DNA from: Thermodesulfovibrio sp. 3907-1M
GTDB lineage: Bacteria > Nitrospirota > Thermodesulfovibrionia > Thermodesulfovibrionales > Thermodesulfovibrionaceae
Assembly (NCBI RefSeq): GCF_040450955.1
Contig: NZ_CP144373.1
Coordinates: forward strand, 686,001 to 750,000
Reading direction: 5' to 3'
DNA: 64,000 nt
Shown here: positions 1 through 64,000 of the stretch, piece after piece
Layout of the letters: each line of letters starts with the position of its first letter
How positions within the stretch are numbered: the stretch's first letter is position 1
The notes under the pieces: generated by a model
What the model was told of the DNA's origin: nothing
The model's database searches: none
What the model saw: the letters and a program-made list of their open reading frames with translations, nothing else
Made by a program: the position numbers and the translations under genes

Positions 1-2
1 TA

Positions 3-419
3 AAGATGTTGCCTTACGATTTTTTAATTGTTGGCTCAAAGTCTGATGAATCAGATGCTTTAAAAATTGAAGGATACTCTCAGGGTAAGGCAAAATCTAT
101 TGCAGGCAAAACAACTCTTAAAGAGTTAATTGCCATATTTAAAAAATCTCTCTTTGTTATAACCCCTGATACTGGAACCATGCATCTTGCAGTTGCCTGT
201 GGGAAAAAAGTTGTAGCCATTTTTGGACCAACATCTCCTGAGAGAACAGGTCCTTTCGGAGAAGGACATCTTATAATAAAATCTCCAGTTCAATGCAGTC
301 CATGTTTTAGGAAAACCTGTAGTGAATTTAAATGTATGAAAGAGATAACACCACAAATGGTATACAATAGAATTATAAACTGGAGGGAGTATGAAATATC
401 AAAGCGGAAACACAGGTAG
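3..419 (+). CDS. waaF: Lipopolysaccharide heptosyltransferase (GT family 9), 3' part only
   Basis: This is the C-terminal part of a family 9 glycosyltransferase; the reading frame is open to the left edge, so the N-terminal domain lies outside the window. Such enzymes move ADP-heptose onto the LPS inner core at the inner membrane. The visible sequence has the nucleotide-sugar-binding half: a TPDTGTMHLA segment followed by FGPTSPERTGPF, both typical of the family. A cysteine-rich stretch, CSPCFRKTC followed by KCM and EITP, is characteristic of WaaF-type members. It overlaps the next gene by 29 nt, so the two are probably cotranscribed. A different GT9 subfamily (WaaC or WaaQ) is possible because only the tail is seen. 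Confidence 0.75.
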   Translation, partial: KMLPYDFLIVGSKSDESDALKIEGYSQGKAKSIAGKTTLKELIAIFKKSLFVITPDTGTMHLAVACGKKVVAIFGPTSPERTGPFGEGHLIIKSPVQCSPCFRKTCSEFKCMKEITPQMVYNRIINWREYEISKRKHR

Positions 420-825
420 AATTTTTGTTGTAAAATTCATGGAGGGAGAAAAGCCATTAGAAGAACTAAAGGAGCTTGCAGTAAAGGAAAACATTAAATC
501 CGCAGTATTCTGGCTCATAGGAGGGCTTAAAGAAGGAAGATTTGTCTGTGGTCCCAAGGGTGATGAATTTCCTCCTGAACCTATCTGGAAAGAAATTTCA
601 GGGAACAATGAAATACTGGGCATAGGAACATTATTCTGGTATAATGAAGAACCCAGATTACATATTCACGGAGTTTACGGAAGAGAGGATACTATTAAAA
701 TGGGCTGTCTCAGAGAGGAAGCCAGAGTGTTTCTTATTCTTGAAGCTATTGTGATGGAAATTGCAGATATTACAGCCAAAAGGCAGTTGGATGAAAGATC
801 AAAGATGGTCGTTCTTGAAATTTAA
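391..825 (+). CDS. PPC domain (DUF296) protein
   Basis: A 144-residue protein that fits the PPC/DUF296 fold, found alone in bacteria and attached to AT-hooks in plants. Seen are the opening strand (GRIFVVKFMEGEKP), a GGLKEGRF turn and the family signature with paired histidines, PRLHIHGVYGRED, near residues 86-98. Bacterial single-domain members form trimers and their role is poorly defined; they are often labelled DNA-binding without direct proof. The ATG follows a strong GGAGGGAG ribosome site at 381-388. The stop codon touches the trpF start codon, so translation is likely coupled. I would not assign a function beyond the domain. Confidence 0.85.
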   Translation: MKYQSGNTGRIFVVKFMEGEKPLEELKELAVKENIKSAVFWLIGGLKEGRFVCGPKGDEFPPEPIWKEISGNNEILGIGTLFWYNEEPRLHIHGVYGREDTIKMGCLREEARVFLILEAIVMEIADITAKRQLDERSKMVVLEI

Positions 826-1479
826 ATGATCAGAGTTAAAATTTGTGGCATAACAAATCTTGAAGATGCCCTATGGGCAGCAGAATGTGGAGCTGATGCC
901 ATAGGATTTATTTTTTATAAAAAAAGTCCACGATATATAGAGCCTCAGAAAGTAAAAGAAATAATAAAGTCTCTTCCTCCTTTTGTAAACTTTGTTGGTG
1001 TTTTCGTAAACGAAAAAGTTGAAAAAATTAAAGAAATCATGGCTTTTACTGGAATTGATACAGTTCAGCTTCATGGAGATGAGCCTGCTGAGGTTTGTAA
1101 TCATTTCCAGAGAGTTATTAAGGCATTTAGAATTAATGAAACTGGTAATCTACCAGATGGTAAATCTTTAAAAGAAGTATTGCCTGATTACAATGTGTCT
1201 GCCTTTCTCCTTGACAGTTTCAGTAAAGATGAATATGGTGGTACAGGAAAAACCTTTAATTGGGAATGTGTAAAAGTAGCGAAAAAGTTTGGCAGGATTA
1301 TAGTTTCAGGTGGATTGAATATTTTCAATGTAGAAGAGGCAATAAAAAAACTATCTCCATACGGAGTTGATGTAAGCAGTGGGGTGGAGCTTTACAAAGG
1401 TAAAAAAGACCCTGAACTTGTAAAAAAATTTATTGAAAAAGCAAAATTTAAAAAAATTAAAGGAGAAAAAAATGATTGA
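826..1479 (+). CDS. trpF: Phosphoribosylanthranilate isomerase
   Basis: TrpF converts N-(5-phosphoribosyl)anthranilate to the carboxyphenylamino-deoxyribulose phosphate, the third step of tryptophan synthesis, in the cytoplasm. The 217-residue length is normal for this (beta/alpha)8 barrel. Motifs seen are [10 protein letters not shown] with the catalytic Cys at the start, [19 protein letters not shown] with the catalytic Asp, GGTGKTFNW and IVSGGLN. The ATG directly follows the previous stop. No other trp genes are present here, so trpF is detached from the rest of the pathway. Its last 8 nt overlap the next gene. Confidence 0.96.
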
Positions 1480-3262
1480 ATGGTTACCTTTTGAAGAAAG
1501 TTCATTTAAAAAGGCTGAAGTGGAGGACAAACCAATTTTTCTTCATATTACTGCAAAATGGTGTAATTACTGTAAAAAAATGAAGGAAGAATGCTTTGAT
1601 GATCATGAAATCGCAGAATTTATAAACAAAAACTTTATTCCTGTTCATATTGACAGAGATGAAAGACCGGATCTGGATCTATTTTATCAAAAAGCTTCAT
1701 ACATTATTGGACAGGGAAGTGGCTGGCCCCTTAGTCTTTTTTTAACTCCTGATGGTAAGCCTTTTTCTGGAGTTAATTACAAGATTGATAACGGAAAAGA
1801 CTATTTCAAAACAATGATAGAGAAAGCTCTTGATCTTTATAAAACAAACAGGGAGAAAATCTTGTCTCGTTCCCAGACAGTGATTGATGCGATAAAACCA
1901 ACCTCATTTGTCCCCTCTGAAATTAGAGAAGAACTCCTTCAAAATCCTGAGGAAGACATAGTGAAAGAGATTGATTTTGAATTTGGCGGGTTAAAAAAGA
2001 CTCCTAAATTCCCGATTTATGCTCATATTGATCTGCTTTTATGGAGATACTGGATAAGACCTAAACCATGGGTTAAAACCGCAATTGAGACAACTCTCAA
2101 GGGTATGGTTTCTGGAGGAATTTACGATAATATAGAAGGAGGTTTTCACAGATATGCCACTGACAAAGCATGGTTAATGCCCCATTTTGAAAAATTAGCT
2201 ATAGATAATGCATGGCATATAATAAACTACCTTGACGCATACAATATTTTTAAAGAATCCTTTTACCTGGATATAGCTTCTGAAACAGTTGATTATATGA
2301 AAAATAATCTTTTTTCTCAGGAAGGCTATTTTTATTCAAGCCAGTTTGCGGATGTTTTTTATTATACATGGCTGGAGGATGAACTTAAAGAGATCTCTGA
2401 AATGACAATTACACTTGTAGATGGAAAGACAATGATTGGTGAGAGATTTGTTCTCATTGGCAGAGATAGGGAACTGATTAAAATGTTAAAGGAAAGTTTT
2501 ATTTTAAAAAGAAAACAGAGGCAGTCTCCTGAAACAGATAAATCAATTTATTGTTTTGTAAATGGAATTTGTGCTGAAGCATTTATTAAAGCATGGAGAG
2601 TTATGAAAGATAAAACATTGCTTAATATTGCTTTATCAGCTATTGATAAGACTCTGGAAGTTTTATTTAATGAAAATACTCTTTACAGAACAAAAAAGAT
2701 ACATGCTTTGCTTGATGACTACGCATATGTGATTTCAGCTCTGATTTCAGCATATGAAGTTACATCAAACAATGAATATTTAAATAAAGCAGTTGTTATA
2801 ACAGAGATGGCGATAAATAAGCTCTGGGATGAAGAGTATGGGGGATTCTATGATGCTGAACAGTCAGCTCTTTCCATCAGACATAAGAGTATTCATGACA
2901 CGCCCTACCCTTCAGCAAATTCAATAATGATAATTAATCTTTTAAAGTTACATGCCATTACTGAAAATAAAAAATATTTTGACATGGCAAACCTGTCTTT
3001 AAAAGCCTTTTCAAATTTAGCTTCCCCATATCTTTCACCTTACTATGTTAAAGCATTGCTTAGTTATTTTGATTTACTTACATTGAATTTTTATACCTCT
3101 GTAGAGTCTAATATTGGAAAAGCAACGATTCATCAGATAACACCCTTTACAGTTATTGCTCACAGACAAAAGGACGGCAACTACATAATTCCTTCAGTTG
3201 GTTCAAAGTATTTTGATCAAATCTATGAGCCAGAGGATTTGGCAAAATTTTTGAAGTTGTGA
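1472..3262 (+). CDS. Thioredoxin-fold/DUF255 (YyaL/SPATA20-like) protein
   Basis: A 596-residue cytoplasmic protein of the YyaL/SPATA20 type: an N-terminal thioredoxin-like domain (about residues 1-160) followed by an alpha/alpha toroid resembling N-acylglucosamine 2-epimerases. The redox motif is WCNYC (Cys31, Cys34). The toroid shows the family signatures [11 protein letters not shown] and GGFYDAEQ. I chose the ATG at 1472 over a codon 13 triplets upstream. It has an AAGGAG site at 1460-1465, and the upstream stretch is lysine-rich because it lies inside trpF. The family's substrate is unknown. A small disulfide protein follows, which hints at a redox role. Confidence 0.88.
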
Positions 3263-3297
3263 TATTATAAATAAAAAAAATTTTATAGGAGGTAGTT

Positions 3298-3546
3298 ATG
3301 GATATAAAAATTCTTGGTCCTGGTTGTGCTAATTGCTACAAGGTTGAAGAAATCGTGAAAAAAGTTGTATCCCAGCTCGGTATTCAGGCAGAAATAAGTC
3401 ACATCAAAGATATGAAGGAGATTTTTAAATACACACAGGTCACTCCTGGCTTGCTTGTTAATGGAAAACTTAAACACGCAGGTTTTCCCCTTCCATCAGA
3501 GGATAAAATAAGAAATATCTTGATTGAAGAGCTCAGTTCAAAATAA
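3298..3546 (+). CDS. Small redox-active thioredoxin-like protein
   Basis: An 82-residue protein of the thioredoxin_3 type (archaeal MTH895-like). The active site is GCANC (Cys10, Cys13) directly after the first strand, DIKILGPG. The cis-proline loop is VTPGLLVNGK, and the protein ends in a short helix. Such proteins act as disulfide exchangers in the cytoplasm and are common beside redox and metal genes in anaerobes. A GGAGGTAG ribosome site at 3288-3295 supports the start. It sits between the DUF255 thioredoxin-fold protein and the TauE/SafE permease; its partner cannot be deduced. Confidence 0.9.
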   Translation: MDIKILGPGCANCYKVEEIVKKVVSQLGIQAEISHIKDMKEIFKYTQVTPGLLVNGKLKHAGFPLPSEDKIRNILIEELSSK

Positions 3547-3582
3547 TTTTATGTATTAATTAGAAATTTTAATTTGTAAAGT

Positions 3583-4520
3583 GTGAGGAAATCAGATAGA
3601 ATTAAGACAGTGTTAGATTTCCTCACATATACATTTCCGATATCAGGGGTTACAACTAATATTCTTATTCCGCCGCTTGTTGCTTTCATCGTCTCTTTTT
3701 TTACCTCAATGGGAGGGGTATCAGGTGCATTCTTACTTCTACCCTTTCAGGTAAGCTTTCTTAATTACACATCTCCAGGAGTAAGTGGAACTAACTTTAT
3801 TTTTAATGTGGTTGCCATTCCTTCAGGTGTTTATAGGTATCATAAAGAAAAAAGAATTCCCTGGCCCCTTGCATGGGTTATTATGATAGGAACTGTTCCT
3901 GGCATAATCATTGGTTACTACATAAGAATAAAAATTCTTCCAGACCCTAAGTCTTTCAAATTTTTTGTAGGGCTTGTGCTACTTTATATTGGCGTAAGAC
4001 TTTTTCTTGATGCCTCTAAAAAGAAAAAAGCAGCAGCACAGAAAAAGTTTGAGCAGAAGCTTACCAAGGAAGCCACAGTTAAAACAATATCTTTTTCATT
4101 GAAAAAAACTGTTTACGAGTTCTGGGGTGAGAAATTTTCATTCAGCACAGTATGGGTGTTTATTCTCGCATTTGTTATTGGAGTAATAGGTGGTGCATAT
4201 GGTATTGGTGGAGGAGCAATCATGTCACCATTTTTAGTAACATTTTTTAAACTTCCTGTTCACAGCATAGCAGGTGCCTGTCTTATGGGAACTGCTACAG
4301 CTTCTGTTTTTGGCGTTCTTTATTATGCAATTCTACCTTCACCTTCAGGACTTCAGACAAGTCCTGACTGGTTACTTGGTTTGCTTTTTGGTATTGGTGG
4401 TGCCTTTGGTATATATTTCGGAGCAAGAATGCAAAAACATGTTCCTCAGAAATACATAAAGCTTATTCTGAGTATTTTGGTAGTTTATATTGCCTTAAGA
4501 TACATTATTCAGTTTTTCTA

Positions 4521-4524
<4 letters not shown>
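3583..4524 (+). CDS. TauE/SafE family anion permease (probable sulfite/organosulfonate exporter)
   Basis: A 313-residue polytopic inner-membrane protein with two homologous halves separated by a basic cytoplasmic loop (KKKKAAAQKK near residue 147). Each half carries the glycine-rich TauE/SafE signature: FFTSMGGVSGAFLLLP in the first and GGAYGIGGGAIMSPFL in the second. Members export sulfite, sulfoacetate or related anions; the substrate here is not shown by sequence. The GTG start at 3583 lacks a clear ribosome site and is uncertain. The stop codon interlocks with that of comF on the other strand. Confidence 0.9.
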
Positions 4525-8029
<3,505 letters not shown>

Positions 8030-8033
<4 letters not shown>

Positions 8034-9184
8034 CTTACTTCCTCCTTTGAAAAGATTTCTTCAGCTTTTGCTACTCCTTTACCAAAAGTAATCGGATATC
8101 CGAGCTCTTTAAGTGTCATTTCAAGTGCTGAAATGCCCACAATTACATCAAATTTATCAGCATATCCAAGATGGGCAATTCTGAATATTTTACCTTTCAG
8201 TTTATCCTGTCCACCAGCTGCTGTCACTCCGTGTTTTTCCCTTAAAGTTTTATAAATAACCTGCCCATCAATACCCTGTGGTGCTTCAATTGCTGTAACA
8301 GCATTGCTTGGTGTGCCTTTCGGGAATAAGTTAAGTCCTATTTCTTTCACAGCTTCTCTTGTTGCACGGGCTAAAACTGCATGCCTGCGGAATATGTTTT
8401 CAAGTCCTTCTTTTTGCATAAGTTTCAATGCCTCATTGAGCCCGATAATAAGAGATACAGCAGATGTAAAATTTGTTTGATTTTTAGCAAGATTTTCCCT
8501 CTCTTTTTTAAGGTTAAAATAAAATCTTGGCATCTTTGATTTTTCATTTCTTTTCCAAGCCTTCTCACTAACACTCACAAAAGCAAGCCCTGGAGGAAGC
8601 ATAAATCCTTTCTGTGAACCACTCACCATTACATCAATTCCCCATTCATCAGTTTTTATATCGTGGGCAACAAGAGCAGAAATGGAATCAACAATAAATA
8701 ATGTATCTTCGTAATTTCTTACTATTTTCCCGATTGATTCAACATCGTGATATACACCAGTAGAAGTCTCGCTTGCCTGAATGAAAACGCCTTTAATATC
8801 AGTATGTTTCTTTAATTCTTCATCAACTCTATTAACATCAACTGAATATCCCCACTCAACTGGGATTTCTAATACATTTAATCCGTAAGCCTGTGCTATT
8901 TTTACCCATCTTTCGCCAAATTTACCACCATTTATTACAAGAACTTTTTCACCGGGTGAAAAAAAGTTATTTACTGAAGCAACCATTCCACCTGTGCCGG
9001 TAGAGCAAAGTATTAAAACATCATTTTTAGTCTGATAAATCCACTGAAGCCTTTTTTTGGCTGAATCAAGAATCGGTAAAAAATCTGGACTCCGATGATG
9101 AATTACTGGCATTGCCATACTTAGAAGAACTTCTGGAGGGACTGGAGTTGGTCCCGGTGCAAGCAGATATTTTTTCAAAATCAT
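8030..9184 (-). CDS. Class V aminotransferase (serine-pyruvate/alanine-glyoxylate type)
   Basis: A 384-residue PLP enzyme of the class V small-subunit/AGXT group. Seen are LLAPGPTPVPP at the N-terminus, the GTGGMVAS phosphate contact, VDSISA with the PLP-ring Asp, and the Schiff-base lysine Lys192 in SGSQKGF. Family members interconvert serine, alanine, glyoxylate and pyruvate; this protein is also the type once mislabelled 'soluble hydrogenase 42 kDa subunit'. Its 4 nt overlap with serA suggests it supplies the transamination step of serine or glycine metabolism. A GGGAGG ribosome site precedes the ATG. Exact substrates cannot be read from sequence. Confidence 0.9.
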
Positions 9185-9280
9185 CTCTTCCTCCCTTTAT
9201 GGAAATAGTTTCGGATAATAAAATATATTACCATAACTTGAGCTTTTTGAAATACCTTTTTTGTGCTATAATATTTTTTT
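9185..9280. promoter_or_regulatory. Divergent intergenic region, aminotransferase operon / ROK operon
   Basis: A 96 nt AT-rich spacer between two divergently transcribed operons. On the plus side it holds a good promoter listed separately. On the minus side I see AT-rich hexamers around 9212-9226 that could serve as a -10 but no convincing -35, so that promoter is not located precisely. Confidence 0.5.
9245..9272 (+). promoter_or_regulatory. Sigma-70-type promoter giving a leaderless ROK kinase mRNA
   Basis: A perfect -10 (TATAAT, 9267-9272) is preceded by the extended -10 element TG at 9264-9265. The -35-like TTTTGA lies 16 nt upstream. The ATG of the ROK kinase begins 9 nt after the -10, so transcription should start at or 1-2 nt before the start codon. 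There is no ribosome-binding site in the poly-T stretch, which fits a leaderless message. Confidence 0.7.
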
Positions 9281-10189
9281 ATGCATTACATTGGAATTGA
9301 CATAGGTGGCACAAACATTAAAATTGGAATAATTTCAAAAGATTGGGAGATTATAAAAATATGTAAATTCCCAACTAGTAGCAATCCAATGGAAATAATT
9401 ATTGATGAACTGGACAGCATTTTTAAGGAATTTAATGTGCTTGGCATAGGAGTGGGTGTTGCAGGTCTGGTAGATGCTGAAGGCAATGTAATTAAAGCAT
9501 CCAATATCCCATTTTTCAATAATTATCCCCTGAGCAGAGAATTAAAAAACAGATATAATGTGGAAGTAAAAATAGACAATGATGCAAATGTAGCAACAGT
9601 TGCAGAAGCCATGTTTGGAGAAGGTAGAGGTCTTCAAAATTTTATTCTTCTTACACTTGGGACAGGAATCGGCGGTGGTTTATGGTTAAACGGCAAGATT
9701 GCTCAGTTTCCAATGGAAGTTGGGCATATGAGCATTGATTATAAAGGAAGATCCTGTAGTTGCGGTGGTTCAGGATGTCTTGAAATTTATGCTTCAGCCA
9801 GGGCAATAAAAGACAATTTTATAGAAAAACTTGAAAATGGTGAAGAAAGCTACATTAAAGAAATCTATGAAGGAAATTTTTATAAAGCAACTTCATCAGA
9901 TATATACAAAGCAGCAATGGAAGGTGATGCTGTTTGTAGAAATGTTCTCAAAGAAGCAGGTAAAGCTCTTGGTGCTGGAATGGCAAACTTAATAAATATC
10001 TTTGCTCCAGAAAAAATAATACTAACTGGAGGACTTTCTCACGCAGTAAATATTTATATTGAGACAGCCATTCAGGAAGCTCAAAAAAGAGCAATGAAAG
10101 GACTTGCCCAATCAGTTAAAATAACTTCATCTACATTAGTAGACAGGGGTGGAGTTTTAGGAGCTGTTTTAGTTCTGAGAAATCAATGA
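9281..10189 (+). CDS. ROK family sugar kinase (glucokinase-like)
   Basis: A 302-residue ROK kinase; most such stand-alone enzymes phosphorylate glucose or related hexoses with ATP. Seen are the phosphate-1 motif [11 protein letters not shown] at residues 6-16, the catalytic Asp101 in [13 protein letters not shown], His149 in VGHMSID and the ROK zinc motif CSCGGSGC (Cys159, Cys161, Cys166). The start is fixed because the ATP motif begins at residue 6. No DNA-binding domain precedes it, so it is an enzyme rather than a repressor. Its stop overlaps lepA by 4 nt. The sugar is not determined. Confidence 0.92.
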
Positions 10190-11967
10190 AAAAGATAAGA
10201 AACTTTTCAATAATTGCCCATATAGATCACGGTAAATCAACTCTTGCCGACAGACTTCTTGAGTTTACAGGAGCTGTCAATCTTGGCGGAAAAATGGGAC
10301 AAATCCTTGATTCAATGGATCTTGAAAGGGAGAGAGGTATCACTATCAAAGCCCATGCAGTAAGATTGAATTATAAAGCCGAAGATGGAGAAATTTATAT
10401 TTTGAATCTTATTGATACTCCAGGACATGTAGATTTTTCCTATGAAGTATCCCGTTCATTAGCATGTTGCGAAGGAAGCCTTCTCGTGGTTGATGCAACA
10501 CAGGGAGTGGAAGCTCAAACTGTTGCAAATGCCTATCTTGCAATAGATCACAATCATGAAATAATTCCTGTAATAAATAAAATTGACCTTCCTCAGGCAG
10601 ACCCAGAGAGAGTAAAAAAACAGATAGAAGACATACTTGGAATAGACAGTTCAGAGGCAATACTGGCTTCTGCCAAAGAAGGAGTTGGAACTAAAGAAAT
10701 TCTTGAATCAGTTGTGAAAAAGATTCCTTCTCCAAAGGGTGATCCACAAGCACCTCTAAGAGCAATGATATTTGACTCCTGGTTTGACAACTACTTAGGA
10801 GTTATCATTCTCGTTAGAGTTTTTGATGGAACAATAAAACCCGGGATGACGATAAAATTAATGGCAACTGGAAAGCAATACGAAGTTCAAAGACTTGGCA
10901 TCCTTACTCCTTTTCCAAAAGACATCCAACAGCTTTCAACAGGTGAAGTGGGATTTATAATTGCTGGAATTAAAAACATCTCTGATACAAAAATTGGAGA
11001 TACGGTTACTCTTGCTGATAATCCTGCCAGTGAACCTTTACCGGGTTTTAGAGAAGTAAAACCAATGGTATTTTGCGGCCTTTATCCAGTAGAAACAAAT
11101 CAATATGAAGAATTGAAATCAGCACTTGAAAAATTGAGACTCAATGACTCTTCATTTTTCTTTGAACCTGAAACATCAGCAGCCCTTGGATTTGGCTTCA
11201 GATGCGGATTTTTAGGCTTGCTTCATATGGAGATAATAAAAGAACGCCTTGAAAGAGAGTTTAATCTTTCACTTATAAGTACAGCACCTACAGTAAGATA
11301 TAAAATCGTTGATAAAAAGGGTGAGTATCTAATTGATAATCCAAGCAAGATGCCAAAAATTTATGAAAGAATTGAAGAACCCTTTATGAAAGTCTCTATA
11401 ATTGTTCCTGAAGAATTTGTAGGAGAGATTTTAAAGCTATGTCAGGAAAGAAGAGGAATTCAAAAAGAGTTTTCCTATATCACAAAAGATAGAATCCTTC
11501 TTGTTTATGAAATGCCATTGAATGAAATCTTATGGGACTTTTATGATAAACTTAAATCTCTTTCAAAAGGGTATGCGTCAATGGATTACGAATTCATTGG
11601 ATACAGAGCCTCTGAACTTGTAAAACTTGACATACTCATAAATGGAGAACAGGTAGATGCTTTGTCAGTGATTGTTCACAAAGATAAAGCTTACTATAAA
11701 GGACGTGCAATAGCACAAAAATTAAGAAGCGTTATTCCAAGACAACTTTTTGAAGTTGTAATTCAGGCTGCCATTGGAGGAAAGATTATAGCAAGGGAAA
11801 GCATTGCTCCCCTCAGAAAAAATGTTTTGGCAAAATGTTATGGAGGTGATGTGACGAGAAAGAAAAAACTTCTTGAAAAACAGAAAGAGGGTAAAAAAAG
11901 AATGAAACAGATTGGACGAGTTGAGATACCACAGGAAGCATTTCTTTCAGTTTTAAAAGTTGAATAG
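10186..11967 (+). CDS. lepA: Elongation factor 4 (LepA) GTPase
   Basis: EF4 is a ribosome-associated GTPase related to EF-G; reported roles include back-translocation and help in initiation and ribosome assembly. The 593 residues are full length. G motifs are AHIDHGKST (G1), RERGITIK (G2), DTPGHVDF (G3), NKIDLP (G4) and ASAKEG (G5). The unique C-terminal domain is basic ([18 protein letters not shown]) and ends in the family motif [12 protein letters not shown]. It overlaps the ROK gene (ATGA) and lies 8 nt before lepB, the classical lepA-lepB pairing. Confidence 0.98.
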
Positions 11968-11975
11968 GAGGAAAG

Positions 11976-12581
11976 ATGACAGGTAAAAAGATTCTTGAAT
12001 ATATAAAAAGTATAGGTATTGCCATATTAATTGCTCTTTTTATAAGAGCATACATTGTTCAGGCTTTTAAAATACCTTCTGGTTCAATGATTCCAACACT
12101 TTTGATAGGAGATCATCTTCTGGTAAACAAGTTTATTTACGGAATTCATCTACCTTTTTCAGATAAAAGAGTTCTTATTTTTGAGAAACCAAAAAGAGGC
12201 GACATTATAGTTTTTAAGTATCCTGAAGACCCAAGCAGAGATTTCATAAAAAGAGTTATAGGCATTGAAGGAGATGTAGTGGAAATAAAAAATAAAAAAG
12301 TTTTTGTTAATGGAGTTGAACTTAAAGAACCATATGCAAGATACACTGATTCATATATTCATCCAAGAGAGCTTGATCCAAGAGACAATTTTGGACCTCT
12401 AAAAGTTCCAAAAGGAAAACTTTTTGTAATGGGAGATAACCGAGATCAGAGCTATGATAGCCGTTTCTGGGGATTTGTTGACATGAAGGATGTAAAAGGT
12501 AAGGCACTTATCATATACTGGTCATGGGACAATGAAAATCATAAACCAAGACTTGAAAGAATTGGTAAAATTATAAAGTAA
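11976..12581 (+). CDS. lepB: Signal peptidase I
   Basis: LepB cuts signal peptides from exported proteins on the outer face of the inner membrane. The 201-residue protein has one N-terminal membrane helix (about residues 10-29). The catalytic serine follows at once (Ser37 in PSGSMIPTL), with the general-base lysine Lys92 in FIKRVIGIEGD. The C-terminal signature is GDNRDQSYDSRFWG. An AGGAGG site precedes the ATG by a short spacer. Its TAA shares a base with the ATG of the next gene (TAATG). The lepA-lepB pair is conserved in many bacteria. Confidence 0.97.
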   Translation: MTGKKILEYIKSIGIAILIALFIRAYIVQAFKIPSGSMIPTLLIGDHLLVNKFIYGIHLPFSDKRVLIFEKPKRGDIIVFKYPEDPSRDFIKRVIGIEGDVVEIKNKKVFVNGVELKEPYARYTDSYIHPRELDPRDNFGPLKVPKGKLFVMGDNRDQSYDSRFWGFVDMKDVKGKALIIYWSWDNENHKPRLERIGKIIK

Positions 12582-13231
12582 TGTTTACTGGAATAATTGT
12601 TGAACTCGGAAAAGTCTATGAGATTCAAAGGCTTGCTCAGGGAGCAAGATTAAAAATATATTCACAAAATTTAATAAACAGTTCCAAAATTGGCGATAGC
12701 ATATCTGTTAATGGAGTCTGCCTTACAGTTTGTGAAATAGATAAATCAAAAAGTGTAATTTCTTTTGATGTCTCTCATGAAACGCTTCAAAAGACAGCTC
12801 TTGGTGAACTAAAAAAAGATGAGCCTGTCAACTTGGAGCCAGCTCTTACTCTTAATACTGCTCTTGGTGGACACCTTGTAAGCGGACATGTTGAAGGAAT
12901 AGGGAAAATAAAAAAGATTGAAAAGATAGGGAATGATTTAAAGATAGAGATTGATGCTCCTGAGGAGATTCTCAGATATTGCATAAAAAAGGGCTCTATT
13001 GCTGTTGATGGAGTAAGTCTTACAATCGTTGATCTGTATTCAAACTCCTTTACGGTTGTGCTCATCCCTCACACTGCAAGGATGACCACACTGGGATTTA
13101 AAAAAATTGGAAGTTCTGTTAACCTTGAATCTGATATAATTGCAAAGTATGTAGAAAAATTTGTGAATCAATCTAAGGATATTAAAGAAAAGAAGCTTAT
13201 TGAAAAACTTAAAGATTATGGTTACCTTTAA
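12581..13231 (+). CDS. ribE: Riboflavin synthase (alpha type)
   Basis: This enzyme makes riboflavin by dismutation of two molecules of 6,7-dimethyl-8-ribityllumazine. The 216 residues form two lumazine-binding barrels: MFTGII, GDSISVNGVCLTV and FDVSHETL in the first, then GHLVSGHVEGIG and VDGVSLTIVD in the second. Length and both repeats are normal. It is also called ribC in some naming schemes. It is translationally coupled to lepB and stands apart from other rib genes; no FMN riboswitch precedes it, as expected inside an operon. Confidence 0.96.
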   Translation: MFTGIIVELGKVYEIQRLAQGARLKIYSQNLINSSKIGDSISVNGVCLTVCEIDKSKSVISFDVSHETLQKTALGELKKDEPVNLEPALTLNTALGGHLVSGHVEGIGKIKKIEKIGNDLKIEIDAPEEILRYCIKKGSIAVDGVSLTIVDLYSNSFTVVLIPHTARMTTLGFKKIGSSVNLESDIIAKYVEKFVNQSKDIKEKKLIEKLKDYGYL

Positions 13232-13244
13232 GAGAGGAGTTTAG

Positions 13245-14657
13245 ATGAAATTTTTGGTTCTTGCAGGAGGCTCTGGAACAAGGCTGTGGCCATTGTCAAG
13301 AAAAAACTTTCCTAAACAGTTTTTAAAACTTCCCACTGAGAACAATGGCTGTGAAAGCTTTTTCCAGAAAACATTAAAAAGACTCTCTCTTTATAAAGAT
13401 GCAGAAATCTTTATCATAACAAATGAAAAACATAAATTTTATGTAGTTAATCAAATTGAAGAAATCTCAAAAAAATTAAAAAACAAACCAGCCTTTGAAA
13501 TAATTCTTGAGCCTGCCTCAAAAAATACAGCTCCTGCAATTGCTTTAACTTTAAAATACGCAATACAAAAGGGAATATCTCCAGAGGAAGTATTTTTTGT
13601 ATCTCCATCTGATCACATAGTTAAGCCTGATGAAGAATTTGTAGGGTATATAAAAGATTCAGAGGAGATAGCTAAAAGAGGATATATTGTAACATTTGGA
13701 ATAAAACCAGCCCGTGCTGAAACAGGTTATGGATACATAAAAGTAAAGATGCCAGAAACTGAAACTTTTTACAGAGTGGAAAAATTTGTTGAAAAACCTG
13801 ACATTGATACAGCAAAGAAATACATTGAAGATGGGAACTATTTCTGGAACTCAGGTATGTTTGCCTTTAGAGTTGATACCATAGTTGAAGAATTTAAAAA
13901 ACATTCACCAGAGCTTGGCAAGATTTTTGAAAAACCTTATGACGAAGTACTAAATAATTTTGAGACTCTTCCGGACATATCAATTGATTATGCAATTATG
14001 GAAAAAACAGACAGAGCAGCACTTCTTCCTCTAAACATATTCTGGTCAGATATAGGTTCATGGGAAAGTCTTTATGAAATACTTGAAAAAGACTCTGCAG
14101 ATAATGCGGTAATAGGAGATTCCTTAAACATACAGACAGAGAGAAGTCTGATTGTTGGGAATAAAAGATTTATAGCAACCTTAGGACTTAAAGATACCGT
14201 GGTCGTTGAAACAGAAGATGCATTGTTAATTGCAAAGAAAGGTGAATGTCAGAAGGTTAAAGAGATTGTAAAAATTCTCTCTGAAAAGGCTTCTCCACAG
14301 GTTGAAGAACATACAACTGTTTACAGACCATGGGGAAGTTTCACTCTTCTTGAGAAAGGACACAGATATAAAATAAAGAGAATAACGGTAAATCCTGGAG
14401 CTAGTCTCTCACTTCAGATGCATCATCACAGATCAGAACACTGGGTTGTTGTAAAAGGAACTGCTAAGGTAAAGATTGGGGATAAAGAACAGTTTGTTCA
14501 TGAAAATGAATCAGTTTATGTGCCCAAAAGCACACTTCACAGACTTGAGAATCCTGGTAAAATCCCGCTTGAAATAATAGAAGTTCAAGTGGGAGAGTAT
14601 GTTGAAGAAGACGACATAAAACGATTTGAGGATGCCTATGGAAGACAGGATATTTAG
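13245..14657 (+). CDS. manC: Mannose-1-phosphate guanylyltransferase / mannose-6-phosphate isomerase
   Basis: A bifunctional enzyme of GDP-mannose synthesis. The N-terminal nucleotidyltransferase domain (about residues 1-340) shows GGSGTRLWPLSR, PSDH and FVEKPD. The C-terminal type II isomerase cupin shows PWGSFTLLEKG and the metal-binding cluster QMHHHRSEHW. The 470-residue length is that of ManC/AlgA. The next gene is a phosphomannomutase, so the pair can turn fructose-6-P or mannose-6-P into GDP-mannose for envelope polysaccharide. Its 3' end overlaps the next gene by about 20 nt. Confidence 0.95.
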   Translation: MKFLVLAGGSGTRLWPLSRKNFPKQFLKLPTENNGCESFFQKTLKRLSLYKDAEIFIITNEKHKFYVVNQIEEISKKLKNKPAFEIILEPASKNTAPAIALTLKYAIQKGISPEEVFFVSPSDHIVKPDEEFVGYIKDSEEIAKRGYIVTFGIKPARAETGYGYIKVKMPETETFYRVEKFVEKPDIDTAKKYIEDGNYFWNSGMFAFRVDTIVEEFKKHSPELGKIFEKPYDEVLNNFETLPDISIDYAIMEKTDRAALLPLNIFWSDIGSWESLYEILEKDSADNAVIGDSLNIQTERSLIVGNKRFIATLGLKDTVVVETEDALLIAKKGECQKVKEIVKILSEKASPQVEEHTTVYRPWGSFTLLEKGHRYKIKRITVNPGASLSLQMHHHRSEHWVVVKGTAKVKIGDKEQFVHENESVYVPKSTLHRLENPGKIPLEIIEVQVGEYVEEDDIKRFEDAYGRQDI

Positions 14658-16017
14658 AGAATATGACATAAGAGGTATTTATGGGGAGGATCTTACAGAA
14701 GAGGTTGCCTATTTAATTGGAAAAGCCTTTGTTTCTCTATCCTTTAAAGAACTTGGGAAAAAAACTGAAAAGCTCTCTGTTGGAATGGATGCAAGAGCTT
14801 CATCAGAGGCTTTAAAAAATGCTCTGGTAAAGGGAATTACCGAGTGTGGTATAGATGTCATTGACATAGGTTTATGTCCAACTCCACTTCAGTATTTTTC
14901 ACTTTTTATGCTCCCAGTAGATGGCGGAGTAATGATAACGGGAAGTCATAATCCGCCTGAATTTAACGGTTTTAAGCTGAGTATTGGCAGGGAAACGATT
15001 TATGGAGAAAAAATTAAAGAATTGAAAAAAATTATTGATAAAAGAGATTTTATCAACTCTAACAAAGAAGGAAGAATTGAAAAATACAGGATAATTGACG
15101 ATTATGTTAACTACATGACAGCTCAGTTTTCTTCTTTTGAAGGAATAAAAGTGGTGGTGGATTCTGGAAATGGAACAGCAGGACTGGTTGCTCCAGTGAT
15201 TCTAAAAAAACTCGGCGCTCAGGTAATAGAGCTTTACAGTGAACCTGATGGCAGATTTCCCAATCATCATCCTGATCCTGTGGTGATTGAAAATCTTCAA
15301 GATTTAATAAAGACTGTAGCAAATGAAAGAGCTCATATTGGTATTGGCTTTGATGGTGATGCAGACCGAATAGGAGTTGTTGATGAAGCTGGTGATATTG
15401 TGTGGGGAGACAGATTGATGATTATATTTTCAAAAGATATCTTAAAAAAGCTTCCTCATGCAAAAATAATTGGAGAGGTCAAGTGTTCACGGATAATGTA
15501 TGAAGAGATTGCCAAGTCTGGTGGAGTTCCAATTATGTGGAAGACAGGACATTCTCTTATAAAGAAAAAAATGAGAGAAGAAGGAGCAGTGCTTGCAGGT
15601 GAGATGAGTGGACATATATTCTTCAATGACAGATATTTCGGATATGATGATGCCATATATGCAGCGCTGAGATTAATAGAAATAATAAAAAAATCAGGTA
15701 AACCCTATGGAGTAAAAAAACTTTTAAGTGAAGTAAAAACAATGCAAAGCACTCCAGAAATAAGGATTGATTGTCCTGATGAAAAAAAATTTATGATCGT
15801 GGAAAAGATTAAGGAATACTTTAAAGAATTTGAATGCAACTTTACTGATGGAGTAAGAGTAAATTTTCCAAAGGGTTGGGCTTTAATAAGGGCTTCAAAT
15901 ACTGAAGCCTCCTTGGTATTAAGATTTGAAGCTGAGACAGAAGAGGATATTGATGATATAAAAAACATTGTTCATCAAAAGCTTTTTGAAGTGTTTCAAT
16001 TTTTCAGAATATTATGA
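14638..16017 (+). CDS. manB: Phosphomannomutase/phosphoglucomutase
   Basis: An alpha-D-phosphohexomutase that interconverts hexose 6- and 1-phosphates through a phosphoserine. Seen are the phosphoserine loop TGSHNPPEFNGF, the metal loop GFDGDADRIG, the sugar-specificity loop GEMSGH and the phosphate-binding RASNTEASLVLR near the C-terminus. The 459-residue length is typical of AlgC/ManB. Three in-frame starts exist (14626 TTG, 14632 ATG, 14638 ATG). I prefer 14638, which has GAGG at the right distance and begins MEDRIFREYDIRG, as in homologs. It works with the upstream manC-type gene. Confidence 0.94.
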   Translation: MEDRIFREYDIRGIYGEDLTEEVAYLIGKAFVSLSFKELGKKTEKLSVGMDARASSEALKNALVKGITECGIDVIDIGLCPTPLQYFSLFMLPVDGGVMITGSHNPPEFNGFKLSIGRETIYGEKIKELKKIIDKRDFINSNKEGRIEKYRIIDDYVNYMTAQFSSFEGIKVVVDSGNGTAGLVAPVILKKLGAQVIELYSEPDGRFPNHHPDPVVIENLQDLIKTVANERAHIGIGFDGDADRIGVVDEAGDIVWGDRLMIIFSKDILKKLPHAKIIGEVKCSRIMYEEIAKSGGVPIMWKTGHSLIKKKMREEGAVLAGEMSGHIFFNDRYFGYDDAIYAALRLIEIIKKSGKPYGVKKLLSEVKTMQSTPEIRIDCPDEKKFMIVEKIKEYFKEFECNFTDGVRVNFPKGWALIRASNTEASLVLRFEAETEEDIDDIKNIVHQKLFEVFQFFRIL

Positions 16018-16038
16018 TATACTTAAAAACTTTTTAAG
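16018..16038 (+). promoter_or_regulatory. Possible bamA promoter -10 and overlapping palindrome
   Basis: A TATACT hexamer at 16018-16023 could be a -10 for the envelope operon, but the matching -35 is poor. It overlaps a perfect 8+1+8 palindrome, CTTAAAAACTTTTTAAG, at 16022-16038, placed where the start site would fall. It may be an operator or simply AT-rich symmetry. Confidence 0.35.
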
Positions 16039-16052
16039 AGTGAGGTTTGTTT

Positions 16053-18299
16053 ATGAAACGAGCGGTAGTAATTACAGTTTTTTTTATTTTTATGTTTGCA
16101 TTAAACTCTTTTGCTCAGGAACTTCCCGTAGTTACAGCTATTGAGATAAAAGGGCTTAAAAGAATTGAGGAAGCTGCTGTAAAAAATAAAATATCTCTTA
16201 AACTTGGAGAAGTTATCTCTCAGGAAAAAATCTCTGAAGACATTAAATCAATTTACAAAATGGGATATTTTGAGGATGTAAAAGTTGATATTGAACCCTT
16301 TGAAGGTGGAGTAAAGGTAATCTACACTGTTAAGGAAAAACCTACAATTGTAAAAGTAAGTTTTGAAGGAAATAAAGAGTATGATGAAGATAGATTAAAA
16401 GAAGTTGTTGCCATCACTGCAGGAGCTATTGCAGATGTAACCCTTATAAATGATAATGCTTTAAAACTCAAAGCCTTTTATGAATCTGAAGGTTATTATT
16501 TTGCTAAGATTGTTCCTGTTATTAAGAAAAAAACAGAACAGGAAGTGGAACTTACCTATGTCATAGATGAAGGCAACAAGGTAAAGATAAAGGAAATAAA
16601 ATTTGAAGGCAATAAAGCCATATCATCAAGAAAGATTAAAAAGGTTATGGCAACCTCTGAGAGAAAATTTTACTCCTTTATCACTGGAAGCGGATTTTAT
16701 AAAAAGTATGAAATGATGCAGGACCTTGAAAAAATAAAAGACCTTTACTATGACAACGGATATCTTAAAGTCTCTGTTGGAGAGCCTAAGCTTGAGTTTT
16801 CTCAGGATAAAAAATGGATGACAATAACAATCCCTATTTCTGAAGGTCCGCAGTTTAAAATATCTTCAGTTAAACTTGCAGGATACAAAGACAACAAAGA
16901 AGAGCAAGAACTTAAAAAACTTATAAAACTAAAACCTGGTGAAATCTTCAGTAAAGCAAAGATGCGTAAAGATGTGGAAGCTATAACTTCATTTTATTCT
17001 GATCGTGGATATGCCCTTGCAAGCGTTTCTCCTGATGTTCTTCCAAATGAAGAAAAATTAACAGTTGATGTAACATACAATGTTAAACCAGGGGATAAAT
17101 TTACCATCGGAAGGGTAAATATTTCAGGAAATGTAAAAACAGTTGATAAAGTAATAAGAAGAGAAATAAGAGTTGACGAGGGAGACGAGTATTCTGCATC
17201 AAAAATCCAGAAAAGTAAAAAACGACTGGAAGATCTTCAATACTTTGAAACTGTTGACATAAATCAAAAACCTGACCCCGACAAAAAAACTGTGGACCTT
17301 GATGTTAATGTTAAAGAAAAACCAACAGGATTTTTAACAATTGGTGGTGGATACAGCTCCATTGACAATCTCATTGGTATGGTTGATGTTACTCAAAACA
17401 ATCTATTTGGTAGAGGCTATTCTCTAACTCTTAGAGGAGAGCTTGGTGGAAGAAGTTCTTATTATACCATAGCTTTTAGAGACCCCTGGTTTATGGACAA
17501 ACCTCTTCTTTTTGGATTTAATGTTTACAGGCAAAAAAGGGAGTATGTTAACTATACAAGAGATGCCACAGGACTATCTTTTACCTTCGGGAAAAGATAT
17601 GGAGAGGACTGGTCTGCATCAGTAACCTATGATATAGAAAAATCCCGGGTTACAGATGTTGCCACAGATGCTGATACAGTAATAAAAGATATGGAAGGTA
17701 ATCTTCTTACAAGTGCCGTGACATTTCAAATAATAAATGATACTCGTGACAGTTATATTGATCCAAGCACAGGAAGAAGATACTCTTTAAGCGTCACTAC
17801 AGCAGGTCTTGGCGGAGATACAGGTTTCTGGAAAAGTTTACTTGATCTTGGCTGGTATTTACCAATATTTGAGGAATCAACTCTACATTTAAGGGGAAGG
17901 ATTGGTATGTCTGATACTCTTTTTGGGAAGAAGTATCCACTTTATGAAAGATTTTATGTTGGTGGCCTTGATACAATAAGAGGAGTGGGATATGGTGAAG
18001 CTGGTCCAAAGGACAGTAAAAACGAACCAATTGGAGCAAAAAGAGCATTGATATTCAATATTGAATATCTTTTTCCAATAGTGAGTGAAATGAAACTTAA
18101 AGGATTAATATTTGTGGATATTGGTAAGGGATATAATGAAGGTGAAAAATTCGGCTCTGATATAAAATATACATCAGGATTTGGATTCAGATGGTTTTCG
18201 CCGCTTGGTCCTGTAAAAATAGACTATGGAATAAATCTTAATCGAAAGGAAGGAGAGTCAAAGTCAAAGATTGAATTTGGTTTTGGTTCATTCTTCTAA
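16053..18299 (+). CDS. bamA: Outer membrane protein assembly factor BamA
   Basis: BamA folds and inserts beta-barrel proteins in the outer membrane. The 748-residue precursor has a signal peptide ending near NSFAQ, five POTRA repeats (about residues 25-420) and a C-terminal Omp85 barrel. The loop-6 motif is present as IRGVGYGEAGP after FYVGGLD, and the protein ends in a strand with terminal Phe (FGFGSFF), the usual barrel-end signal. I start at the ATG at 16053, with GAGGT at 16042-16046; a TTG two codons upstream is less likely. It heads the conserved bamA-skp-lpxD-fabZ-lpxA cluster, proof of an LPS-type outer membrane. Confidence 0.97.
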   Translation: MKRAVVITVFFIFMFALNSFAQELPVVTAIEIKGLKRIEEAAVKNKISLKLGEVISQEKISEDIKSIYKMGYFEDVKVDIEPFEGGVKVIYTVKEKPTIVKVSFEGNKEYDEDRLKEVVAITAGAIADVTLINDNALKLKAFYESEGYYFAKIVPVIKKKTEQEVELTYVIDEGNKVKIKEIKFEGNKAISSRKIKKVMATSERKFYSFITGSGFYKKYEMMQDLEKIKDLYYDNGYLKVSVGEPKLEFSQDKKWMTITIPISEGPQFKISSVKLAGYKDNKEEQELKKLIKLKPGEIFSKAKMRKDVEAITSFYSDRGYALASVSPDVLPNEEKLTVDVTYNVKPGDKFTIGRVNISGNVKTVDKVIRREIRVDEGDEYSASKIQKSKKRLEDLQYFETVDINQKPDPDKKTVDLDVNVKEKPTGFLTIGGGYSSIDNLIGMVDVTQNNLFGRGYSLTLRGELGGRSSYYTIAFRDPWFMDKPLLFGFNVYRQKREYVNYTRDATGLSFTFGKRYGEDWSASVTYDIEKSRVTDVATDADTVIKDMEGNLLTSAVTFQIINDTRDSYIDPSTGRRYSLSVTTAGLGGDTGFWKSLLDLGWYLPIFEESTLHLRGRIGMSDTLFGKKYPLYERFYVGGLDTIRGVGYGEAGPKDSKNEPIGAKRALIFNIEYLFPIVSEMKLKGLIFVDIGKGYNEGEKFGSDIKYTSGFGFRWFSPLGPVKIDYGINLNRKEGESKSKIEFGFGSFF

Positions 18300-18348
18300 T
18301 TGAAAAAATTGTGTATATTATACAAACAATTTCAGGAGGAAAAAGAAA

Positions 18349-18882
18349 ATGAAAAGAATTTTGTTTGTTTTTCTTGCCTTTGTTTTAACACTTTCCTTTG
18401 TCTCAGTTGCCCGTGCAGAACTTAAGATCGGAGTGGTTGATGTTATCAGGGTATTGAATGAATCAGAGGAAGGGAAAAAAGCTGTAGGACAACTTCAGAA
18501 TATGCTTGAAGAGAGGCAGAAAATTCTTGAAGAAAAACAGAAAAAAATTCAGAGCTTAAAGGAAGAGTTTGAGAAAAAACGCTCTGTTTTAAGTGAAGAT
18601 GCAAGAAAATCTAAAGAAGATGAAATTGATCGTCTACAGAGAGAGCTTCAAAGAACAGCAGCAGATTATCAGGTAGAGCTTCAGAAAAAACAAAATGAAA
18701 TCACCCAGAGCATGTTTAAAGAAATAAGACAACTAATTAATGAGTATGCTCAAAAGGAAGGCTACAGTATAATCCTTGAAAAGGCTGACCAGATAATCCT
18801 ATTTACCACACCTGAAGTTGATATTACGGATAAAATAATTTCACTTTATAATCAAAAAACTCAGCAAAAAGGGAAAAAATGA
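18349..18882 (+). CDS. skp: Periplasmic chaperone Skp/OmpH family
   Basis: A 177-residue OmpH/Skp-type chaperone that carries unfolded outer membrane proteins across the periplasm to BamA. It has a signal peptide (MKRILFVFLAFVLTLS, cleavage after SVARA). The strand KIGVVDVIRVLNESEEGK follows, then a long charged coiled coil (about residues 50-125) forming the tentacles, and a closing strand GYSIILEK. An AGGAGG site precedes the ATG. The stop overlaps lpxD by 4 nt. Its place directly after bamA is the usual one. Confidence 0.93.
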   Translation: MKRILFVFLAFVLTLSFVSVARAELKIGVVDVIRVLNESEEGKKAVGQLQNMLEERQKILEEKQKKIQSLKEEFEKKRSVLSEDARKSKEDEIDRLQRELQRTAADYQVELQKKQNEITQSMFKEIRQLINEYAQKEGYSIILEKADQIILFTTPEVDITDKIISLYNQKTQQKGKK

Positions 18883-19919
18883 AGCTTTCTGAGATAGCAA
18901 AAATTTTTAATGCAAAAGTTGAAGGAGATGAAGATATTGAAATATCAGGAGTAAAAGGAGTTGAAGACTGTGAAGAAGGCGATATTACTTATATAGCAGG
19001 CTCAAAATACATTGAGTCTGCTAAAATCAGCAAGGCTTCTGCATTTATTGTAAAGGAAAAAGTTGAAGGCTTAAATAAGCCTCAGCTTATTGTCTCCAAT
19101 CCTCAACTTGTTTTTGCCAAACTTCTTGAACTCTTTTATGTAAAACCTCATCCTCTGAAAGGAGTAAGTGAAAAAGCATTTGTAGCTGAGACAGCTAAAC
19201 TGGGTAAAAATGTAACAGTTTATCCCTATGTCTGGATTGATGAAAATGTCACTATAGGAGACAATACTGTTGTTTTTCCTTTCACATTTATTGGACAAGA
19301 AACATCCATAGGCTCTAACTGCGTTATTTATCCCAATGTAACAATAAGACAAAAGGTTAAGATTGGCTCAAGAGTAGTAATCCATTCTGGAAGCGTTATT
19401 GGTTCTGATGGATTTGGATACATCTTTCATGAAGGGAAACATCATAAAATTCCTCAAGTTGGCGGAGTTGTTATTGAAGATGATGTAGAAATTGGTGCCT
19501 GTGTTACCATAGACAGAGCTACGACAGGAAATACTATAATTGGACAGGGTACAAAGATTGACAATCTGGTTCAGATTGCTCATAATGTAAAAGTTGGTAA
19601 AAATTGCATAATTGTAGCACAGGTTGGAATTGCTGGAAGTTCTAAAATTGGCGATGGATGCATACTTGCAGGACAGGTTGGTATTTCAGACCATGTAGAA
19701 ATAGAGCCTGAAACAGTAATTACAGCCCAGGCAGGAGTTATGCCCGGGAAAGTTCAAAAAGGTGTATTTTCTGGTTCACCTATCATGCCTCATAGAGAGT
19801 GGTTAAAGGCAAATGCGATTTTTCAAAAACTTCCAGAACTTTACAAAAAAATAAAAGAACTGGAAGAAAAAATTAAACAACTTGAACAACAACGACACAA
19901 GGAGGCTCAGAATGATTGA
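18879..19919 (+). CDS. lpxD: UDP-3-O-(3-hydroxyacyl)glucosamine N-acyltransferase
   Basis: LpxD adds the second hydroxyacyl chain in lipid A synthesis, using acyl-ACP. The 346-residue protein has the N-terminal uridine-binding domain ([10 protein letters not shown]), a left-handed beta-helix of hexapeptide repeats (about residues 100-300) and a C-terminal helical tail. The conserved catalytic region reads [17 protein letters not shown], with histidines in place, and [12 protein letters not shown] follows. It overlaps skp by 4 nt and fabZ by 8 nt. Confidence 0.97.
19899..19905 (+). promoter_or_regulatory. Ribosome-binding site fixing the fabZ start
   Basis: AAGGAGG at 19899-19905 lies 6 nt before the ATG at 19912. 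It decides that fabZ starts there and not at the in-frame TTG at 19882, whose ten extra codons lie inside the lpxD tail. Confidence 0.8.
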
Positions 19920-20334
19920 CATTAAAGAAATTATGAACATTCTTCCACACAGATATCCATTTCTTCTTGTTGACAGGGTCCTGGAACTTGTCCCAAATGA
20001 AAAAGTTATTGGAATAAAAAATGTTACAATGAATGAGCCGTTTTTCCAGGGACACTTTCCAGGAAATCCTGTAATGCCTGGTGTTCTTATAGTTGAGGCA
20101 ATGGCTCAGGTAGCAGGTGTTCTTGCCTTTAAATCAGGAATAGAAGGTACAGGAGTTCTCTTTTTGAGCATTGAAAAAGTCAAGTTCCGCAAGCCAATTG
20201 TTCCTGGAGACCAGATTGTCTTTGAAGTCAATGTGGTTCACAGGCGCGGAGGAGTATGGAAGTTTGCAGGTACTGCCAGAGTTAATGAAAAAATTACAAC
20301 AGAAGCAGAGTTTACAGCAATGGTTACAAAGTGA
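19912..20334 (+). CDS. fabZ: 3-hydroxyacyl-[acyl-carrier-protein] dehydratase FabZ
   Basis: FabZ removes water from 3-hydroxyacyl-ACP in fatty acid elongation and balances the flow of 3-hydroxyacyl chains into lipid A. The 140-residue hotdog protein shows [13 protein letters not shown], the catalytic His in [11 protein letters not shown] and the catalytic Glu in EAMAQ. The start is set by a strong ribosome site. Position between lpxD and lpxA is the standard arrangement. Confidence 0.97.
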
Positions 20335-20346
20335 GGTAAACATTTT

Positions 20347-21123
20347 ATGAGCCAGATACACAAAACAGCTATTGTTAGCTCTAAAGCAGAAATAGACGTA
20401 GATGTGGTTATAGGTCCTTACTGTATAATTGGAGATAATGTCAAAATAGGAAAAGGCACACGCCTTATAAATCATGTTCAGATTGAAGGAATCACTGAGA
20501 TAGGCGAGAACTGTACAATATTTCCGTTTACAACAATCGGTTTTCCGCCTCAGGACATAAAATACAAGGGAGAAAAAACTGGCGTTAAAATTGGTAATAA
20601 CAATATCATCAGGGAGTATGTAACAATTCACAAAGCAAGTGTTTCAGGAGATGGATGGACAGTAATTGGAGATAATAACTTTATCATGGCTTATGTGCAC
20701 ATTGCCCATGACTGCAAAATCGGAAACTCAGTAATCATGGCAAATCTTGCAACACTGGCAGGTCATGTTCAGGTGGAAGATTTTGCATTCATTGGCGGTT
20801 TAGTGGCAGTGCATCAGTTTACAAGAATAGGTGCTTATGCCATGATAGGAGGATTTAGTGGAGTTGGACAGGATGTTCCTCCCTTTACAATGGCTTCTGG
20901 ACCGAGAGCAAAACTTTATGGGTTGAATTCGGTAGGTCTTAAAAGAAGGGGATTCAGTGATGAAACCATCAATATCTTAAAAAAAGCTTATAAAATTTTA
21001 TTCAGAGACAAACTTCAATTAAAAGAAGCGATTGAAAAGGTTAAAAACGAACTTCCTCAGATTCCTGAAATTAAACATCTAATAGAATTCATAGAAGCAA
21101 ACAAAAGAGGAATATGCAGATAG
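20347..21123 (+). CDS. lpxA: UDP-N-acetylglucosamine O-acyltransferase
   Basis: LpxA catalyses the first step of lipid A synthesis, moving a 3-hydroxyacyl chain from ACP to UDP-GlcNAc. The 258-residue protein is a left-handed beta-helix (about residues 1-190) with a C-terminal helical domain. The catalytic His sits in AYVHIAHDCKIG. Family markers are PPQDIKYKGEKT, TIHKAS and GLNSVGLKRRGF. Length is normal. It overlaps lpxI by 10 nt. Confidence 0.97.
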   Translation: MSQIHKTAIVSSKAEIDVDVVIGPYCIIGDNVKIGKGTRLINHVQIEGITEIGENCTIFPFTTIGFPPQDIKYKGEKTGVKIGNNNIIREYVTIHKASVSGDGWTVIGDNNFIMAYVHIAHDCKIGNSVIMANLATLAGHVQVEDFAFIGGLVAVHQFTRIGAYAMIGGFSGVGQDVPPFTMASGPRAKLYGLNSVGLKRRGFSDETINILKKAYKILFRDKLQLKEAIEKVKNELPQIPEIKHLIEFIEANKRGICR

Positions 21124-21923
21124 GAGTCATTGCTGGAAAAGGCTTTCTTCCCATTGTAGCAGTAATGGAACTCCAAAAAAAAGGTTACAGAGTTATTACA
21201 GTTGCTTTACAGGGACTTGCCAATACTGAATTGAGCAAATACAGCGATTTATTTGAATGGATAAACATAGGTAAGGCTGGAGAAATTATAGATTTTTTAA
21301 AAAAAAATAACGTTAAAGAAGTGATTTTAACAGGTAAAGTGCCTAAAAAAATTATTTTTGAGAGAGAAAAAATTAAGCCTGACCTCAGAGCAATAAAAAT
21401 GCTTTTTTCAGCTAAGCTCAGAGGAGACAACGAACTTCTTAAAATAGTTGAAAAAGAACTTTCTAAAGAAGGAATAAAAATTGTGGGTTTATCAGAATTC
21501 TGTCCAGAATTACTCACTCCTCAAGGGGTTCTTACAAGAAGAAAACCTTCAAAGGAGGAATGGAAAGACATTGAATATGGTTTTAAAATGGCAAAAAAAA
21601 TTGGCGAACTTGATGTAGGACAGACAGTGGTAGTAAAAGAAAGGTCAGTAATTGCAGTAGAAGCCATAGAAGGAACTGACGAGACAATTTTAAGAGCAGG
21701 AGAGTTTGTAAAAGACTCTGTTGTAATAAAAGTGAGTAAACCTCAACAGGACTTAAAACTTGACCCTCCTGCTGCTGGAATGGATACAATAATAACTATG
21801 GAAAAAGCTAAAGCCAGAGTTTTAGCCCTTGAAGCCGGAAAAACCTTGATAGTACAACGAGATAAAGTTATTGAAAAAGCCGATGAATTTAATATAACAG
21901 TGGTAGGTGTTATACAACATTGA
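21114..21923 (+). CDS. lpxI: UDP-2,3-diacylglucosamine diphosphatase LpxI
   Basis: LpxI hydrolyses UDP-2,3-diacylglucosamine to lipid X and UMP; it replaces LpxH in many diderm lineages. The 269 residues begin with the family signature IGVIAGKGFLPI. Later come LTGKVPKK, the VVVKERSVIAVEAIEGTDE strand and DPPAAGMDTI. Overlap with lpxA and context leave little doubt. Lipid A synthase lpxB, which often follows, is not the next gene here; a membrane protein follows instead. Confidence 0.95.
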   Translation: MQIGVIAGKGFLPIVAVMELQKKGYRVITVALQGLANTELSKYSDLFEWINIGKAGEIIDFLKKNNVKEVILTGKVPKKIIFEREKIKPDLRAIKMLFSAKLRGDNELLKIVEKELSKEGIKIVGLSEFCPELLTPQGVLTRRKPSKEEWKDIEYGFKMAKKIGELDVGQTVVVKERSVIAVEAIEGTDETILRAGEFVKDSVVIKVSKPQQDLKLDPPAAGMDTIITMEKAKARVLALEAGKTLIVQRDKVIEKADEFNITVVGVIQH

Positions 21924-22903
21924 ACTTTTTTAACTGTATAAATGATGCTTTAAAAACAGTTCATAAAAACTATCAATTACTATTGATACACTTCGCATTT
22001 TTGTTTATCAGCTTTTTCGGGCTATTTTTCATTCTCAGCATACCTCTTGGAATTCTTTTTGTAATCTTTGGAATTGATCTTACAGACATATTGAAAGGCA
22101 GTTTTATTGAAATATTTCTATCTTCTATAAACATTATGAAAAAGTTTCTGATTTTTGCCATTATTTTCATAATTACTTTATTCCTCTATGTTATATTAAT
22201 CGCCAGCCTATGGATTTATATCTTTTCGGGCACAATTGGCATCATGTATCAATATTTAAAAGAAAAAATTAGTTTTAATTTAAAGGACTTTCATCAGTAT
22301 GGTAAAAGATTTTTCTGGAAAGTTGCTTTTTTTGCTATGTTTTCTGCTTTTATCTTTTTCTGTTTAACATTACTTTTAGGATTTGTTAGCGAAGTAAGCT
22401 CTAAAATAGTAAATTTCTTAAGCTACTGGAATCATGCTGTCTCAATATTTTTTAACATTTTTATTTATTTAAGCATACTTCTTGCTGGAATTATTGCTTT
22501 CCTTTTATGGATAACATTTACACTTTTTGGATTTTTTGGAATTTTCATAAAAAATTTCACAATAAAAGAAACAATAAAGGAAACCAGAAAATTAATAACT
22601 CTTTATCCTCAATCAATCGGAAGGGCAGCACTTTTATTTGTAATATACATTTTAGCCGGAGGCGTTATTCTTTCTTTCAGCTCTTTATTGGCAATAATTC
22701 CTCACATAGGAGCTGTACTGGTAGCAGCTTATCAATTTATTATTCAGTTTGCTCATATTTATATTAGCATGATTGTTTTTGCTGCATTTCTATCTTATTA
22801 TACAAAACTTGTTTATCATAAAGACTCTGAGCCAGAAAAAGCTCCTTCTTCTCAAGAGGTTCAACAACAAGAGCAAAGCCTTCCTCCTGAAGAGCTTTCT
22901 TAA
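21920..22903 (+). CDS. Polytopic membrane protein of unknown function
   Basis: A 327-residue, strongly hydrophobic protein that I do not recognise with certainty. I count about six to eight membrane spans: near residues 22-52, 72-100, 130-155, 172-205 (a long or double span), then two or more between 235 and 295. A polar tail rich in Glu, Gln and Pro follows (residues 303-327). It starts at a TTG that overlaps the lpxI stop, so it is coupled to the lipid A operon; a role in envelope lipid handling is only a guess. Its last 140 nt run antisense to the lipoate ligase gene. Confidence 0.7.
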   Translation: MNFFNCINDALKTVHKNYQLLLIHFAFLFISFFGLFFILSIPLGILFVIFGIDLTDILKGSFIEIFLSSINIMKKFLIFAIIFIITLFLYVILIASLWIYIFSGTIGIMYQYLKEKISFNLKDFHQYGKRFFWKVAFFAMFSAFIFFCLTLLLGFVSEVSSKIVNFLSYWNHAVSIFFNIFIYLSILLAGIIAFLLWITFTLFGFFGIFIKNFTIKETIKETRKLITLYPQSIGRAALLFVIYILAGGVILSFSSLLAIIPHIGAVLVAAYQFIIQFAHIYISMIVFAAFLSYYTKLVYHKDSEPEKAPSSQEVQQQEQSLPPEELS

Positions 22904-23543
22904 GATTTTCCTGAAAAATTATTCTGTCAAATTCTTCAATCAGTTCTCTTATCCCAAAGATGTGTTCAGCTTCTTCAGGGTTACACAAAAAAACTTTTTT
23001 TAGTAACTCCCTATCCACTGTAACAGGAATTGTTCCCTGCTGTAAAAATCCATCAATCCATCTTTTCTGAGCAGAGCCTATAATTTTTACATTTTTAAAG
23101 CATATTTCTCCAAAGGAAGAACGAGCAAAACATAAAGAGCTTTTATTTATAACCCTTTTTTCTTTTTTTACTTCAGCAAAAATTCCAGTTAAGTTAAAAG
23201 CCTTTAAAAACACATGACTCAAAATTTCATAAGCCTGAAAGAGATTTCCTTTAAATCTTCCTTCTTTTTTGCAGGAGAAACTGTATGTAACATCATCATT
23301 ATGAAGAATTCCTTTCCCTCCTGTTGGTCTTCTTACAACGGGTATCTGATTAGCAATACAAAAATCTCTATTGATTTCCTCAATTTTCTGAAACTCACCT
23401 ATGGTTACTGCTTTTTTATTCCATCCATACAATCTGAAAGTGGGTAAAACTTTGCCTGTTCTGACAAAAAAACTGATTGCTTCATCAACTGCCATGTTAA
23501 AATAGGGATCATGCTCCTCATATTCAATAAAGCGAATGAGCAT
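22764..23543 (-). CDS. lplA: Lipoate-protein ligase A family (BPL/LplA/LipB fold)
   Basis: A lipoyl- or octanoyl-transferring enzyme that attaches the cofactor to lipoyl domains such as GcvH or 2-oxoacid dehydrogenase E2. Seen are PYFNMAVDEA, the VTIGEFQ strand, and the signature RRPTGGKGILHNDDVTYSF. A catalytic-type lysine region, VKIIGSAQKR, is followed by LQQGTIPV. I start at the ATG at 23543, giving 259 residues; an in-frame TTG at 23576 would overlap the upstream gene. The C-terminal 140 nt overlap the converging membrane-protein gene. Ligase and octanoyltransferase activities cannot be told apart by eye. Confidence 0.88.
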   Translation of the reverse strand: MLIRFIEYEEHDPYFNMAVDEAISFFVRTGKVLPTFRLYGWNKKAVTIGEFQKIEEINRDFCIANQIPVVRRPTGGKGILHNDDVTYSFSCKKEGRFKGNLFQAYEILSHVFLKAFNLTGIFAEVKKEKRVINKSSLCFARSSFGEICFKNVKIIGSAQKRWIDGFLQQGTIPVTVDRELLKKVFLCNPEEAEHIFGIRELIEEFDRIIFQENLKKALQEEGFALVVEPLEKKELFLAQSLYDKQVLYNKIEMQQKQSC

Positions 23544-23559
23544 TCTAAAGGATCTGAGA

Positions 23560-23751
23560 TTATCTCTCTTCTTCAAGAATAATCTTGTGATTCAGTAAGG
23601 ACATCTCCTTGATTTTGCCTTTAAAAACTTTTTGCTCTCCAAATATGTTCCGAAGATATATCTGATTGCCTTCAGGCCTTAATATATCAACACTCTCTAA
23701 GTAAATCTCCTCTTGTCCATCTTTGATAACATATGCATTTGCTTCACACAT
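23560..23751 (-). CDS. CooT-like small (nickel-binding) protein
   Basis: A 63-residue protein matching the CooT/PF10133 group: MCEANAYVI at the start, with the Cys2 that binds nickel in CooT, then VDILRPEG, LRNIFGEQKVFKGKIKEM and HKIILEE. CooT of Rhodospirillum rubrum helps mature carbon monoxide dehydrogenase; most relatives sit elsewhere and have no known role. It overlaps the DUF3842 gene by 8 nt and lies 16 nt before the lipoate ligase. No CO dehydrogenase gene is present here. Confidence 0.85.
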   Translation of the reverse strand: MCEANAYVIKDGQEEIYLESVDILRPEGNQIYLRNIFGEQKVFKGKIKEMSLLNHKIILEEER

Positions 23752-24160
23752 TGAACTCCTCCTTTATATGAAGGATTAATTTTTCCACAAGATGTGGAAG
23801 GGGTTCTTTCACAACTCCTATAATTTCAATTCCTTCCTGATTAATTGGTAATAAAATTTTTATTGCTGGGCTGCTTCCTACTGCCTCTGCCATTTTTGGA
23901 GTTAACTCTCCCATCATTGCATTTGCCACAAGAATACTCAAGGGACCTATTATAACATCAACTTTCTTAACATTCCATAAAATGGCATTTTCACCTGAAG
24001 CTCCTTTGTTAGCTTTACACTTCATCATGTTAGCTGTAGCTGCAGCATTTGTTCCAAGTGCTAAAATTTCTATTTTATCTCCAAAGGCTTCCCTTAAAGA
24101 CTTAATAATAAAACTTCCAATTCCCCCACCCTGTCCATCAATCACAGCAATTTTAATCAT
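23744..24160 (-). CDS. DUF3842 family protein
   Basis: A 138-residue protein that I recognise as DUF3842 by its opening IAVIDGQGGGIGSFIIK, the ALGTNAAATANMMK segment and GASGENAI. The glycine-rich start resembles a nucleotide-binding Rossmann loop. Function is unknown. Families of this kind sit beside CooT-like genes in anaerobes, as here. The ATG lies about 7 nt after a -10 element and has no ribosome site, so the message is probably leaderless. Confidence 0.85.
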   Translation of the reverse strand: MIKIAVIDGQGGGIGSFIIKSLREAFGDKIEILALGTNAAATANMMKCKANKGASGENAILWNVKKVDVIIGPLSILVANAMMGELTPKMAEAVGSSPAIKILLPINQEGIEIIGVVKEPLPHLVEKLILHIKEEFNV

Positions 24161-24167
24161 ATTGTAA

Positions 24168-24197
24168 ATACTACAAATTTATTATGAAAAATGTCAA
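24168..24197 (-). promoter_or_regulatory. Promoter of the DUF3842-CooT-lipoate ligase operon
   Basis: Read on the minus strand, a consensus -35 TTGACA (24197-24192) is followed after 18 nt by TAGTAT (24173-24168). The DUF3842 ATG starts 7 nt past the -10, which implies a leaderless or nearly leaderless transcript. The -35 lies only 6 nt from the -35 of the divergent ppsA promoter. Confidence 0.7.
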
Positions 24198-24203
24198 ACT
24201 GTA

Positions 24204-24232
24204 TTGTCATAAATAAATTTTTTTGATATACT
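24204..24232 (+). promoter_or_regulatory. ppsA promoter
   Basis: TTGTCA (24204-24209) and TATACT (24227-24232) are separated by the ideal 17 nt. The start site should fall near 24239. An AAAGGAGGT ribosome site follows before the ATG at 24263, giving a short conventional leader of about 24 nt. Confidence 0.75.
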
Positions 24233-24262
24233 TATAAAAAATTCCAAAAAAGGAGGTAAAAA

Positions 24263-26677
24263 ATGTCTTTAGTTTTATGGTTCAACCAGATAGGAATAAA
24301 GGATATTCCCATTGTAGGAGGCAAAAATGCATCCCTCGGTGAGATGTTGAGAAATCTTACACCAAAAGGCATTAATATTCCAGATGGATTTGCAGTGACT
24401 GCAGAAGCCTATAAATATTTTATAAAAACAAACAATCTTGACGAACCTCTAAGGAAAATTCTTTCCACCATTGACAAGTCAAATGTTGAAGACCTAAAAA
24501 ATAAAGGTAAAAAAATAAGAAAACTTATTCTCCAGGGTAAAATGCCTGAAGATTTAAAGCAGGCAATTATTAAAGCCTATAAGGAAATGGAGGAAAAATA
24601 CGGAAAACAAACAGATGTGGCTGTGCGTTCAAGCGCAACAGCTGAAGACCTTCCTGATGCCTCCTTTGCAGGACAGCAAGAGACATATTTAAACATTAGA
24701 GGTGCTCAAAATGTGGTAGAAGCAGTACAAAGATGTTTCGCATCTCTTTTTACAGACAGAGCAATTTCATACAGAATTGACAAGGGTTTTGATCATTTTT
24801 CAGTATACCTTTCAGCAGCTGTGCAGAAAATGGTTCGTTCCGATAAAGCCTCATCTGGAGTAATGTTTACACTTGATACAGAAACAGGATTCAGAGATGT
24901 AGTTTACATTACAGGCTCATGGGGATTGGGTGAGTATGTTGTTCAGGGAATAGTAAACCCTGATGAGTTTTATGTTTTTAAGCCCACATTAAAAGAAGGA
25001 TACAGACCAATAATCTCAAAAAAACTTGGAGCAAAGCAGCAGAAACTAATATATGGAAATTCTACAAAGCCAACCAAAGGAGTAAAAACAACCTTACAGG
25101 AAAGACAACAGTTTGTTTTGAATGATGATGAAATTTTAACCCTTGCTAAATGGGCTGTAGCCATAGAAGAGCATTATGGAAAACCAATGGACATTGAATG
25201 GGCAAAAGATGGAGATGGAAAAACAGCAGGAACTGGAAAACTCTTCATTGTTCAGGCAAGACCAGAAACAGTTCACTCTTTAAAGAGAGAAAACTTTTAC
25301 GAAGTTTATGAACTTAAAGGAGATGGAGCTGTGCTTTGCAAAGGACTTGCTGTAGGAAGCAAGATAGGTCAGGGTAAAGCCTGCATAATAAAAGAGCCTT
25401 CTGAGATTCATCTCTTTAAACCAGGTCAGGTTCTTGTTACAGACATGACAGATCCGGACTGGGAACCAATAATGAAGGTTGCTGGAGCAATTGTTACAAA
25501 TCGTGGAGGAAGAACATGTCATGCTGCCATAGTATCCCGTGAGCTTGGTATTCCATGTGTTGTAGGTGCAGGAAATGCTACAGAAGTTATAAAGAATGAT
25601 GAACCAATAACCATTGACTGTTCCAAGGGTGAAGAAGGAAAGGTTCTTCAGGGAATCATTCCCTATGAAGTAAAACGAATTGACCTTACGACTTTACCAA
25701 ATACAAAAACAAAAATCATGATGAATGTCGGAATTCCTGAACAGGCTTTTATTCAGGGGCAGATTCCTTCTGATGGTGTGGGACTTGCAAGAATTGAATT
25801 TATAATAAGCTCTCACATTGGAGTTCATCCTCTGGCATTGATTGAATATCCAGAATTAAAACAGCAAGCCCAGAATAATCCAAAAATAGCAAAAATAGTT
25901 AAAGAAATAGAAAAAAGAACCCCAATGTATGGAAATAAACCTGATTTTTATGTGGACAAACTTGCGCAGGGAGTTGCAATGATTGGTGCAGCCTTTTATC
26001 CAAAGGATGTTATTGTGAGATTTTCAGATTTTAAGACAAACGAATATGCAGGTCTTATTGGTGGTGAGCTTTATGAACCAGTTGAATCAAATCCCATGAT
26101 TGGATGGCGTGGAGCAAGTAGATACTATGATCCAAAGTTTGAATCAGCCTTTGCTCTTGAATGTCTCGCAATTAAAAAAGTCAGAGATGAGATGGGACTT
26201 AAGAATATCAAAGTTATGATTCCTTTCTGTAGAACTGTTGAGGAAGGTATCAGGGTAATTGAAGTAATGAAAAAATATGGACTCAAGCAGGGTGAAAATG
26301 AACTTGAAGTGTATGTCATGTGTGAGATCCCAAGCAATGTAATTTTAGCTGAAGAATTTGCCAGAATTTTTGATGGGTTCTCAATTGGTTCAAATGATTT
26401 AACGCAGCTTACTCTTGGACTTGACAGAGACAGCGCACTGGTGTCTCACATTTATGACGAAAGAAATGAGGCTGTAAAAAGGCTTGTAAAACAGGTAATT
26501 GAAACTGCTAAAAAATTTGGAAGAAAAATTGGAATATGCGGTCAAGCTCCCAGTGATTTTCCTGAGTTTGCAGAGTTTCTGGTGGAATGCGGAATAGACT
26601 CCATAAGTCTTATCCCGGATACGGTTCTTAAAACAAAACTTCTTGTTGCGGAGAAAGAAAAGGAGCTAAAAAGCTGA
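24263..26677 (+). CDS. ppsA: Phosphoenolpyruvate synthase
   Basis: PpsA converts pyruvate and ATP to phosphoenolpyruvate, AMP and phosphate, a gluconeogenic step and key in autotrophs that fix carbon via pyruvate. The 804-residue protein has the N-terminal ATP-grasp domain (VGGKNASLGEM, VAVRSSATAEDLPDASFAGQ), the swivelling domain with the phospho-accepting His in GGRTCHAAIVSRELGIP, and the C-terminal TIM barrel (GSNDLTQLTLG, GICGQAPSD). Length and all three domains are standard. It is transcribed alone from a strong promoter, divergently from the DUF3842 operon. Confidence 0.96.
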   Translation: MSLVLWFNQIGIKDIPIVGGKNASLGEMLRNLTPKGINIPDGFAVTAEAYKYFIKTNNLDEPLRKILSTIDKSNVEDLKNKGKKIRKLILQGKMPEDLKQAIIKAYKEMEEKYGKQTDVAVRSSATAEDLPDASFAGQQETYLNIRGAQNVVEAVQRCFASLFTDRAISYRIDKGFDHFSVYLSAAVQKMVRSDKASSGVMFTLDTETGFRDVVYITGSWGLGEYVVQGIVNPDEFYVFKPTLKEGYRPIISKKLGAKQQKLIYGNSTKPTKGVKTTLQERQQFVLNDDEILTLAKWAVAIEEHYGKPMDIEWAKDGDGKTAGTGKLFIVQARPETVHSLKRENFYEVYELKGDGAVLCKGLAVGSKIGQGKACIIKEPSEIHLFKPGQVLVTDMTDPDWEPIMKVAGAIVTNRGGRTCHAAIVSRELGIPCVVGAGNATEVIKNDEPITIDCSKGEEGKVLQGIIPYEVKRIDLTTLPNTKTKIMMNVGIPEQAFIQGQIPSDGVGLARIEFIISSHIGVHPLALIEYPELKQQAQNNPKIAKIVKEIEKRTPMYGNKPDFYVDKLAQGVAMIGAAFYPKDVIVRFSDFKTNEYAGLIGGELYEPVESNPMIGWRGASRYYDPKFESAFALECLAIKKVRDEMGLKNIKVMIPFCRTVEEGIRVIEVMKKYGLKQGENELEVYVMCEIPSNVILAEEFARIFDGFSIGSNDLTQLTLGLDRDSALVSHIYDERNEAVKRLVKQVIETAKKFGRKIGICGQAPSDFPEFAEFLVECGIDSISLIPDTVLKTKLLVAEKEKELKS

Positions 26678-26696
26678 GCAGAAAGTAAAATAAGTA

Positions 26697-26725
26697 TTGA
26701 CAAATTTTTTCAGATTTTGTATGCT
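26697..26725 (+). promoter_or_regulatory. rho promoter
   Basis: A consensus TTGACA (26697-26702), a 17 nt spacer and TATGCT (26720-26725) lie between ppsA and rho. The predicted start near 26732 leaves an untranslated leader of about 80 nt. Confidence 0.75.
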
Positions 26726-26741
26726 TAATTTATCAATAGTT

Positions 26742-26756
26742 ACCCTCCTGAAGGGT
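26742..26756 (+). promoter_or_regulatory. Small hairpin in the rho leader
   Basis: ACCCT (26742-26746) pairs with AGGGT (26752-26756) around a 5 nt loop, just after the predicted rho start site. No U-run follows directly, so it is not a standard terminator. It could stabilise the leader or belong to Rho autoregulation, which is known in other bacteria. Confidence 0.35.
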
Positions 26757-26812
26757 TGAGTATTTTATAAAAGTGAAAAAATCCTTAAAAAATCCATAAT
26801 TGAGGTAATGTA

Positions 26813-28084
26813 ATGGAAAACAATAATATTCCGATTTCTATTTCTGAGCTAAAGCAGAAAAAAATTCCTGAACTCATGGAGATGGCAAATTCATTGAACA
26901 TTGAAAATGCCACCTCTATGAAAAAACAGGATCTGATCTTTGCAATACTTCAGAGCCAGATTGAAAAAATTGGAACTGTTTACGGTTCAGGTGTGCTTGA
27001 AATTCTTCCTGAAGGATTTGGTTTTTTAAGAAGCCCTGATTACAGTTATCTGCCGAGTCCTGATGATATTTATGTATCTCCATCGCAGATTAGAAAATTT
27101 AGTTTAAGAACAGGAGACCTCATTACAGGACAAATAAGACCTCCCAAAGAGAACGAAAGATATTTTGCCCTTCTTAAAGTTGAAACAATTAATGGTAAGC
27201 AGATTGAAGAAATCATTACCAGACCTCTTTTTGACAATTTAACTCCTTATTATCCCACTGAAAAAATCAATCTTGAATATGATCCAGCGGATTATTCTAC
27301 AAGAGTTATGGATTTACTCACCCCTGTTGGAAAGGGTCAGCGAGGTTTAATTGTTGCTGCTCCAAGAACAGGTAAAACAATGCTACTTCAGTCAATTGCA
27401 AAGGCAATAAGAAAAAATCATCCGGAGATATATTTAATTATCTTGCTTATTGATGAAAGACCTGAAGAAGTTACTGACTGGCGGAGACAGGTTACCAGTG
27501 CAGAAATAATCAGCTCTACTTTTGATGAGCCTGCTCAGAGACACTGTCAGGTTTCAGAAATGGTTATAGAAAGGGCAAAAAGACTTGTAGAGGAAGGGCA
27601 GGACGTTGTAATATTACTTGACAGTTTGACAAGACTTGCAAGGGCATACAATGCTATTACACCTGCTTCTGGCAAGGTTCTCTCCGGTGGACTGGAAGCA
27701 ACAGCACTGCAGAAACCTAAAAGATTCTTTGGAACAGCAAGAAATATTGAAGAAGGTGGCTCTTTAACAGTAATTGCAACTGCACTCGTTGAAACAGGAA
27801 GTAGAATGGATGATGTTATTTTTGAAGAGTTTAAAGGAACCGGTAACATGGAAGTTCATCTGGATAGAAAACTTGCTGATAAAAGAATTTTCCCAAGCAT
27901 TGATATTGGTGCTTCTGGCACGAGAAAAGAAGAATTGCTTGTTGCTCCTGATGTTTTAAATAAAGTCTGGATTTTAAGAAAGGTATTAAGCACACTAAGT
28001 CCTATTGAAGCAATGGAGTTTTTACTCAGTAAACTTAAAGGAACAAAATCCAATAAAGAGTTTCTTGAGATGATGAACAAATGA
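26813..28084 (+). CDS. rho: Transcription termination factor Rho
   Basis: Rho is a hexameric RNA-dependent ATPase that ends transcription. The 423-residue protein has the N-terminal helical domain ([16 protein letters not shown]), the RNA-binding CSD ([20 protein letters not shown]) and the RecA-like motor with Walker [11 protein letters not shown] and the [12 protein letters not shown] segment. The Q-loop and R-loop regions are intact ([23 protein letters not shown]). No N-terminal insertion is present. A strong Rho dependence would fit a genome segment where intrinsic terminators are almost absent. It ends in an overlap with the thioesterase gene. Confidence 0.97.
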
Positions 28085-28479
28085 TGAAAACAGAGAACTA
28101 CTGTTTTGTCTGTGGAAAGCAAAATCCGAAAGGCTTGAAAGCGGTTTTCAGTCAAGGTAATGGAAAGTCTTACACAGAAATTATTCTTGAGCCTGAGTAT
28201 CAGGGTTACAGCGGAATAATTCATGGTGGTATTATTGCAGCTTTGCTTGATGAAGCCTGTGTCTATGCTGCAAATTCTCTTGGATTTAATACAGTCACAG
28301 CTGAGCTAAAAATAAGATTTAAAAATCCTGTAGCACCGGAAGAAAAAATAGTGGTGGAAGCAAAGGCAAATCACTTAAAATCAAAACTAATTGAAGCAAA
28401 AGCATGGGTAAAAGATAAACAAAATAAAATTGTAGCAGAAGCAGAAGGAAAATTAATAATAAAGGAAAAAATAGAGTGA
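28081..28479 (+). CDS. PaaI-like hotdog thioesterase
   Basis: A 132-residue hotdog-fold protein with the acyl-CoA thioesterase signature [17 protein letters not shown] and the closing strand [21 protein letters not shown]. The opening [12 protein letters not shown] is typical of this subgroup. It probably hydrolyses an acyl-CoA in the cytoplasm; the substrate is unknown. It is wedged between rho and purL, overlapping both by 4 nt. Confidence 0.85.
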
Positions 28480-31400
28480 TTATAAGATTTTACAGAAAAA
28501 CAGCTTTATCAGATTACAAGACCAGAGAACTTCTCAACCGCATAAAATCAGAGATTTCAAAGGAGATTGAAAATCTTGAAACCGAGTTCTGTTATAACAT
28601 CCTATTAACCGAAGAACTCTCCTTTGATGAAATGAATATTCTCAAATGGCTTTTATCTGAGACCTTTGAGCCAGAGAATTTTTCAGAAAAAAGCTTCCTC
28701 AGTCCAGACAATGGAATGATATTTGAAGTAGGTCCTCGCCTTAATTTTTCCACTGCCTGGTCAACATGTGCTGTTTCTGTGTGTCACAGCATTGGAATAC
28801 AAAAAGTTCAGAGAATAGAGCGTTCCAGAAGATATAAACTGAGCCCTAAAATAATAAACTTTCCAGAAGAAAAATTCTTAAACATGATTCATGATAGAAT
28901 GGTTGAATGCCCCTATCCAGAACCTTTAAAGGATTTTTCTCATGGAATAACAGCAAAACCAGTTAAGATTGTGCCTGTTATAGAAGAAGGTAAAACAGCA
29001 CTTGAAAAAATAAATAAAGAACTCGGACTTGGATGGGATGAATGGGACATTGATTTTTATCTCAGGCTTTTTAGGGACAGATTAAAAAGGAATCCTACTG
29101 ATGTGGAATGCTTTGACCTTGCCCAGTCAAACAGTGAACACAGCAGACACTGGTTTTTTAGAGGTAGTTTAATCATTGATGGAAAACCCTTAAAGCGATC
29201 TCTTTTTGATATAGTAAAGGAGCCATTACAGAGAAATCCAAAAAATTCTGTAATAGCCTTTAAAGACAACTCAAGCGCAATTTATGGTGCAAAAATAAGT
29301 TATCTAAAACCTGAAAAACCTATGAAACCTTCAAAATTCAAAATAGAAAAAAATCTTTATCACTTAATTTTTACTGCAGAAACCCATAATTTCCCGACAG
29401 GAGTAGCTCCATTTCCAGGCGCTGAAACAGGAACTGGAGGAAGAATCAGAGATGTTCACGCTACAGGTAGAGGTGCTTTACCAATAGCAGGAACTGCTGC
29501 TTACTGTGTTGGAAATCTTCAGATTCCAGGATATGAGCTTCCTTGGGAGGATAAAACATTTAAGTATCCGGACAATCTTGCAAAACCACTTCAGATTGAA
29601 ATAGAGGCAAGTAATGGTGCTTCTGATTATGGAAACAAATTTGGTGAACCTGTGATTGCAGGATTTACTCGTTCTTTTGGGATAAGACTTCCTCAGGGAG
29701 AAAGAATTGAATGGGTAAAACCAATAATGTTCACAGGTGGGATTGGACAGATAATGGATATTCATAAAGAAAAACAACCTCCTCAAAAAGGAATGTTCGT
29801 TGTAAAGATTGGAGGTCCTGCATACAGAATTGGGATGGGCGGTGGTGCTGCCTCAAGCGTTGTATCAGGAGAGCTAAGTGAAGCTCTTGACTTTAATGCT
29901 GTTCAGCGGGGAGACGCTGAGATGGAAAACAAACTCAACAGAGTTGTCCGTGCCTGTGTTGAACTGGGAGTCAAAAATCCTATTGTAAGCATTCATGATC
30001 AGGGTGCTGGTGGAAACTGTAATGTTGTAAAGGAGCTTGTATATCCTGAAGGAGCAAAGATTGACATAAGAAAAGTAATACTTGGCGATGAAACTCTCTC
30101 AGTCCTTGAAATATGGGGAGCTGAGTATCAGGAAAATGATGCAATTTTAATAAAAAAAGAAAGCGCTAACCTTTTTAAAACTCTTTGTGAAAGGGAAAGA
30201 CTTCCATGGTCAATTATTGGAGAAGTAACAGGAGATGGAAAACTGATTGTTTATGACAGTAAAGACGGTAAAGTCGCGGTGAATTTTGACCTTAAGGATG
30301 TTCTTGGAGAAATTCCAAAAAAGGAATTCAAACTTACCACTGGTGAAAGGAAAGTTGAACCTCTAAGACTCCCTGAAAATTTAACAATTCACGAAGCATT
30401 GCAGAGACTCTTAAGACTTCTTTCAGTCGGTTCTAAGAGATTCTTAACAAATAAAGTGGACCGCTCAGTTACAGGGCTTATTGTGAGACAGCAGTGCGCT
30501 GGTCCTGTTCAACTTACTGTTTCTGATGTATGCGTTGTTGCCCAGAGCTATTTTGATAAAACAGGAATAGCCCATGCAATTGGTGAACAACCTATAAAAG
30601 GAATCATAAATCCAGAGGCAATGGCAAGGCTTTCAGTAACTGAGGCTCTTACAAACATTGTATGGGCAAAGATTACAACTCTTGAAGACATAAAATGCTC
30701 TGCCAACTGGATGTGGGCTGCAAAACTTCCAGGTGAAGGTGTCAGGCTTTACAGAGCTGCTCAGGCAATGGCAGATCTTATGATAAATCTCGGTATAGCA
30801 ATTGATGGAGGTAAAGATTCTCTTTCAATGGCTGCAAAAGTAAAGACACCAGAAGGAATGGAAATTGTTAAATCTCCTGGAACACTTGTCATCTCAGCCT
30901 ATGCTCCATGTCCTGATATAAATAAAGTAATCACTCCTGATATAAAGCATCCAGGGGAAAGCGTAATTCTTTTTATTGACCTGAGCCCAGGGAAAAAAAG
31001 ACTTGGTGGAACTGCTCTTGCTCAATGTTTTGGTCAGCTTGGAGATGAAACTCCAGATCTTGAAGATCCTGAACTTTTAAAAAGAGCTTTTAAGGCAGTA
31101 CAGGAATTAATTGATAAAAATTTAATACTTTCAGGACATGACCGCTCAGATGGAGGATTAATTGTAACACTGCTTGAAATGGTTTTTTCAGGTAGCTCAG
31201 GTTTATGGATAAAATTAGAAAATTCTCTCCCAATTATTTCAGAACTTTTCAATGAGGAACCCGGAATTGCAATAGAAGTTGACAGAAAAAAGGCTCATAA
31301 GGTAAAAGAAATACTAACTGAATATAACCTTCCGTATTGTGATATTGCGAAAACCTTAAAAGAGGACAGAATCATTATTGAACAGGAAAACAGAGTTATC

Positions 31401-32384
31401 TTTGACGAACCAATGACAAAACTCAGAGACCTGTGGGAGGAAACAAGTTCCAGAATTGATATGCTTCAGGCAAATCCTGAATGCGTAAAAGAAGAAAAGA
31501 GAGTAATCTATTCAAGAACCTCACCAAAGTATATGTTAAGCTTCAAGCCAGAAAACACTCCAGCAGTGCTGCTAAGAAAAAAGGTAAAACCCCGTGTTGC
31601 AATAATTCGTGAAGAAGGAAGCAATGGAGACAGAGAAATGGCAGCAGCTTTCTACATGGCAGGATTTGAACCATGGGATGTATGCATGCAGGATCTTATA
31701 AATAAAAAAATTTCTCTCAGAGAGTTTAAAGGCATTGCCTTTGTTGGAGGATTTAGCTTTGCCGATGTTCTTGACTCTGCTAAAGGATGGGCAGGCTGTA
31801 TCAAGTTTTCCCATCTTAGGAAAGAGTTTGAAGAGTTTTATATGCGTCATGATAGCTTCAGCCTGGGAGTTTGTAATGGATGTCAGCTTATGGCACTTCT
31901 TGGATGGATTCCATGGTATGGAATTGAACAGACTCAACAACCCCGTTTTATATGGAATAAATCTGGAAGATTTGAATCCCGCTGGGTGAGCATTAAAATC
32001 CTTCCCTCTCCATCAATTATGCTCAGTGGTATGGAAGGTTCAGTGCTTGGAGTATGGATAGCTCATGGAGAAGGAAGAGCCTATTTTCCTGATGAAAAAA
32101 TTCTGAATAAAGTAATTGAGAAAAATCTTGCACCTCTTCGTTATGTTGATGATGATGGAAATATTACAGAAACCTATCCCTTTAACCCAAATGGTTCACC
32201 CTTTGGGATAACCGCCTTATGCTCTGAAGATGGCAGACATCTTGCAATGATGCCGCATCCTGAAAGAGCCTTTTTACTCTGGCAATGGCCCTGGATGCCT
32301 GAAGAGTGGAAAAAATCCCTAAAAGCCTCTCCATGGTTAAAAATTTTCCAGAATGCAAGAAGGTGGTGTGATGGCAATGCATAA
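28476..32384 (+). CDS. purL: Phosphoribosylformylglycinamidine synthase, large single-chain form
   Basis: This enzyme converts FGAR to FGAM with glutamine and ATP, the fourth step of purine synthesis. At 1302 residues it is the fused form: an N-terminal PurS-like domain, two AIR-synthase-like halves (HNFPTGVAPFPGAETGTGG and the DGGKDSLSMA region) and a C-terminal class I glutaminase with catalytic Cys1133 in GVCNGCQLM and the HGEGRAYFPD and MPHPERA motifs. Many bacteria outside the gammaproteobacteria use separate PurS, PurQ and small PurL. GTG start, overlapping the thioesterase gene. Confidence 0.96.
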   Translation: MIIRFYRKTALSDYKTRELLNRIKSEISKEIENLETEFCYNILLTEELSFDEMNILKWLLSETFEPENFSEKSFLSPDNGMIFEVGPRLNFSTAWSTCAVSVCHSIGIQKVQRIERSRRYKLSPKIINFPEEKFLNMIHDRMVECPYPEPLKDFSHGITAKPVKIVPVIEEGKTALEKINKELGLGWDEWDIDFYLRLFRDRLKRNPTDVECFDLAQSNSEHSRHWFFRGSLIIDGKPLKRSLFDIVKEPLQRNPKNSVIAFKDNSSAIYGAKISYLKPEKPMKPSKFKIEKNLYHLIFTAETHNFPTGVAPFPGAETGTGGRIRDVHATGRGALPIAGTAAYCVGNLQIPGYELPWEDKTFKYPDNLAKPLQIEIEASNGASDYGNKFGEPVIAGFTRSFGIRLPQGERIEWVKPIMFTGGIGQIMDIHKEKQPPQKGMFVVKIGGPAYRIGMGGGAASSVVSGELSEALDFNAVQRGDAEMENKLNRVVRACVELGVKNPIVSIHDQGAGGNCNVVKELVYPEGAKIDIRKVILGDETLSVLEIWGAEYQENDAILIKKESANLFKTLCERERLPWSIIGEVTGDGKLIVYDSKDGKVAVNFDLKDVLGEIPKKEFKLTTGERKVEPLRLPENLTIHEALQRLLRLLSVGSKRFLTNKVDRSVTGLIVRQQCAGPVQLTVSDVCVVAQSYFDKTGIAHAIGEQPIKGIINPEAMARLSVTEALTNIVWAKITTLEDIKCSANWMWAAKLPGEGVRLYRAAQAMADLMINLGIAIDGGKDSLSMAAKVKTPEGMEIVKSPGTLVISAYAPCPDINKVITPDIKHPGESVILFIDLSPGKKRLGGTALAQCFGQLGDETPDLEDPELLKRAFKAVQELIDKNLILSGHDRSDGGLIVTLLEMVFSGSSGLWIKLENSLPIISELFNEEPGIAIEVDRKKAHKVKEILTEYNLPYCDIAKTLKEDRIIIEQENRVIFDEPMTKLRDLWEETSSRIDMLQANPECVKEEKRVIYSRTSPKYMLSFKPENTPAVLLRKKVKPRVAIIREEGSNGDREMAAAFYMAGFEPWDVCMQDLINKKISLREFKGIAFVGGFSFADVLDSAKGWAGCIKFSHLRKEFEEFYMRHDSFSLGVCNGCQLMALLGWIPWYGIEQTQQPRFIWNKSGRFESRWVSIKILPSPSIMLSGMEGSVLGVWIAHGEGRAYFPDEKILNKVIEKNLAPLRYVDDDGNITETYPFNPNGSPFGITALCSEDGRHLAMMPHPERAFLLWQWPWMPEEWKKSLKASPWLKIFQNARRWCDGNA

Positions 32385-33993
32385 ACTGTTGAAAAACAAA
32401 ATTGCTGAAGCAATCAAAAAGCTTGGCTTCTCAGATATTGAGCCTGAGGTAGAGATTCCAAAAAATGAATCCTTTGGGGATTTAAGCAGTCCTGTAGCAA
32501 TGGAGCTTGCAAAACAGTTGAAAAAACCACCAAGAAAAATTGCTGAAAAATTAGTCTCTTTAATAGATAAAACTTTATTTGAAAACATTGAAATTGCAGG
32601 AGCTGGATTTATAAATTTCAGATTTAAAAAGGATTTTATTTTTTCTGAACTTGAAACTCTCTTGAATGACGGTGAAAGATTTTTAACCCAGAATATAGGA
32701 AAAGGGAAAAAAATTCAGATAGAGTTTGTAAGTGCAAATCCAACAGGTCCGCTTCATCTTGGTCATGGAAGAGGAGCAGCTCTGGGCGCAGCTTTATCAA
32801 ACATACTGAAAGAAGCTGGATACAATGTCTGGACAGAATACTACATTAATGATGCTGGTAAACAGGTGGAACTTCTTGGTTTGAGTGTTTATGTGGCATT
32901 ACAAAAATTTTTTGGAAAAGAATTACCAATGCCTGAGGATTGCTATAAAGGCGAATATATACATGAAATTGCAAAAGATCTCTACGAACTTTACGGTGAC
33001 AGCTTAAAAGATAAAAGCTTTGATGAAATTGGTGATTTTTTAATTGATTTCTCTTATAAAAAAATACTCAATGAAATCAAAAGAGACCTTGAAGACTTTG
33101 GAGTAACTTTTGACAGCTACCTAAGTGAAAGAAAACTTTATCATACAGGTGAGGTTCAAAGAGCAATCCTGAAGCTTAAAGAGCTCGGATTTATTTATGA
33201 AAAAGATGGAGCATTGTGGTTTCGCTCCACTGAATTTGGTGATGACAAAGACAGAGTTGTTGTAAAAAGTGATGGAACTTATACATATTTTGCATCTGAC
33301 ATTGCTTACCATAAAAATAAGATTGAAAGAGGATTTGATGAGCTTATAAACATCTGGGGTGCTGACCATCACGGATATATTCCGAGAGTAAAGGCTGCTG
33401 TGCAGGCATTGGGAATGAATGCTTCTCAAATAAAGATACTTCTCGTTCAGATGGTAAACTTGCTTAGGGAAGGAAAGCCCGTGCAGATGTCAAAAAGAGC
33501 AGGAACATTTGTTACTTTAAGAGAAGTTATGGATGAGATTGGTTCTGATACCACAAAATTCATATTTCTTACACGAAAATCTGATAGTCACTTAGAGTTT
33601 GACATTGAGATGGCAAAAAGGCAATCACAGGAAAATCCGGTTTATTATGTTCAGTATGCCCATGCAAGAATTAATAGTATTTTTGACAAAGCTGGGGTTT
33701 CACCTCGTGGGTTTTGCCCACAACTGTTTAATGAAGATGAGCTTAGAATTATAAAAAAATTGCTTCTTTATCCAATGATTTTTGAGCTCTCCGTTCAAAT
33801 GAGAGAACCTCACAGAATAACCTTTTATTTACAGGAACTTGCTGGACTGTTTCACAGTTATTATCATAAATACAGAGTTATCTCTGAAGATGATAGATTA
33901 ACAGAAACAAGGCTCGGTCTTTGTAAAGCTATAATGATTGTTTTAAAACATGGATTGAGAATGCTTGGAGTAAAAGCTCCTGAAAAGATGTAA
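32371..33993 (+). CDS. argS: Arginyl-tRNA synthetase
   Basis: ArgS charges tRNA-Arg. From the ATG at 32371 it is 540 residues, a normal class Ia enzyme. The N-terminal Add-1 domain recognises the tRNA elbow. HIGH appears as NPTGPLHLGHGRG and the KMSKS-like loop as VQMSKRAGTFV. The helical anticodon-binding domain ends in LRMLGVKAPEKM. I chose 32371 because GGTGG precedes it; an ATG at 32353 has no ribosome site and lies deeper in purL. It overlaps the purL tail by 14 nt and ends 1 nt before the converging folP stop. Confidence 0.95.
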   Translation: MAMHKLLKNKIAEAIKKLGFSDIEPEVEIPKNESFGDLSSPVAMELAKQLKKPPRKIAEKLVSLIDKTLFENIEIAGAGFINFRFKKDFIFSELETLLNDGERFLTQNIGKGKKIQIEFVSANPTGPLHLGHGRGAALGAALSNILKEAGYNVWTEYYINDAGKQVELLGLSVYVALQKFFGKELPMPEDCYKGEYIHEIAKDLYELYGDSLKDKSFDEIGDFLIDFSYKKILNEIKRDLEDFGVTFDSYLSERKLYHTGEVQRAILKLKELGFIYEKDGALWFRSTEFGDDKDRVVVKSDGTYTYFASDIAYHKNKIERGFDELINIWGADHHGYIPRVKAAVQALGMNASQIKILLVQMVNLLREGKPVQMSKRAGTFVTLREVMDEIGSDTTKFIFLTRKSDSHLEFDIEMAKRQSQENPVYYVQYAHARINSIFDKAGVSPRGFCPQLFNEDELRIIKKLLLYPMIFELSVQMREPHRITFYLQELAGLFHSYYHKYRVISEDDRLTETRLGLCKAIMIVLKHGLRMLGVKAPEKM

Positions 33994-33994
33994 A

Positions 33995-34831
33995 TCAGCT
34001 GAAACGAATAGCATCCAATACTTTTACAACCTTACAGATGAATCCAACATCGTGAACTCTTACAATATTAGCTCCATTTAAAATTGAAGCAGCAACTGCT
34101 GCAGCAGTTCCTTCAAGCCGAGACTCTGGAAGGGCATCATTCAGAACTTTTCCAATAAAGCTTTTTCTTGATACTCCAATAAGTATTGGTTTGCCCAACT
34201 GAGAGAATTCTCTAAGATTTTTTATTATTTGAAGATTATGCTCAGGTAGTTTACCAAATCCTATGCCCGGATCAATAATTATCATATCTTCATTAACTCC
34301 TGCCTGTTTTGCAATAACAATGGAGGTTCTCAGGTATTCAATAATTTCAGGTATAAGAGCCTCATAATGAGGATTTTTTTGCATATCTTGGGGTGTTCCT
34401 TTTATGTGCATTATAACTACAGGCACTTTGTATTTACTGACTACCTCTGCCATTTGAGGATCAAATCTTAATCCACTTACATCATTTACAATCGTTGCTC
34501 CTGCTTTGATTGCTTCCTCTGCAACAGAAGCTTTATATGTATCAATAGAAATAGGAACAGAGATCCTGTTTGAAAGAGCCTCTATTACAGGAATAACCCT
34601 TTTTAACTCTTCATCAGTGCTTACTGGTTGTGCACCAGGACGGGTTGATTCTCCACCAACATCAATTATGTCAGCACCTTCATCAATCATCCTGAGAGCA
34701 TGTTCAATAGCTTTTTGATAATTAAAAAATCTACCACCGTCATAAAAAGAATCGGGAGTGACATTTAGAATTCCCATTATGTAAGTTTTTTGAAGAAAAT
34801 TGAGCTCAAAGTTATGGAATTTAAGCTTCAT
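33995..34831 (-). CDS. folP: Dihydropteroate synthase
   Basis: FolP condenses p-aminobenzoate with dihydropterin pyrophosphate in folate synthesis and is the sulfonamide target. The 278-residue TIM barrel shows [13 protein letters not shown] with the substrate Asn, [33 protein letters not shown] and RVHDV. It overlaps ftsH by 4 nt, the common ftsH-folP pairing. Its stop almost touches argS, 1 nt away on the other strand. Confidence 0.97.
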
Positions 34832-36630
34832 TTAGCTTTTGAGATTATCTCATCTATTTCTGCAGCTTCAAGAGTCTCTCTTTCAAGCAAAGCCTGAGCA
34901 ATTGCATCAAGAAGCTTTCTGTTTTCTTCAATTAACTGTCTGGTCTGGCTATAAGCCTCTGTTACAATTCTTTTTGTTTCCTCATCTATTTCTTCTGCAG
35001 TTTTGTCAGAATAGTCTCTGTGTTTTGCAATTTCCCTTCCAAGAAATACATGCTCTTCTCTTTTACCAAATGTAAGAGGTCCCATTCTGTCACTCATTCC
35101 CCATTCTGTAACCATCTTTCGGGCAAGTTCAGTAGCTCTCTCAAGGTCATTTCCAGCTCCTGTGGTCATTGTCTGAAGAGCTATTTCCTCTGCAACTCTT
35201 CCTCCAAGAAGAACCTTAAGAGTGCCGTAAAGATATTCTTTTGAATAAGTATACCGGTCATCAAGGGGAAGTTGCTGGGTTACTCCAAGAGCTCTTCCTC
35301 TTGGAATTATACTAACTTTGTGTATCGGATCAGTTGCAGGCGTTAGTTTTGCTACAAGAGCATGCCCTGCCTCATGATAGGCCGTGATTCTCCTTTCTTC
35401 CTCAGACAGAACCATGCTTTTTCTTTCAATACCCATCAAAACTTTATCCTTGGCTGACTCAAAGTCATTCATATGAACAGTATCACTATTTTTTCTTGCT
35501 GCAGTTAAAGCAGCTTCATTTACCAAATTTGCAAGGTCTGCTCCTGAAAATCCAGGAGTTCCTCTTGCAATTTTTTCAAGATCAACATCTGAAGCAAGAG
35601 GAATGTTTTTTGTATGAACTTTCAGTATCTCAAGTCTTCCTTTTACATCAGGAAGAGGAACAACAATCTGACGATCAAATCTTCCAGGTCTTAAAAGTGC
35701 AGGATCTAAAACATCAGGTCTGTTTGTAGCTGCAAGCACAATTATTCCTTCATTGCTTTCAAATCCGTCCATTTCAACGAGAAGTTGATTCAGGGTCTGC
35801 TCCCTTTCATCATGTCCTCCACCAAGACCTGCTCCACGCTGTCTTCCAACTGCGTCTATCTCATCAATAAAAACAATGCATGGCGAGTTTTTCTTTGCCT
35901 GATCAAACAAATCTCTAACTCTGCTTGCTCCAACTCCAACAAACATCTCAACAAAATCTGAACCAGAGATTGAGAAAAAGGGAACACCTGCTTCTCCTGC
36001 AATTGCTTTTGCTAAAAGAGTCTTTCCTGTTCCCGGAGGACCTACGAGAAGAATACCCTTTGGAATCTTTGCTCCAAGTTTTATATACTTTTGAGGATTG
36101 GTAAGAAAATCAACAATTTCTTTTACTTCTTCCTTTACTTCCTCAATTCCTGCCACATCTGAAAAAGTTACTTTAACTGATTTATTGGAAATCATCTTTG
36201 CCCTTGCCTTTCCAAAAGACATAGCACGGGAGCTTCCAGCCTGCATCTGTTTCATAAACATAATCCATAAAAATACGAGAAAGATCACAGGCCCCCATGA
36301 AATCAAAAAATTAATATACCATGGTGTCTGCTCTGGAGGCTTGACTGAAATTTTTACTCCATGAGAGGAAAGTTCTTTTATAAGGTCTGGATAATTTATG
36401 TAGTAAGTTTTGAACAGAGAGCCATCTTTAAGCTTTCCGGTTATAGTATTGTCCTTGATTAAAACTTCATCCACTTCAGAATTTTGCACCTTTATAAGAA
36501 ATTCTGAAAATATTATCTCTTTTTCATTTTTCTGAGGCACATTGAAAAAATTAAAAAGGGCAATTATGGAAATTCCTATGATTAACCAGATCAACAATGT
36601 TTTTAATGAACCCTTTGCCTGTCCATTCAT
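34828..36630 (-). CDS. ftsH: ATP-dependent zinc metalloprotease FtsH
   Basis: FtsH is a membrane-anchored hexameric AAA+ protease that degrades damaged membrane proteins and regulators such as LpxC. The 600 residues hold two membrane helices (about 10-29 and 105-125) around a small periplasmic domain, Walker A GPPGTGKT (197-204), Walker B at 251-260, the second region of homology, and the zinc motif HEAGH at 419-423. All key residues are present. It is first in an operon with folP and is divergent from aroC across a 92 nt spacer. Confidence 0.98.
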
Positions 36631-36722
36631 AAATTAATTTTAACTTAAAATAAGTATAAAAGTAAAAAGTTGGGATAAACATAAATCTGAAGATGAAAAA
36701 ATAGGCTCAGATTTTTTAAAAT

Positions 36723-37901
36723 ATGCCTATGATCAGATTTCTTACAGCAGGAGAATCACACGGAAAAGGACTTACAGGCATAATAGAAGGAATGCCTGCC
36801 GGAATTCCTATTTCAAAAGAAGAAATTGATATGGAACTTAAACGAAGACAGCAGGGTTATGGTAGGGGTGGAAGAATGAAGATAGAGTCCGATGAGGTTG
36901 AGATACTCTCTGGTATAAGATGGGGAAAAACTCTCGGCAGTCCAATTACGCTGTTCATTAAAAATCGTGACTGGGAAAACTGGAAAGAAGCAATGAATCC
37001 CTATGAATCTTTTGAAAATTCTTACCCTCCTGTAACAAGACCAAGACCTGGACATGCTGATCTTGCAGGATTTCTTAAGTATCAACACAATGACATTCGT
37101 AATGTCCTTGAACGCTCCTCTGCAAGAGAAACTGCAATGAGAGTAGCAGTTGGTGCAGTGACAAAGCAGTTTTTAAAAATTTTTGATATAAAAATAGGAA
37201 GTTTTGTAATAAAAATTGGTTCTGCTGAAAAAAAAATTGAAACAGCTTATTTAACGGAAAAACAGTTACTGGAGCTTGCCACAATAGCAGAAAACTCTCC
37301 GGTTAGATGTCCATGGAAAGAAACAGAAGCAGAGTTTATAGATACTATTAATCAGGCAATAAAAAATGGAGACAGTATAGGCGGCTGTTTTGTCGTTTTT
37401 GCCACAGGTGTTCCAGCAGGGCTTGGAAGCTATGTTCACTGGGACAGAAAACTTGATTCAAGAATAGCTATGGGAATAATGAGTATTCAGGCTATAAAAG
37501 CAGTTGAAATTGGTGACGGAGTTATATTGGGCGGAAAATTTGGCTCTGAAGTTATGGATGAGATTTTTTACAATAAAACTTTTTACAGAAAAACAAATCA
37601 CATGGGTGGAATTGAAGGAGGAGTTTCAAATGGAATGCCTGTGATTGTCAGAGCTACTATGAAGCCAATACCTACTTTAAGAAAACCTTTAAAATCAGTT
37701 GATGTTTTTACCCGAGAATCCTCTTTAGCTTCCTATGAAAGAAGTGATATATGCGCCGTGCCTGCTGCAGCGGTTATCGGAGAAGCTGTCGTCTCATGGC
37801 ATATAGCAGAAGCTTTTCTGGAAAAATTTGGAGGAGACAGCCTGAATGAAGTTAAAAACAGTTTTTATTCCTATCAAAAACAGATAATGGAAGATAAATG
37901 A
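36723..37901 (+). CDS. aroC: Chorismate synthase
   Basis: AroC makes chorismate from EPSP using reduced FMN, the last shikimate step. The 392-residue protein shows RFLTAGESHGKGL, RQQGYGRGGRM, RPRPGHADL, the RNVLERSSARETA segment and MGGIEGGVSNG. The true start may be the second ATG at 36729 (MIRFLTAG), which fits homologs equally well; neither has a clear ribosome site. Its end overlaps the transglycosylase gene by 4 nt. Confidence 0.97.
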   Translation: MPMIRFLTAGESHGKGLTGIIEGMPAGIPISKEEIDMELKRRQQGYGRGGRMKIESDEVEILSGIRWGKTLGSPITLFIKNRDWENWKEAMNPYESFENSYPPVTRPRPGHADLAGFLKYQHNDIRNVLERSSARETAMRVAVGAVTKQFLKIFDIKIGSFVIKIGSAEKKIETAYLTEKQLLELATIAENSPVRCPWKETEAEFIDTINQAIKNGDSIGGCFVVFATGVPAGLGSYVHWDRKLDSRIAMGIMSIQAIKAVEIGDGVILGGKFGSEVMDEIFYNKTFYRKTNHMGGIEGGVSNGMPVIVRATMKPIPTLRKPLKSVDVFTRESSLASYERSDICAVPAAAVIGEAVVSWHIAEAFLEKFGGDSLNEVKNSFYSYQKQIMEDK

Positions 37902-39808
37902 TGAAACTTACAGGCTTAATAATAGTTTTTATTTTATTTCTTTTTCTTCCCTCTGATACATTATCGCAGTTTTCTTCCTTAGAGTATCTTATTGAAGGTA
38001 AAAACTCTCTTGATTCAGGAAAATTTCAAAAAGCAGAGGAGTACCTAACAAAATCTCTACCTGAATTTAAAGAAATTGGCGATTATATACTGCTTTGGCG
38101 AGCAAAGGCTTATAAAAATACAAAGAAATATGAGGAAGCCTTAAGTGATTTAAGTGAAATAATAAAACATTATCCGAAATCGCCTGTTGTCAAAGAAGCA
38201 AGGACAGAAGAGATTGAACTGGCAAAATTACTTAACTTACCTGAAGTTGAGCAACTCTATCAATCCTTTGTCAATGAATATCCTGAGGAATTAAAAATAA
38301 AGTTTGAATACGGAGTTTATCTTAAAAAACTTGGAAAGATTGAAAAGGCAAAGAAAATATTTAAAGAAATTTTTATAACTTCTTCACCCTTTGCTGAACA
38401 GGCAGAAAAAGAACTTTCTGTAGAAGATATAACAATAAATGATTTAATTAAAAAGGCTAAGGCTTTAAATAATGCTTATCAGTTCAAAAAGGCAGAAAGA
38501 TATCTTAAAGAAGCCCTGTCTATGAAAAACTCTCAAAAATCAGATATTCTCCCTTTGCTTGGATATTCACTTTTTATGCAGAAGAGGTACTCTGAAGCAG
38601 CAGAGATTTTCAAACACACAGGAGATTATTACTGGAGAGCAAGAGCACTGTTAAGGGCAAAAGATTATGAAACCTTTGAAAAGGAAATGGCGGATTACAT
38701 GAAATCTGCAGATCAAAGAATTTCAGAAGTTTTTGTAAATTATGCAAATATCAAAAGAAGAGCCGGTAAATATGAGGAAGCAATAAAGACTCTTAAGATG
38801 ATTATTAATAAATATCCCTCTCAGAAAGAAAATGCAATGTGGACTTTAGCATGGAATTATTATCTTATGGAAGATTATGATGAGGCAAAAAAAATACTTG
38901 AGAATCTTTGCTCCTCCTATGGTAAGCTTAAATACCTTTACTGGCTTGAAAAGGTAAATGAAATAAAAGGAGTTATTCCGGTAAAACAATACAAAGTTTC
39001 CTTTCAACAGGGAGATATCTATTCATATTTACTTTATATGAAGGGGAAAATATCTAATATTCCTGAACCAGCCTCAGTCAATTATCAAATTATTCTTCCA
39101 AGAAGAGTTGACATACTTGTCAGAGCAGGGTTTAAGAAGGAAGCAATAGGAGAATTAAAAGCACTATTAAAAGAAAACAGTAGCCTCAAAAACATTCCTT
39201 TAATAAGTAAAATTCTCTATGAACTGGGAGATTATTCCACCTCAGTAAGGCTAATATCAAAGATTCCTGATAAATTTAACTTTCCTGAACTTCTATATCC
39301 ACAGGTTTACAGAGACACTGTTTTAAATGCCTCAAGGAAAATCAATATTAATCCTTACCTTCTCTTTGCCATTATGAGGGAAGAATCCCGATTTGACAGT
39401 TTTGCCCAATCGCCTGCAGGAGCAATAGGATTAATGCAACTGATGCCTGAGACTGCAAAAAAAGAAGGGAAAAAAATGGGCATTGTAATTAAAAAAGATT
39501 CTGAAATATTTGACCCTGGTAAAAATATACTGATTGGAAGTTTTTATCTAAAAAATCTAATTGAAGAATTTGGAAACCCTGTAATGGCTGTAGCTGCATA
39601 TAATGCAGGTGAAAAGGCTGTTCAGGCATGGCTTAAAGAAAATTCTTATAAAGATATTGATGAATTTATGGAAGATATTCCATATGCTGAGACAAAAGTT
39701 TATGTTCAAAGAGTTTTTGCTTCCTATTTTGAATATCTCAGAATTAATAAAGCTTTGACCCAGGAAAATATTTTAAAAACCATAAAAATTAAAGGAGGGA
39801 ATTCATGA
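37898..39808 (+). CDS. slt: Soluble-type lytic transglycosylase (SLT, GH23) with TPR-like repeats
   Basis: A 636-residue exported murein hydrolase that cleaves the MurNAc-GlcNAc bond to give anhydromuropeptides. It has an N-terminal signal sequence (residues 1-24), a long superhelical region of TPR-like repeats (about 30-430), and a C-terminal SLT domain with catalytic Glu496 in REESRFD, followed by GAIGLMQLMPETA and AVAAYNAGEKAV. The build is that of E. coli Slt70. It is followed 4 nt back-to-back by a ZapB-like gene and zapA, so wall turnover and division genes are cotranscribed. The symbol is by similarity of architecture. Confidence 0.9.
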   Translation: MMKLTGLIIVFILFLFLPSDTLSQFSSLEYLIEGKNSLDSGKFQKAEEYLTKSLPEFKEIGDYILLWRAKAYKNTKKYEEALSDLSEIIKHYPKSPVVKEARTEEIELAKLLNLPEVEQLYQSFVNEYPEELKIKFEYGVYLKKLGKIEKAKKIFKEIFITSSPFAEQAEKELSVEDITINDLIKKAKALNNAYQFKKAERYLKEALSMKNSQKSDILPLLGYSLFMQKRYSEAAEIFKHTGDYYWRARALLRAKDYETFEKEMADYMKSADQRISEVFVNYANIKRRAGKYEEAIKTLKMIINKYPSQKENAMWTLAWNYYLMEDYDEAKKILENLCSSYGKLKYLYWLEKVNEIKGVIPVKQYKVSFQQGDIYSYLLYMKGKISNIPEPASVNYQIILPRRVDILVRAGFKKEAIGELKALLKENSSLKNIPLISKILYELGDYSTSVRLISKIPDKFNFPELLYPQVYRDTVLNASRKININPYLLFAIMREESRFDSFAQSPAGAIGLMQLMPETAKKEGKKMGIVIKKDSEIFDPGKNILIGSFYLKNLIEEFGNPVMAVAAYNAGEKAVQAWLKENSYKDIDEFMEDIPYAETKVYVQRVFASYFEYLRINKALTQENILKTIKIKGGNS

Positions 39809-40011
39809 TTGAAGAAAAAATTGCATCAGCACTGGAAAGAATCAAAGCTCTCAAACTGGAAAAGGAAGAGTTACAGAAGAAAGTAAACACACTGGAAGAA
39901 GTTTTAAGAACAAAGAATCAGGAAATTGAAAATTTACTCTCTGAAAGGGAAGCAATAAAAAAACAGATAGAAGAACTCCTCAGAGAGCTTGATTTAGAAG
40001 CAAATGTATAA
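39805..40011 (+). CDS. Short coiled-coil protein, ZapB-like
   Basis: A 68-residue protein that is almost entirely coiled coil, with leucines in heptad spacing (LEKEELQKKVNTLEEVLR). It has no membrane segment. Size, composition and position directly before zapA fit a ZapB-like Z-ring partner. A strong AAAGGAGGG site precedes the ATG. Short coiled coils match many families by composition, so the assignment rests mainly on context. Confidence 0.65.
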   Translation: MIEEKIASALERIKALKLEKEELQKKVNTLEEVLRTKNQEIENLLSEREAIKKQIEELLRELDLEANV

Positions 40012-40279
40012 AACTGAAGTTTATATACTTGGACAGAAATATTCAATAAAAGGAGAAAAATCTCCCGAATACATCCAGAAGCTGGCTCAGTATGTGGATG
40101 AAAAGTTGAGGCAGGTTTACGAGCAAAACTCTGCAATGCCTCCTCTGAGAGCAGCCATCCTTGCCTGCCTTTACATTGCTGATGAACTGCATGAAACGAA
40201 AAAAGCCTGTGAAGAAACAAAACAACAGTTAAAAAAACTTGAAGAAAAAACCAATGAGTTGCTTCTGCTTCTTGACTAA
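40004..40279 (+). CDS. zapA: Cell division protein ZapA
   Basis: ZapA binds FtsZ and bundles its filaments. The 91-residue protein has the N-terminal beta-hairpin domain (VYILGQKYSIKGEKSPEYI with YVDEKL) and a C-terminal coiled coil, the normal ZapA plan. The ADELHE helix is conserved. It overlaps the ZapB-like gene by 8 nt and converges with the GGDEF gene, sharing 4 nt at the stops. Confidence 0.9.
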   Translation: MYKTEVYILGQKYSIKGEKSPEYIQKLAQYVDEKLRQVYEQNSAMPPLRAAILACLYIADELHETKKACEETKQQLKKLEEKTNELLLLLD

Positions 40280-41205
40280 ATATTATTTCTCCTTCTGTCA
40301 ACAGCGTATCTTTTTTCTTTTTGCTTCTTTGCAACAGACTTCATGGCAGAAGCAACCTCAGCCATCTCACTGAAATGATTGAAAACTCTGAATTGATTGG
40401 AAGTTATTCCTACAGAAATTGTCATAATAGGATAAATCTGAATATTACCTTGTCTGTCAACTGATTCAATGTAACCTTTTTTTAAATCTTCTTCATCGTA
40501 GAAATTTTTAACAAGCTGATTAAAAATATCTATTATTTTTTTTGTAGTCTCTTCAATTTTCTCAGGACTCATTATATAAACAAAGTCATCACCCCCTATA
40601 TGTCCAACAAAACTTCCATTTGGCTGCTCTGTCCTTACAATATTGAGTATAAGCCTTCCAACTATCTTTATGACCTCATCACCCCTTGAAAATCCATATT
40701 TATCATTGAAAGGCTTGAAGTTATCCAGATCTGCATATGCCAGAGCAAAAACGTCTCCTATCTGAAGTCTTCTCTGAATCTCTCTCTGAATAACGAGATT
40801 CCCGGGAAGCTTTGTTAGAGGATTTGTTGCTATAACTCTTTCAAGCCTTTGAAAAGAAAGATTTATTCTCATTGGCAAATCTATCTCCAGATTATTAACT
40901 CTTATGTAATCATCTACAAGAAAATTCTGCCAGTCTTCAGTATAAAAATCATTTGACACCATTGCTATAACATTCATTGAGACAAAAATAGGATCACTTT
41001 TTAAACTATTTATAATTGAAATCTCTATGACAGGATTATTTATTGCTTCTACAAGAACTAAATCAGGAACTTCATCATATATGACATCAAGAGCTTCTTT
41101 AATCTCATCAAAATAGTAGATTTCATCAGGAAAATTAAAAAGAGCTTTTTTTATAACTTTTTTTATCTCATAATCTCGCACAATAACGATAATTTTCTTA
41201 CTCAT
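40276..41205 (-). CDS. Diguanylate cyclase-type GGDEF protein with receiver-like N-terminus
   Basis: A 309-residue signalling protein. Residues 1-120 look like a response-regulator receiver fold, but the usual phospho-acceptor pattern is not convincing. Residues 125-300 form a GGDEF domain: NPLTKLPGN, ADLDNFKPFNDKYG and GGDDF at 204-208. The fourth position of GG[D/E]EF is Asp instead of Glu, a conservative change at a catalytic or metal-ligand position, so activity is uncertain. It overlaps the HDOD gene by 8 nt and is last in the aspS-orf96-HDOD-GGDEF row. Confidence 0.88.
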   Translation of the reverse strand: MSKKIIVIVRDYEIKKVIKKALFNFPDEIYYFDEIKEALDVIYDEVPDLVLVEAINNPVIEISIINSLKSDPIFVSMNVIAMVSNDFYTEDWQNFLVDDYIRVNNLEIDLPMRINLSFQRLERVIATNPLTKLPGNLVIQREIQRRLQIGDVFALAYADLDNFKPFNDKYGFSRGDEVIKIVGRLILNIVRTEQPNGSFVGHIGGDDFVYIMSPEKIEETTKKIIDIFNQLVKNFYDEEDLKKGYIESVDRQGNIQIYPIMTISVGITSNQFRVFNHFSEMAEVASAMKSVAKKQKEKRYAVDRRRNNI

Positions 41206-42034
41206 CAGAAAGGAAGATTTCTCCTGAAGTAGTTATAGGCTCCTCTGCCTCTTTAAATATTTCTGATATTTCCTCTGCTTTAAAATTTAAAATCTCCCAT
41301 GCAAAGGGATTAACTGAGGGAACAAAAATTTCTCCTGAATATCCTACTCCTCTTGCCAGTGCAAGTATATTTGATAAGTGAACAACAGCTGTTTCTTTCT
41401 GGAACTTTTCAGCCAGCTGAGGCCTGTGATGATACATTATTGGTTCCACCAACTTTAAAGGAAAATTCCATTTTTTTGCAATAATTCCTCCCACTTCAGC
41501 ATGGGTTATGCCAAAATACTGTTTCTCAATTTCATATAAGAAATTTTCTTCTGACTCAACAGATTCAATCAATTTCATATATTCGTCTTTGAATGCCATT
41601 ATGTATATAACCTTTCCAATATCATGTAAAAGTCCTCCTATTGATATTTCCTCAGGAGACTGCAACTCTTTTTTCATTGCAATAATCCTTGCAAATATGG
41701 CTGCTGAGAGAGAATGTTCCCATAGCCCTATCATACTTTTTTGCATTATCTCAAAAACTGACACACCCAGAAGCAGTCCCTTTACAGCATTCAAACCAAG
41801 AATAACCATTGCATGGCTTACGGATGAAATTCTTCCAGGAAAACCATAAACGGGAGAGTTAACCATCTTAAGAATCCTTGCAGTAAGAGTTGGATCAGAT
41901 GAAACAAAATCAGTTATCTTTTGCAATGAGACCTTTGGGTCTTCTATAACTGATAAAATTTTTTTCAAAATTGGAGGTATTGTAGGAAGGCTCTCTATTT
42001 TTTCAATTTTTGCAACAACTTCCTGAGCATTCAT
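41198..42034 (-). CDS. HDOD domain signalling protein
   Basis: A 278-residue protein consisting of one HDOD domain, a relative of HD phosphohydrolases found in bacterial signalling. The signature start is ESLPTIPPILKKILSVIEDP, followed by LTARILKMVNSPVYG and LLHDIGKVI. A catalytic HD pair is present in this last segment, although HDOD proteins often lack activity. Its neighbours, a small PilZ/HD-GYP-type N-terminal domain protein and a GGDEF protein, suggest a small c-di-GMP or protein-output module. It overlaps both neighbours by 4-8 nt. Confidence 0.9.
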   Translation of the reverse strand: MNAQEVVAKIEKIESLPTIPPILKKILSVIEDPKVSLQKITDFVSSDPTLTARILKMVNSPVYGFPGRISSVSHAMVILGLNAVKGLLLGVSVFEIMQKSMIGLWEHSLSAAIFARIIAMKKELQSPEEISIGGLLHDIGKVIYIMAFKDEYMKLIESVESEENFLYEIEKQYFGITHAEVGGIIAKKWNFPLKLVEPIMYHHRPQLAEKFQKETAVVHLSNILALARGVGYSGEIFVPSVNPFAWEILNFKAEEISEIFKEAEEPITTSGEIFLSDE

Positions 42035-42321
42035 TTATAAAGTTCCTCAATGTGACTTTTCAGAATGGTCTTTATCAAAAGAGTATGTGTATCATTAGCT
42101 TTTTTAAACCTTCTTTCAATCTCATTCAGAACCTCTTCCTTTGGGGGCATATCTTTTTGTCCTTCCACATATAAAAAATCTACATTCATCATCAAAAGCC
42201 TGTCTATAAGAGAATCTGTCAACTCTCTACCAGCAGGAACAACGACCATGCCTGCTTCATTAGTTATGTCTCTAAGAATTTTCATTCCTGGCTTTGCTTT
42301 ATTGATTGGAATTTTTATCAT
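42031..42321 (-). CDS. Small protein resembling the N-terminal domain of HD-GYP proteins
   Basis: A 96-residue protein. The stretch KAKPGMKILRDITNEAGMV, then PAGRELTDSLIDRLL and VDFLYVEG, resembles the small beta domain that precedes HD-GYP phosphodiesterase domains. Here it stands alone and ends in a charged helix. The next gene encodes an HDOD protein, so the two may form a split version of the same architecture. No catalytic residues are visible. It lies 16 nt downstream of aspS. Confidence 0.65.
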   Translation of the reverse strand: MIKIPINKAKPGMKILRDITNEAGMVVVPAGRELTDSLIDRLLMMNVDFLYVEGQKDMPPKEEVLNEIERRFKKANDTHTLLIKTILKSHIEELYK

Positions 42322-42337
42322 CGTTGTTTAATTATAA

Positions 42338-44122
42338 CTAAATATCAAGCTTTATGTGTAATTCTTTTAACTGCTTTAAATCAACCTCTGTAGGAGCCTC
42401 GCTGAGTGGACAGTAAGCTTTCTGAGTCTTCGGGAAAGCAATAACATCTCTCAGAGAACCTGCTCCAGTCATAAGCATAACAAGTCTATCAAGCCCTAAG
42501 GCTATTCCTCCATGGGGAGGTGCTCCATAACGTAAAGCTTCCACAAAAAATCCAAATCTTTTTTTAACTTCCTCTTCTGAAATACCAAGTATTCTAAATA
42601 TCTGCTCCTGAAGCTCTGCTTTATGAATCCTGATGCTTCCACCACCAAGCTCATAACCATTGAGAACAATGTCATAAGCCTTTGCTTTTAAATCTTTTAC
42701 AGGACTTTGAGGATCTCTGAAAGCTTCTTCCGGAATCCTTAAAAGCTTTTCTATGTCCTCTTCCTTGGGAGATGTAAAAGGATGATGCATACTTACAAAT
42801 CTTTTTTCATCCTCGCTCCATTCAAAGAGAGGAAAATCAACTATCCATACAAAACTAAAACCTTCTCTTTTTACCCCTGCCCTCTCAGCAATTTCAAGCC
42901 TCAGTTTTCCTAATACCTCATTGACAACAGAGGCTTTATCAGCAACAAAAAGTAGCATGTCTCCATTTTCCACCCCTACTCTTTCAGTAACTTCTTTAAG
43001 AACTCCATCAGAGAAGAATTTTACAATAGGTGATTCAAATCCATTTTTAACTTTAATCCATGCAAGTCCTTTTGCACCAAAAGATTGGGCTAAGGCTACA
43101 AATTTGTCTATTTCACTGCGTGTTAATGTTGAAAAACCTTTTCCACATATTGCTTTTACAACTCCGCCTTTTTCAATAGTATCAAGAAAAACTTTAAATT
43201 GACAGTTTTTTACAATCTCAGTTACATCATGAATCTCAAACCCAAATCTTAAATCAGGTTTATCTGAGCCATATTTATTCATTGCCTCTTCATAAGTAAG
43301 GCTCTTAAAAGGCAGTTCAATCTCAATAGAAAGCACCTCTTTGAAACACTTAAAAAGCAACTCTTCAACAATTTGCAAAATATCCTGAATATCAACAAAG
43401 GACATCTCAAGGTCAATCTGTGTGAATTCTGGTTGCCTGTCTGCTCTCAGGTCTTCATCTCTGAAGCAGCGGACAATCTGAAAATATCTATCAAATCCTG
43501 AGATCATAAGAATCTGCTTAAAAAGCTGGGGAGATTGAGGAAGAGCATAAAATGTTCCAGGATTGAGCCTGCTTGGAACAAGAAAATCTCTCGCACCCTC
43601 TGGTGTGGATTTTGTAAGCATTGGAGTTTCTATTTCAAGAAACCCCTTAGTATCAAGAAAATTTCTTACCGAGATCGTTACTTTATGTCTTATAAAAAAA
43701 TTTCTCTGCATCTCTGCTCTGCGAAGATCAAGATAACGATATTTTAATCTCAGAAGCTCACCTGTCTCTGATGCTTCATCAAGCTGAAAGGGCAGAGACT
43801 TTGATGTAGACAAAATTTCAAGTTCTGAAACCCAGAGTTCTACATTACCTGTAATAAGCTCTGGATTTTCAGTCCCTTCGGGTCTTCTTCTGAGAATACC
43901 TTTTACAGAAATAACACATTCTGTTCTTAAGTTATGAGCTTTTTTATGGGTTTCTTCAGAGATTTCAGGACTAAAAACAATCTGAATAATTCCTGTTCTG
44001 TCACGGAGATCAACAAAAATTAAACCACCATGATCTCTTCTGCGAAAAACCCATCCACATAGTCTCAATTCACTGCCAACTTCTTCTTCTTTAACTTCAG
44101 CACAATATTTATCGCGAAACAT
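42338..44122 (-). CDS. aspS: Aspartyl-tRNA synthetase (bacterial type)
   Basis: AspS charges tRNA-Asp. The 594 residues carry the N-terminal OB anticodon-binding domain ([19 protein letters not shown]), the class II core (motif 2 [20 protein letters not shown], motif 3 GLDRLVMLM) and the GAD insertion domain typical of bacteria. Discriminating versus Asp/Asn-dual enzymes is not possible by eye. A GAGGAGG ribosome site precedes the ATG and an extended -10 promoter lies 34 nt upstream. Confidence 0.97.
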
Positions 44123-44155
44123 TTCTCCTCCTCAGAATTGATTTCATAAATTTTT

Positions 44156-44164
44156 ATTATAGCA
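44156..44164 (-). promoter_or_regulatory. Extended -10 promoter of aspS
   Basis: Read on the minus strand, TGCTATAAT (44164-44156) is a perfect extended -10 element. No good -35 is seen, as is common with extended -10 promoters. The start site would be near 44149, with a leader of about 27 nt holding the ribosome site. Confidence 0.65.
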
Positions 44165-44198
44165 AAACAGCTATATCCAATAAAAATCGGATACTGCT

Positions 44199-44251
44199 AC
44201 CTGAGATTGTAAAACATACCGGGATAACATACTCTGTTCGCAATCTCAGGT
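44199..44251. repeat. Perfect 11 bp inverted repeat between aspS and pyrR
   Basis: ACCTGAGATTG (44199-44209) and its exact complement CAATCTCAGGT (44241-44251) flank 31 nt. It lies between two divergent promoters, just upstream of the pyrR -35. It could be a regulator-binding site pair, a cruciform or a small repeat element. It has no U-run and sits outside both transcripts, so it is not a terminator. Confidence 0.75.
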
Positions 44252-44254
44252 TAA

Positions 44255-44283
44255 TAGAAAAATTTTTTAAAATTGTGTATAAT
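44255..44283 (+). promoter_or_regulatory. Promoter of the pyr-pur operon
   Basis: TAGAAA (44255-44260), a 17 nt spacer and a perfect TATAAT (44278-44283). The start site should be near 44290, giving a leader of about 75 nt before pyrR. Confidence 0.65.
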
Positions 44284-44298
44284 GTATTGATTTTGGGT

Positions 44299-44324
44299 TT
44301 AATCTGATTAAGGAGACTGTCAGA
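44299..44324 (+). promoter_or_regulatory. pyrR leader symmetry elements
   Basis: A 6+1+6 palindrome, TTAATCTGATTAA (44299-44311), begins about 10 nt after the predicted start site. A weak 5 bp hairpin (44303-44307 with 44320-44324) precedes a run of T. I do not see the PyrR RNA-loop consensus known from Bacillus attenuators, so the mode of control is open. Confidence 0.35.
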
Positions 44325-44365
44325 ATTTTTTCAGAAATGGTAAGAAAGAAAATCAGGACAAAAGC

Positions 44366-44896
44366 ATGGAAAAAGAACTTCTCAATGAAAAAGAAATAGA
44401 AAGAATCCTGACAAGGATAACCCACGAGATATTGGAAAAAAATAAAGGTGCTGAAAATATCTGTCTGATAGGGATTGTTACAGGAGGAGTTTATCTTGCT
44501 GAAAGAATAAAAAATAAGATAAAAGAGACTGAAGGTGTTGATGTGCCCTTAGGTATTCTGGATATATCCTTTTACAGGGATGATATAAATATTTCAAAAA
44601 AGCGAAAACCAATAAAACCTACCAATATCCCATTTAGCATAGAGGGCAAAAATGTTATCCTCGTTGACGATGTGCTTTTCACAGGAAGATCAACAAGGGC
44701 AGCAATGGATGCATTGATGGACTTTGGCAGACCTGCTCAGATACAGCTTGCCGTATTAATTGATAGAGGACACAGGGAGCTTCCAATTATGGCTAACTAT
44801 ACAGGTAAATACATTCCCACTTCAAGGGACGAAAAAATAAAGGTAAATTTTAAAGAAGTTGCGGGTAGAGACTCTGTGTTATTAATTAAACAATGA
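44366..44896 (+). CDS. pyrR: Bifunctional pyr operon regulator / uracil phosphoribosyltransferase
   Basis: PyrR is a type I phosphoribosyltransferase that in Gram-positives binds pyr mRNA in response to UMP; it also has weak uracil PRTase activity. The 176 residues show GIVTGGVYLAERI, the PRPP loop VILVDDVLFTGRSTRAAM, LIDRGHRELP and YTGKYIPTS, all family hallmarks. It is first in the nine-gene operon, as expected of a regulator. The leader RNA does not show an obvious PyrR attenuator. Overlaps pyrB by 4 nt. Confidence 0.95.
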   Translation: MEKELLNEKEIERILTRITHEILEKNKGAENICLIGIVTGGVYLAERIKNKIKETEGVDVPLGILDISFYRDDINISKKRKPIKPTNIPFSIEGKNVILVDDVLFTGRSTRAAMDALMDFGRPAQIQLAVLIDRGHRELPIMANYTGKYIPTSRDEKIKVNFKEVAGRDSVLLIKQ

Positions 44897-45801
44897 AAGA
44901 CCTTATAGGAATAAAAGAGCTTTCAAGGCAGGATATTGAGGAAATCCTCAATACCGCTAAGGCTTTTAAAGAGGTTCTTCAAAGAGACATTAAAAAAGTT
45001 CCAACCCTAAGAGGTAAGACGGCAATCAATCTTTTCTTTGAACCATCAACAAGAACAAGAACATCCTTTGAACTGGCGGAGAAGCGTCTTAGCCTTGATG
45101 TGCTTAACTTTTCAGTAAGCACAAGCAGCGTTGTAAAGGGAGAAACCCTTTATGATACATTAAAAACCATTGAGGCATACAATGTTGACTATATTGTTAT
45201 AAGACATCCCTGTTCAGGAGCAGCAAAGTTTGTAGCAAATCATACTCCAGCCTGTGTTATAAATGCAGGAGATGGAACAAATGAGCATCCCACTCAGGCA
45301 TTGCTTGATGCTTTTAGCATTCTTGAGATTAAAGGTAGACTTGATGGACTCAAAATTGCTATTGTGGGGGATATAATTCACAGCAGGGTTGCGCGTTCAA
45401 ATCTTTATCTTTTAAGCAAGTTTGACACTGAGATAAGGTTTGTTGGACCTCCTACTGTTGTCCCTGGGTATGCACCTGATAATGTGAAAATTTTTTATGA
45501 CCTTAAAGAAGGTATAAAAGATTCAGATGTGATAATGCTTCTCAGGATTCAGCTTGAAAGACAGAATGCAGCATTTATACCATCTCTAAAAGAGTATTTT
45601 CATGTTTGGGGAGTAAAAAAGGATGTTTTTTCATACATTAAAGACGATGCAATTATTATGCATCCGGGTCCAATGAACAGAGGAGTTGAGATTTCCACGG
45701 AAGTGGCAGACAGTTCTCGTTCAATAATTCTCAGACAGGTAACAAACGGAATTGCTACAAGAATGGCTGTTATATATCTTTTAACTCCAAGGGAGGCATA
45801 G
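44893..45801 (+). CDS. pyrB: Aspartate carbamoyltransferase catalytic chain
   Basis: PyrB makes carbamoyl-aspartate, the committed pyrimidine step. The 302 residues contain the carbamoyl-phosphate motif FFEPSTRTRTSFE, the SSVVKGET loop, HPTQALLD, GDIIHSRVARSN and the MHPGPMNRG loop. No regulatory pyrI gene is present here; PyrB directly before PyrC is the arrangement seen in species where the two associate as a complex. The stop is directly followed by the pyrC start. Confidence 0.97.
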   Translation: MKDLIGIKELSRQDIEEILNTAKAFKEVLQRDIKKVPTLRGKTAINLFFEPSTRTRTSFELAEKRLSLDVLNFSVSTSSVVKGETLYDTLKTIEAYNVDYIVIRHPCSGAAKFVANHTPACVINAGDGTNEHPTQALLDAFSILEIKGRLDGLKIAIVGDIIHSRVARSNLYLLSKFDTEIRFVGPPTVVPGYAPDNVKIFYDLKEGIKDSDVIMLLRIQLERQNAAFIPSLKEYFHVWGVKKDVFSYIKDDAIIMHPGPMNRGVEISTEVADSSRSIILRQVTNGIATRMAVIYLLTPREA

Positions 45802-47130
45802 TTGATTATTAAAATTTACAATGCTTACATAATTGACCCCTTTACTGACAAAGAGGCAGTTGCTGATATAGTGGTTGAAAACGGAATTATTTCCAGATTA
45901 ATCTTTAAGTCTCAAGCCTTAAGCCTTAAGCCTGACACAAAGCCCTCAGCCTTAAACATTAAGCCTGACCTTATAGAAATAGATGCCCGAGGGCTTTATG
46001 TTTTCCCCGGTCTCATTGATATGCATGCCCACTTAAGAGAACCAGGATATGAATACAAGGAAACCATTCGCACAGGAACTCTTGCTGCTGTAAAAGGTGG
46101 CTTTACCTCTGTGTGTTGCATGGCAAATACTAATCCTGTAAATGACAATCCAGAGGTTACATACTACATTCTTGCAAAGGCAAACGAGGAGGGTAATTGC
46201 GATGTATATCCAATAGGAGCTATTACAAAGGGACTTAAAGGTGAGGAACTTTCTGAAATGGCAATGCTGAGGCAGGCAGGCTGTGTTGCCTTCTCAGATG
46301 ATGGCATGCCTGTAATGAATGCAATGATAATGAGAAGAGCTCTTGAGTATTCTAAAGCAGTGGGTGCTCCAATTATATCCCACTGCGAAGACCTCTTTTT
46401 AAGTGAAAATGGAGCAATGAATGAAGGCAAACTCTCCTTTTATATGGGACTTAAAGGAATCCCCAGGGCAGCAGAGGAAGTTATGGTTGCAAGGGATATA
46501 ATTTTATGCAAACACTTTCATGCACCTTTACACATTGCTCATGTATCAACTAAAGGCTCTGTTGATTTGATAAAAAAAGCTAAAGAGGAAGGAGTGCCTG
46601 TAACAGCTGAGACCTGTCCCCATTACTTTAGTCTTACTGAGGAGGCTGTAAGAGATTATAATACCAATGCTAAAGTAAATCCTCCATTACGCACAGAACA
46701 AGACAGAGAAGCAATAAAAGAGGCACTCAAGGAAGCAGTAGTTGATGTAATAGCCACAGATCATGCACCCCATAGCCTTGATGATAAAAACACTCCTTTT
46801 CAGGAGGCAGCAAATGGAATTTCCGGTCTTGAAACAGCTTTAGCTTTGAGCCTTAAACTGGTGCATGATAAAGTTTTAACTTTAAGACAACTAATTGAAA
46901 AATTTACTGTAAATCCCGCAAATATATTAAAGATAAATAAATCTGGCATCAAAGAAAAAGCAGAGGCTGATCTCATAGTTGTTGACATAAACAGACAATG
47001 GACAGTCAAAAAAGAAGAATTCGTCTCAATGGGGAAAAATACTCCCTTTGATGGTTGGCAACTTAAGGGGAAGGTTCTTATGACTGTAAAAGGTAGAAAA
47101 TTTTTTAATATGTGGCAGGAGGATAAATGA
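45802..47130 (+). CDS. pyrC: Dihydroorotase
   Basis: PyrC closes carbamoyl-aspartate to dihydroorotate with zinc. The 442 residues show GLIDMHAHLREPGYEYKET with the first metal histidines, the HCED and HIAHVST histidines and the catalytic Asp in VDVIATDHAPHS. It uses a TTG start directly after the pyrB stop, with GGGAGG upstream. Residues about 37-55 form a low-complexity insertion (LKPDTKPS and LNIKPD) encoded by an AAGCCTT-type DNA repeat, in a surface loop before the barrel. Metal and active-site residues are intact, so it should be active. Confidence 0.96.
   Translation: MIIKIYNAYIIDPFTDKEAVADIVVENGIISRLIFKSQALSLKPDTKPSALNIKPDLIEIDARGLYVFPGLIDMHAHLREPGYEYKETIRTGTLAAVKGGFTSVCCMANTNPVNDNPEVTYYILAKANEEGNCDVYPIGAITKGLKGEELSEMAMLRQAGCVAFSDDGMPVMNAMIMRRALEYSKAVGAPIISHCEDLFLSENGAMNEGKLSFYMGLKGIPRAAEEVMVARDIILCKHFHAPLHIAHVSTKGSVDLIKKAKEEGVPVTAETCPHYFSLTEEAVRDYNTNAKVNPPLRTEQDREAIKEALKEAVVDVIATDHAPHSLDDKNTPFQEAANGISGLETALALSLKLVHDKVLTLRQLIEKFTVNPANILKINKSGIKEKAEADLIVVDINRQWTVKKEEFVSMGKNTPFDGWQLKGKVLMTVKGRKFFNMWQEDK
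45914..45969 (+). repeat. AAGCCTT/AAGCCTG short repeats inside pyrC
   Basis: Two AAGCCTT heptamers and one AAGCCTG run head to tail at 45914-45934. A related, degenerate block (CAGCCTTAAACATTAAGCC) occurs at 45947-45965. The whole stays in frame and adds about 18 residues to dihydroorotase. Confidence 0.8.
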
Positions 47131-48209
47131 AAAAAGCAATGCTTGTTCTAAAGGATGGAACAGTGTTTGAAGGATACTCCTTTGGAGCAGAGGGAGAATC
47201 AATTGGAGAAGTTGTTTTTAATACATCAATGACCGGTTATCAGGAAATTCTTACAGACCCTTCATATAAAGGACAGATTGTTGTTATGACCTATACCCAG
47301 ATTGGAAACTACGGAGTAAATGATGAAGATGTGGAATCTCTTGGAGGACCAAAAGTTGAGGGATTTGTGGTGAGAGAATATAAAGACTATCCAAGTAACT
47401 GGAGAGCAGAGAGAAGTCTTGGAGAGTACCTTAAAAAGTATGGCATCGTGGGAATTCAGGGAATTGATACCAGAGCATTGACAAAACATTTAAGGGACAA
47501 AGGTGCTCAGATGGGAATTATATCAACAGAAGAGCTTGATCCTGTAAGCTTACATAAAAAAGTTCTTGCCCATCCTGATATATCAGAGATTGACCATGTT
47601 AGTGCCATGATGTGTAAAGAGCCTTATATGTACTTAAATAAAGAGGGTGCACCTCTCTGTGTTGTTTATGACTACGGAGTAAAACTGAGCATACTTAGAA
47701 ATTTAAAGAGAGTTGGATTTTCAGTCTATGTTGTACCTGGTAAAACATCTGCTGAGTATGTTCTTGAGATGAATCCTTCATGCGTGATGTTAAGTAATGG
47801 TCCTGGAGACCCGCAGATTCTCTCTTATGCAGTGGAAAATGTTAAAAAAATTATAGGTAAAAAGCCTGTATTCGGAATCTGCCTTGGTCATCAGATTTTA
47901 GGACTTGCCTTAGGAGGAAGGACATACAAACTTAAATTCGGTCATCACGGAGGAAATCATCCAGTTAAGGATCTAAAAACAGGAAGAATTTCTATAACAG
48001 CTCAGAATCATAACTACTGTGTTGATATTGCAAGTCTTAAAGGTCAGGTGAGGCTGACTCATAAAAATCTTTATGATGGAACAGAAGAAGGAATGGAACA
48101 TGTGGAGTATCCAATTTTTTCAGTGCAACACCATCCTGAAGCAGGACCAGGACCAAATGATGCCATTGATGTATTTGAAAGATTTATGGAAATCGTAAAA
48201 GGCTCGTAA
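47127..48209 (+). CDS. carA: Carbamoyl-phosphate synthase small (glutaminase) subunit
   Basis: CarA frees ammonia from glutamine and passes it to CarB for carbamoyl phosphate. The 360 residues show the N-terminal domain (LKDGTVFEGYSFGAEG, FNTSMTGYQEILTDPSY) and a class I amidotransferase with the nucleophile in FGICLGHQILGLALGG and catalytic His/Glu in VQHHPEAGPGPND. All catalytic residues are present. It overlaps pyrC by 4 nt and is separated from carB by one small gene. Confidence 0.98.
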   Translation: MKKAMLVLKDGTVFEGYSFGAEGESIGEVVFNTSMTGYQEILTDPSYKGQIVVMTYTQIGNYGVNDEDVESLGGPKVEGFVVREYKDYPSNWRAERSLGEYLKKYGIVGIQGIDTRALTKHLRDKGAQMGIISTEELDPVSLHKKVLAHPDISEIDHVSAMMCKEPYMYLNKEGAPLCVVYDYGVKLSILRNLKRVGFSVYVVPGKTSAEYVLEMNPSCVMLSNGPGDPQILSYAVENVKKIIGKKPVFGICLGHQILGLALGGRTYKLKFGHHGGNHPVKDLKTGRISITAQNHNYCVDIASLKGQVRLTHKNLYDGTEEGMEHVEYPIFSVQHHPEAGPGPNDAIDVFERFMEIVKGS

Positions 48210-48213
48210 GGTT

Positions 48214-48453
48214 ATGCCTGTAAAATATGATGAAATCTTTATTTCTACCATGCGTGAGATAAATATCTGCAAAGATTACATAAATGCCTATGAAAAGGAG
48301 ATTAAAAAACTTGAGAAAAAACTCGGTATCAGCTCTTCTCAAATAACTCAGGAGATGTTAAAGGACAAAAAAATAAAAAAACTTTATGAAAAAAACCTTG
48401 CCCTTCAAAGGGAAAAAGAAAGATTGAAAAGATTGGAGGAGCTTCTGAAATAG
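48214..48453 (+). CDS. Small coiled-coil protein between carA and carB
   Basis: A 79-residue protein with no family I recognise. It is highly charged and helical: an N-terminal helix with Tyr/Glu ([19 protein letters not shown]), a short loop [11 protein letters not shown], and a second helix rich in Lys, Glu and Leu. This would form a helical hairpin. There is no signal or membrane segment. It lies 4 nt after carA and 1 nt before carB, so it must be cotranscribed with both. It could act as a linker or chaperone for the CarAB complex or be unrelated to it. Confidence 0.7.
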
Positions 48454-48454
48454 T

Positions 48455-51400
48455 ATGCCAAAGAGAACAGATATTAAAAAAATAATGATTATCGGCTCTG
48501 GTCCGATAATAATTGGTCAAGCCTGTGAGTTTGATTACTCTGGTGCACAGGCATGCAAAGCTTTAAAACAGGAAGGCTATCAGGTAGTGCTTGTTAACTC
48601 AAATCCTGCAACAATTATGACAGACCCTTCAATGGCTGATGCTACTTACATTGAACCTTTGACTGCAGAGATCCTTGAGTTAATTATAAAAAAGGAAAGA
48701 CCTGATGCTTTGCTTCCAACACTTGGTGGACAGACTGCTCTAAATCTTGCCGTAGAGCTTGGAGAAGCAGGAGTCCTTGAGAGATACTCTGTGGAGCTAA
48801 TTGGTGCAAATTTAAATGCTATAAAAAAAGCAGAGGACAGAGAACTCTTTAAACAGGCAATGACAAAAATAGGGCTTGATGTCCCCCGTTCAGCAACAGT
48901 GCATAGTTTAAAAGAAGGAGTTGAAGTAATTGAATGGATAGGTTTTCCTGCAATTTTAAGACCTGCCTTTACTCTGGGTGGAACAGGAGGGGGAATCGCA
49001 TACAATATTGAGGAGTTTAAAGAACTTCTTGAAAGAGCGCTTAAGCTGAGTCCCATAAGTCAGGTTCTTATTGAAGAGAGTCTTCTTGGATGGAAGGAGT
49101 TTGAGCTTGAAGTAATGAGAGATAAAGCAGACAATGTTGTAATCATATGTTCCATTGAAAATTTTGATCCAATGGGAGTTCATACAGGAGACTCCATCAC
49201 TGTTGCACCAGCACAGACTCTTACTGACAGAGAATATCAAATTATGCGTGACAGTGCCATCAAAGCAATAAGAGAGATAGGTGTTGACACAGGTGGAAGC
49301 AATATTCAGTTTGCAGTAAATCCTGAAAATGGAAGAATGTGCATAATAGAGATGAATCCAAGAGTATCACGGAGTTCTGCTTTAGCCAGTAAGGCAACAG
49401 GATTTCCAATAGCAAAAATAGCTGCCCGCCTTGCCGTGGGATACACACTGGATGAGATTCCCAATGACATAACAAAAATAACACCGGCAAGCTTTGAGCC
49501 AGTCCTTGATTATGTAGTTGTTAAAATACCAAGATTTACATTTGAAAAATTCCCAGAGGCAAATCCTGTGCTCACAACCCAGATGAAGTCAGTGGGAGAG
49601 GTAATGGCTATTGGAAGAACATTTAAGGAAGCACTTGGAAAGGCAATTCGCTCCCTTGAGATTGGCTCATACGGATTTGAGGAAATCAATAGTTCCGATG
49701 ATGAAATAAGATGGAGAATTAAAAATCCCAATGCTGAAAGGATTTGGTACTTAGCAGAAGCCATTCGTAGAGGATTCAGCATACAGGAGATATATGAATT
49801 GAGTAGAATTGATCCGTGGTTTTTAAACAACATAAAAGAGATCCTGGAGATTGAAAACAAACTGAAAACTGAAGAATTAAATCATGATCTTGTCTTTGAA
49901 TCCAAACAAAATGGTATTTCTGACAAAAGAATAGCAATGCTTACTGGTAAAAAAGAAGAAGAAATAAGGCAGATGAGAGAAAAATTCAACATAAAGCCTG
50001 TCTATAAACTTGTTGATACCTGTGCAGCAGAGTTTGTAGCCTATACTCCATATATGTATTCCTGCTATGAAAAAGGATTTTATCGTCTTCAACCTGAAGC
50101 CACTGCCTTTAAACACCAAACCATAGTAGATGCTGATGCTCCACCTTCTGAAAATAAAAATAAAGTCATAATTCTTGGTTCAGGACCTAATAGAATAGGA
50201 CAGGGAATTGAGTTTGACTACTGCTGTGTTCATTCAGTCTTTGGTTTAAGAGAGCTTGGATATGAAACAATAATGATAAATTGTAATCCAGAGACAGTGA
50301 GCACAGATTATGACACTTCAGACAGACTTTATTTTGAACCCTTAACTCTTGAAGATGTCTTACACATTATTGAAAGAGAAAAACCACTTGGAGTTATACT
50401 TCAGTTTGGAGGACAGACACCTCTGAAGCTTGCAAAGGCTCTTGAAGCTCATGGTGTAAATATTCTCGGAACAAAGGCAGATGCAATTGACAGAGCTGAG
50501 GACAGGAAAAGATTTAAAGAACTGGTAGATAAATTAAATTTAAAACAGCCTCCAAGTGGAACAGCCACATCTCTTGAAGAAGCCCTGAAAATAGCAAATG
50601 AACTTGGATATCCCATTCTTGTAAGACCATCCTATGTGCTTGGAGGAAGAGCTATGGAGATTGTTTATGATGAAGAGTCTTTGCGTAGATATATGAGAGA
50701 GGCAGTAAAAGCCTCAGAAGACCATCCAGTGCTAATTGATAGATATCTTGAAGATGCCATTGAGGTGGATGTTGATGCAATCTCCGATGGAGTTGATGTG
50801 ATTGTTGCTGGTATAATGCAGCACATTGAAGAAGCAGGAATTCATTCTGGAGACTCTGCCTGCTCACTTCCACCTTACAGTCTTCCAGAAGAGATAATTC
50901 AAAAAATTAAGGAAGAAACCATTGCCATTGCAAAGGAACTTGAAGTCAAAGGACTTATGAATGTTCAGTATGCTGTAAAAGATGGAGAGGTCTATGTTTT
51001 GGAGGTAAATCCCCGTGCGTCAAGAACAATTCCCTATGTGAGTAAAAGCATAGGAGTCCCTCTTGCAGCAATGGCAGCAAAGATTATGGTTGGTAAAACA
51101 TTAAAGGAGCTGGGACTTACAAATCACATAAAAATGCCCTATGTGACAGTGAAAGAAGCTATTTTCCCATTTGATAAATTCCCTGAAGTGGATGTTATTC
51201 TCGGTCCTGAGATGAAATCAACTGGGGAAGTAATGGGAATAGATGAAGACTTTGGACTTGCCTATGCCAAGGCTCAGATGAGCGCAATGGGTAAAATTCC
51301 TTTAAGTGGAAAAGTATTTATAAGTGTAAAGGATAGGGATAAAGCTCTTGTTTTACCTATTGCAAAGGAGTTTATAGAGCTTGGTTTTACAGTGATTGCC

Positions 51401-51712
51401 ACTCGGGGAACTGCCAGATTTTTGAAAGAAAGGGGATTAAATGTGGAAACTATAAATAAACTCCAGGAAGGTCGTCCCCATGTCCTTGATTTAATAAAAA
51501 ACAGACAGATTCACTTTATAATAAACACGGTTTTCGGTAAGCAGTCACAAAAGGACTCAATGTACATAAGGAGAGGAGCTTTGCAATACAAAATTCCGTA
51601 TACTACAACCATCTCTGGAGCTAATGCAATTGTTAAAGCCATAAAAAGGCTTAAAGAAAGCAAAATTAAAGTAAAATCAATACAGGAATACCACAGGGAG
51701 GTGCTCGGGTGA
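48455..51712 (+). CDS. carB: Carbamoyl-phosphate synthase large subunit
   Basis: CarB makes carbamoyl phosphate from bicarbonate, ammonia and two ATP. The 1085-residue protein has two homologous ATP-grasp halves: [19 protein letters not shown] begins the first and [18 protein letters not shown] the second. An oligomerisation domain lies between, and a C-terminal MGS-like allosteric domain follows ([25 protein letters not shown]). Length and domains are complete. It overlaps purH by 4 nt, joining the pyrimidine genes to purine genes. Confidence 0.98.
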
Positions 51713-53241
51713 TAAAAAGGGCATTAATAAGTGTATCTGAAAAAAGGGGATTAATAGAGTTTGCAAAGGAACTTTTTCAGCTGGGAGTGGAGATTATCTC
51801 TACAGGTGGAACAGCAAAAATTTTAAGGGAAGCTGGAATAAATGTGATAGATGTTTCAGAGTATACAGGCTTTCCTGAAATTATGGATGGCAGGGTAAAA
51901 ACCCTTCATCCACTTATTCACGGTGGAATACTGGCACGAAGGAGCAACAGAAATGACATAGATGCAATGCAAAGGCTGGGAATTAAACCCATTGACGTGG
52001 TGGTTGTTAATCTCTATCCCTTTGAAGCAACAATAAAAAAAGAAGATGTCACTATTGAAGAAGCCATTGAAAACATTGATATTGGCGGACCTACACTGCT
52101 GAGAGCTGCAGCTAAAAACTACAAAGATGTGATAGTTATTGTTGACCCTGATGATTATCCTTCCATAATTGAGGCTCTTAAAAAAGGGGAAGTTTCTACA
52201 GAAAAAAGATTTGAACTTGCAAAGAAGGTCTTTTCTCATACAGCAAGATATGATGCCTTAATTGCAGATTATTTTGATAAAATCAGTTCTTCAGCCTTTA
52301 AAGAGGACTGGACATTGCCATTAAAAATGGTGCAAACATTAAGATACGGAGAAAATCCTCATCAGAAAGCAGCACTATATGCATTGAATGAAACTCCATC
52401 ATTGATAGATGCAGAAGTACTGCAGGGCAAAGAGATGTCCTTTAATAACTATCTTGACACTCATTCAGCAGTTCTTTTAGCTTCAGAATTTGAACAACCA
52501 GTCTGTGTAATTGTAAAACACAACAATCCCTGTGGAGTAGCAATTGCTGAGGATCCTCTGGATGCTTATAAAAAAGCCTTTGAATGTGATCCTGTAAGTG
52601 CTTTTGGTGGAATAATTGCTTTTAACAGAGTTGTGGATAAAACCACGGCAGAAGAAGTTATTCAAACTTTTTATGAGGTTGTTATTGCGCCAGGATTTGA
52701 TGAAGAATCATTGAAAATTTTTTCAAAAAAGAAAAATCTGAGATTACTGAAATTTCCAGCTCTTTCTGATAAAATTAAACCATCAGGTTTTGATTTAAAG
52801 AGAATTATCGGTGGATTTATAGTGCAGCAGTGGGATACTCTTGAGGATGAATTTTCTCAGGCAAAGATTGTAACAAAGAGAAAGCCCACAGAGGATGAAT
52901 GGAGAGCTTTAAAGTTTGCATGGAAGGTTTGCAAACATGTAAAATCAAATGCCATTGTTTATGCAAGAGAGGACAAAACAGTGGGACTTGGAATTGGTCA
53001 GACAAGCAGAGTATTTTCAGCAAAGATAGGTGCAATGCATGCCTTAAGTCCATTAAAAGGAACTGTGGTCGCATCTGATGGATTCTTCCCATTCAGAGAT
53101 AACATTGATGTCCTTGCACAAAATGGAGTAACTGCTATAATTCAGCCAGGTGGATCTGTCCGAGACCAGGAAGTAATTGACGCAGCAGACCAGTATGGTA
53201 TGGCAATGGTATTTACAGGAATAAGACATTTCAGGCACTAA
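51709..53241 (+). CDS. purH: Bifunctional AICAR transformylase / IMP cyclohydrolase
   Basis: PurH performs the last two steps to IMP. The 510 residues contain an N-terminal MGS-fold cyclohydrolase ([42 protein letters not shown]) and the C-terminal transformylase ([53 protein letters not shown]). Both catalytic regions are intact. It has a GTG start overlapping the carB stop and lies 1 nt before the protoglobin/PsiE gene. Confidence 0.97.
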
Positions 53242-53242
53242 G

Positions 53243-54133
53243 ATGAGACCTTTTAAAGAAATCAAAGCGAACTATTATTTTACAAAAGAGGATGAGAATA
53301 GGCTTTTAGAGCTTAAGCCTCTTATGGAAAAAAGAGCTGAAAAAGTTGTAGGAGCTCTTTATCAATGGATCATCCAGACAGATTCAGCAAAAAGAATTTT
53401 TAAAAATGAATCATTAATAAAACATGTAATGAGACTCGTAAGAACATGGTTTATAAGTCTTTTTTCTGGCAGATATGATAACTACTTTTATGATTCTCTG
53501 ATAAGAGTTGGACAAAAACATGAAAAAGTTGGCGTAGATCCTCATTTTATGACAAGAGCAATAAATATCATAAGAAATGCCTGCGTTGATATACTTTGTG
53601 AGGAAATGGAACAAAACAGAGAAAAATATTTAATCTCAATCAATAAGATACTTGACATAAATCTTGATATTATCACCTCTGCTTACCTTGAGGAAGAAAT
53701 CAAAGGTTATTCCCCAGCCTATAGAATAAAACTACAACTTGTAAGGTATGGTGAAATATTCTCTCAACTTGTAAGTATCGTTTTAATACTTGGATTGAGC
53801 ATTCTTACTTTTGCTGTTATTTATCTTTGTGGAAAAGACATATATGAAATATTATCAGGTAAATTAGAACAGACAATTGTAACAGCACTTGGTTCAGTTC
53901 TTATTCTATGGGTTATGCTTGAACTTTTAAATACTGAAATCACGCATCTTAAAGGAGGAAAATTCAGAATAAGTGTTTTTGTTGGAGTTGCTCTTGTTAC
54001 TGTAATAAGAGAGACAATGATTGCAACCCTAAAACATGAAACAATTGAATTCATAATTTCATTAATAGCTGCTATTCTCGTAATTGGTTTAATTTACTGG
54101 TTAGTTAAAAAGACAGAGGAGGACAGAAGATGA
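53243..54133 (+). CDS. Protoglobin-PsiE fusion: putative heme gas sensor with membrane domain
   Basis: A 296-residue protein with two parts. Residues 8-165 match the protoglobin/globin-coupled sensor fold: YYFTKEDENRLLELKPLMEK at the start, Tyr40 at the likely distal B10 site, TWFISLFSGRYDNYF, and the proximal histidine His93 in RVGQKHEKVGVDPHF. Residues 172-290 hold four membrane helices (about 172-195, 210-230, 243-256, 267-288). The motif VMLELLNTEITHLKGGK between them and VIRETM after them fit the PsiE (phosphate-starvation-inducible E) domain. The sensor would face the cytoplasm. It lies 1 nt after purH and overlaps purD by 4 nt, so it is made with the nucleotide enzymes. The domain calls are by eye; the partner and output are unknown. 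Confidence 0.82.
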   Translation: MRPFKEIKANYYFTKEDENRLLELKPLMEKRAEKVVGALYQWIIQTDSAKRIFKNESLIKHVMRLVRTWFISLFSGRYDNYFYDSLIRVGQKHEKVGVDPHFMTRAINIIRNACVDILCEEMEQNREKYLISINKILDINLDIITSAYLEEEIKGYSPAYRIKLQLVRYGEIFSQLVSIVLILGLSILTFAVIYLCGKDIYEILSGKLEQTIVTALGSVLILWVMLELLNTEITHLKGGKFRISVFVGVALVTVIRETMIATLKHETIEFIISLIAAILVIGLIYWLVKKTEEDRR

Positions 54134-55395
54134 AAGTTCTTGTTATAGGTTCAGGAGGAAGAGAACATGCCATAGTATGGAGACTTGCGCAGTCAAGAGT
54201 AATTGATAAAATTTACTGTATGCCTGGAAATGCGGGGATTTCCGATCTGGCAGAGTGTGTAGAAATTGAGAGTAAGGAGTTTTCTACTCTTGTTGACTTT
54301 GTTAAATATGAGTGGATTGACCTTACAGTAGTTGGACCTGAAGACCCTCTTGCAAAGGGAATTGTTGATGTGTTTCAGAAAGAGGGACGAAAAATTATCG
54401 GTCCAACAAAAGCAGCTGCTCAACTGGAAAGTAGTAAAGTTTTTGCAAAGGAATTTATGAAAAGGCATAAAATTCCAACAGCGGAATACAAAGTTTTTAC
54501 ATCCTACACACACGCTGAAGAATATATTAGATTGAAAGGCGCTCCAATTGTTGTAAAAGCAGATGGACTTGCTGCAGGCAAAGGAGTTTTTGTATGCCAG
54601 AGTTATGAAGAAGCAGTTGAGGCATTAAAACTTATTATGAAAGAAAAAATTTTTGGTTCCGCTGGAGAAAAAGTTGTCATTGAAGAATGTCTTCAGGGTA
54701 AAGAAGCTTCCTATCTTGTTTTTACAGATGGTAAAAACATAGTCCCAATGGTTACATCAAAGGACCATAAAAGACTTCTTGACAACGATGAGGGACCAAA
54801 TACAGGAGGTATGGGAACATTCAGTCCTAATCCAGTAATTACTGCAGAACTTGAAAAAGAAATCCTTGATACAATAATTAAGCCAACAATAAGAGGATTA
54901 AAATCTGAAGGAATAGTTTATAAAGGGATTCTTTATGCAGGACTTATGATTGTCAATAACAAACCGTATGTGCTTGAGTTTAATTGCCGATTTGGTGATC
55001 CTGAAACACAGGTAATTTTGCCAAGACTTGAAACTGACTTAGTTGACATTTTTATGGCAATAACAGAGCAGAAATTAAATAAAGTAGATGTAAAATGGAA
55101 AGATGCTTCATCTTTATGTGTTATTCTTGCATCAGAAGGATATCCGGGAAAATATAAAAAAGGTCTGCCTATTAAAGGTCTTGAAATGGTAAAAGGATTA
55201 AAAGATGTAATTGTCTTTCATGCAGGCACTAAATTTGATGAAGACGGCAGGATTGTAACAAATGGAGGAAGAGTTCTTGGAGTTACTGCCTTAGGAAAAG
55301 ATATAAAAGAGGCAAGGCATAAGGTTTATAACGCTGTTAAGTTAATTCATTTTGAAGGAATGCAGTACAGAAAAGACATTGGATTAAATATTTAA
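54130..55395 (+). CDS. purD: Phosphoribosylamine-glycine ligase (GAR synthetase)
   Basis: PurD joins phosphoribosylamine and glycine with ATP, the second purine step. The 421 residues show the N domain ([19 protein letters not shown]), the ATP-grasp core ([34 protein letters not shown]) and the metal site [11 protein letters not shown]. It is last in the nine-gene operon; a 23 nt AT-rich gap separates it from tRNA-Leu. Confidence 0.97.
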
Positions 55396-55418
55396 AAAAT
55401 TTTTAAAATAAAAAATAA

Positions 55419-55499
55419 GCGAGAGTGGCGGAATGGCAGACGCGCTGGACTTAGAATCCAGTGGAGAGATCCGTGAGGGTTCAAATCCCTCCTCTCGCA
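55419..55499 (+). tRNA. tRNA-Leu (UAG)
   Basis: A class II tRNA of 81 nt. The acceptor stem GCGAGAG pairs with CTCTCGC, discriminator A. The anticodon stem CTGGA/TCCAG holds a 7 nt loop with TAG at 55452-55454, reading CUA and related leucine codons. The long variable arm forms a GGA/TCC stem, and the T arm is GAGGG-TTCAAAT-CCCTC. CCA is not encoded. It follows purD closely and no separate promoter is evident. Confidence 0.96.
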
Positions 55500-55556
55500 T
55501 TGAATGTTAAAACTCTCCATTTTGCTAATTTTGTTCTTTAGAGGTGAAGCTTAAAA

Positions 55557-56084
55557 ATGCAAGAGAAAAAAATTAATGGAAAAACATTACGGATAATGAT
55601 CGGAGATATCACAGAAAGGGATACAGATGCCATTGTTAATGCAGCAAATAATTATCTCAAACACGGTGGAGGAGTGGCTGGTGCAATTGTGCGAAAGGGT
55701 GGACAGATCATACAGGAAGAAAGTGATAGAATTGGCTTTGTGCCAACAGGTTCTGCAGCAATCACCACTGCTGGTTCTTTAAAAGCAAAATATATAATTC
55801 ATGCTGTTGGACCTAAGTGGGGTGAGAGCCAGGAAGAAGAAAAGCTTAAAAATGCGGTATTAAGCAGTCTCAGGCTTGCCAATGATTATAAACTTAAAAC
55901 CATATCATTCCCTGCGATAAGTTCAGGAATATATGGCTGTCCAAAGAATATGGTTGCAAAAGTTTTAATTAACACTGCAGCTGAATATTTAAAAAACTAC
56001 AATACAACTCTTGAACTCATTGAGTTCTGTCTTTTTGATGAAGAAAGCTTTCGCTACTTTAAAGAGGAGTTTGATAAAATATAA
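55557..56084 (+). CDS. Macro domain protein (ADP-ribose-binding/O-acetyl-ADP-ribose deacetylase type)
   Basis: A 175-residue single macro domain. Motifs seen are GDITERDTDAIVNAANNYL, the GGGVAGAIVRKGG loop, IIHAVGPKWGE and the phosphate loop FPAISSGIYGCP. Such proteins bind ADP-ribose and many remove it from proteins or hydrolyse O-acetyl-ADP-ribose. The Asn-Asn-Gly/Ala region is intact. GAGGTG precedes the ATG at a suitable distance. The gene ends 5 nt before tRNA-Thr and begins 57 nt after tRNA-Leu, so it may share their transcript. Confidence 0.93.
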   Translation: MQEKKINGKTLRIMIGDITERDTDAIVNAANNYLKHGGGVAGAIVRKGGQIIQEESDRIGFVPTGSAAITTAGSLKAKYIIHAVGPKWGESQEEEKLKNAVLSSLRLANDYKLKTISFPAISSGIYGCPKNMVAKVLINTAAEYLKNYNTTLELIEFCLFDEESFRYFKEEFDKI

Positions 56085-56089
56085 TTAAT

Positions 56090-56161
56090 GCCGGGATAGC
56101 TCAGCGGTAGAGCAGTCGATTCGTAATCGACTGGTCGTGGGTTCAAATCCCATTCCCGGCT
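56090..56161 (+). tRNA. tRNA-Thr (CGU)
   Basis: A 72 nt tRNA. The acceptor stem is GCCGGGA/TCCCGGC, with discriminator T. The anticodon stem GTCGA/TCGAC holds the loop TTCGTAA, with CGT at 56122-56124 reading ACG. The D arm (GCTCAGCGGTAGAGC) and T arm (GTGGG-TTCAAAT-CCCAT) are regular; CCA is not encoded. U at position 73 is unusual for bacterial tRNA-Thr, where A is common. Its 3' end abuts the stop codon of the convergent YkuK-like gene. Confidence 0.95.
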
Positions 56162-56656
56162 TTAATTTGTATGCCTGTCTGCTACTTTTGTAGCACCGAA
56201 GGAATCAGGTTTTGTTACAGCAATATATCCTGAGCCAACAATCATCTTAATAACTTCCTTAACAAGACTTCTTGTTGCTCCATTTTTACCTATATCAAGA
56301 TGAATTTCAACGGGTAATCGGGAAACTCCATTTTCAGATAATTTACTCCTTAAAGCCTCTGCCACTTCAAGGCTGAGTGAGGCTTCAGTAAAAATTCTCA
56401 ACTTTAAACTATCCACTTTTTCATGTTTTATTTTTCTGTAAAAATATCTTCCACCAGAACCTTTTCTATGAATTATTATTGCAGTTACAAAGACAGTCTC
56501 TTCTCCAGGAAAAGAATCACTCCCTACTATTAAATTGTATTGTCTGTCAGGTTGTTCTCTTACAAAATCTATTATTTTTTCAAAAACCTGTTGAAATGAC
56601 AAACATCCAAATGTAGGACTGATAAAAACTGATTTTTTTAACGATTCAGCTTCCAT
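56162..56656 (-). CDS. YkuK-like RNase H-fold protein (DUF458)
   Basis: A 164-residue protein resembling Bacillus YkuK and the DUF458 family, which has an RNase H-like fold with unproven activity. The first conserved acid lies in LIVGSDSFPG; other family features are VTAIIIHRKGSGGRYFYRK, EIHLDIGKNG and GYIAVTKPDSFGATKVADRHT at the end. It is convergent to tRNA-Thr with no gap at all. It is divergent from tRNA-Gly with 76 nt between. No partner gene is evident. Confidence 0.85.
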   Translation of the reverse strand: MEAESLKKSVFISPTFGCLSFQQVFEKIIDFVREQPDRQYNLIVGSDSFPGEETVFVTAIIIHRKGSGGRYFYRKIKHEKVDSLKLRIFTEASLSLEVAEALRSKLSENGVSRLPVEIHLDIGKNGATRSLVKEVIKMIVGSGYIAVTKPDSFGATKVADRHTN

Positions 56657-56687
56657 TTTTTATATTTTACCAAAAATTCTCCAAAAG

Positions 56688-56717
56688 TTGACATATTTTA
56701 ATCTATGATGATATAAA
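56688..56717 (+). promoter_or_regulatory. Promoter of tRNA-Gly and the downstream operon
   Basis: TTGACA (56688-56693), an 18 nt spacer and TATAAA (56712-56717) place the start site near 56724, 9 nt before the mature tRNA-Gly 5' end. This is the clearest stable-RNA promoter in the window. Confidence 0.75.
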
Positions 56718-56732
56718 AAACTATATACCTTT

Positions 56733-56804
56733 GCGGGCGTAACTCAGCGGGAGAGTGTCAGCTTCCCAAGCTGAAGGTCGCGGGTTCAAATCCCGTCGCC
56801 CGCT
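56733..56804 (+). tRNA. tRNA-Gly (CCC)
   Basis: A 72 nt tRNA. The acceptor stem GCGGGCG pairs with CGCCCGC, with discriminator T, normal for glycine. The anticodon stem TCAGC/GCTGA holds TTCCCAA, with CCC at 56765-56767 reading GGG. The T arm is GCGGG-TTCAAAT-CCCGT. The acceptor stem is followed at once by a T-run (56804-56809), so the tRNA 3' end could act as a weak terminator before the methyltransferase gene. Confidence 0.95.
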
Positions 56805-56812
56805 TTTTTATT

Positions 56813-56818
56813 GGAGGT
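56813..56818 (+). promoter_or_regulatory. Ribosome-binding site setting the methyltransferase start
   Basis: GGAGGT at 56813-56818 lies just before the TTG at 56823. A TTG at 56811 overlaps this site and is therefore unlikely to be the start. Confidence 0.65.
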
Positions 56819-56822
56819 CAGC

Positions 56823-57608
56823 TTGTCAGTATTCAAAGAAGGTGATTTAGCTCTTTTGATAGATTCAAAGGAAAGAAAATATCTTGTTACTTTAAAAAAA
56901 GACGCTTCTTTTTCATTCCATAAGGGTAATGTTTACTTCAATGAAATAATAGGCAAGCCCGATGGAACTAAGATTAAATCATCTCACGGGGAGACTTTAA
57001 CTGCTTTTCGCCCTACCCTTGAAGAATACATTCTTAAAATGAAAAGAGGAGCTCAGATAATATATCCAAAAGATATTTCAAGAATTATCACCCTTCTTGA
57101 TGTCTTCCCTGGAGCAAAAGTATTTGAAGCTGGAACAGGCTCTGGAGCCTTAACTCTGTATCTTTTACGAGCTGTTGGAGAAAAAGGCAAGGTTGTCTCA
57201 TACGAAAAAAGGCAGGATTTTTATGAAAATGCGAGGATAAATATTGAAAAATTTATTGAAAATGAAGCTGCAGGACAATTAATTCTTTTAAATAAAGACA
57301 TTGCTGAAGGGATAGAAGAGTCAGACTTTGATAGAGCAATTCTTGACCTTACAGAACCATGGCTTTTTCTTGATAAGGTGGTAAATGCTTTAAAATCTGG
57401 TGGAATTATAGGATGTTACCTGACAACAGTTTTACAGATATATAGTTTGATGGAAGAATTTGAAAAAAACTTCTCTCAAAAACTTCATAAAATCGGCATA
57501 TTTGAAATTCTTGAAAGAAAATGGGAAAAACAGGGTCTAAGCCTCAGGCCAGCCTTAAGAATGGTGGCTCATACAGGATTTATTGTTGTCTTTAGAAAAC
57601 TTTCATGA
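56823..57608 (+). CDS. trmI: tRNA (adenine-58-N1)-methyltransferase, TrmI type
   Basis: A 261-residue methyltransferase that makes m1A at position 58 of the tRNA T loop, a change linked to thermostability. The N-terminal beta domain is followed by a Rossmann core with the SAM motif VFEAGTGSGALTLYLLRAVG, SYEKRQDFYENARINIEKF, and the family segment RAILDLTEPW. I begin at the TTG at 56823 because of its ribosome site. The gene lies directly behind tRNA-Gly and overlaps the radical SAM gene by 4 nt. A tRNA modification gene beside tRNA genes fits functionally. Confidence 0.9.
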   Translation: MSVFKEGDLALLIDSKERKYLVTLKKDASFSFHKGNVYFNEIIGKPDGTKIKSSHGETLTAFRPTLEEYILKMKRGAQIIYPKDISRIITLLDVFPGAKVFEAGTGSGALTLYLLRAVGEKGKVVSYEKRQDFYENARINIEKFIENEAAGQLILLNKDIAEGIEESDFDRAILDLTEPWLFLDKVVNALKSGGIIGCYLTTVLQIYSLMEEFEKNFSQKLHKIGIFEILERKWEKQGLSLRPALRMVAHTGFIVVFRKLS

Positions 57609-58909
57609 CTGTCAGGTGTCTTCTTGTAAATCCCTGGATTTATGACTTTGCTGCCTATAATTTCTGGGCAAGACCTCTCGGATTGTTGAAAGTGGCTGAA
57701 TTTTTAAGTCAATTTAACTTTGAACTATTCTTAATAGACTGCTGTGATTCCTTTAGAGTGAAAAAATATGGAACAGGAAAATACAGGGCAGAAGTTGTTG
57801 AAAAACCTGAAATTTTAAAAAATATACATAGAAAATATAAAAGATACGGATGCAGTAAGGAAGAATTCATTGAAAAATTAAGCCTTGCTGATTCTGTTGA
57901 CCTTATCCTGGTTACTTCTATTATGGCTTACTGGTGGTACGGAGTAAAGGAAGTTATAAAAATTTTAAGAGAAAAATTCAAAGACATTCCAATTATTCTT
58001 GGAGGAATTTATGCTACTCTTTATAAAGAACATGCAGAAAAAAATACCAATGCTGATTTTATTTATGAAGGACAGATAGATAATAGATTAATTAAAACAA
58101 TTGAAAACTTTGGATTAAAGCTTAAAAGAATAAACGACAAGCCAAAATACTGGTGGCAGATGAGTTTTTATAAAGAAATGCCTTATGCTCCGATTTTAAC
58201 TTCCACAGGATGTCCTTTTAGATGTTCCTACTGTGCTTCTTCCCTGTTATATAAATCCTTTGAACAAAGAAATATAGATGAAGTAGTTGATGAAATTGAA
58301 GGATTATACAGGCTTGGAGTAAGAGACTTTGCCTTTTATGATGACGCTTTATTATATAAAGCTGATACTCATATAAAGCCTTTGCTTGAAAAACTACTTA
58401 AAAAGAATTTACAGGCAAGATTTCACACTCCCAATGGACTTCATGCCCGCTATATTGATAGAGAGCTTGCTCAGTTAATGAAGCTTACAGGATTTAAAAC
58501 TCTGAGACTGAGCCTTGAAACAGTGGACATAAAAAGGCAGATAGAAACAGGAGGAAAAGTTACCTCTGATGAAGTTGAAAGAGCAGTTTTTTATCTTAAA
58601 GAAGCAGGATTTTCTTGTCAGGAAATAGGAGTTTATGTAATGTATGGGCTCCCTGAACAAACTCTTGATGAAGTGAGAGCTAGCGTAGAGTTTCTTAGAA
58701 AATTAAGAGTTCGCATTCATTTAACAGAGTTTTCACCAATTAAAGGAACCTATTACTGGCAAAGGCTTGTAAGGACCGGCGTTATTTCCGAAGATTTAGA
58801 TCCTCTTTTGACAAATAATTCAATTTTTTCAGAGATTTTTGCTGGATATTCAAGAGAGGAATTACAAAAATTAAAACTTGATGTGAACAACTTTAATCTG
58901 ATATTATAG
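57605..58909 (+). CDS. Radical SAM protein with B12-binding-like N-terminus
   Basis: A 434-residue radical SAM enzyme. The N-terminal 170 residues resemble a cobalamin-binding (B12-type) domain: LLVNPWIYDFAAYN, PLGLLKVAEFL and LGGIYATLY. The cluster motif CPFRCSYC follows (Cys203, Cys207, Cys210), then the barrel signatures GVRDFAFYDDAL, TLRLSLETVD and YVMYGLPEQT. Known relatives include methyltransferases and many uncharacterised proteins, so the product is unknown. I see no DXHXXG motif, so B12 may be bound base-off or not at all. It overlaps trmI by 4 nt. Confidence 0.87.
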   Translation: MTVRCLLVNPWIYDFAAYNFWARPLGLLKVAEFLSQFNFELFLIDCCDSFRVKKYGTGKYRAEVVEKPEILKNIHRKYKRYGCSKEEFIEKLSLADSVDLILVTSIMAYWWYGVKEVIKILREKFKDIPIILGGIYATLYKEHAEKNTNADFIYEGQIDNRLIKTIENFGLKLKRINDKPKYWWQMSFYKEMPYAPILTSTGCPFRCSYCASSLLYKSFEQRNIDEVVDEIEGLYRLGVRDFAFYDDALLYKADTHIKPLLEKLLKKNLQARFHTPNGLHARYIDRELAQLMKLTGFKTLRLSLETVDIKRQIETGGKVTSDEVERAVFYLKEAGFSCQEIGVYVMYGLPEQTLDEVRASVEFLRKLRVRIHLTEFSPIKGTYYWQRLVRTGVISEDLDPLLTNNSIFSEIFAGYSREELQKLKLDVNNFNLIL

Positions 58910-58939
58910 ACAGCAAAGTTTTTAGCCTGGAGGAATCAA

Positions 58940-59416
58940 GTGGAAGAAAAAAAATTAGCAGAATTAATAAGAACAATCATCAGAGAAGAAGTCAGAGCCA
59001 TTGTTAAAGAAGAACTAACCGAAATTATTAGAGAAGAAGTTAAAGCAATCGTTAAAGAGGAAATCAAAGGACTCGTTAATGATGTGGCTATGCTGAAAAA
59101 TGATGTGGCTATGCTGAAAAATGATGTGGAAGAAATCAAGAAAGAGATGGCTACAAAAGCTGAATTAATGAGTATGGAGCAAAGATTCACTGCCTCACTT
59201 GAAAAACTAAGAGAAGCACTCAGGTTTTCCATGTTAGAAGTTCATAGTGATTTAGAAGACATAAAGGTTAAGTTAAAAATGTATGACTTTGACTTTTTGC
59301 TTAAACAAAATGATCATCTTGCAGGAGTTTTAAAGGATTTACTTGAAGAAAGAAAAGCTTTATCGCAGAGAATGAAAGACTTTGAAAGCAGGCTAAAAGC
59401 TCTTGAAGTAGCATAA
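58940..59416 (+). CDS. Coiled-coil protein of unknown function
   Basis: A 158-residue, mostly helical protein with no recognised catalytic motif. Residues 9-45 carry two copies of an alternating REEVRAIVKEEL-type pattern. A tandem duplication follows (NDVAMLK twice, then NDVEEIK), and the rest is a charged coiled coil to the C-terminus. It has a GTG start with GGAGG 10 nt upstream. The tandem heptads suggest length variation. Such proteins often form trimeric or filament-like bundles; the partner is not known. It lies 30 nt after the radical SAM gene and 1 nt before mqnB. Confidence 0.7.
   Translation: MEEKKLAELIRTIIREEVRAIVKEELTEIIREEVKAIVKEEIKGLVNDVAMLKNDVAMLKNDVEEIKKEMATKAELMSMEQRFTASLEKLREALRFSMLEVHSDLEDIKVKLKMYDFDFLLKQNDHLAGVLKDLLEERKALSQRMKDFESRLKALEVA
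59078..59119 (+). repeat. 21 bp tandem repeat in the coiled-coil gene
   Basis: Two exact head-to-tail 21 bp units (59078-59098 and 59099-59119) are followed by a partial third that keeps the first 10 bp. Each unit encodes one heptad, NDVAMLK, so the array stays in frame. Confidence 0.9.
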
Positions 59417-59417
59417 A

Positions 59418-60092
59418 TTGATAGCTCTATTTTTTGCTACTAAAAAAGAATGTGAATTAATCATTAAAAGCTTAAACAATAAGCAGTTTTTTTCCATAAA
59501 AACTGTATCATTTATAAAAGGCAAAATAAAAGATGTTGATTTAGTTTTATGTATCTCAGGTATTGGAAAAACTTCAGCAACCTTATCCTCTGTAATCTGT
59601 TTTGAAAATTTCTCTATAAAAGGGGCTATTGTATCAGGCATAGGAGGTGCCTATCCTTCCTCTGGGCTTGAGATAGGAAGTATTGCAGTAGCGGAAAAGG
59701 AAATCTTTGCTGACGAAGGACTGTTAAGAAACTGTCATGATGCTTCAGATTCTTTTATTTTTTTCAATCTTGAACAAATATCTCTTTATGTACCAGATTT
59801 TTTGAAAAATCTTCCTAAAGGAACATTTCTCACTGTTTCATCCTGCACAGGAAATCTTGAAAGAGCCAGACTCCTTGAAAAAAAGTTCAATGCTCTGTGT
59901 GAAAACATGGAAGGTGCAGCAGTTGGAAGAGTATCTAAAATTTATAATATTCCATGTATTGAAATAAGAAGTATCAGTAATATGGTTACTGACAGAGCAG
60001 AACTTTTAAGTTTAAAGGAAGTGGCAGAGAAATCTTTGATTGTTCAAAAATTTATTATTGAAAATCTTACACTATTTGAAGAGTCTCTTTAA
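59418..60092 (+). CDS. mqnB: Futalosine hydrolase
   Basis: MqnB cleaves futalosine to dehypoxanthine futalosine and hypoxanthine in the alternative menaquinone pathway. The 224-residue nucleoside phosphorylase-like protein shows IGKTSATLSS, VSGIGGAYP, the purine-site segment CENMEGAAVGRV with the catalytic Glu, and RSISNMVTDR, the family closing motif. A TTG start lies 1 nt after the previous stop. The other mqn genes are not in this window. Its end overlaps the converging TPR gene by 26 nt. Confidence 0.93.
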   Translation: MIALFFATKKECELIIKSLNNKQFFSIKTVSFIKGKIKDVDLVLCISGIGKTSATLSSVICFENFSIKGAIVSGIGGAYPSSGLEIGSIAVAEKEIFADEGLLRNCHDASDSFIFFNLEQISLYVPDFLKNLPKGTFLTVSSCTGNLERARLLEKKFNALCENMEGAAVGRVSKIYNIPCIEIRSISNMVTDRAELLSLKEVAEKSLIVQKFIIENLTLFEESL

Positions 60093-60558
60093 TCTCTTCA
60101 ATAATTTTTGTCACGCTGTTTTTTAAATTTGGATAATTCTCTCCAGAATACTTTATAAAAGCTTCATAATGTTTTAAAGCATCAGACTTTTTATTCATTC
60201 TATAGTAAGTTACCGCAAGATTGTAATTTGTTTCAGGATTTTCAGGGTCAAGTTCAAGGGCTTTTAGAAAAAATCCCACAGCTTTTTCATACTCTTCTTT
60301 ATTTAGATAGACAAGCCCTATATTTGCATATGGCAAGGCAAAATCTTCTTTAATTTCAATGGCTTTTTTAAACTCTTCTATTGCTTCTTCAAATTTACTG
60401 AGATAAAAAAGAGCAAGCCCGTAATTGTTATGAAGTTCCGCTAAATTAGAGTTTTCCTGAATTAGCTCTCTATAAATTTTGCAAGCTTCATCAAACTCTT
60501 TATATCTGAGCATTAAGTTTGCTTCTTCAAATCTTGTTTCAAAATCCTGCTTTTCCAT
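60067..60558 (-). CDS. TPR repeat protein
   Basis: A 163-residue cytoplasmic protein of about four tetratricopeptide repeats: units around residues 5-38, 39-72 (ELHNNYGLALFYLSKFEEAI), 73-106 (ALPYANIGLVYLNKEEYEKA) and 107-140 (PETNYNLAVTYYRMNKKSDA). I start at the ATG at 60558; the frame is open further upstream but that part lies in the receiver gene. It would act as a protein-binding scaffold. It is last in the trmB-receiver-TPR row, 19 nt after the receiver gene. Confidence 0.9.
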   Translation of the reverse strand: MEKQDFETRFEEANLMLRYKEFDEACKIYRELIQENSNLAELHNNYGLALFYLSKFEEAIEEFKKAIEIKEDFALPYANIGLVYLNKEEYEKAVGFFLKALELDPENPETNYNLAVTYYRMNKKSDALKHYEAFIKYSGENYPNLKNSVTKIIEEIKETLQIV

Positions 60559-60577
60559 AAGAAAAATTATATCAAAT

Positions 60578-60991
60578 CTACTGAGGTTTTGTATACATAT
60601 ACCATGGTTTTTCCGTAGCTCTATGAATGCCACATAATTTTGCCACTGCATCAACTATTTGATTAGCATTAAAAGGTCTTACAATAATATTGTCAACCAT
60701 TTTATCCTGAATAAGCTTTACTATTTCCTGTTTGGCAGTATCAGCTGAGATTATCAAAAGAATTTTAATCTTTGATTTATCCCTAATTTTCTGTAAAAAA
60801 GGAATTGTGCTTTCACCATCAATCTGAGAGTCAATTATCATTCCACAAAAATTTACGTCTGATTCAAAAAGCTTTTCAATTTGATAAACATGATCAAAAT
60901 ATTGCAGTGAGACTTCTGAAAGATCCTTCAAAGCCCAGTTAATAGTGTTTTTAATATCCTTTTGAACACATACAAGAATCTTCTTTTTCAT
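60578..60991 (-). CDS. Degenerate receiver-domain protein
   Basis: A 137-residue stand-alone receiver fold. The phospho-acceptor position is kept (Asp54 in MIIDSQ). The N-terminal acidic pair is weak (VQKD, with one acid at 12) and the usual switch lysine is Arg105 in VRPF. Phosphorylation is therefore doubtful. It has no output domain and probably works by protein contact. It overlaps the trmB gene by 4 nt and precedes a TPR protein. Confidence 0.85.
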   Translation of the reverse strand: MKKKILVCVQKDIKNTINWALKDLSEVSLQYFDHVYQIEKLFESDVNFCGMIIDSQIDGESTIPFLQKIRDKSKIKILLIISADTAKQEIVKLIQDKMVDNIIVRPFNANQIVDAVAKLCGIHRATEKPWYMYTKPQ

Positions 60992-61893
60992 GATCTCTCC
61001 TTTCCAATTATTTTAGCTAAAAAATTTAAAGCCTTCTGGATGCCTTCAGTTTTCAAGACTTCACTAAACTTAGACACATCTATTATAAAATAATCATTCT
61101 TTTTCTTCACAGTTACCATAAAACTCTGTAAAAAACCATTCTCGCTGAGTAAAACTTCCACAGCATAATCCTGTCCCTTTTTCCATATAGAAAAACATTT
61201 TATATAAAGAGCCTCTTCAATTTTAAATTCCTTGTAGGCTACGAGTTCTACATCTACTCTGTCTGCTGAAATTCTTACAGGATACAACTCAGACACCTCC
61301 TTTATTTCATTGATTTTCAATGTAATGGGCTCTTTTTCTTTTTTAAGAACAATATCCCATATATTTTTGCCCATTGATAGCCATCTTTTTTCATATTTTG
61401 TTAAAGGCTCATTTATTGTGGGATTTGAAACATTTATGGAAAAACAGTTTAAAAAACTGGCTTCTTGCAGTGTGAACTCAACAAAGGAGTAATCATCAGT
61501 TCTTATTTTAACTTCACCATCATTAATTAATTTTTTTGCATAAACATAAAGATTTTCCCTTCTTGTAAGTCTTCGTTCAGCATGGGACTTTTTAAACCAT
61601 GGGTCAGGATAGTTCATTATTATTTTTTTAACGCTATTGTCCCTGAATAAAAGCTGGAATGCCCAGTATGCATCAAGACGAATACAATAGATATTATTGA
61701 TTTTCTTGAGCCCACACTTTTTCAAAAGCTTATTTACTGGAATCCATGATTTTTCAATGCCAAAAAATATCTCATTTCTGTTTTCCTTTGCAAGCTTAAT
61801 TAAAAAATCTCCTGAACCAAAACCAATTTCAACTACAAGATTTTCAAACTCAAGAGGTTTCTGAGTCTTACGATAATCGATATAGTTTTGCAT
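60988..61893 (-). CDS. trmB: tRNA (guanine-46-N7)-methyltransferase with C-terminal extension
   Basis: TrmB makes m7G at position 46 of tRNA. The first 190 residues show the core: VEIGFGSGDFLIKLA (SAM-binding), FGIEKSW, and the catalytic segment MNYPDPWFKKSHAERRL. The protein is 301 residues, about 80-100 longer than common TrmB. The extra C-terminal part (about 195-301, starting near KEVSELYPVRI) is also seen in some thermophile TrmB proteins, where its job is not clear. It is first in a small minus-strand operon with the receiver and TPR genes. Confidence 0.93.
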   Translation of the reverse strand: MQNYIDYRKTQKPLEFENLVVEIGFGSGDFLIKLAKENRNEIFFGIEKSWIPVNKLLKKCGLKKINNIYCIRLDAYWAFQLLFRDNSVKKIIMNYPDPWFKKSHAERRLTRRENLYVYAKKLINDGEVKIRTDDYSFVEFTLQEASFLNCFSINVSNPTINEPLTKYEKRWLSMGKNIWDIVLKKEKEPITLKINEIKEVSELYPVRISADRVDVELVAYKEFKIEEALYIKCFSIWKKGQDYAVEVLLSENGFLQSFMVTVKKKNDYFIIDVSKFSEVLKTEGIQKALNFLAKIIGKERS

Positions 61894-61939
61894 AAATAAA
61901 AAATTTACTGACTTGCTTTATTTTGATTTTGAACACCTT

Positions 61940-62490
61940 TTATTTTACTACAAACTCAACAGAATCAACTATTGTGTTTTCACTATTTATAATTGCAATT
62001 TTATGAACACCCTTTTCAGGTTTCCACAAAAAAAACGAATTTTTTATGCCTGTTTTTTCATCATTTAAAACCCTTTCATATTTATTGCTTTTAGGCTTAA
62101 ACTGAAATGTTACAATTTGATTATCTTCAGGGATATCAGGGTCAATGGCAATTACTGCTCCATCCACAGGATAGACTATGCGAGGTTTTTCTGAAAAATC
62201 TTCTACAACTATGGAAGAGTCCATCTCTGTCCCTTTAACAAACCACTCTGTTCTGTCAGGTTCAATTCTGTCTTTAAATATAACTTTTGCCCACACACCA
62301 GTTATCTCTCATATCTTTACTCGTGCCTGTTTTGACTGCTGTCCAGAATCTCGTTGAAAGAGGGTTTTCAAGCCCGAAAGTTTCACTTCTTGCCTCTCTG
62401 TCTGAAATTATACTGGAAACAATAAAAGCTGATTCTTCCTTCATAACTTGCCTGTATCTTTTTATTCTTTGTTCAGGGACAAGGAAGTTA
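61940..62490 (-). pseudogene. pbpC: Penicillin-binding protein 1C, C-terminal remnant
   Basis: A broken class A penicillin-binding protein of the 1C type. The minus strand first encodes transpeptidase sequence, MKEESAFIVSSIISDREA, with the KTGTS motif at 62333-62319 and DNWCVG after it. The frame then shifts near 62293 and jumps to the C-terminal BiPBP_C domain (IEPDRTEWFVKGTEM, IVYPVDGAVIAIDPDIPED), which runs to the stop at 61940. Compared with intact PBP1C about 80 residues are missing at the junction. The glycosyltransferase domain and the catalytic serine motif are missing upstream, where the IS256 remnant begins. It cannot be functional. Confidence 0.9.
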
Positions 62491-62560
62491 AAATAATCTT
62501 GTGTCTGTGTATAAAATATATGGTTTTGAAAATAAAATAACCTGAATGAGGAAAAGGGAC

Positions 62561-62800
62561 ATGGAAAACCACAAGGAACTCTATGAAGCAGCAAAGGAAG
62601 AAATATTCAGGCAGGCAGTTGAGAAGGTGTTTGGAGATACTTTAATGGGTAAGCATCCAGGTATAAAAAGGCTTCTTGAGGAAACGATTAACCAGATAAT
62701 GAAATCCGAAAGGCAGATATTTCTAAAAAATAACCCTGGGAACAAGGCCAATGGCTATTACCCTCGTCAGCTCTCTGAAGGCTCCTTCTGCCTTGACCTT
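62561..62800 (+). pseudogene. IS256-type transposase, N-terminal fragment
   Basis: About 80 residues matching the start of IS256-family transposases: ELYEAAKEEIFRQAVEKVFG, then GIKRLLEETINQIMKSER and NKANGYYPRQLSEGSF. After 62800 the frame runs into repeat DNA. The DDE domain with the first catalytic Asp is absent. An ATG five codons upstream, at 62546, is also in frame. Confidence 0.85.
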
Positions 62801-62838
62801 AAGTCCAAACAGGAATCCCTGACGTCAGGGGCTCTTTG

Positions 62839-62927
62839 TTTGTCATTCCGAGCCTGCCCATAATTTGTCATTCCGAGCCTGCCCATACTTTGTCATTCCG
62901 AGCCTGCCCATAATTTGTCATTCCGAG
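62839..62927 (+). repeat. 25 bp tandem repeat (three copies plus a partial)
   Basis: Units of 25 bp start at 62839, 62864 and 62889. Each reads TTTGTCATTCCGAGCC followed by TGCCCATAA or TGCCCATAC. A fourth copy at 62914 keeps the first 14 bp and then continues as the arm of the hairpin element. The array is homogeneous with no spacers. Confidence 0.9.
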
Positions 62928-63010
62928 CGAAGCGAGGAATCTCCTTTGTTTTTTTTGGCATTGAAAGACTCAGAGATTCCTCGGGTGGGATGCCACCCTC
63001 GGAATGACAA
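62914..63010. repeat. Imperfect inverted repeat element (REP/MITE-like)
   Basis: The left arm (62914-62943) contains TTGTCATTCCGAG and CGAGGAATCTC. The right arm (62973-63010) has their complements, GAGATTCCTCG and CTCGGAATGACAA. Inside the right arm GGGTGGGATGCCACCC forms a further small hairpin. A palindrome of the type CATTCCGAGCGAAGCGAGGAATC is a known widespread dispersed repeat in bacterial genomes; here it has settled in dead transposon DNA. Confidence 0.85.
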
Positions 63011-63104
63011 CCCTAAGGTCCAAACAGGAATCCCTGAAGTAAGGGGCTAAGACCAAGGTAAATCTCAACCATAATGAATGGGGATAGACCTTCAGGGGCA
63101 GAAG

Positions 63105-63638
63105 GATATCTATGGATTTTATGAGTTTTTTGGCTCAGAGAGTAAGGAAGGCTGAGAGCATCAGTTGTGTTTTGTGCATTTAAAGAGAAACATAAGGAGG
63201 AATATGGGAAAGGAGGCATCCAAGGAGTTTCTCAAAAAGCTTCATCAGATAAAACAATTCAGTGCAGGTCTTGAGGAGGCTGTAGAGAGGTTTAAAGCCC
63301 TCTGCGATAGATACCAGAGAAGTTATCCTTATTTTATGAAAGAACTTAAGGAGAAGGCAGAGAAGTATTTTAATTTCCTTAGATATCCTGAAAATATAAG
63401 AAGACACATATACACAACCAATGCAGTAGAGAACTTTAACCGGAGGATAGAGGAGATAAGGCTCAGGCTTGGAGGATACTTTCAATCAGTTGAAATACTT
63501 GAGATGAATCTGTTTTTGCAGAGGGAGCGATTATTACAGGGCAGATGGAAAAAACCCGTCCCTATACTCAAGGCTAATGCCTATGAACTCAGACAGATTT
63601 TTAACAGAAAATTCTATGGCCAGACACAAAACTCTTGA
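63105..63638 (+). pseudogene. IS256-type transposase, C-terminal fragment
   Basis: The C-terminal half of the transposase. After a stop codon at 63153 (in GFYEFFG...EG-stop-EHQLC) the frame is open: QLCFVHLKRNIRRNMGKEA, then YTTNAVENFNRRIEEIRLRL, which holds the last catalytic Glu, and a tail ending GQTQNS. The central part with the first two catalytic acids is missing. The stop codon lies within the terminal inverted repeat, as is usual for this family. Confidence 0.85.
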
Positions 63639-63648
63639 CAAGTGCCAA

Positions 63649-63853
63649 AGACGCAGTTATTGCAGGTCCTCCTGTTGAAAAGAAAAACTTTTGACTGCCT
63701 GTTATTGGTTTACCAGAAAGAGTTTTAAGTTCAGGCTTTACTGTAAACTCGCACTTTATGCCTGCTGCCAGATCCTTACCAAAATCGTATACCCAGGCTT
63801 GAACTTGAAAAGAGAAATAGAAGGATAAAAGTTAAAAAAATTTTTTTCAACAT
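63649..63853 (-). pseudogene. Bacterial alpha-2-macroglobulin, N-terminal remnant
   Basis: From an ATG at 63853 (AAAGGA 7 nt upstream) a signal peptide is encoded, MLKKIFLTFILLFLF. A one-base expansion in the run at 63808-63811 then shifts the frame. In the corrected frame the sequence reads FQVQAWVYDFGKDLAAG, EFTVKPELKTLSGKPITG and FFFSTGGPAI. This is the first domain of bacterial A2M (YfhM-like), which traps proteases in the periplasm and is typically encoded next to pbpC. The rest of this roughly 1500-residue protein is gone; the IS256 remnant begins right after. Confidence 0.82.
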
Positions 63854-63864
63854 AATTAATCCTT

Positions 63865-63880
63865 TGATAGAATTCTATCA
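63865..63880. promoter_or_regulatory. 16 bp perfect palindrome upstream of the A2M remnant
   Basis: TGATAGAATTCTATCA is a perfect palindrome ending 12 nt before the A2M start codon. Its place and symmetry fit a dimeric repressor site, or it may be chance. Confidence 0.45.
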
Positions 63881-64000
63881 TTAAAAAAACAATTTTTCAA
63901 CTATTCAGATTTGCCTGAACTTGTTTCAAAATATTTAGTTTCAGGCAAAGATGGTTCTAAGCACTAATCCATAAATTTATTCTCAAGTTCTAACAAGAGT
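63881..64000. other. Right-end intergenic DNA with a 10 bp inverted repeat
   Basis: No gene is seen in these last 120 nt. TTTGCCTGAA (63910-63919) and TTCAGGCAAA (63940-63949) are a perfect 10 bp inverted repeat around 20 nt. It lacks a following T-run on either strand, so it is a weak terminator candidate at best. Confidence 0.6.

Follow-up and report, generated by a model that had tools for sequence, protein, structure and literature searches.

A protoglobin fused to a PsiE-family membrane domain in Thermodesulfovibrio, a candidate membrane-bound heme gas sensor

The stretch of DNA analyzed here (the window; 64,000 nucleotides), from a heat-loving Thermodesulfovibrio, carries a gene, set between purH and purD, that joins a protoglobin domain to a PsiE-family membrane domain in a single reading frame. 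The best reading of this fusion is a membrane-bound heme gas sensor. We propose, at a probability of roughly 0.45, that it is a membrane-anchored globin-coupled sensor for a diatomic ligand, most likely nitric oxide (NO), that relays to PsiE. Globin-coupled sensors described so far act through kinases, cyclases, or chemotaxis modules, and a small membrane domain serving as globin transmitter would be a different route from gas binding to cell response. PsiE itself is a common orphan membrane family, named for its induction by phosphate starvation in Escherichia coli, and we know of no biochemical function for the domain. The fusion would give PsiE a controllable input, the heme ligand, and thus a handle on its function.

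The fusion gene and its family

The features of the window on which the analysis turns are as follows.

44366..51712, + strand: pyrR, pyrB, pyrC, carA, and carB, leading into purH (from the order and spacing of open reading frames; named by eye from their translations)
51709..53241, + strand: purH (AICAR transformylase/IMP cyclohydrolase), the upstream neighbor (NCBIfam TIGR00355, E 1.8e-208)
53243..54133, + strand: protoglobin-PsiE fusion gene (open frame, 296 amino acids; both Pfam domains exceed their cut-offs)
53255..53698, + strand: Protoglobin (heme) domain, residues 5-152 (PF11563; AlphaFold2 model; residue counts)
53699..53758, + strand: linker, residues 153-172, helix from globin H into TM1 (AlphaFold2 helices 126-156 and 158-205)
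53771..54118, + strand: PsiE domain, residues 177-292, four transmembrane helices (PF06146; hydrophobic segments)
54130..55395, + strand: purD (GAR synthetase), the downstream neighbor (NCBIfam TIGR00877, E 5.8e-173)

The frame at 53243-54133 is free of stops in its host, a member of the Nitrospirota. Profile searches bore out the earlier note, which had recognized a protoglobin in the N-terminal half and PsiE in the C-terminal half: residues 5-152 match Pfam PF11563 at an E value of 1.7e-26 (93.6 bits against a cut-off of 25), and residues 177-292 match PF06146 at 6.8e-23 (81.6 bits against 23.9). No second Protoglobin match was found elsewhere in the source genome (1.94 Mb, one contig). The fusion gene is under purifying selection, with a dN/dS of ~0.07-0.09 relative to three congeners. 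A genome survey for the fusion recovered it at full length in 49 of the 198 Nitrospirota genomes searched, and all 52 aligned family members match both Pfam domains (Protoglobin at E 0.001 or better). Given the purifying selection, the full-length relatives in 49 genomes, and the presence of both domains in every aligned member, the fusion is a genuine gene and an accident of assembly or annotation is ruled out; the family is old and selected. No relative was present in the plasmid records searched. The open-access literature searched neither names nor describes a globin-PsiE protein, in agreement with the earlier note, whose author knew of none.

Fold and relationships of the two halves

An AlphaFold2 model of the globin half, confident across residues 10-150 (pLDDT about 90), has the globin fold that had been anticipated from the sequence. 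Together with the alignment, it gives a predicted 3-over-3 globin with a proximal His at F8, and it superposes on 2w31 with a TM-score of 0.91 (normalized to 2w31) at 1.7 Å and with a VIA Z score of 22.6 at 1.6 Å. The top structural matches were the Geobacter sulfurreducens GCS globin, followed by AfGcHK, the Thermosynechococcus globin, and HemAT. His93, put forward previously as the proximal ligand, is invariant across 52 homologues, as are Trp69, Gly90, and His101. The candidate distal Tyr40 is present in this protein but did not prove to be a general feature: Thermodesulfovibrio (apart from one row with Phe) and two distant families, f22 and f26, have Tyr at position 40 (B10), which is mostly Ser, Asn, His, Asp, or Glu in other lineages. 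Each of the 11 Thermodesulfovibrio rows has Val or Ile (Val66 in the fusion protein itself) at position 66, which was assigned to E11 through alignment to 2w31 (in which His66 is E11). Gln takes this position in f5, f10, and f19 and in the majority of f3 members; His was seen there only in f8, f11, and a single f12 member. Because the distal residues at B10 and E11 vary among lineages, ligand preference may vary among them too.

The closest solved relative, both by sequence (profile E value of 2.2e-50 over residues 1-160) and by fold (Z 22.6, with an alignment that reaches the start of the linker), is the globin of G. sulfurreducens GsGCS. Full-length GsGCS continues into a transmembrane C-terminal region, and if that C terminus is PsiE, the fusion class has already been half-seen. 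The GsGCS162 globin is bis-histidyl through His66 (E11) (PMC4476040), a feature that the fusion protein, with Val66, lacks. HemAT, AfGcHK, DosC, and BpeGReg share the N-terminal heme-globin fold (Z 18-22) followed by a C-terminal transmitter, but they signal through chemotaxis, histidine kinase, or diguanylate cyclase modules, whereas four PsiE-family membrane helices stand in that place here. The N-terminal Protoglobin domain and C-terminal PsiE domain reproduce the layout of a globin-coupled sensor, in which the PsiE half would be the signal transmitter. The protoglobin of Methanosarcina acetivorans (2veb) belongs to the same Pfam family, has the same fold (Z 18.0), and carries Tyr at B10; it is a single domain with a heme-burying N-terminal extension, whereas the fusion protein adds the PsiE half, and its Trp B9 and Phe E11 (PMC3680402) are replaced by Leu39 and Val66. 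By every feature examined, the globin half belongs to the protoglobin/globin-coupled sensor family.

Four hydrophobic segments with a positive-inside pattern make up the PsiE half, consistent with the four helices noted earlier. Positive charge falls in the linker, the TM2-TM3 loop, and the C terminus, and this distribution, read by the positive-inside rule, suggests that the globin half lies in the cytosol. Across 47 aligned PsiE domains, a set that took in the E. coli protein and, from the same order, PsiE proteins that stand alone, Glu227 and Arg256 are the only invariant columns. E. coli PsiE and the stand-alone proteins thus share with the fusion both the Pfam domain and the invariant Glu and Arg, while Glu232, His235, and Lys240 are conserved additionally in the fusion family. 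E. coli PsiE is 15% identical to the PsiE half and has no globin fused to it, and against NF002763, the NCBIfam equivalog for E. coli-type PsiE, the fusion protein scored 19.6 bits (cut-off of 138). The PsiE half is therefore within Pfam PsiE but outside the E. coli equivalog, and the fusion as a whole is a globin-coupled sensor variant whose presumed transmitter is a membrane domain. The idea that the protein is coupled to phosphate physiology was dropped, since no gene context supports it.

In the AlphaFold2 model, helix H of the globin (126-156) gives way almost without interruption to a second helix (158-205) that becomes TM1, a continuity that plausibly serves as the signal relay. A profile search of solved structures returned none resembling the PsiE half by sequence, and a model of this half (pLDDT 76), built from an alignment without the E. 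coli sequence, had no structural match at an E value of <0.6. Its resemblances to Orai and V-ATPase were weak matches and were set aside.

Genomic neighborhoods

The tight spacing described in the earlier note is as stated there: purH ends at 53241, leaving a 1-nt gap, and purD begins at 54130, giving a 4-nt overlap. Among the pyr genes upstream there is a single 245-nt gap, between carA and carB. An Rfam search over 40000-60000 returned tRNAs only, with no riboswitch or attenuator recognized before the pyr genes, and promoter and terminator scans gave matches no more numerous than in shuffled sequence. The order purH-fusion-purD was found at every Thermodesulfovibrio locus examined and in f3, f5, f8, and part of f12, and in f11 the fusion gene precedes purD; in all, six of the order's families show this operon position. 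The fusion gene is not linked to pur genes in f4, f9, f10, f19, f22, f26, and part of f12, and at two loci (L096 and L104) purH is followed directly by purD and the fusion gene is absent. The pur linkage is thus genuine and old, yet not universal. In a maximum-likelihood tree, certain deeper forks of which are only moderately supported, pur-linked members branch earlier in the main clade and other contexts are nested within. Most simply, the linkage reflects steady co-expression.

At seven loci (L039, L043, L044, L045, L101, L102, and L103), the purH preceding the fusion gene is reduced to its first ~195 residues, presumably the IMP cyclohydrolase domain, so these genomes may encode the two PurH activities separately.

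Neighbor contexts in relatives were determined by tblastn. In f19, a Nitrospirota family outside the order (13 genomes), the fusion gene has within 2.4 kb, in all 13 genomes, a gene for a CBS-domain protein and one for an HPP-family membrane protein, both of them directly downstream and co-directional in 11. Four f19 genomes have norC-norB flanking the fusion gene (G041, G053, G068, and G063), three have nrfA-nrfH (G041, G058, and G015), and three have a hemerythrin-like gene, named by eye, beside it on the upstream side (G015, G080, and G048). An nrfHA pair is divergently adjacent to the fusion gene in one f10 genome (G178), and a universal stress protein gene divergently adjoins it in 5 of the 7 members of f22. 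Overall, 7 of 28 non-pur genomes have norB or nrfA no more than 2 kb from the fusion gene, compared with 0.04 expected by random placement, an expectation that ignores relatedness and therefore overstates independence, the seven genomes being kin; the norB/nrfA arrangements vary among them. Gene identities were verified on representatives only, for NorB (E value of 4e-114 to a solved NorB), NrfH (NCBIfam, 1.7e-44), HPP (Pfam, 9e-60), NrfA, CBS, and MOSC. Within 10 kb of the fusion gene, there were no COX1-superfamily matches other than NorB-type ones. In plants, the HPP protein AtNITR2;1 is a candidate transporter of nitrite (PMC4137279). Taken together, the neighborhoods of these relatives suggest NO or nitrite. 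One further genome (G146, C55:134-2844) has an HPP gene and a NorB-type gene ~1 kb apart at a site separate from the fusion gene, so an HPP-NorB linkage may exist independently of the fusion.

No nitrite or NO gene adjoins the fusion gene in Thermodesulfovibrio. HPP genes were found in 0 of 10 genomes of the genus and a COX1/NorB-type gene in 1 of 10; nrfA lies at 397 kb in the source genome, far from the fusion gene, and most Thermodesulfovibrio genomes likewise have it elsewhere. Since the genus is without HPP genes and nearly always without NorB-type genes, it is by analogy only that these relatives suggest NO as the ligand of the Thermodesulfovibrio protein.

Proposed mechanism and alternative readings

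In the mechanism that we favor, the cytosolic protoglobin half would bind heme via His93 and sense a diatomic ligand, most likely NO from nitrite metabolism, with O2 or CO also possible. Ligand binding or a redox change would shift the globin helix bundle, and the long H helix running into TM1 would pass this shift to the four-helix PsiE domain, with the Glu227/Arg256 pair as its presumed conserved core. The target of the PsiE domain might then be either a partner protein in the membrane or its own conductance; in the CBS/HPP-linked relatives, the partner may be the HPP-family protein, of the nitrite transporter type. In Thermodesulfovibrio, location in the pur/pyr operon would keep the gene expressed in growing cells. 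A broader version of this reading, in which the family is a widespread class of membrane NO receptors whose protoglobin drives a PsiE domain controlling nitrite/NO traffic, for example through the linked HPP-family transporter, is more doubtful, but would supply the first function for the orphan PsiE family. The NO-linked relatives yield a specific, testable prediction of both ligand and partner.

Because the characterized protoglobin sensors, those in c-di-GMP signaling, are mainly O2 sensors (PMC8846402), the main rival is that the fusion uses the same relay to sense O2 or redox state, such as traces of O2 in an anaerobic sulfate reducer, and that the nitrite/NO neighbors mark general redox islands. 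The Tyr40 retained at B10 in Thermodesulfovibrio and the hemerythrin-like genes of three f19 genomes fit this idea, but Tyr B10 is missing from the greater part of the family and from every lineage that has Nor or Nrf neighbors, and the neighbors observed are nitrite/NO enzymes, NorB-type genes being the sole COX1-superfamily matches nearby. We consider sensing of O2 or redox state clearly less probable than sensing of NO. The same neighborhoods would also suit a non-sensing globin that PsiE anchors at the membrane and that scavenges or converts NO, and globins in general can dioxygenate NO (PMC3820574). Such an enzyme is unlikely here: the fusion protein has no reductase domain, its membrane half lacks a conserved heme b His pair (His235 alone is nearly invariant), and conservation of the PsiE half matches that of the globin half, more than anchoring alone would require.

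The earlier note raised, as one hypothesis, a link to phosphate or nucleotide physiology, and the fusion could in principle tune nucleotide synthesis, or a membrane enzyme complex, to gas or redox state. The recurrent purH-gene-purD order, including the purD-side position in f11, and the early branching of pur-linked members speak for such a role. As a general coupling it was not supported, given that L096 and L104 keep purH-purD without the gene and that the gene persists off pur genes in seven families (in one of them, f12, in part), including near nitrite/NO genes; co-expression by itself accounts for the linkage, and we rate this explanation as improbable as NO scavenging. Least probable is that the globin half has lost its heme and that the protein acts via PsiE alone. 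One locus is of the kind this would predict: in G113 (L095), an in-frame deletion between purH and purD removes nearly the entire globin half, fusing its first ~23 residues to the PsiE helices, so that only PsiE remains in the pur operon. This is a single draft genome, in which misassembly is possible, and loss of heme runs counter to the low dN/dS and to the four invariant globin residues, His93 among them, in 52 sequences.

Beyond the fusion locus, an open reading frame 3' of purD (55557-56084) resembles a macro-domain protein; a gene 66% identical to it adjoins the fusion gene at another locus (L042 in G196), where purH and purD were not found beside it. Three tRNA genes also lie 3' of purD (55419-55499, 56090-56161, and 56733-56804), and fragmented open reading frames at the end of the window (62546-63638) resemble pieces of a Mutator/IS256-type transposase.
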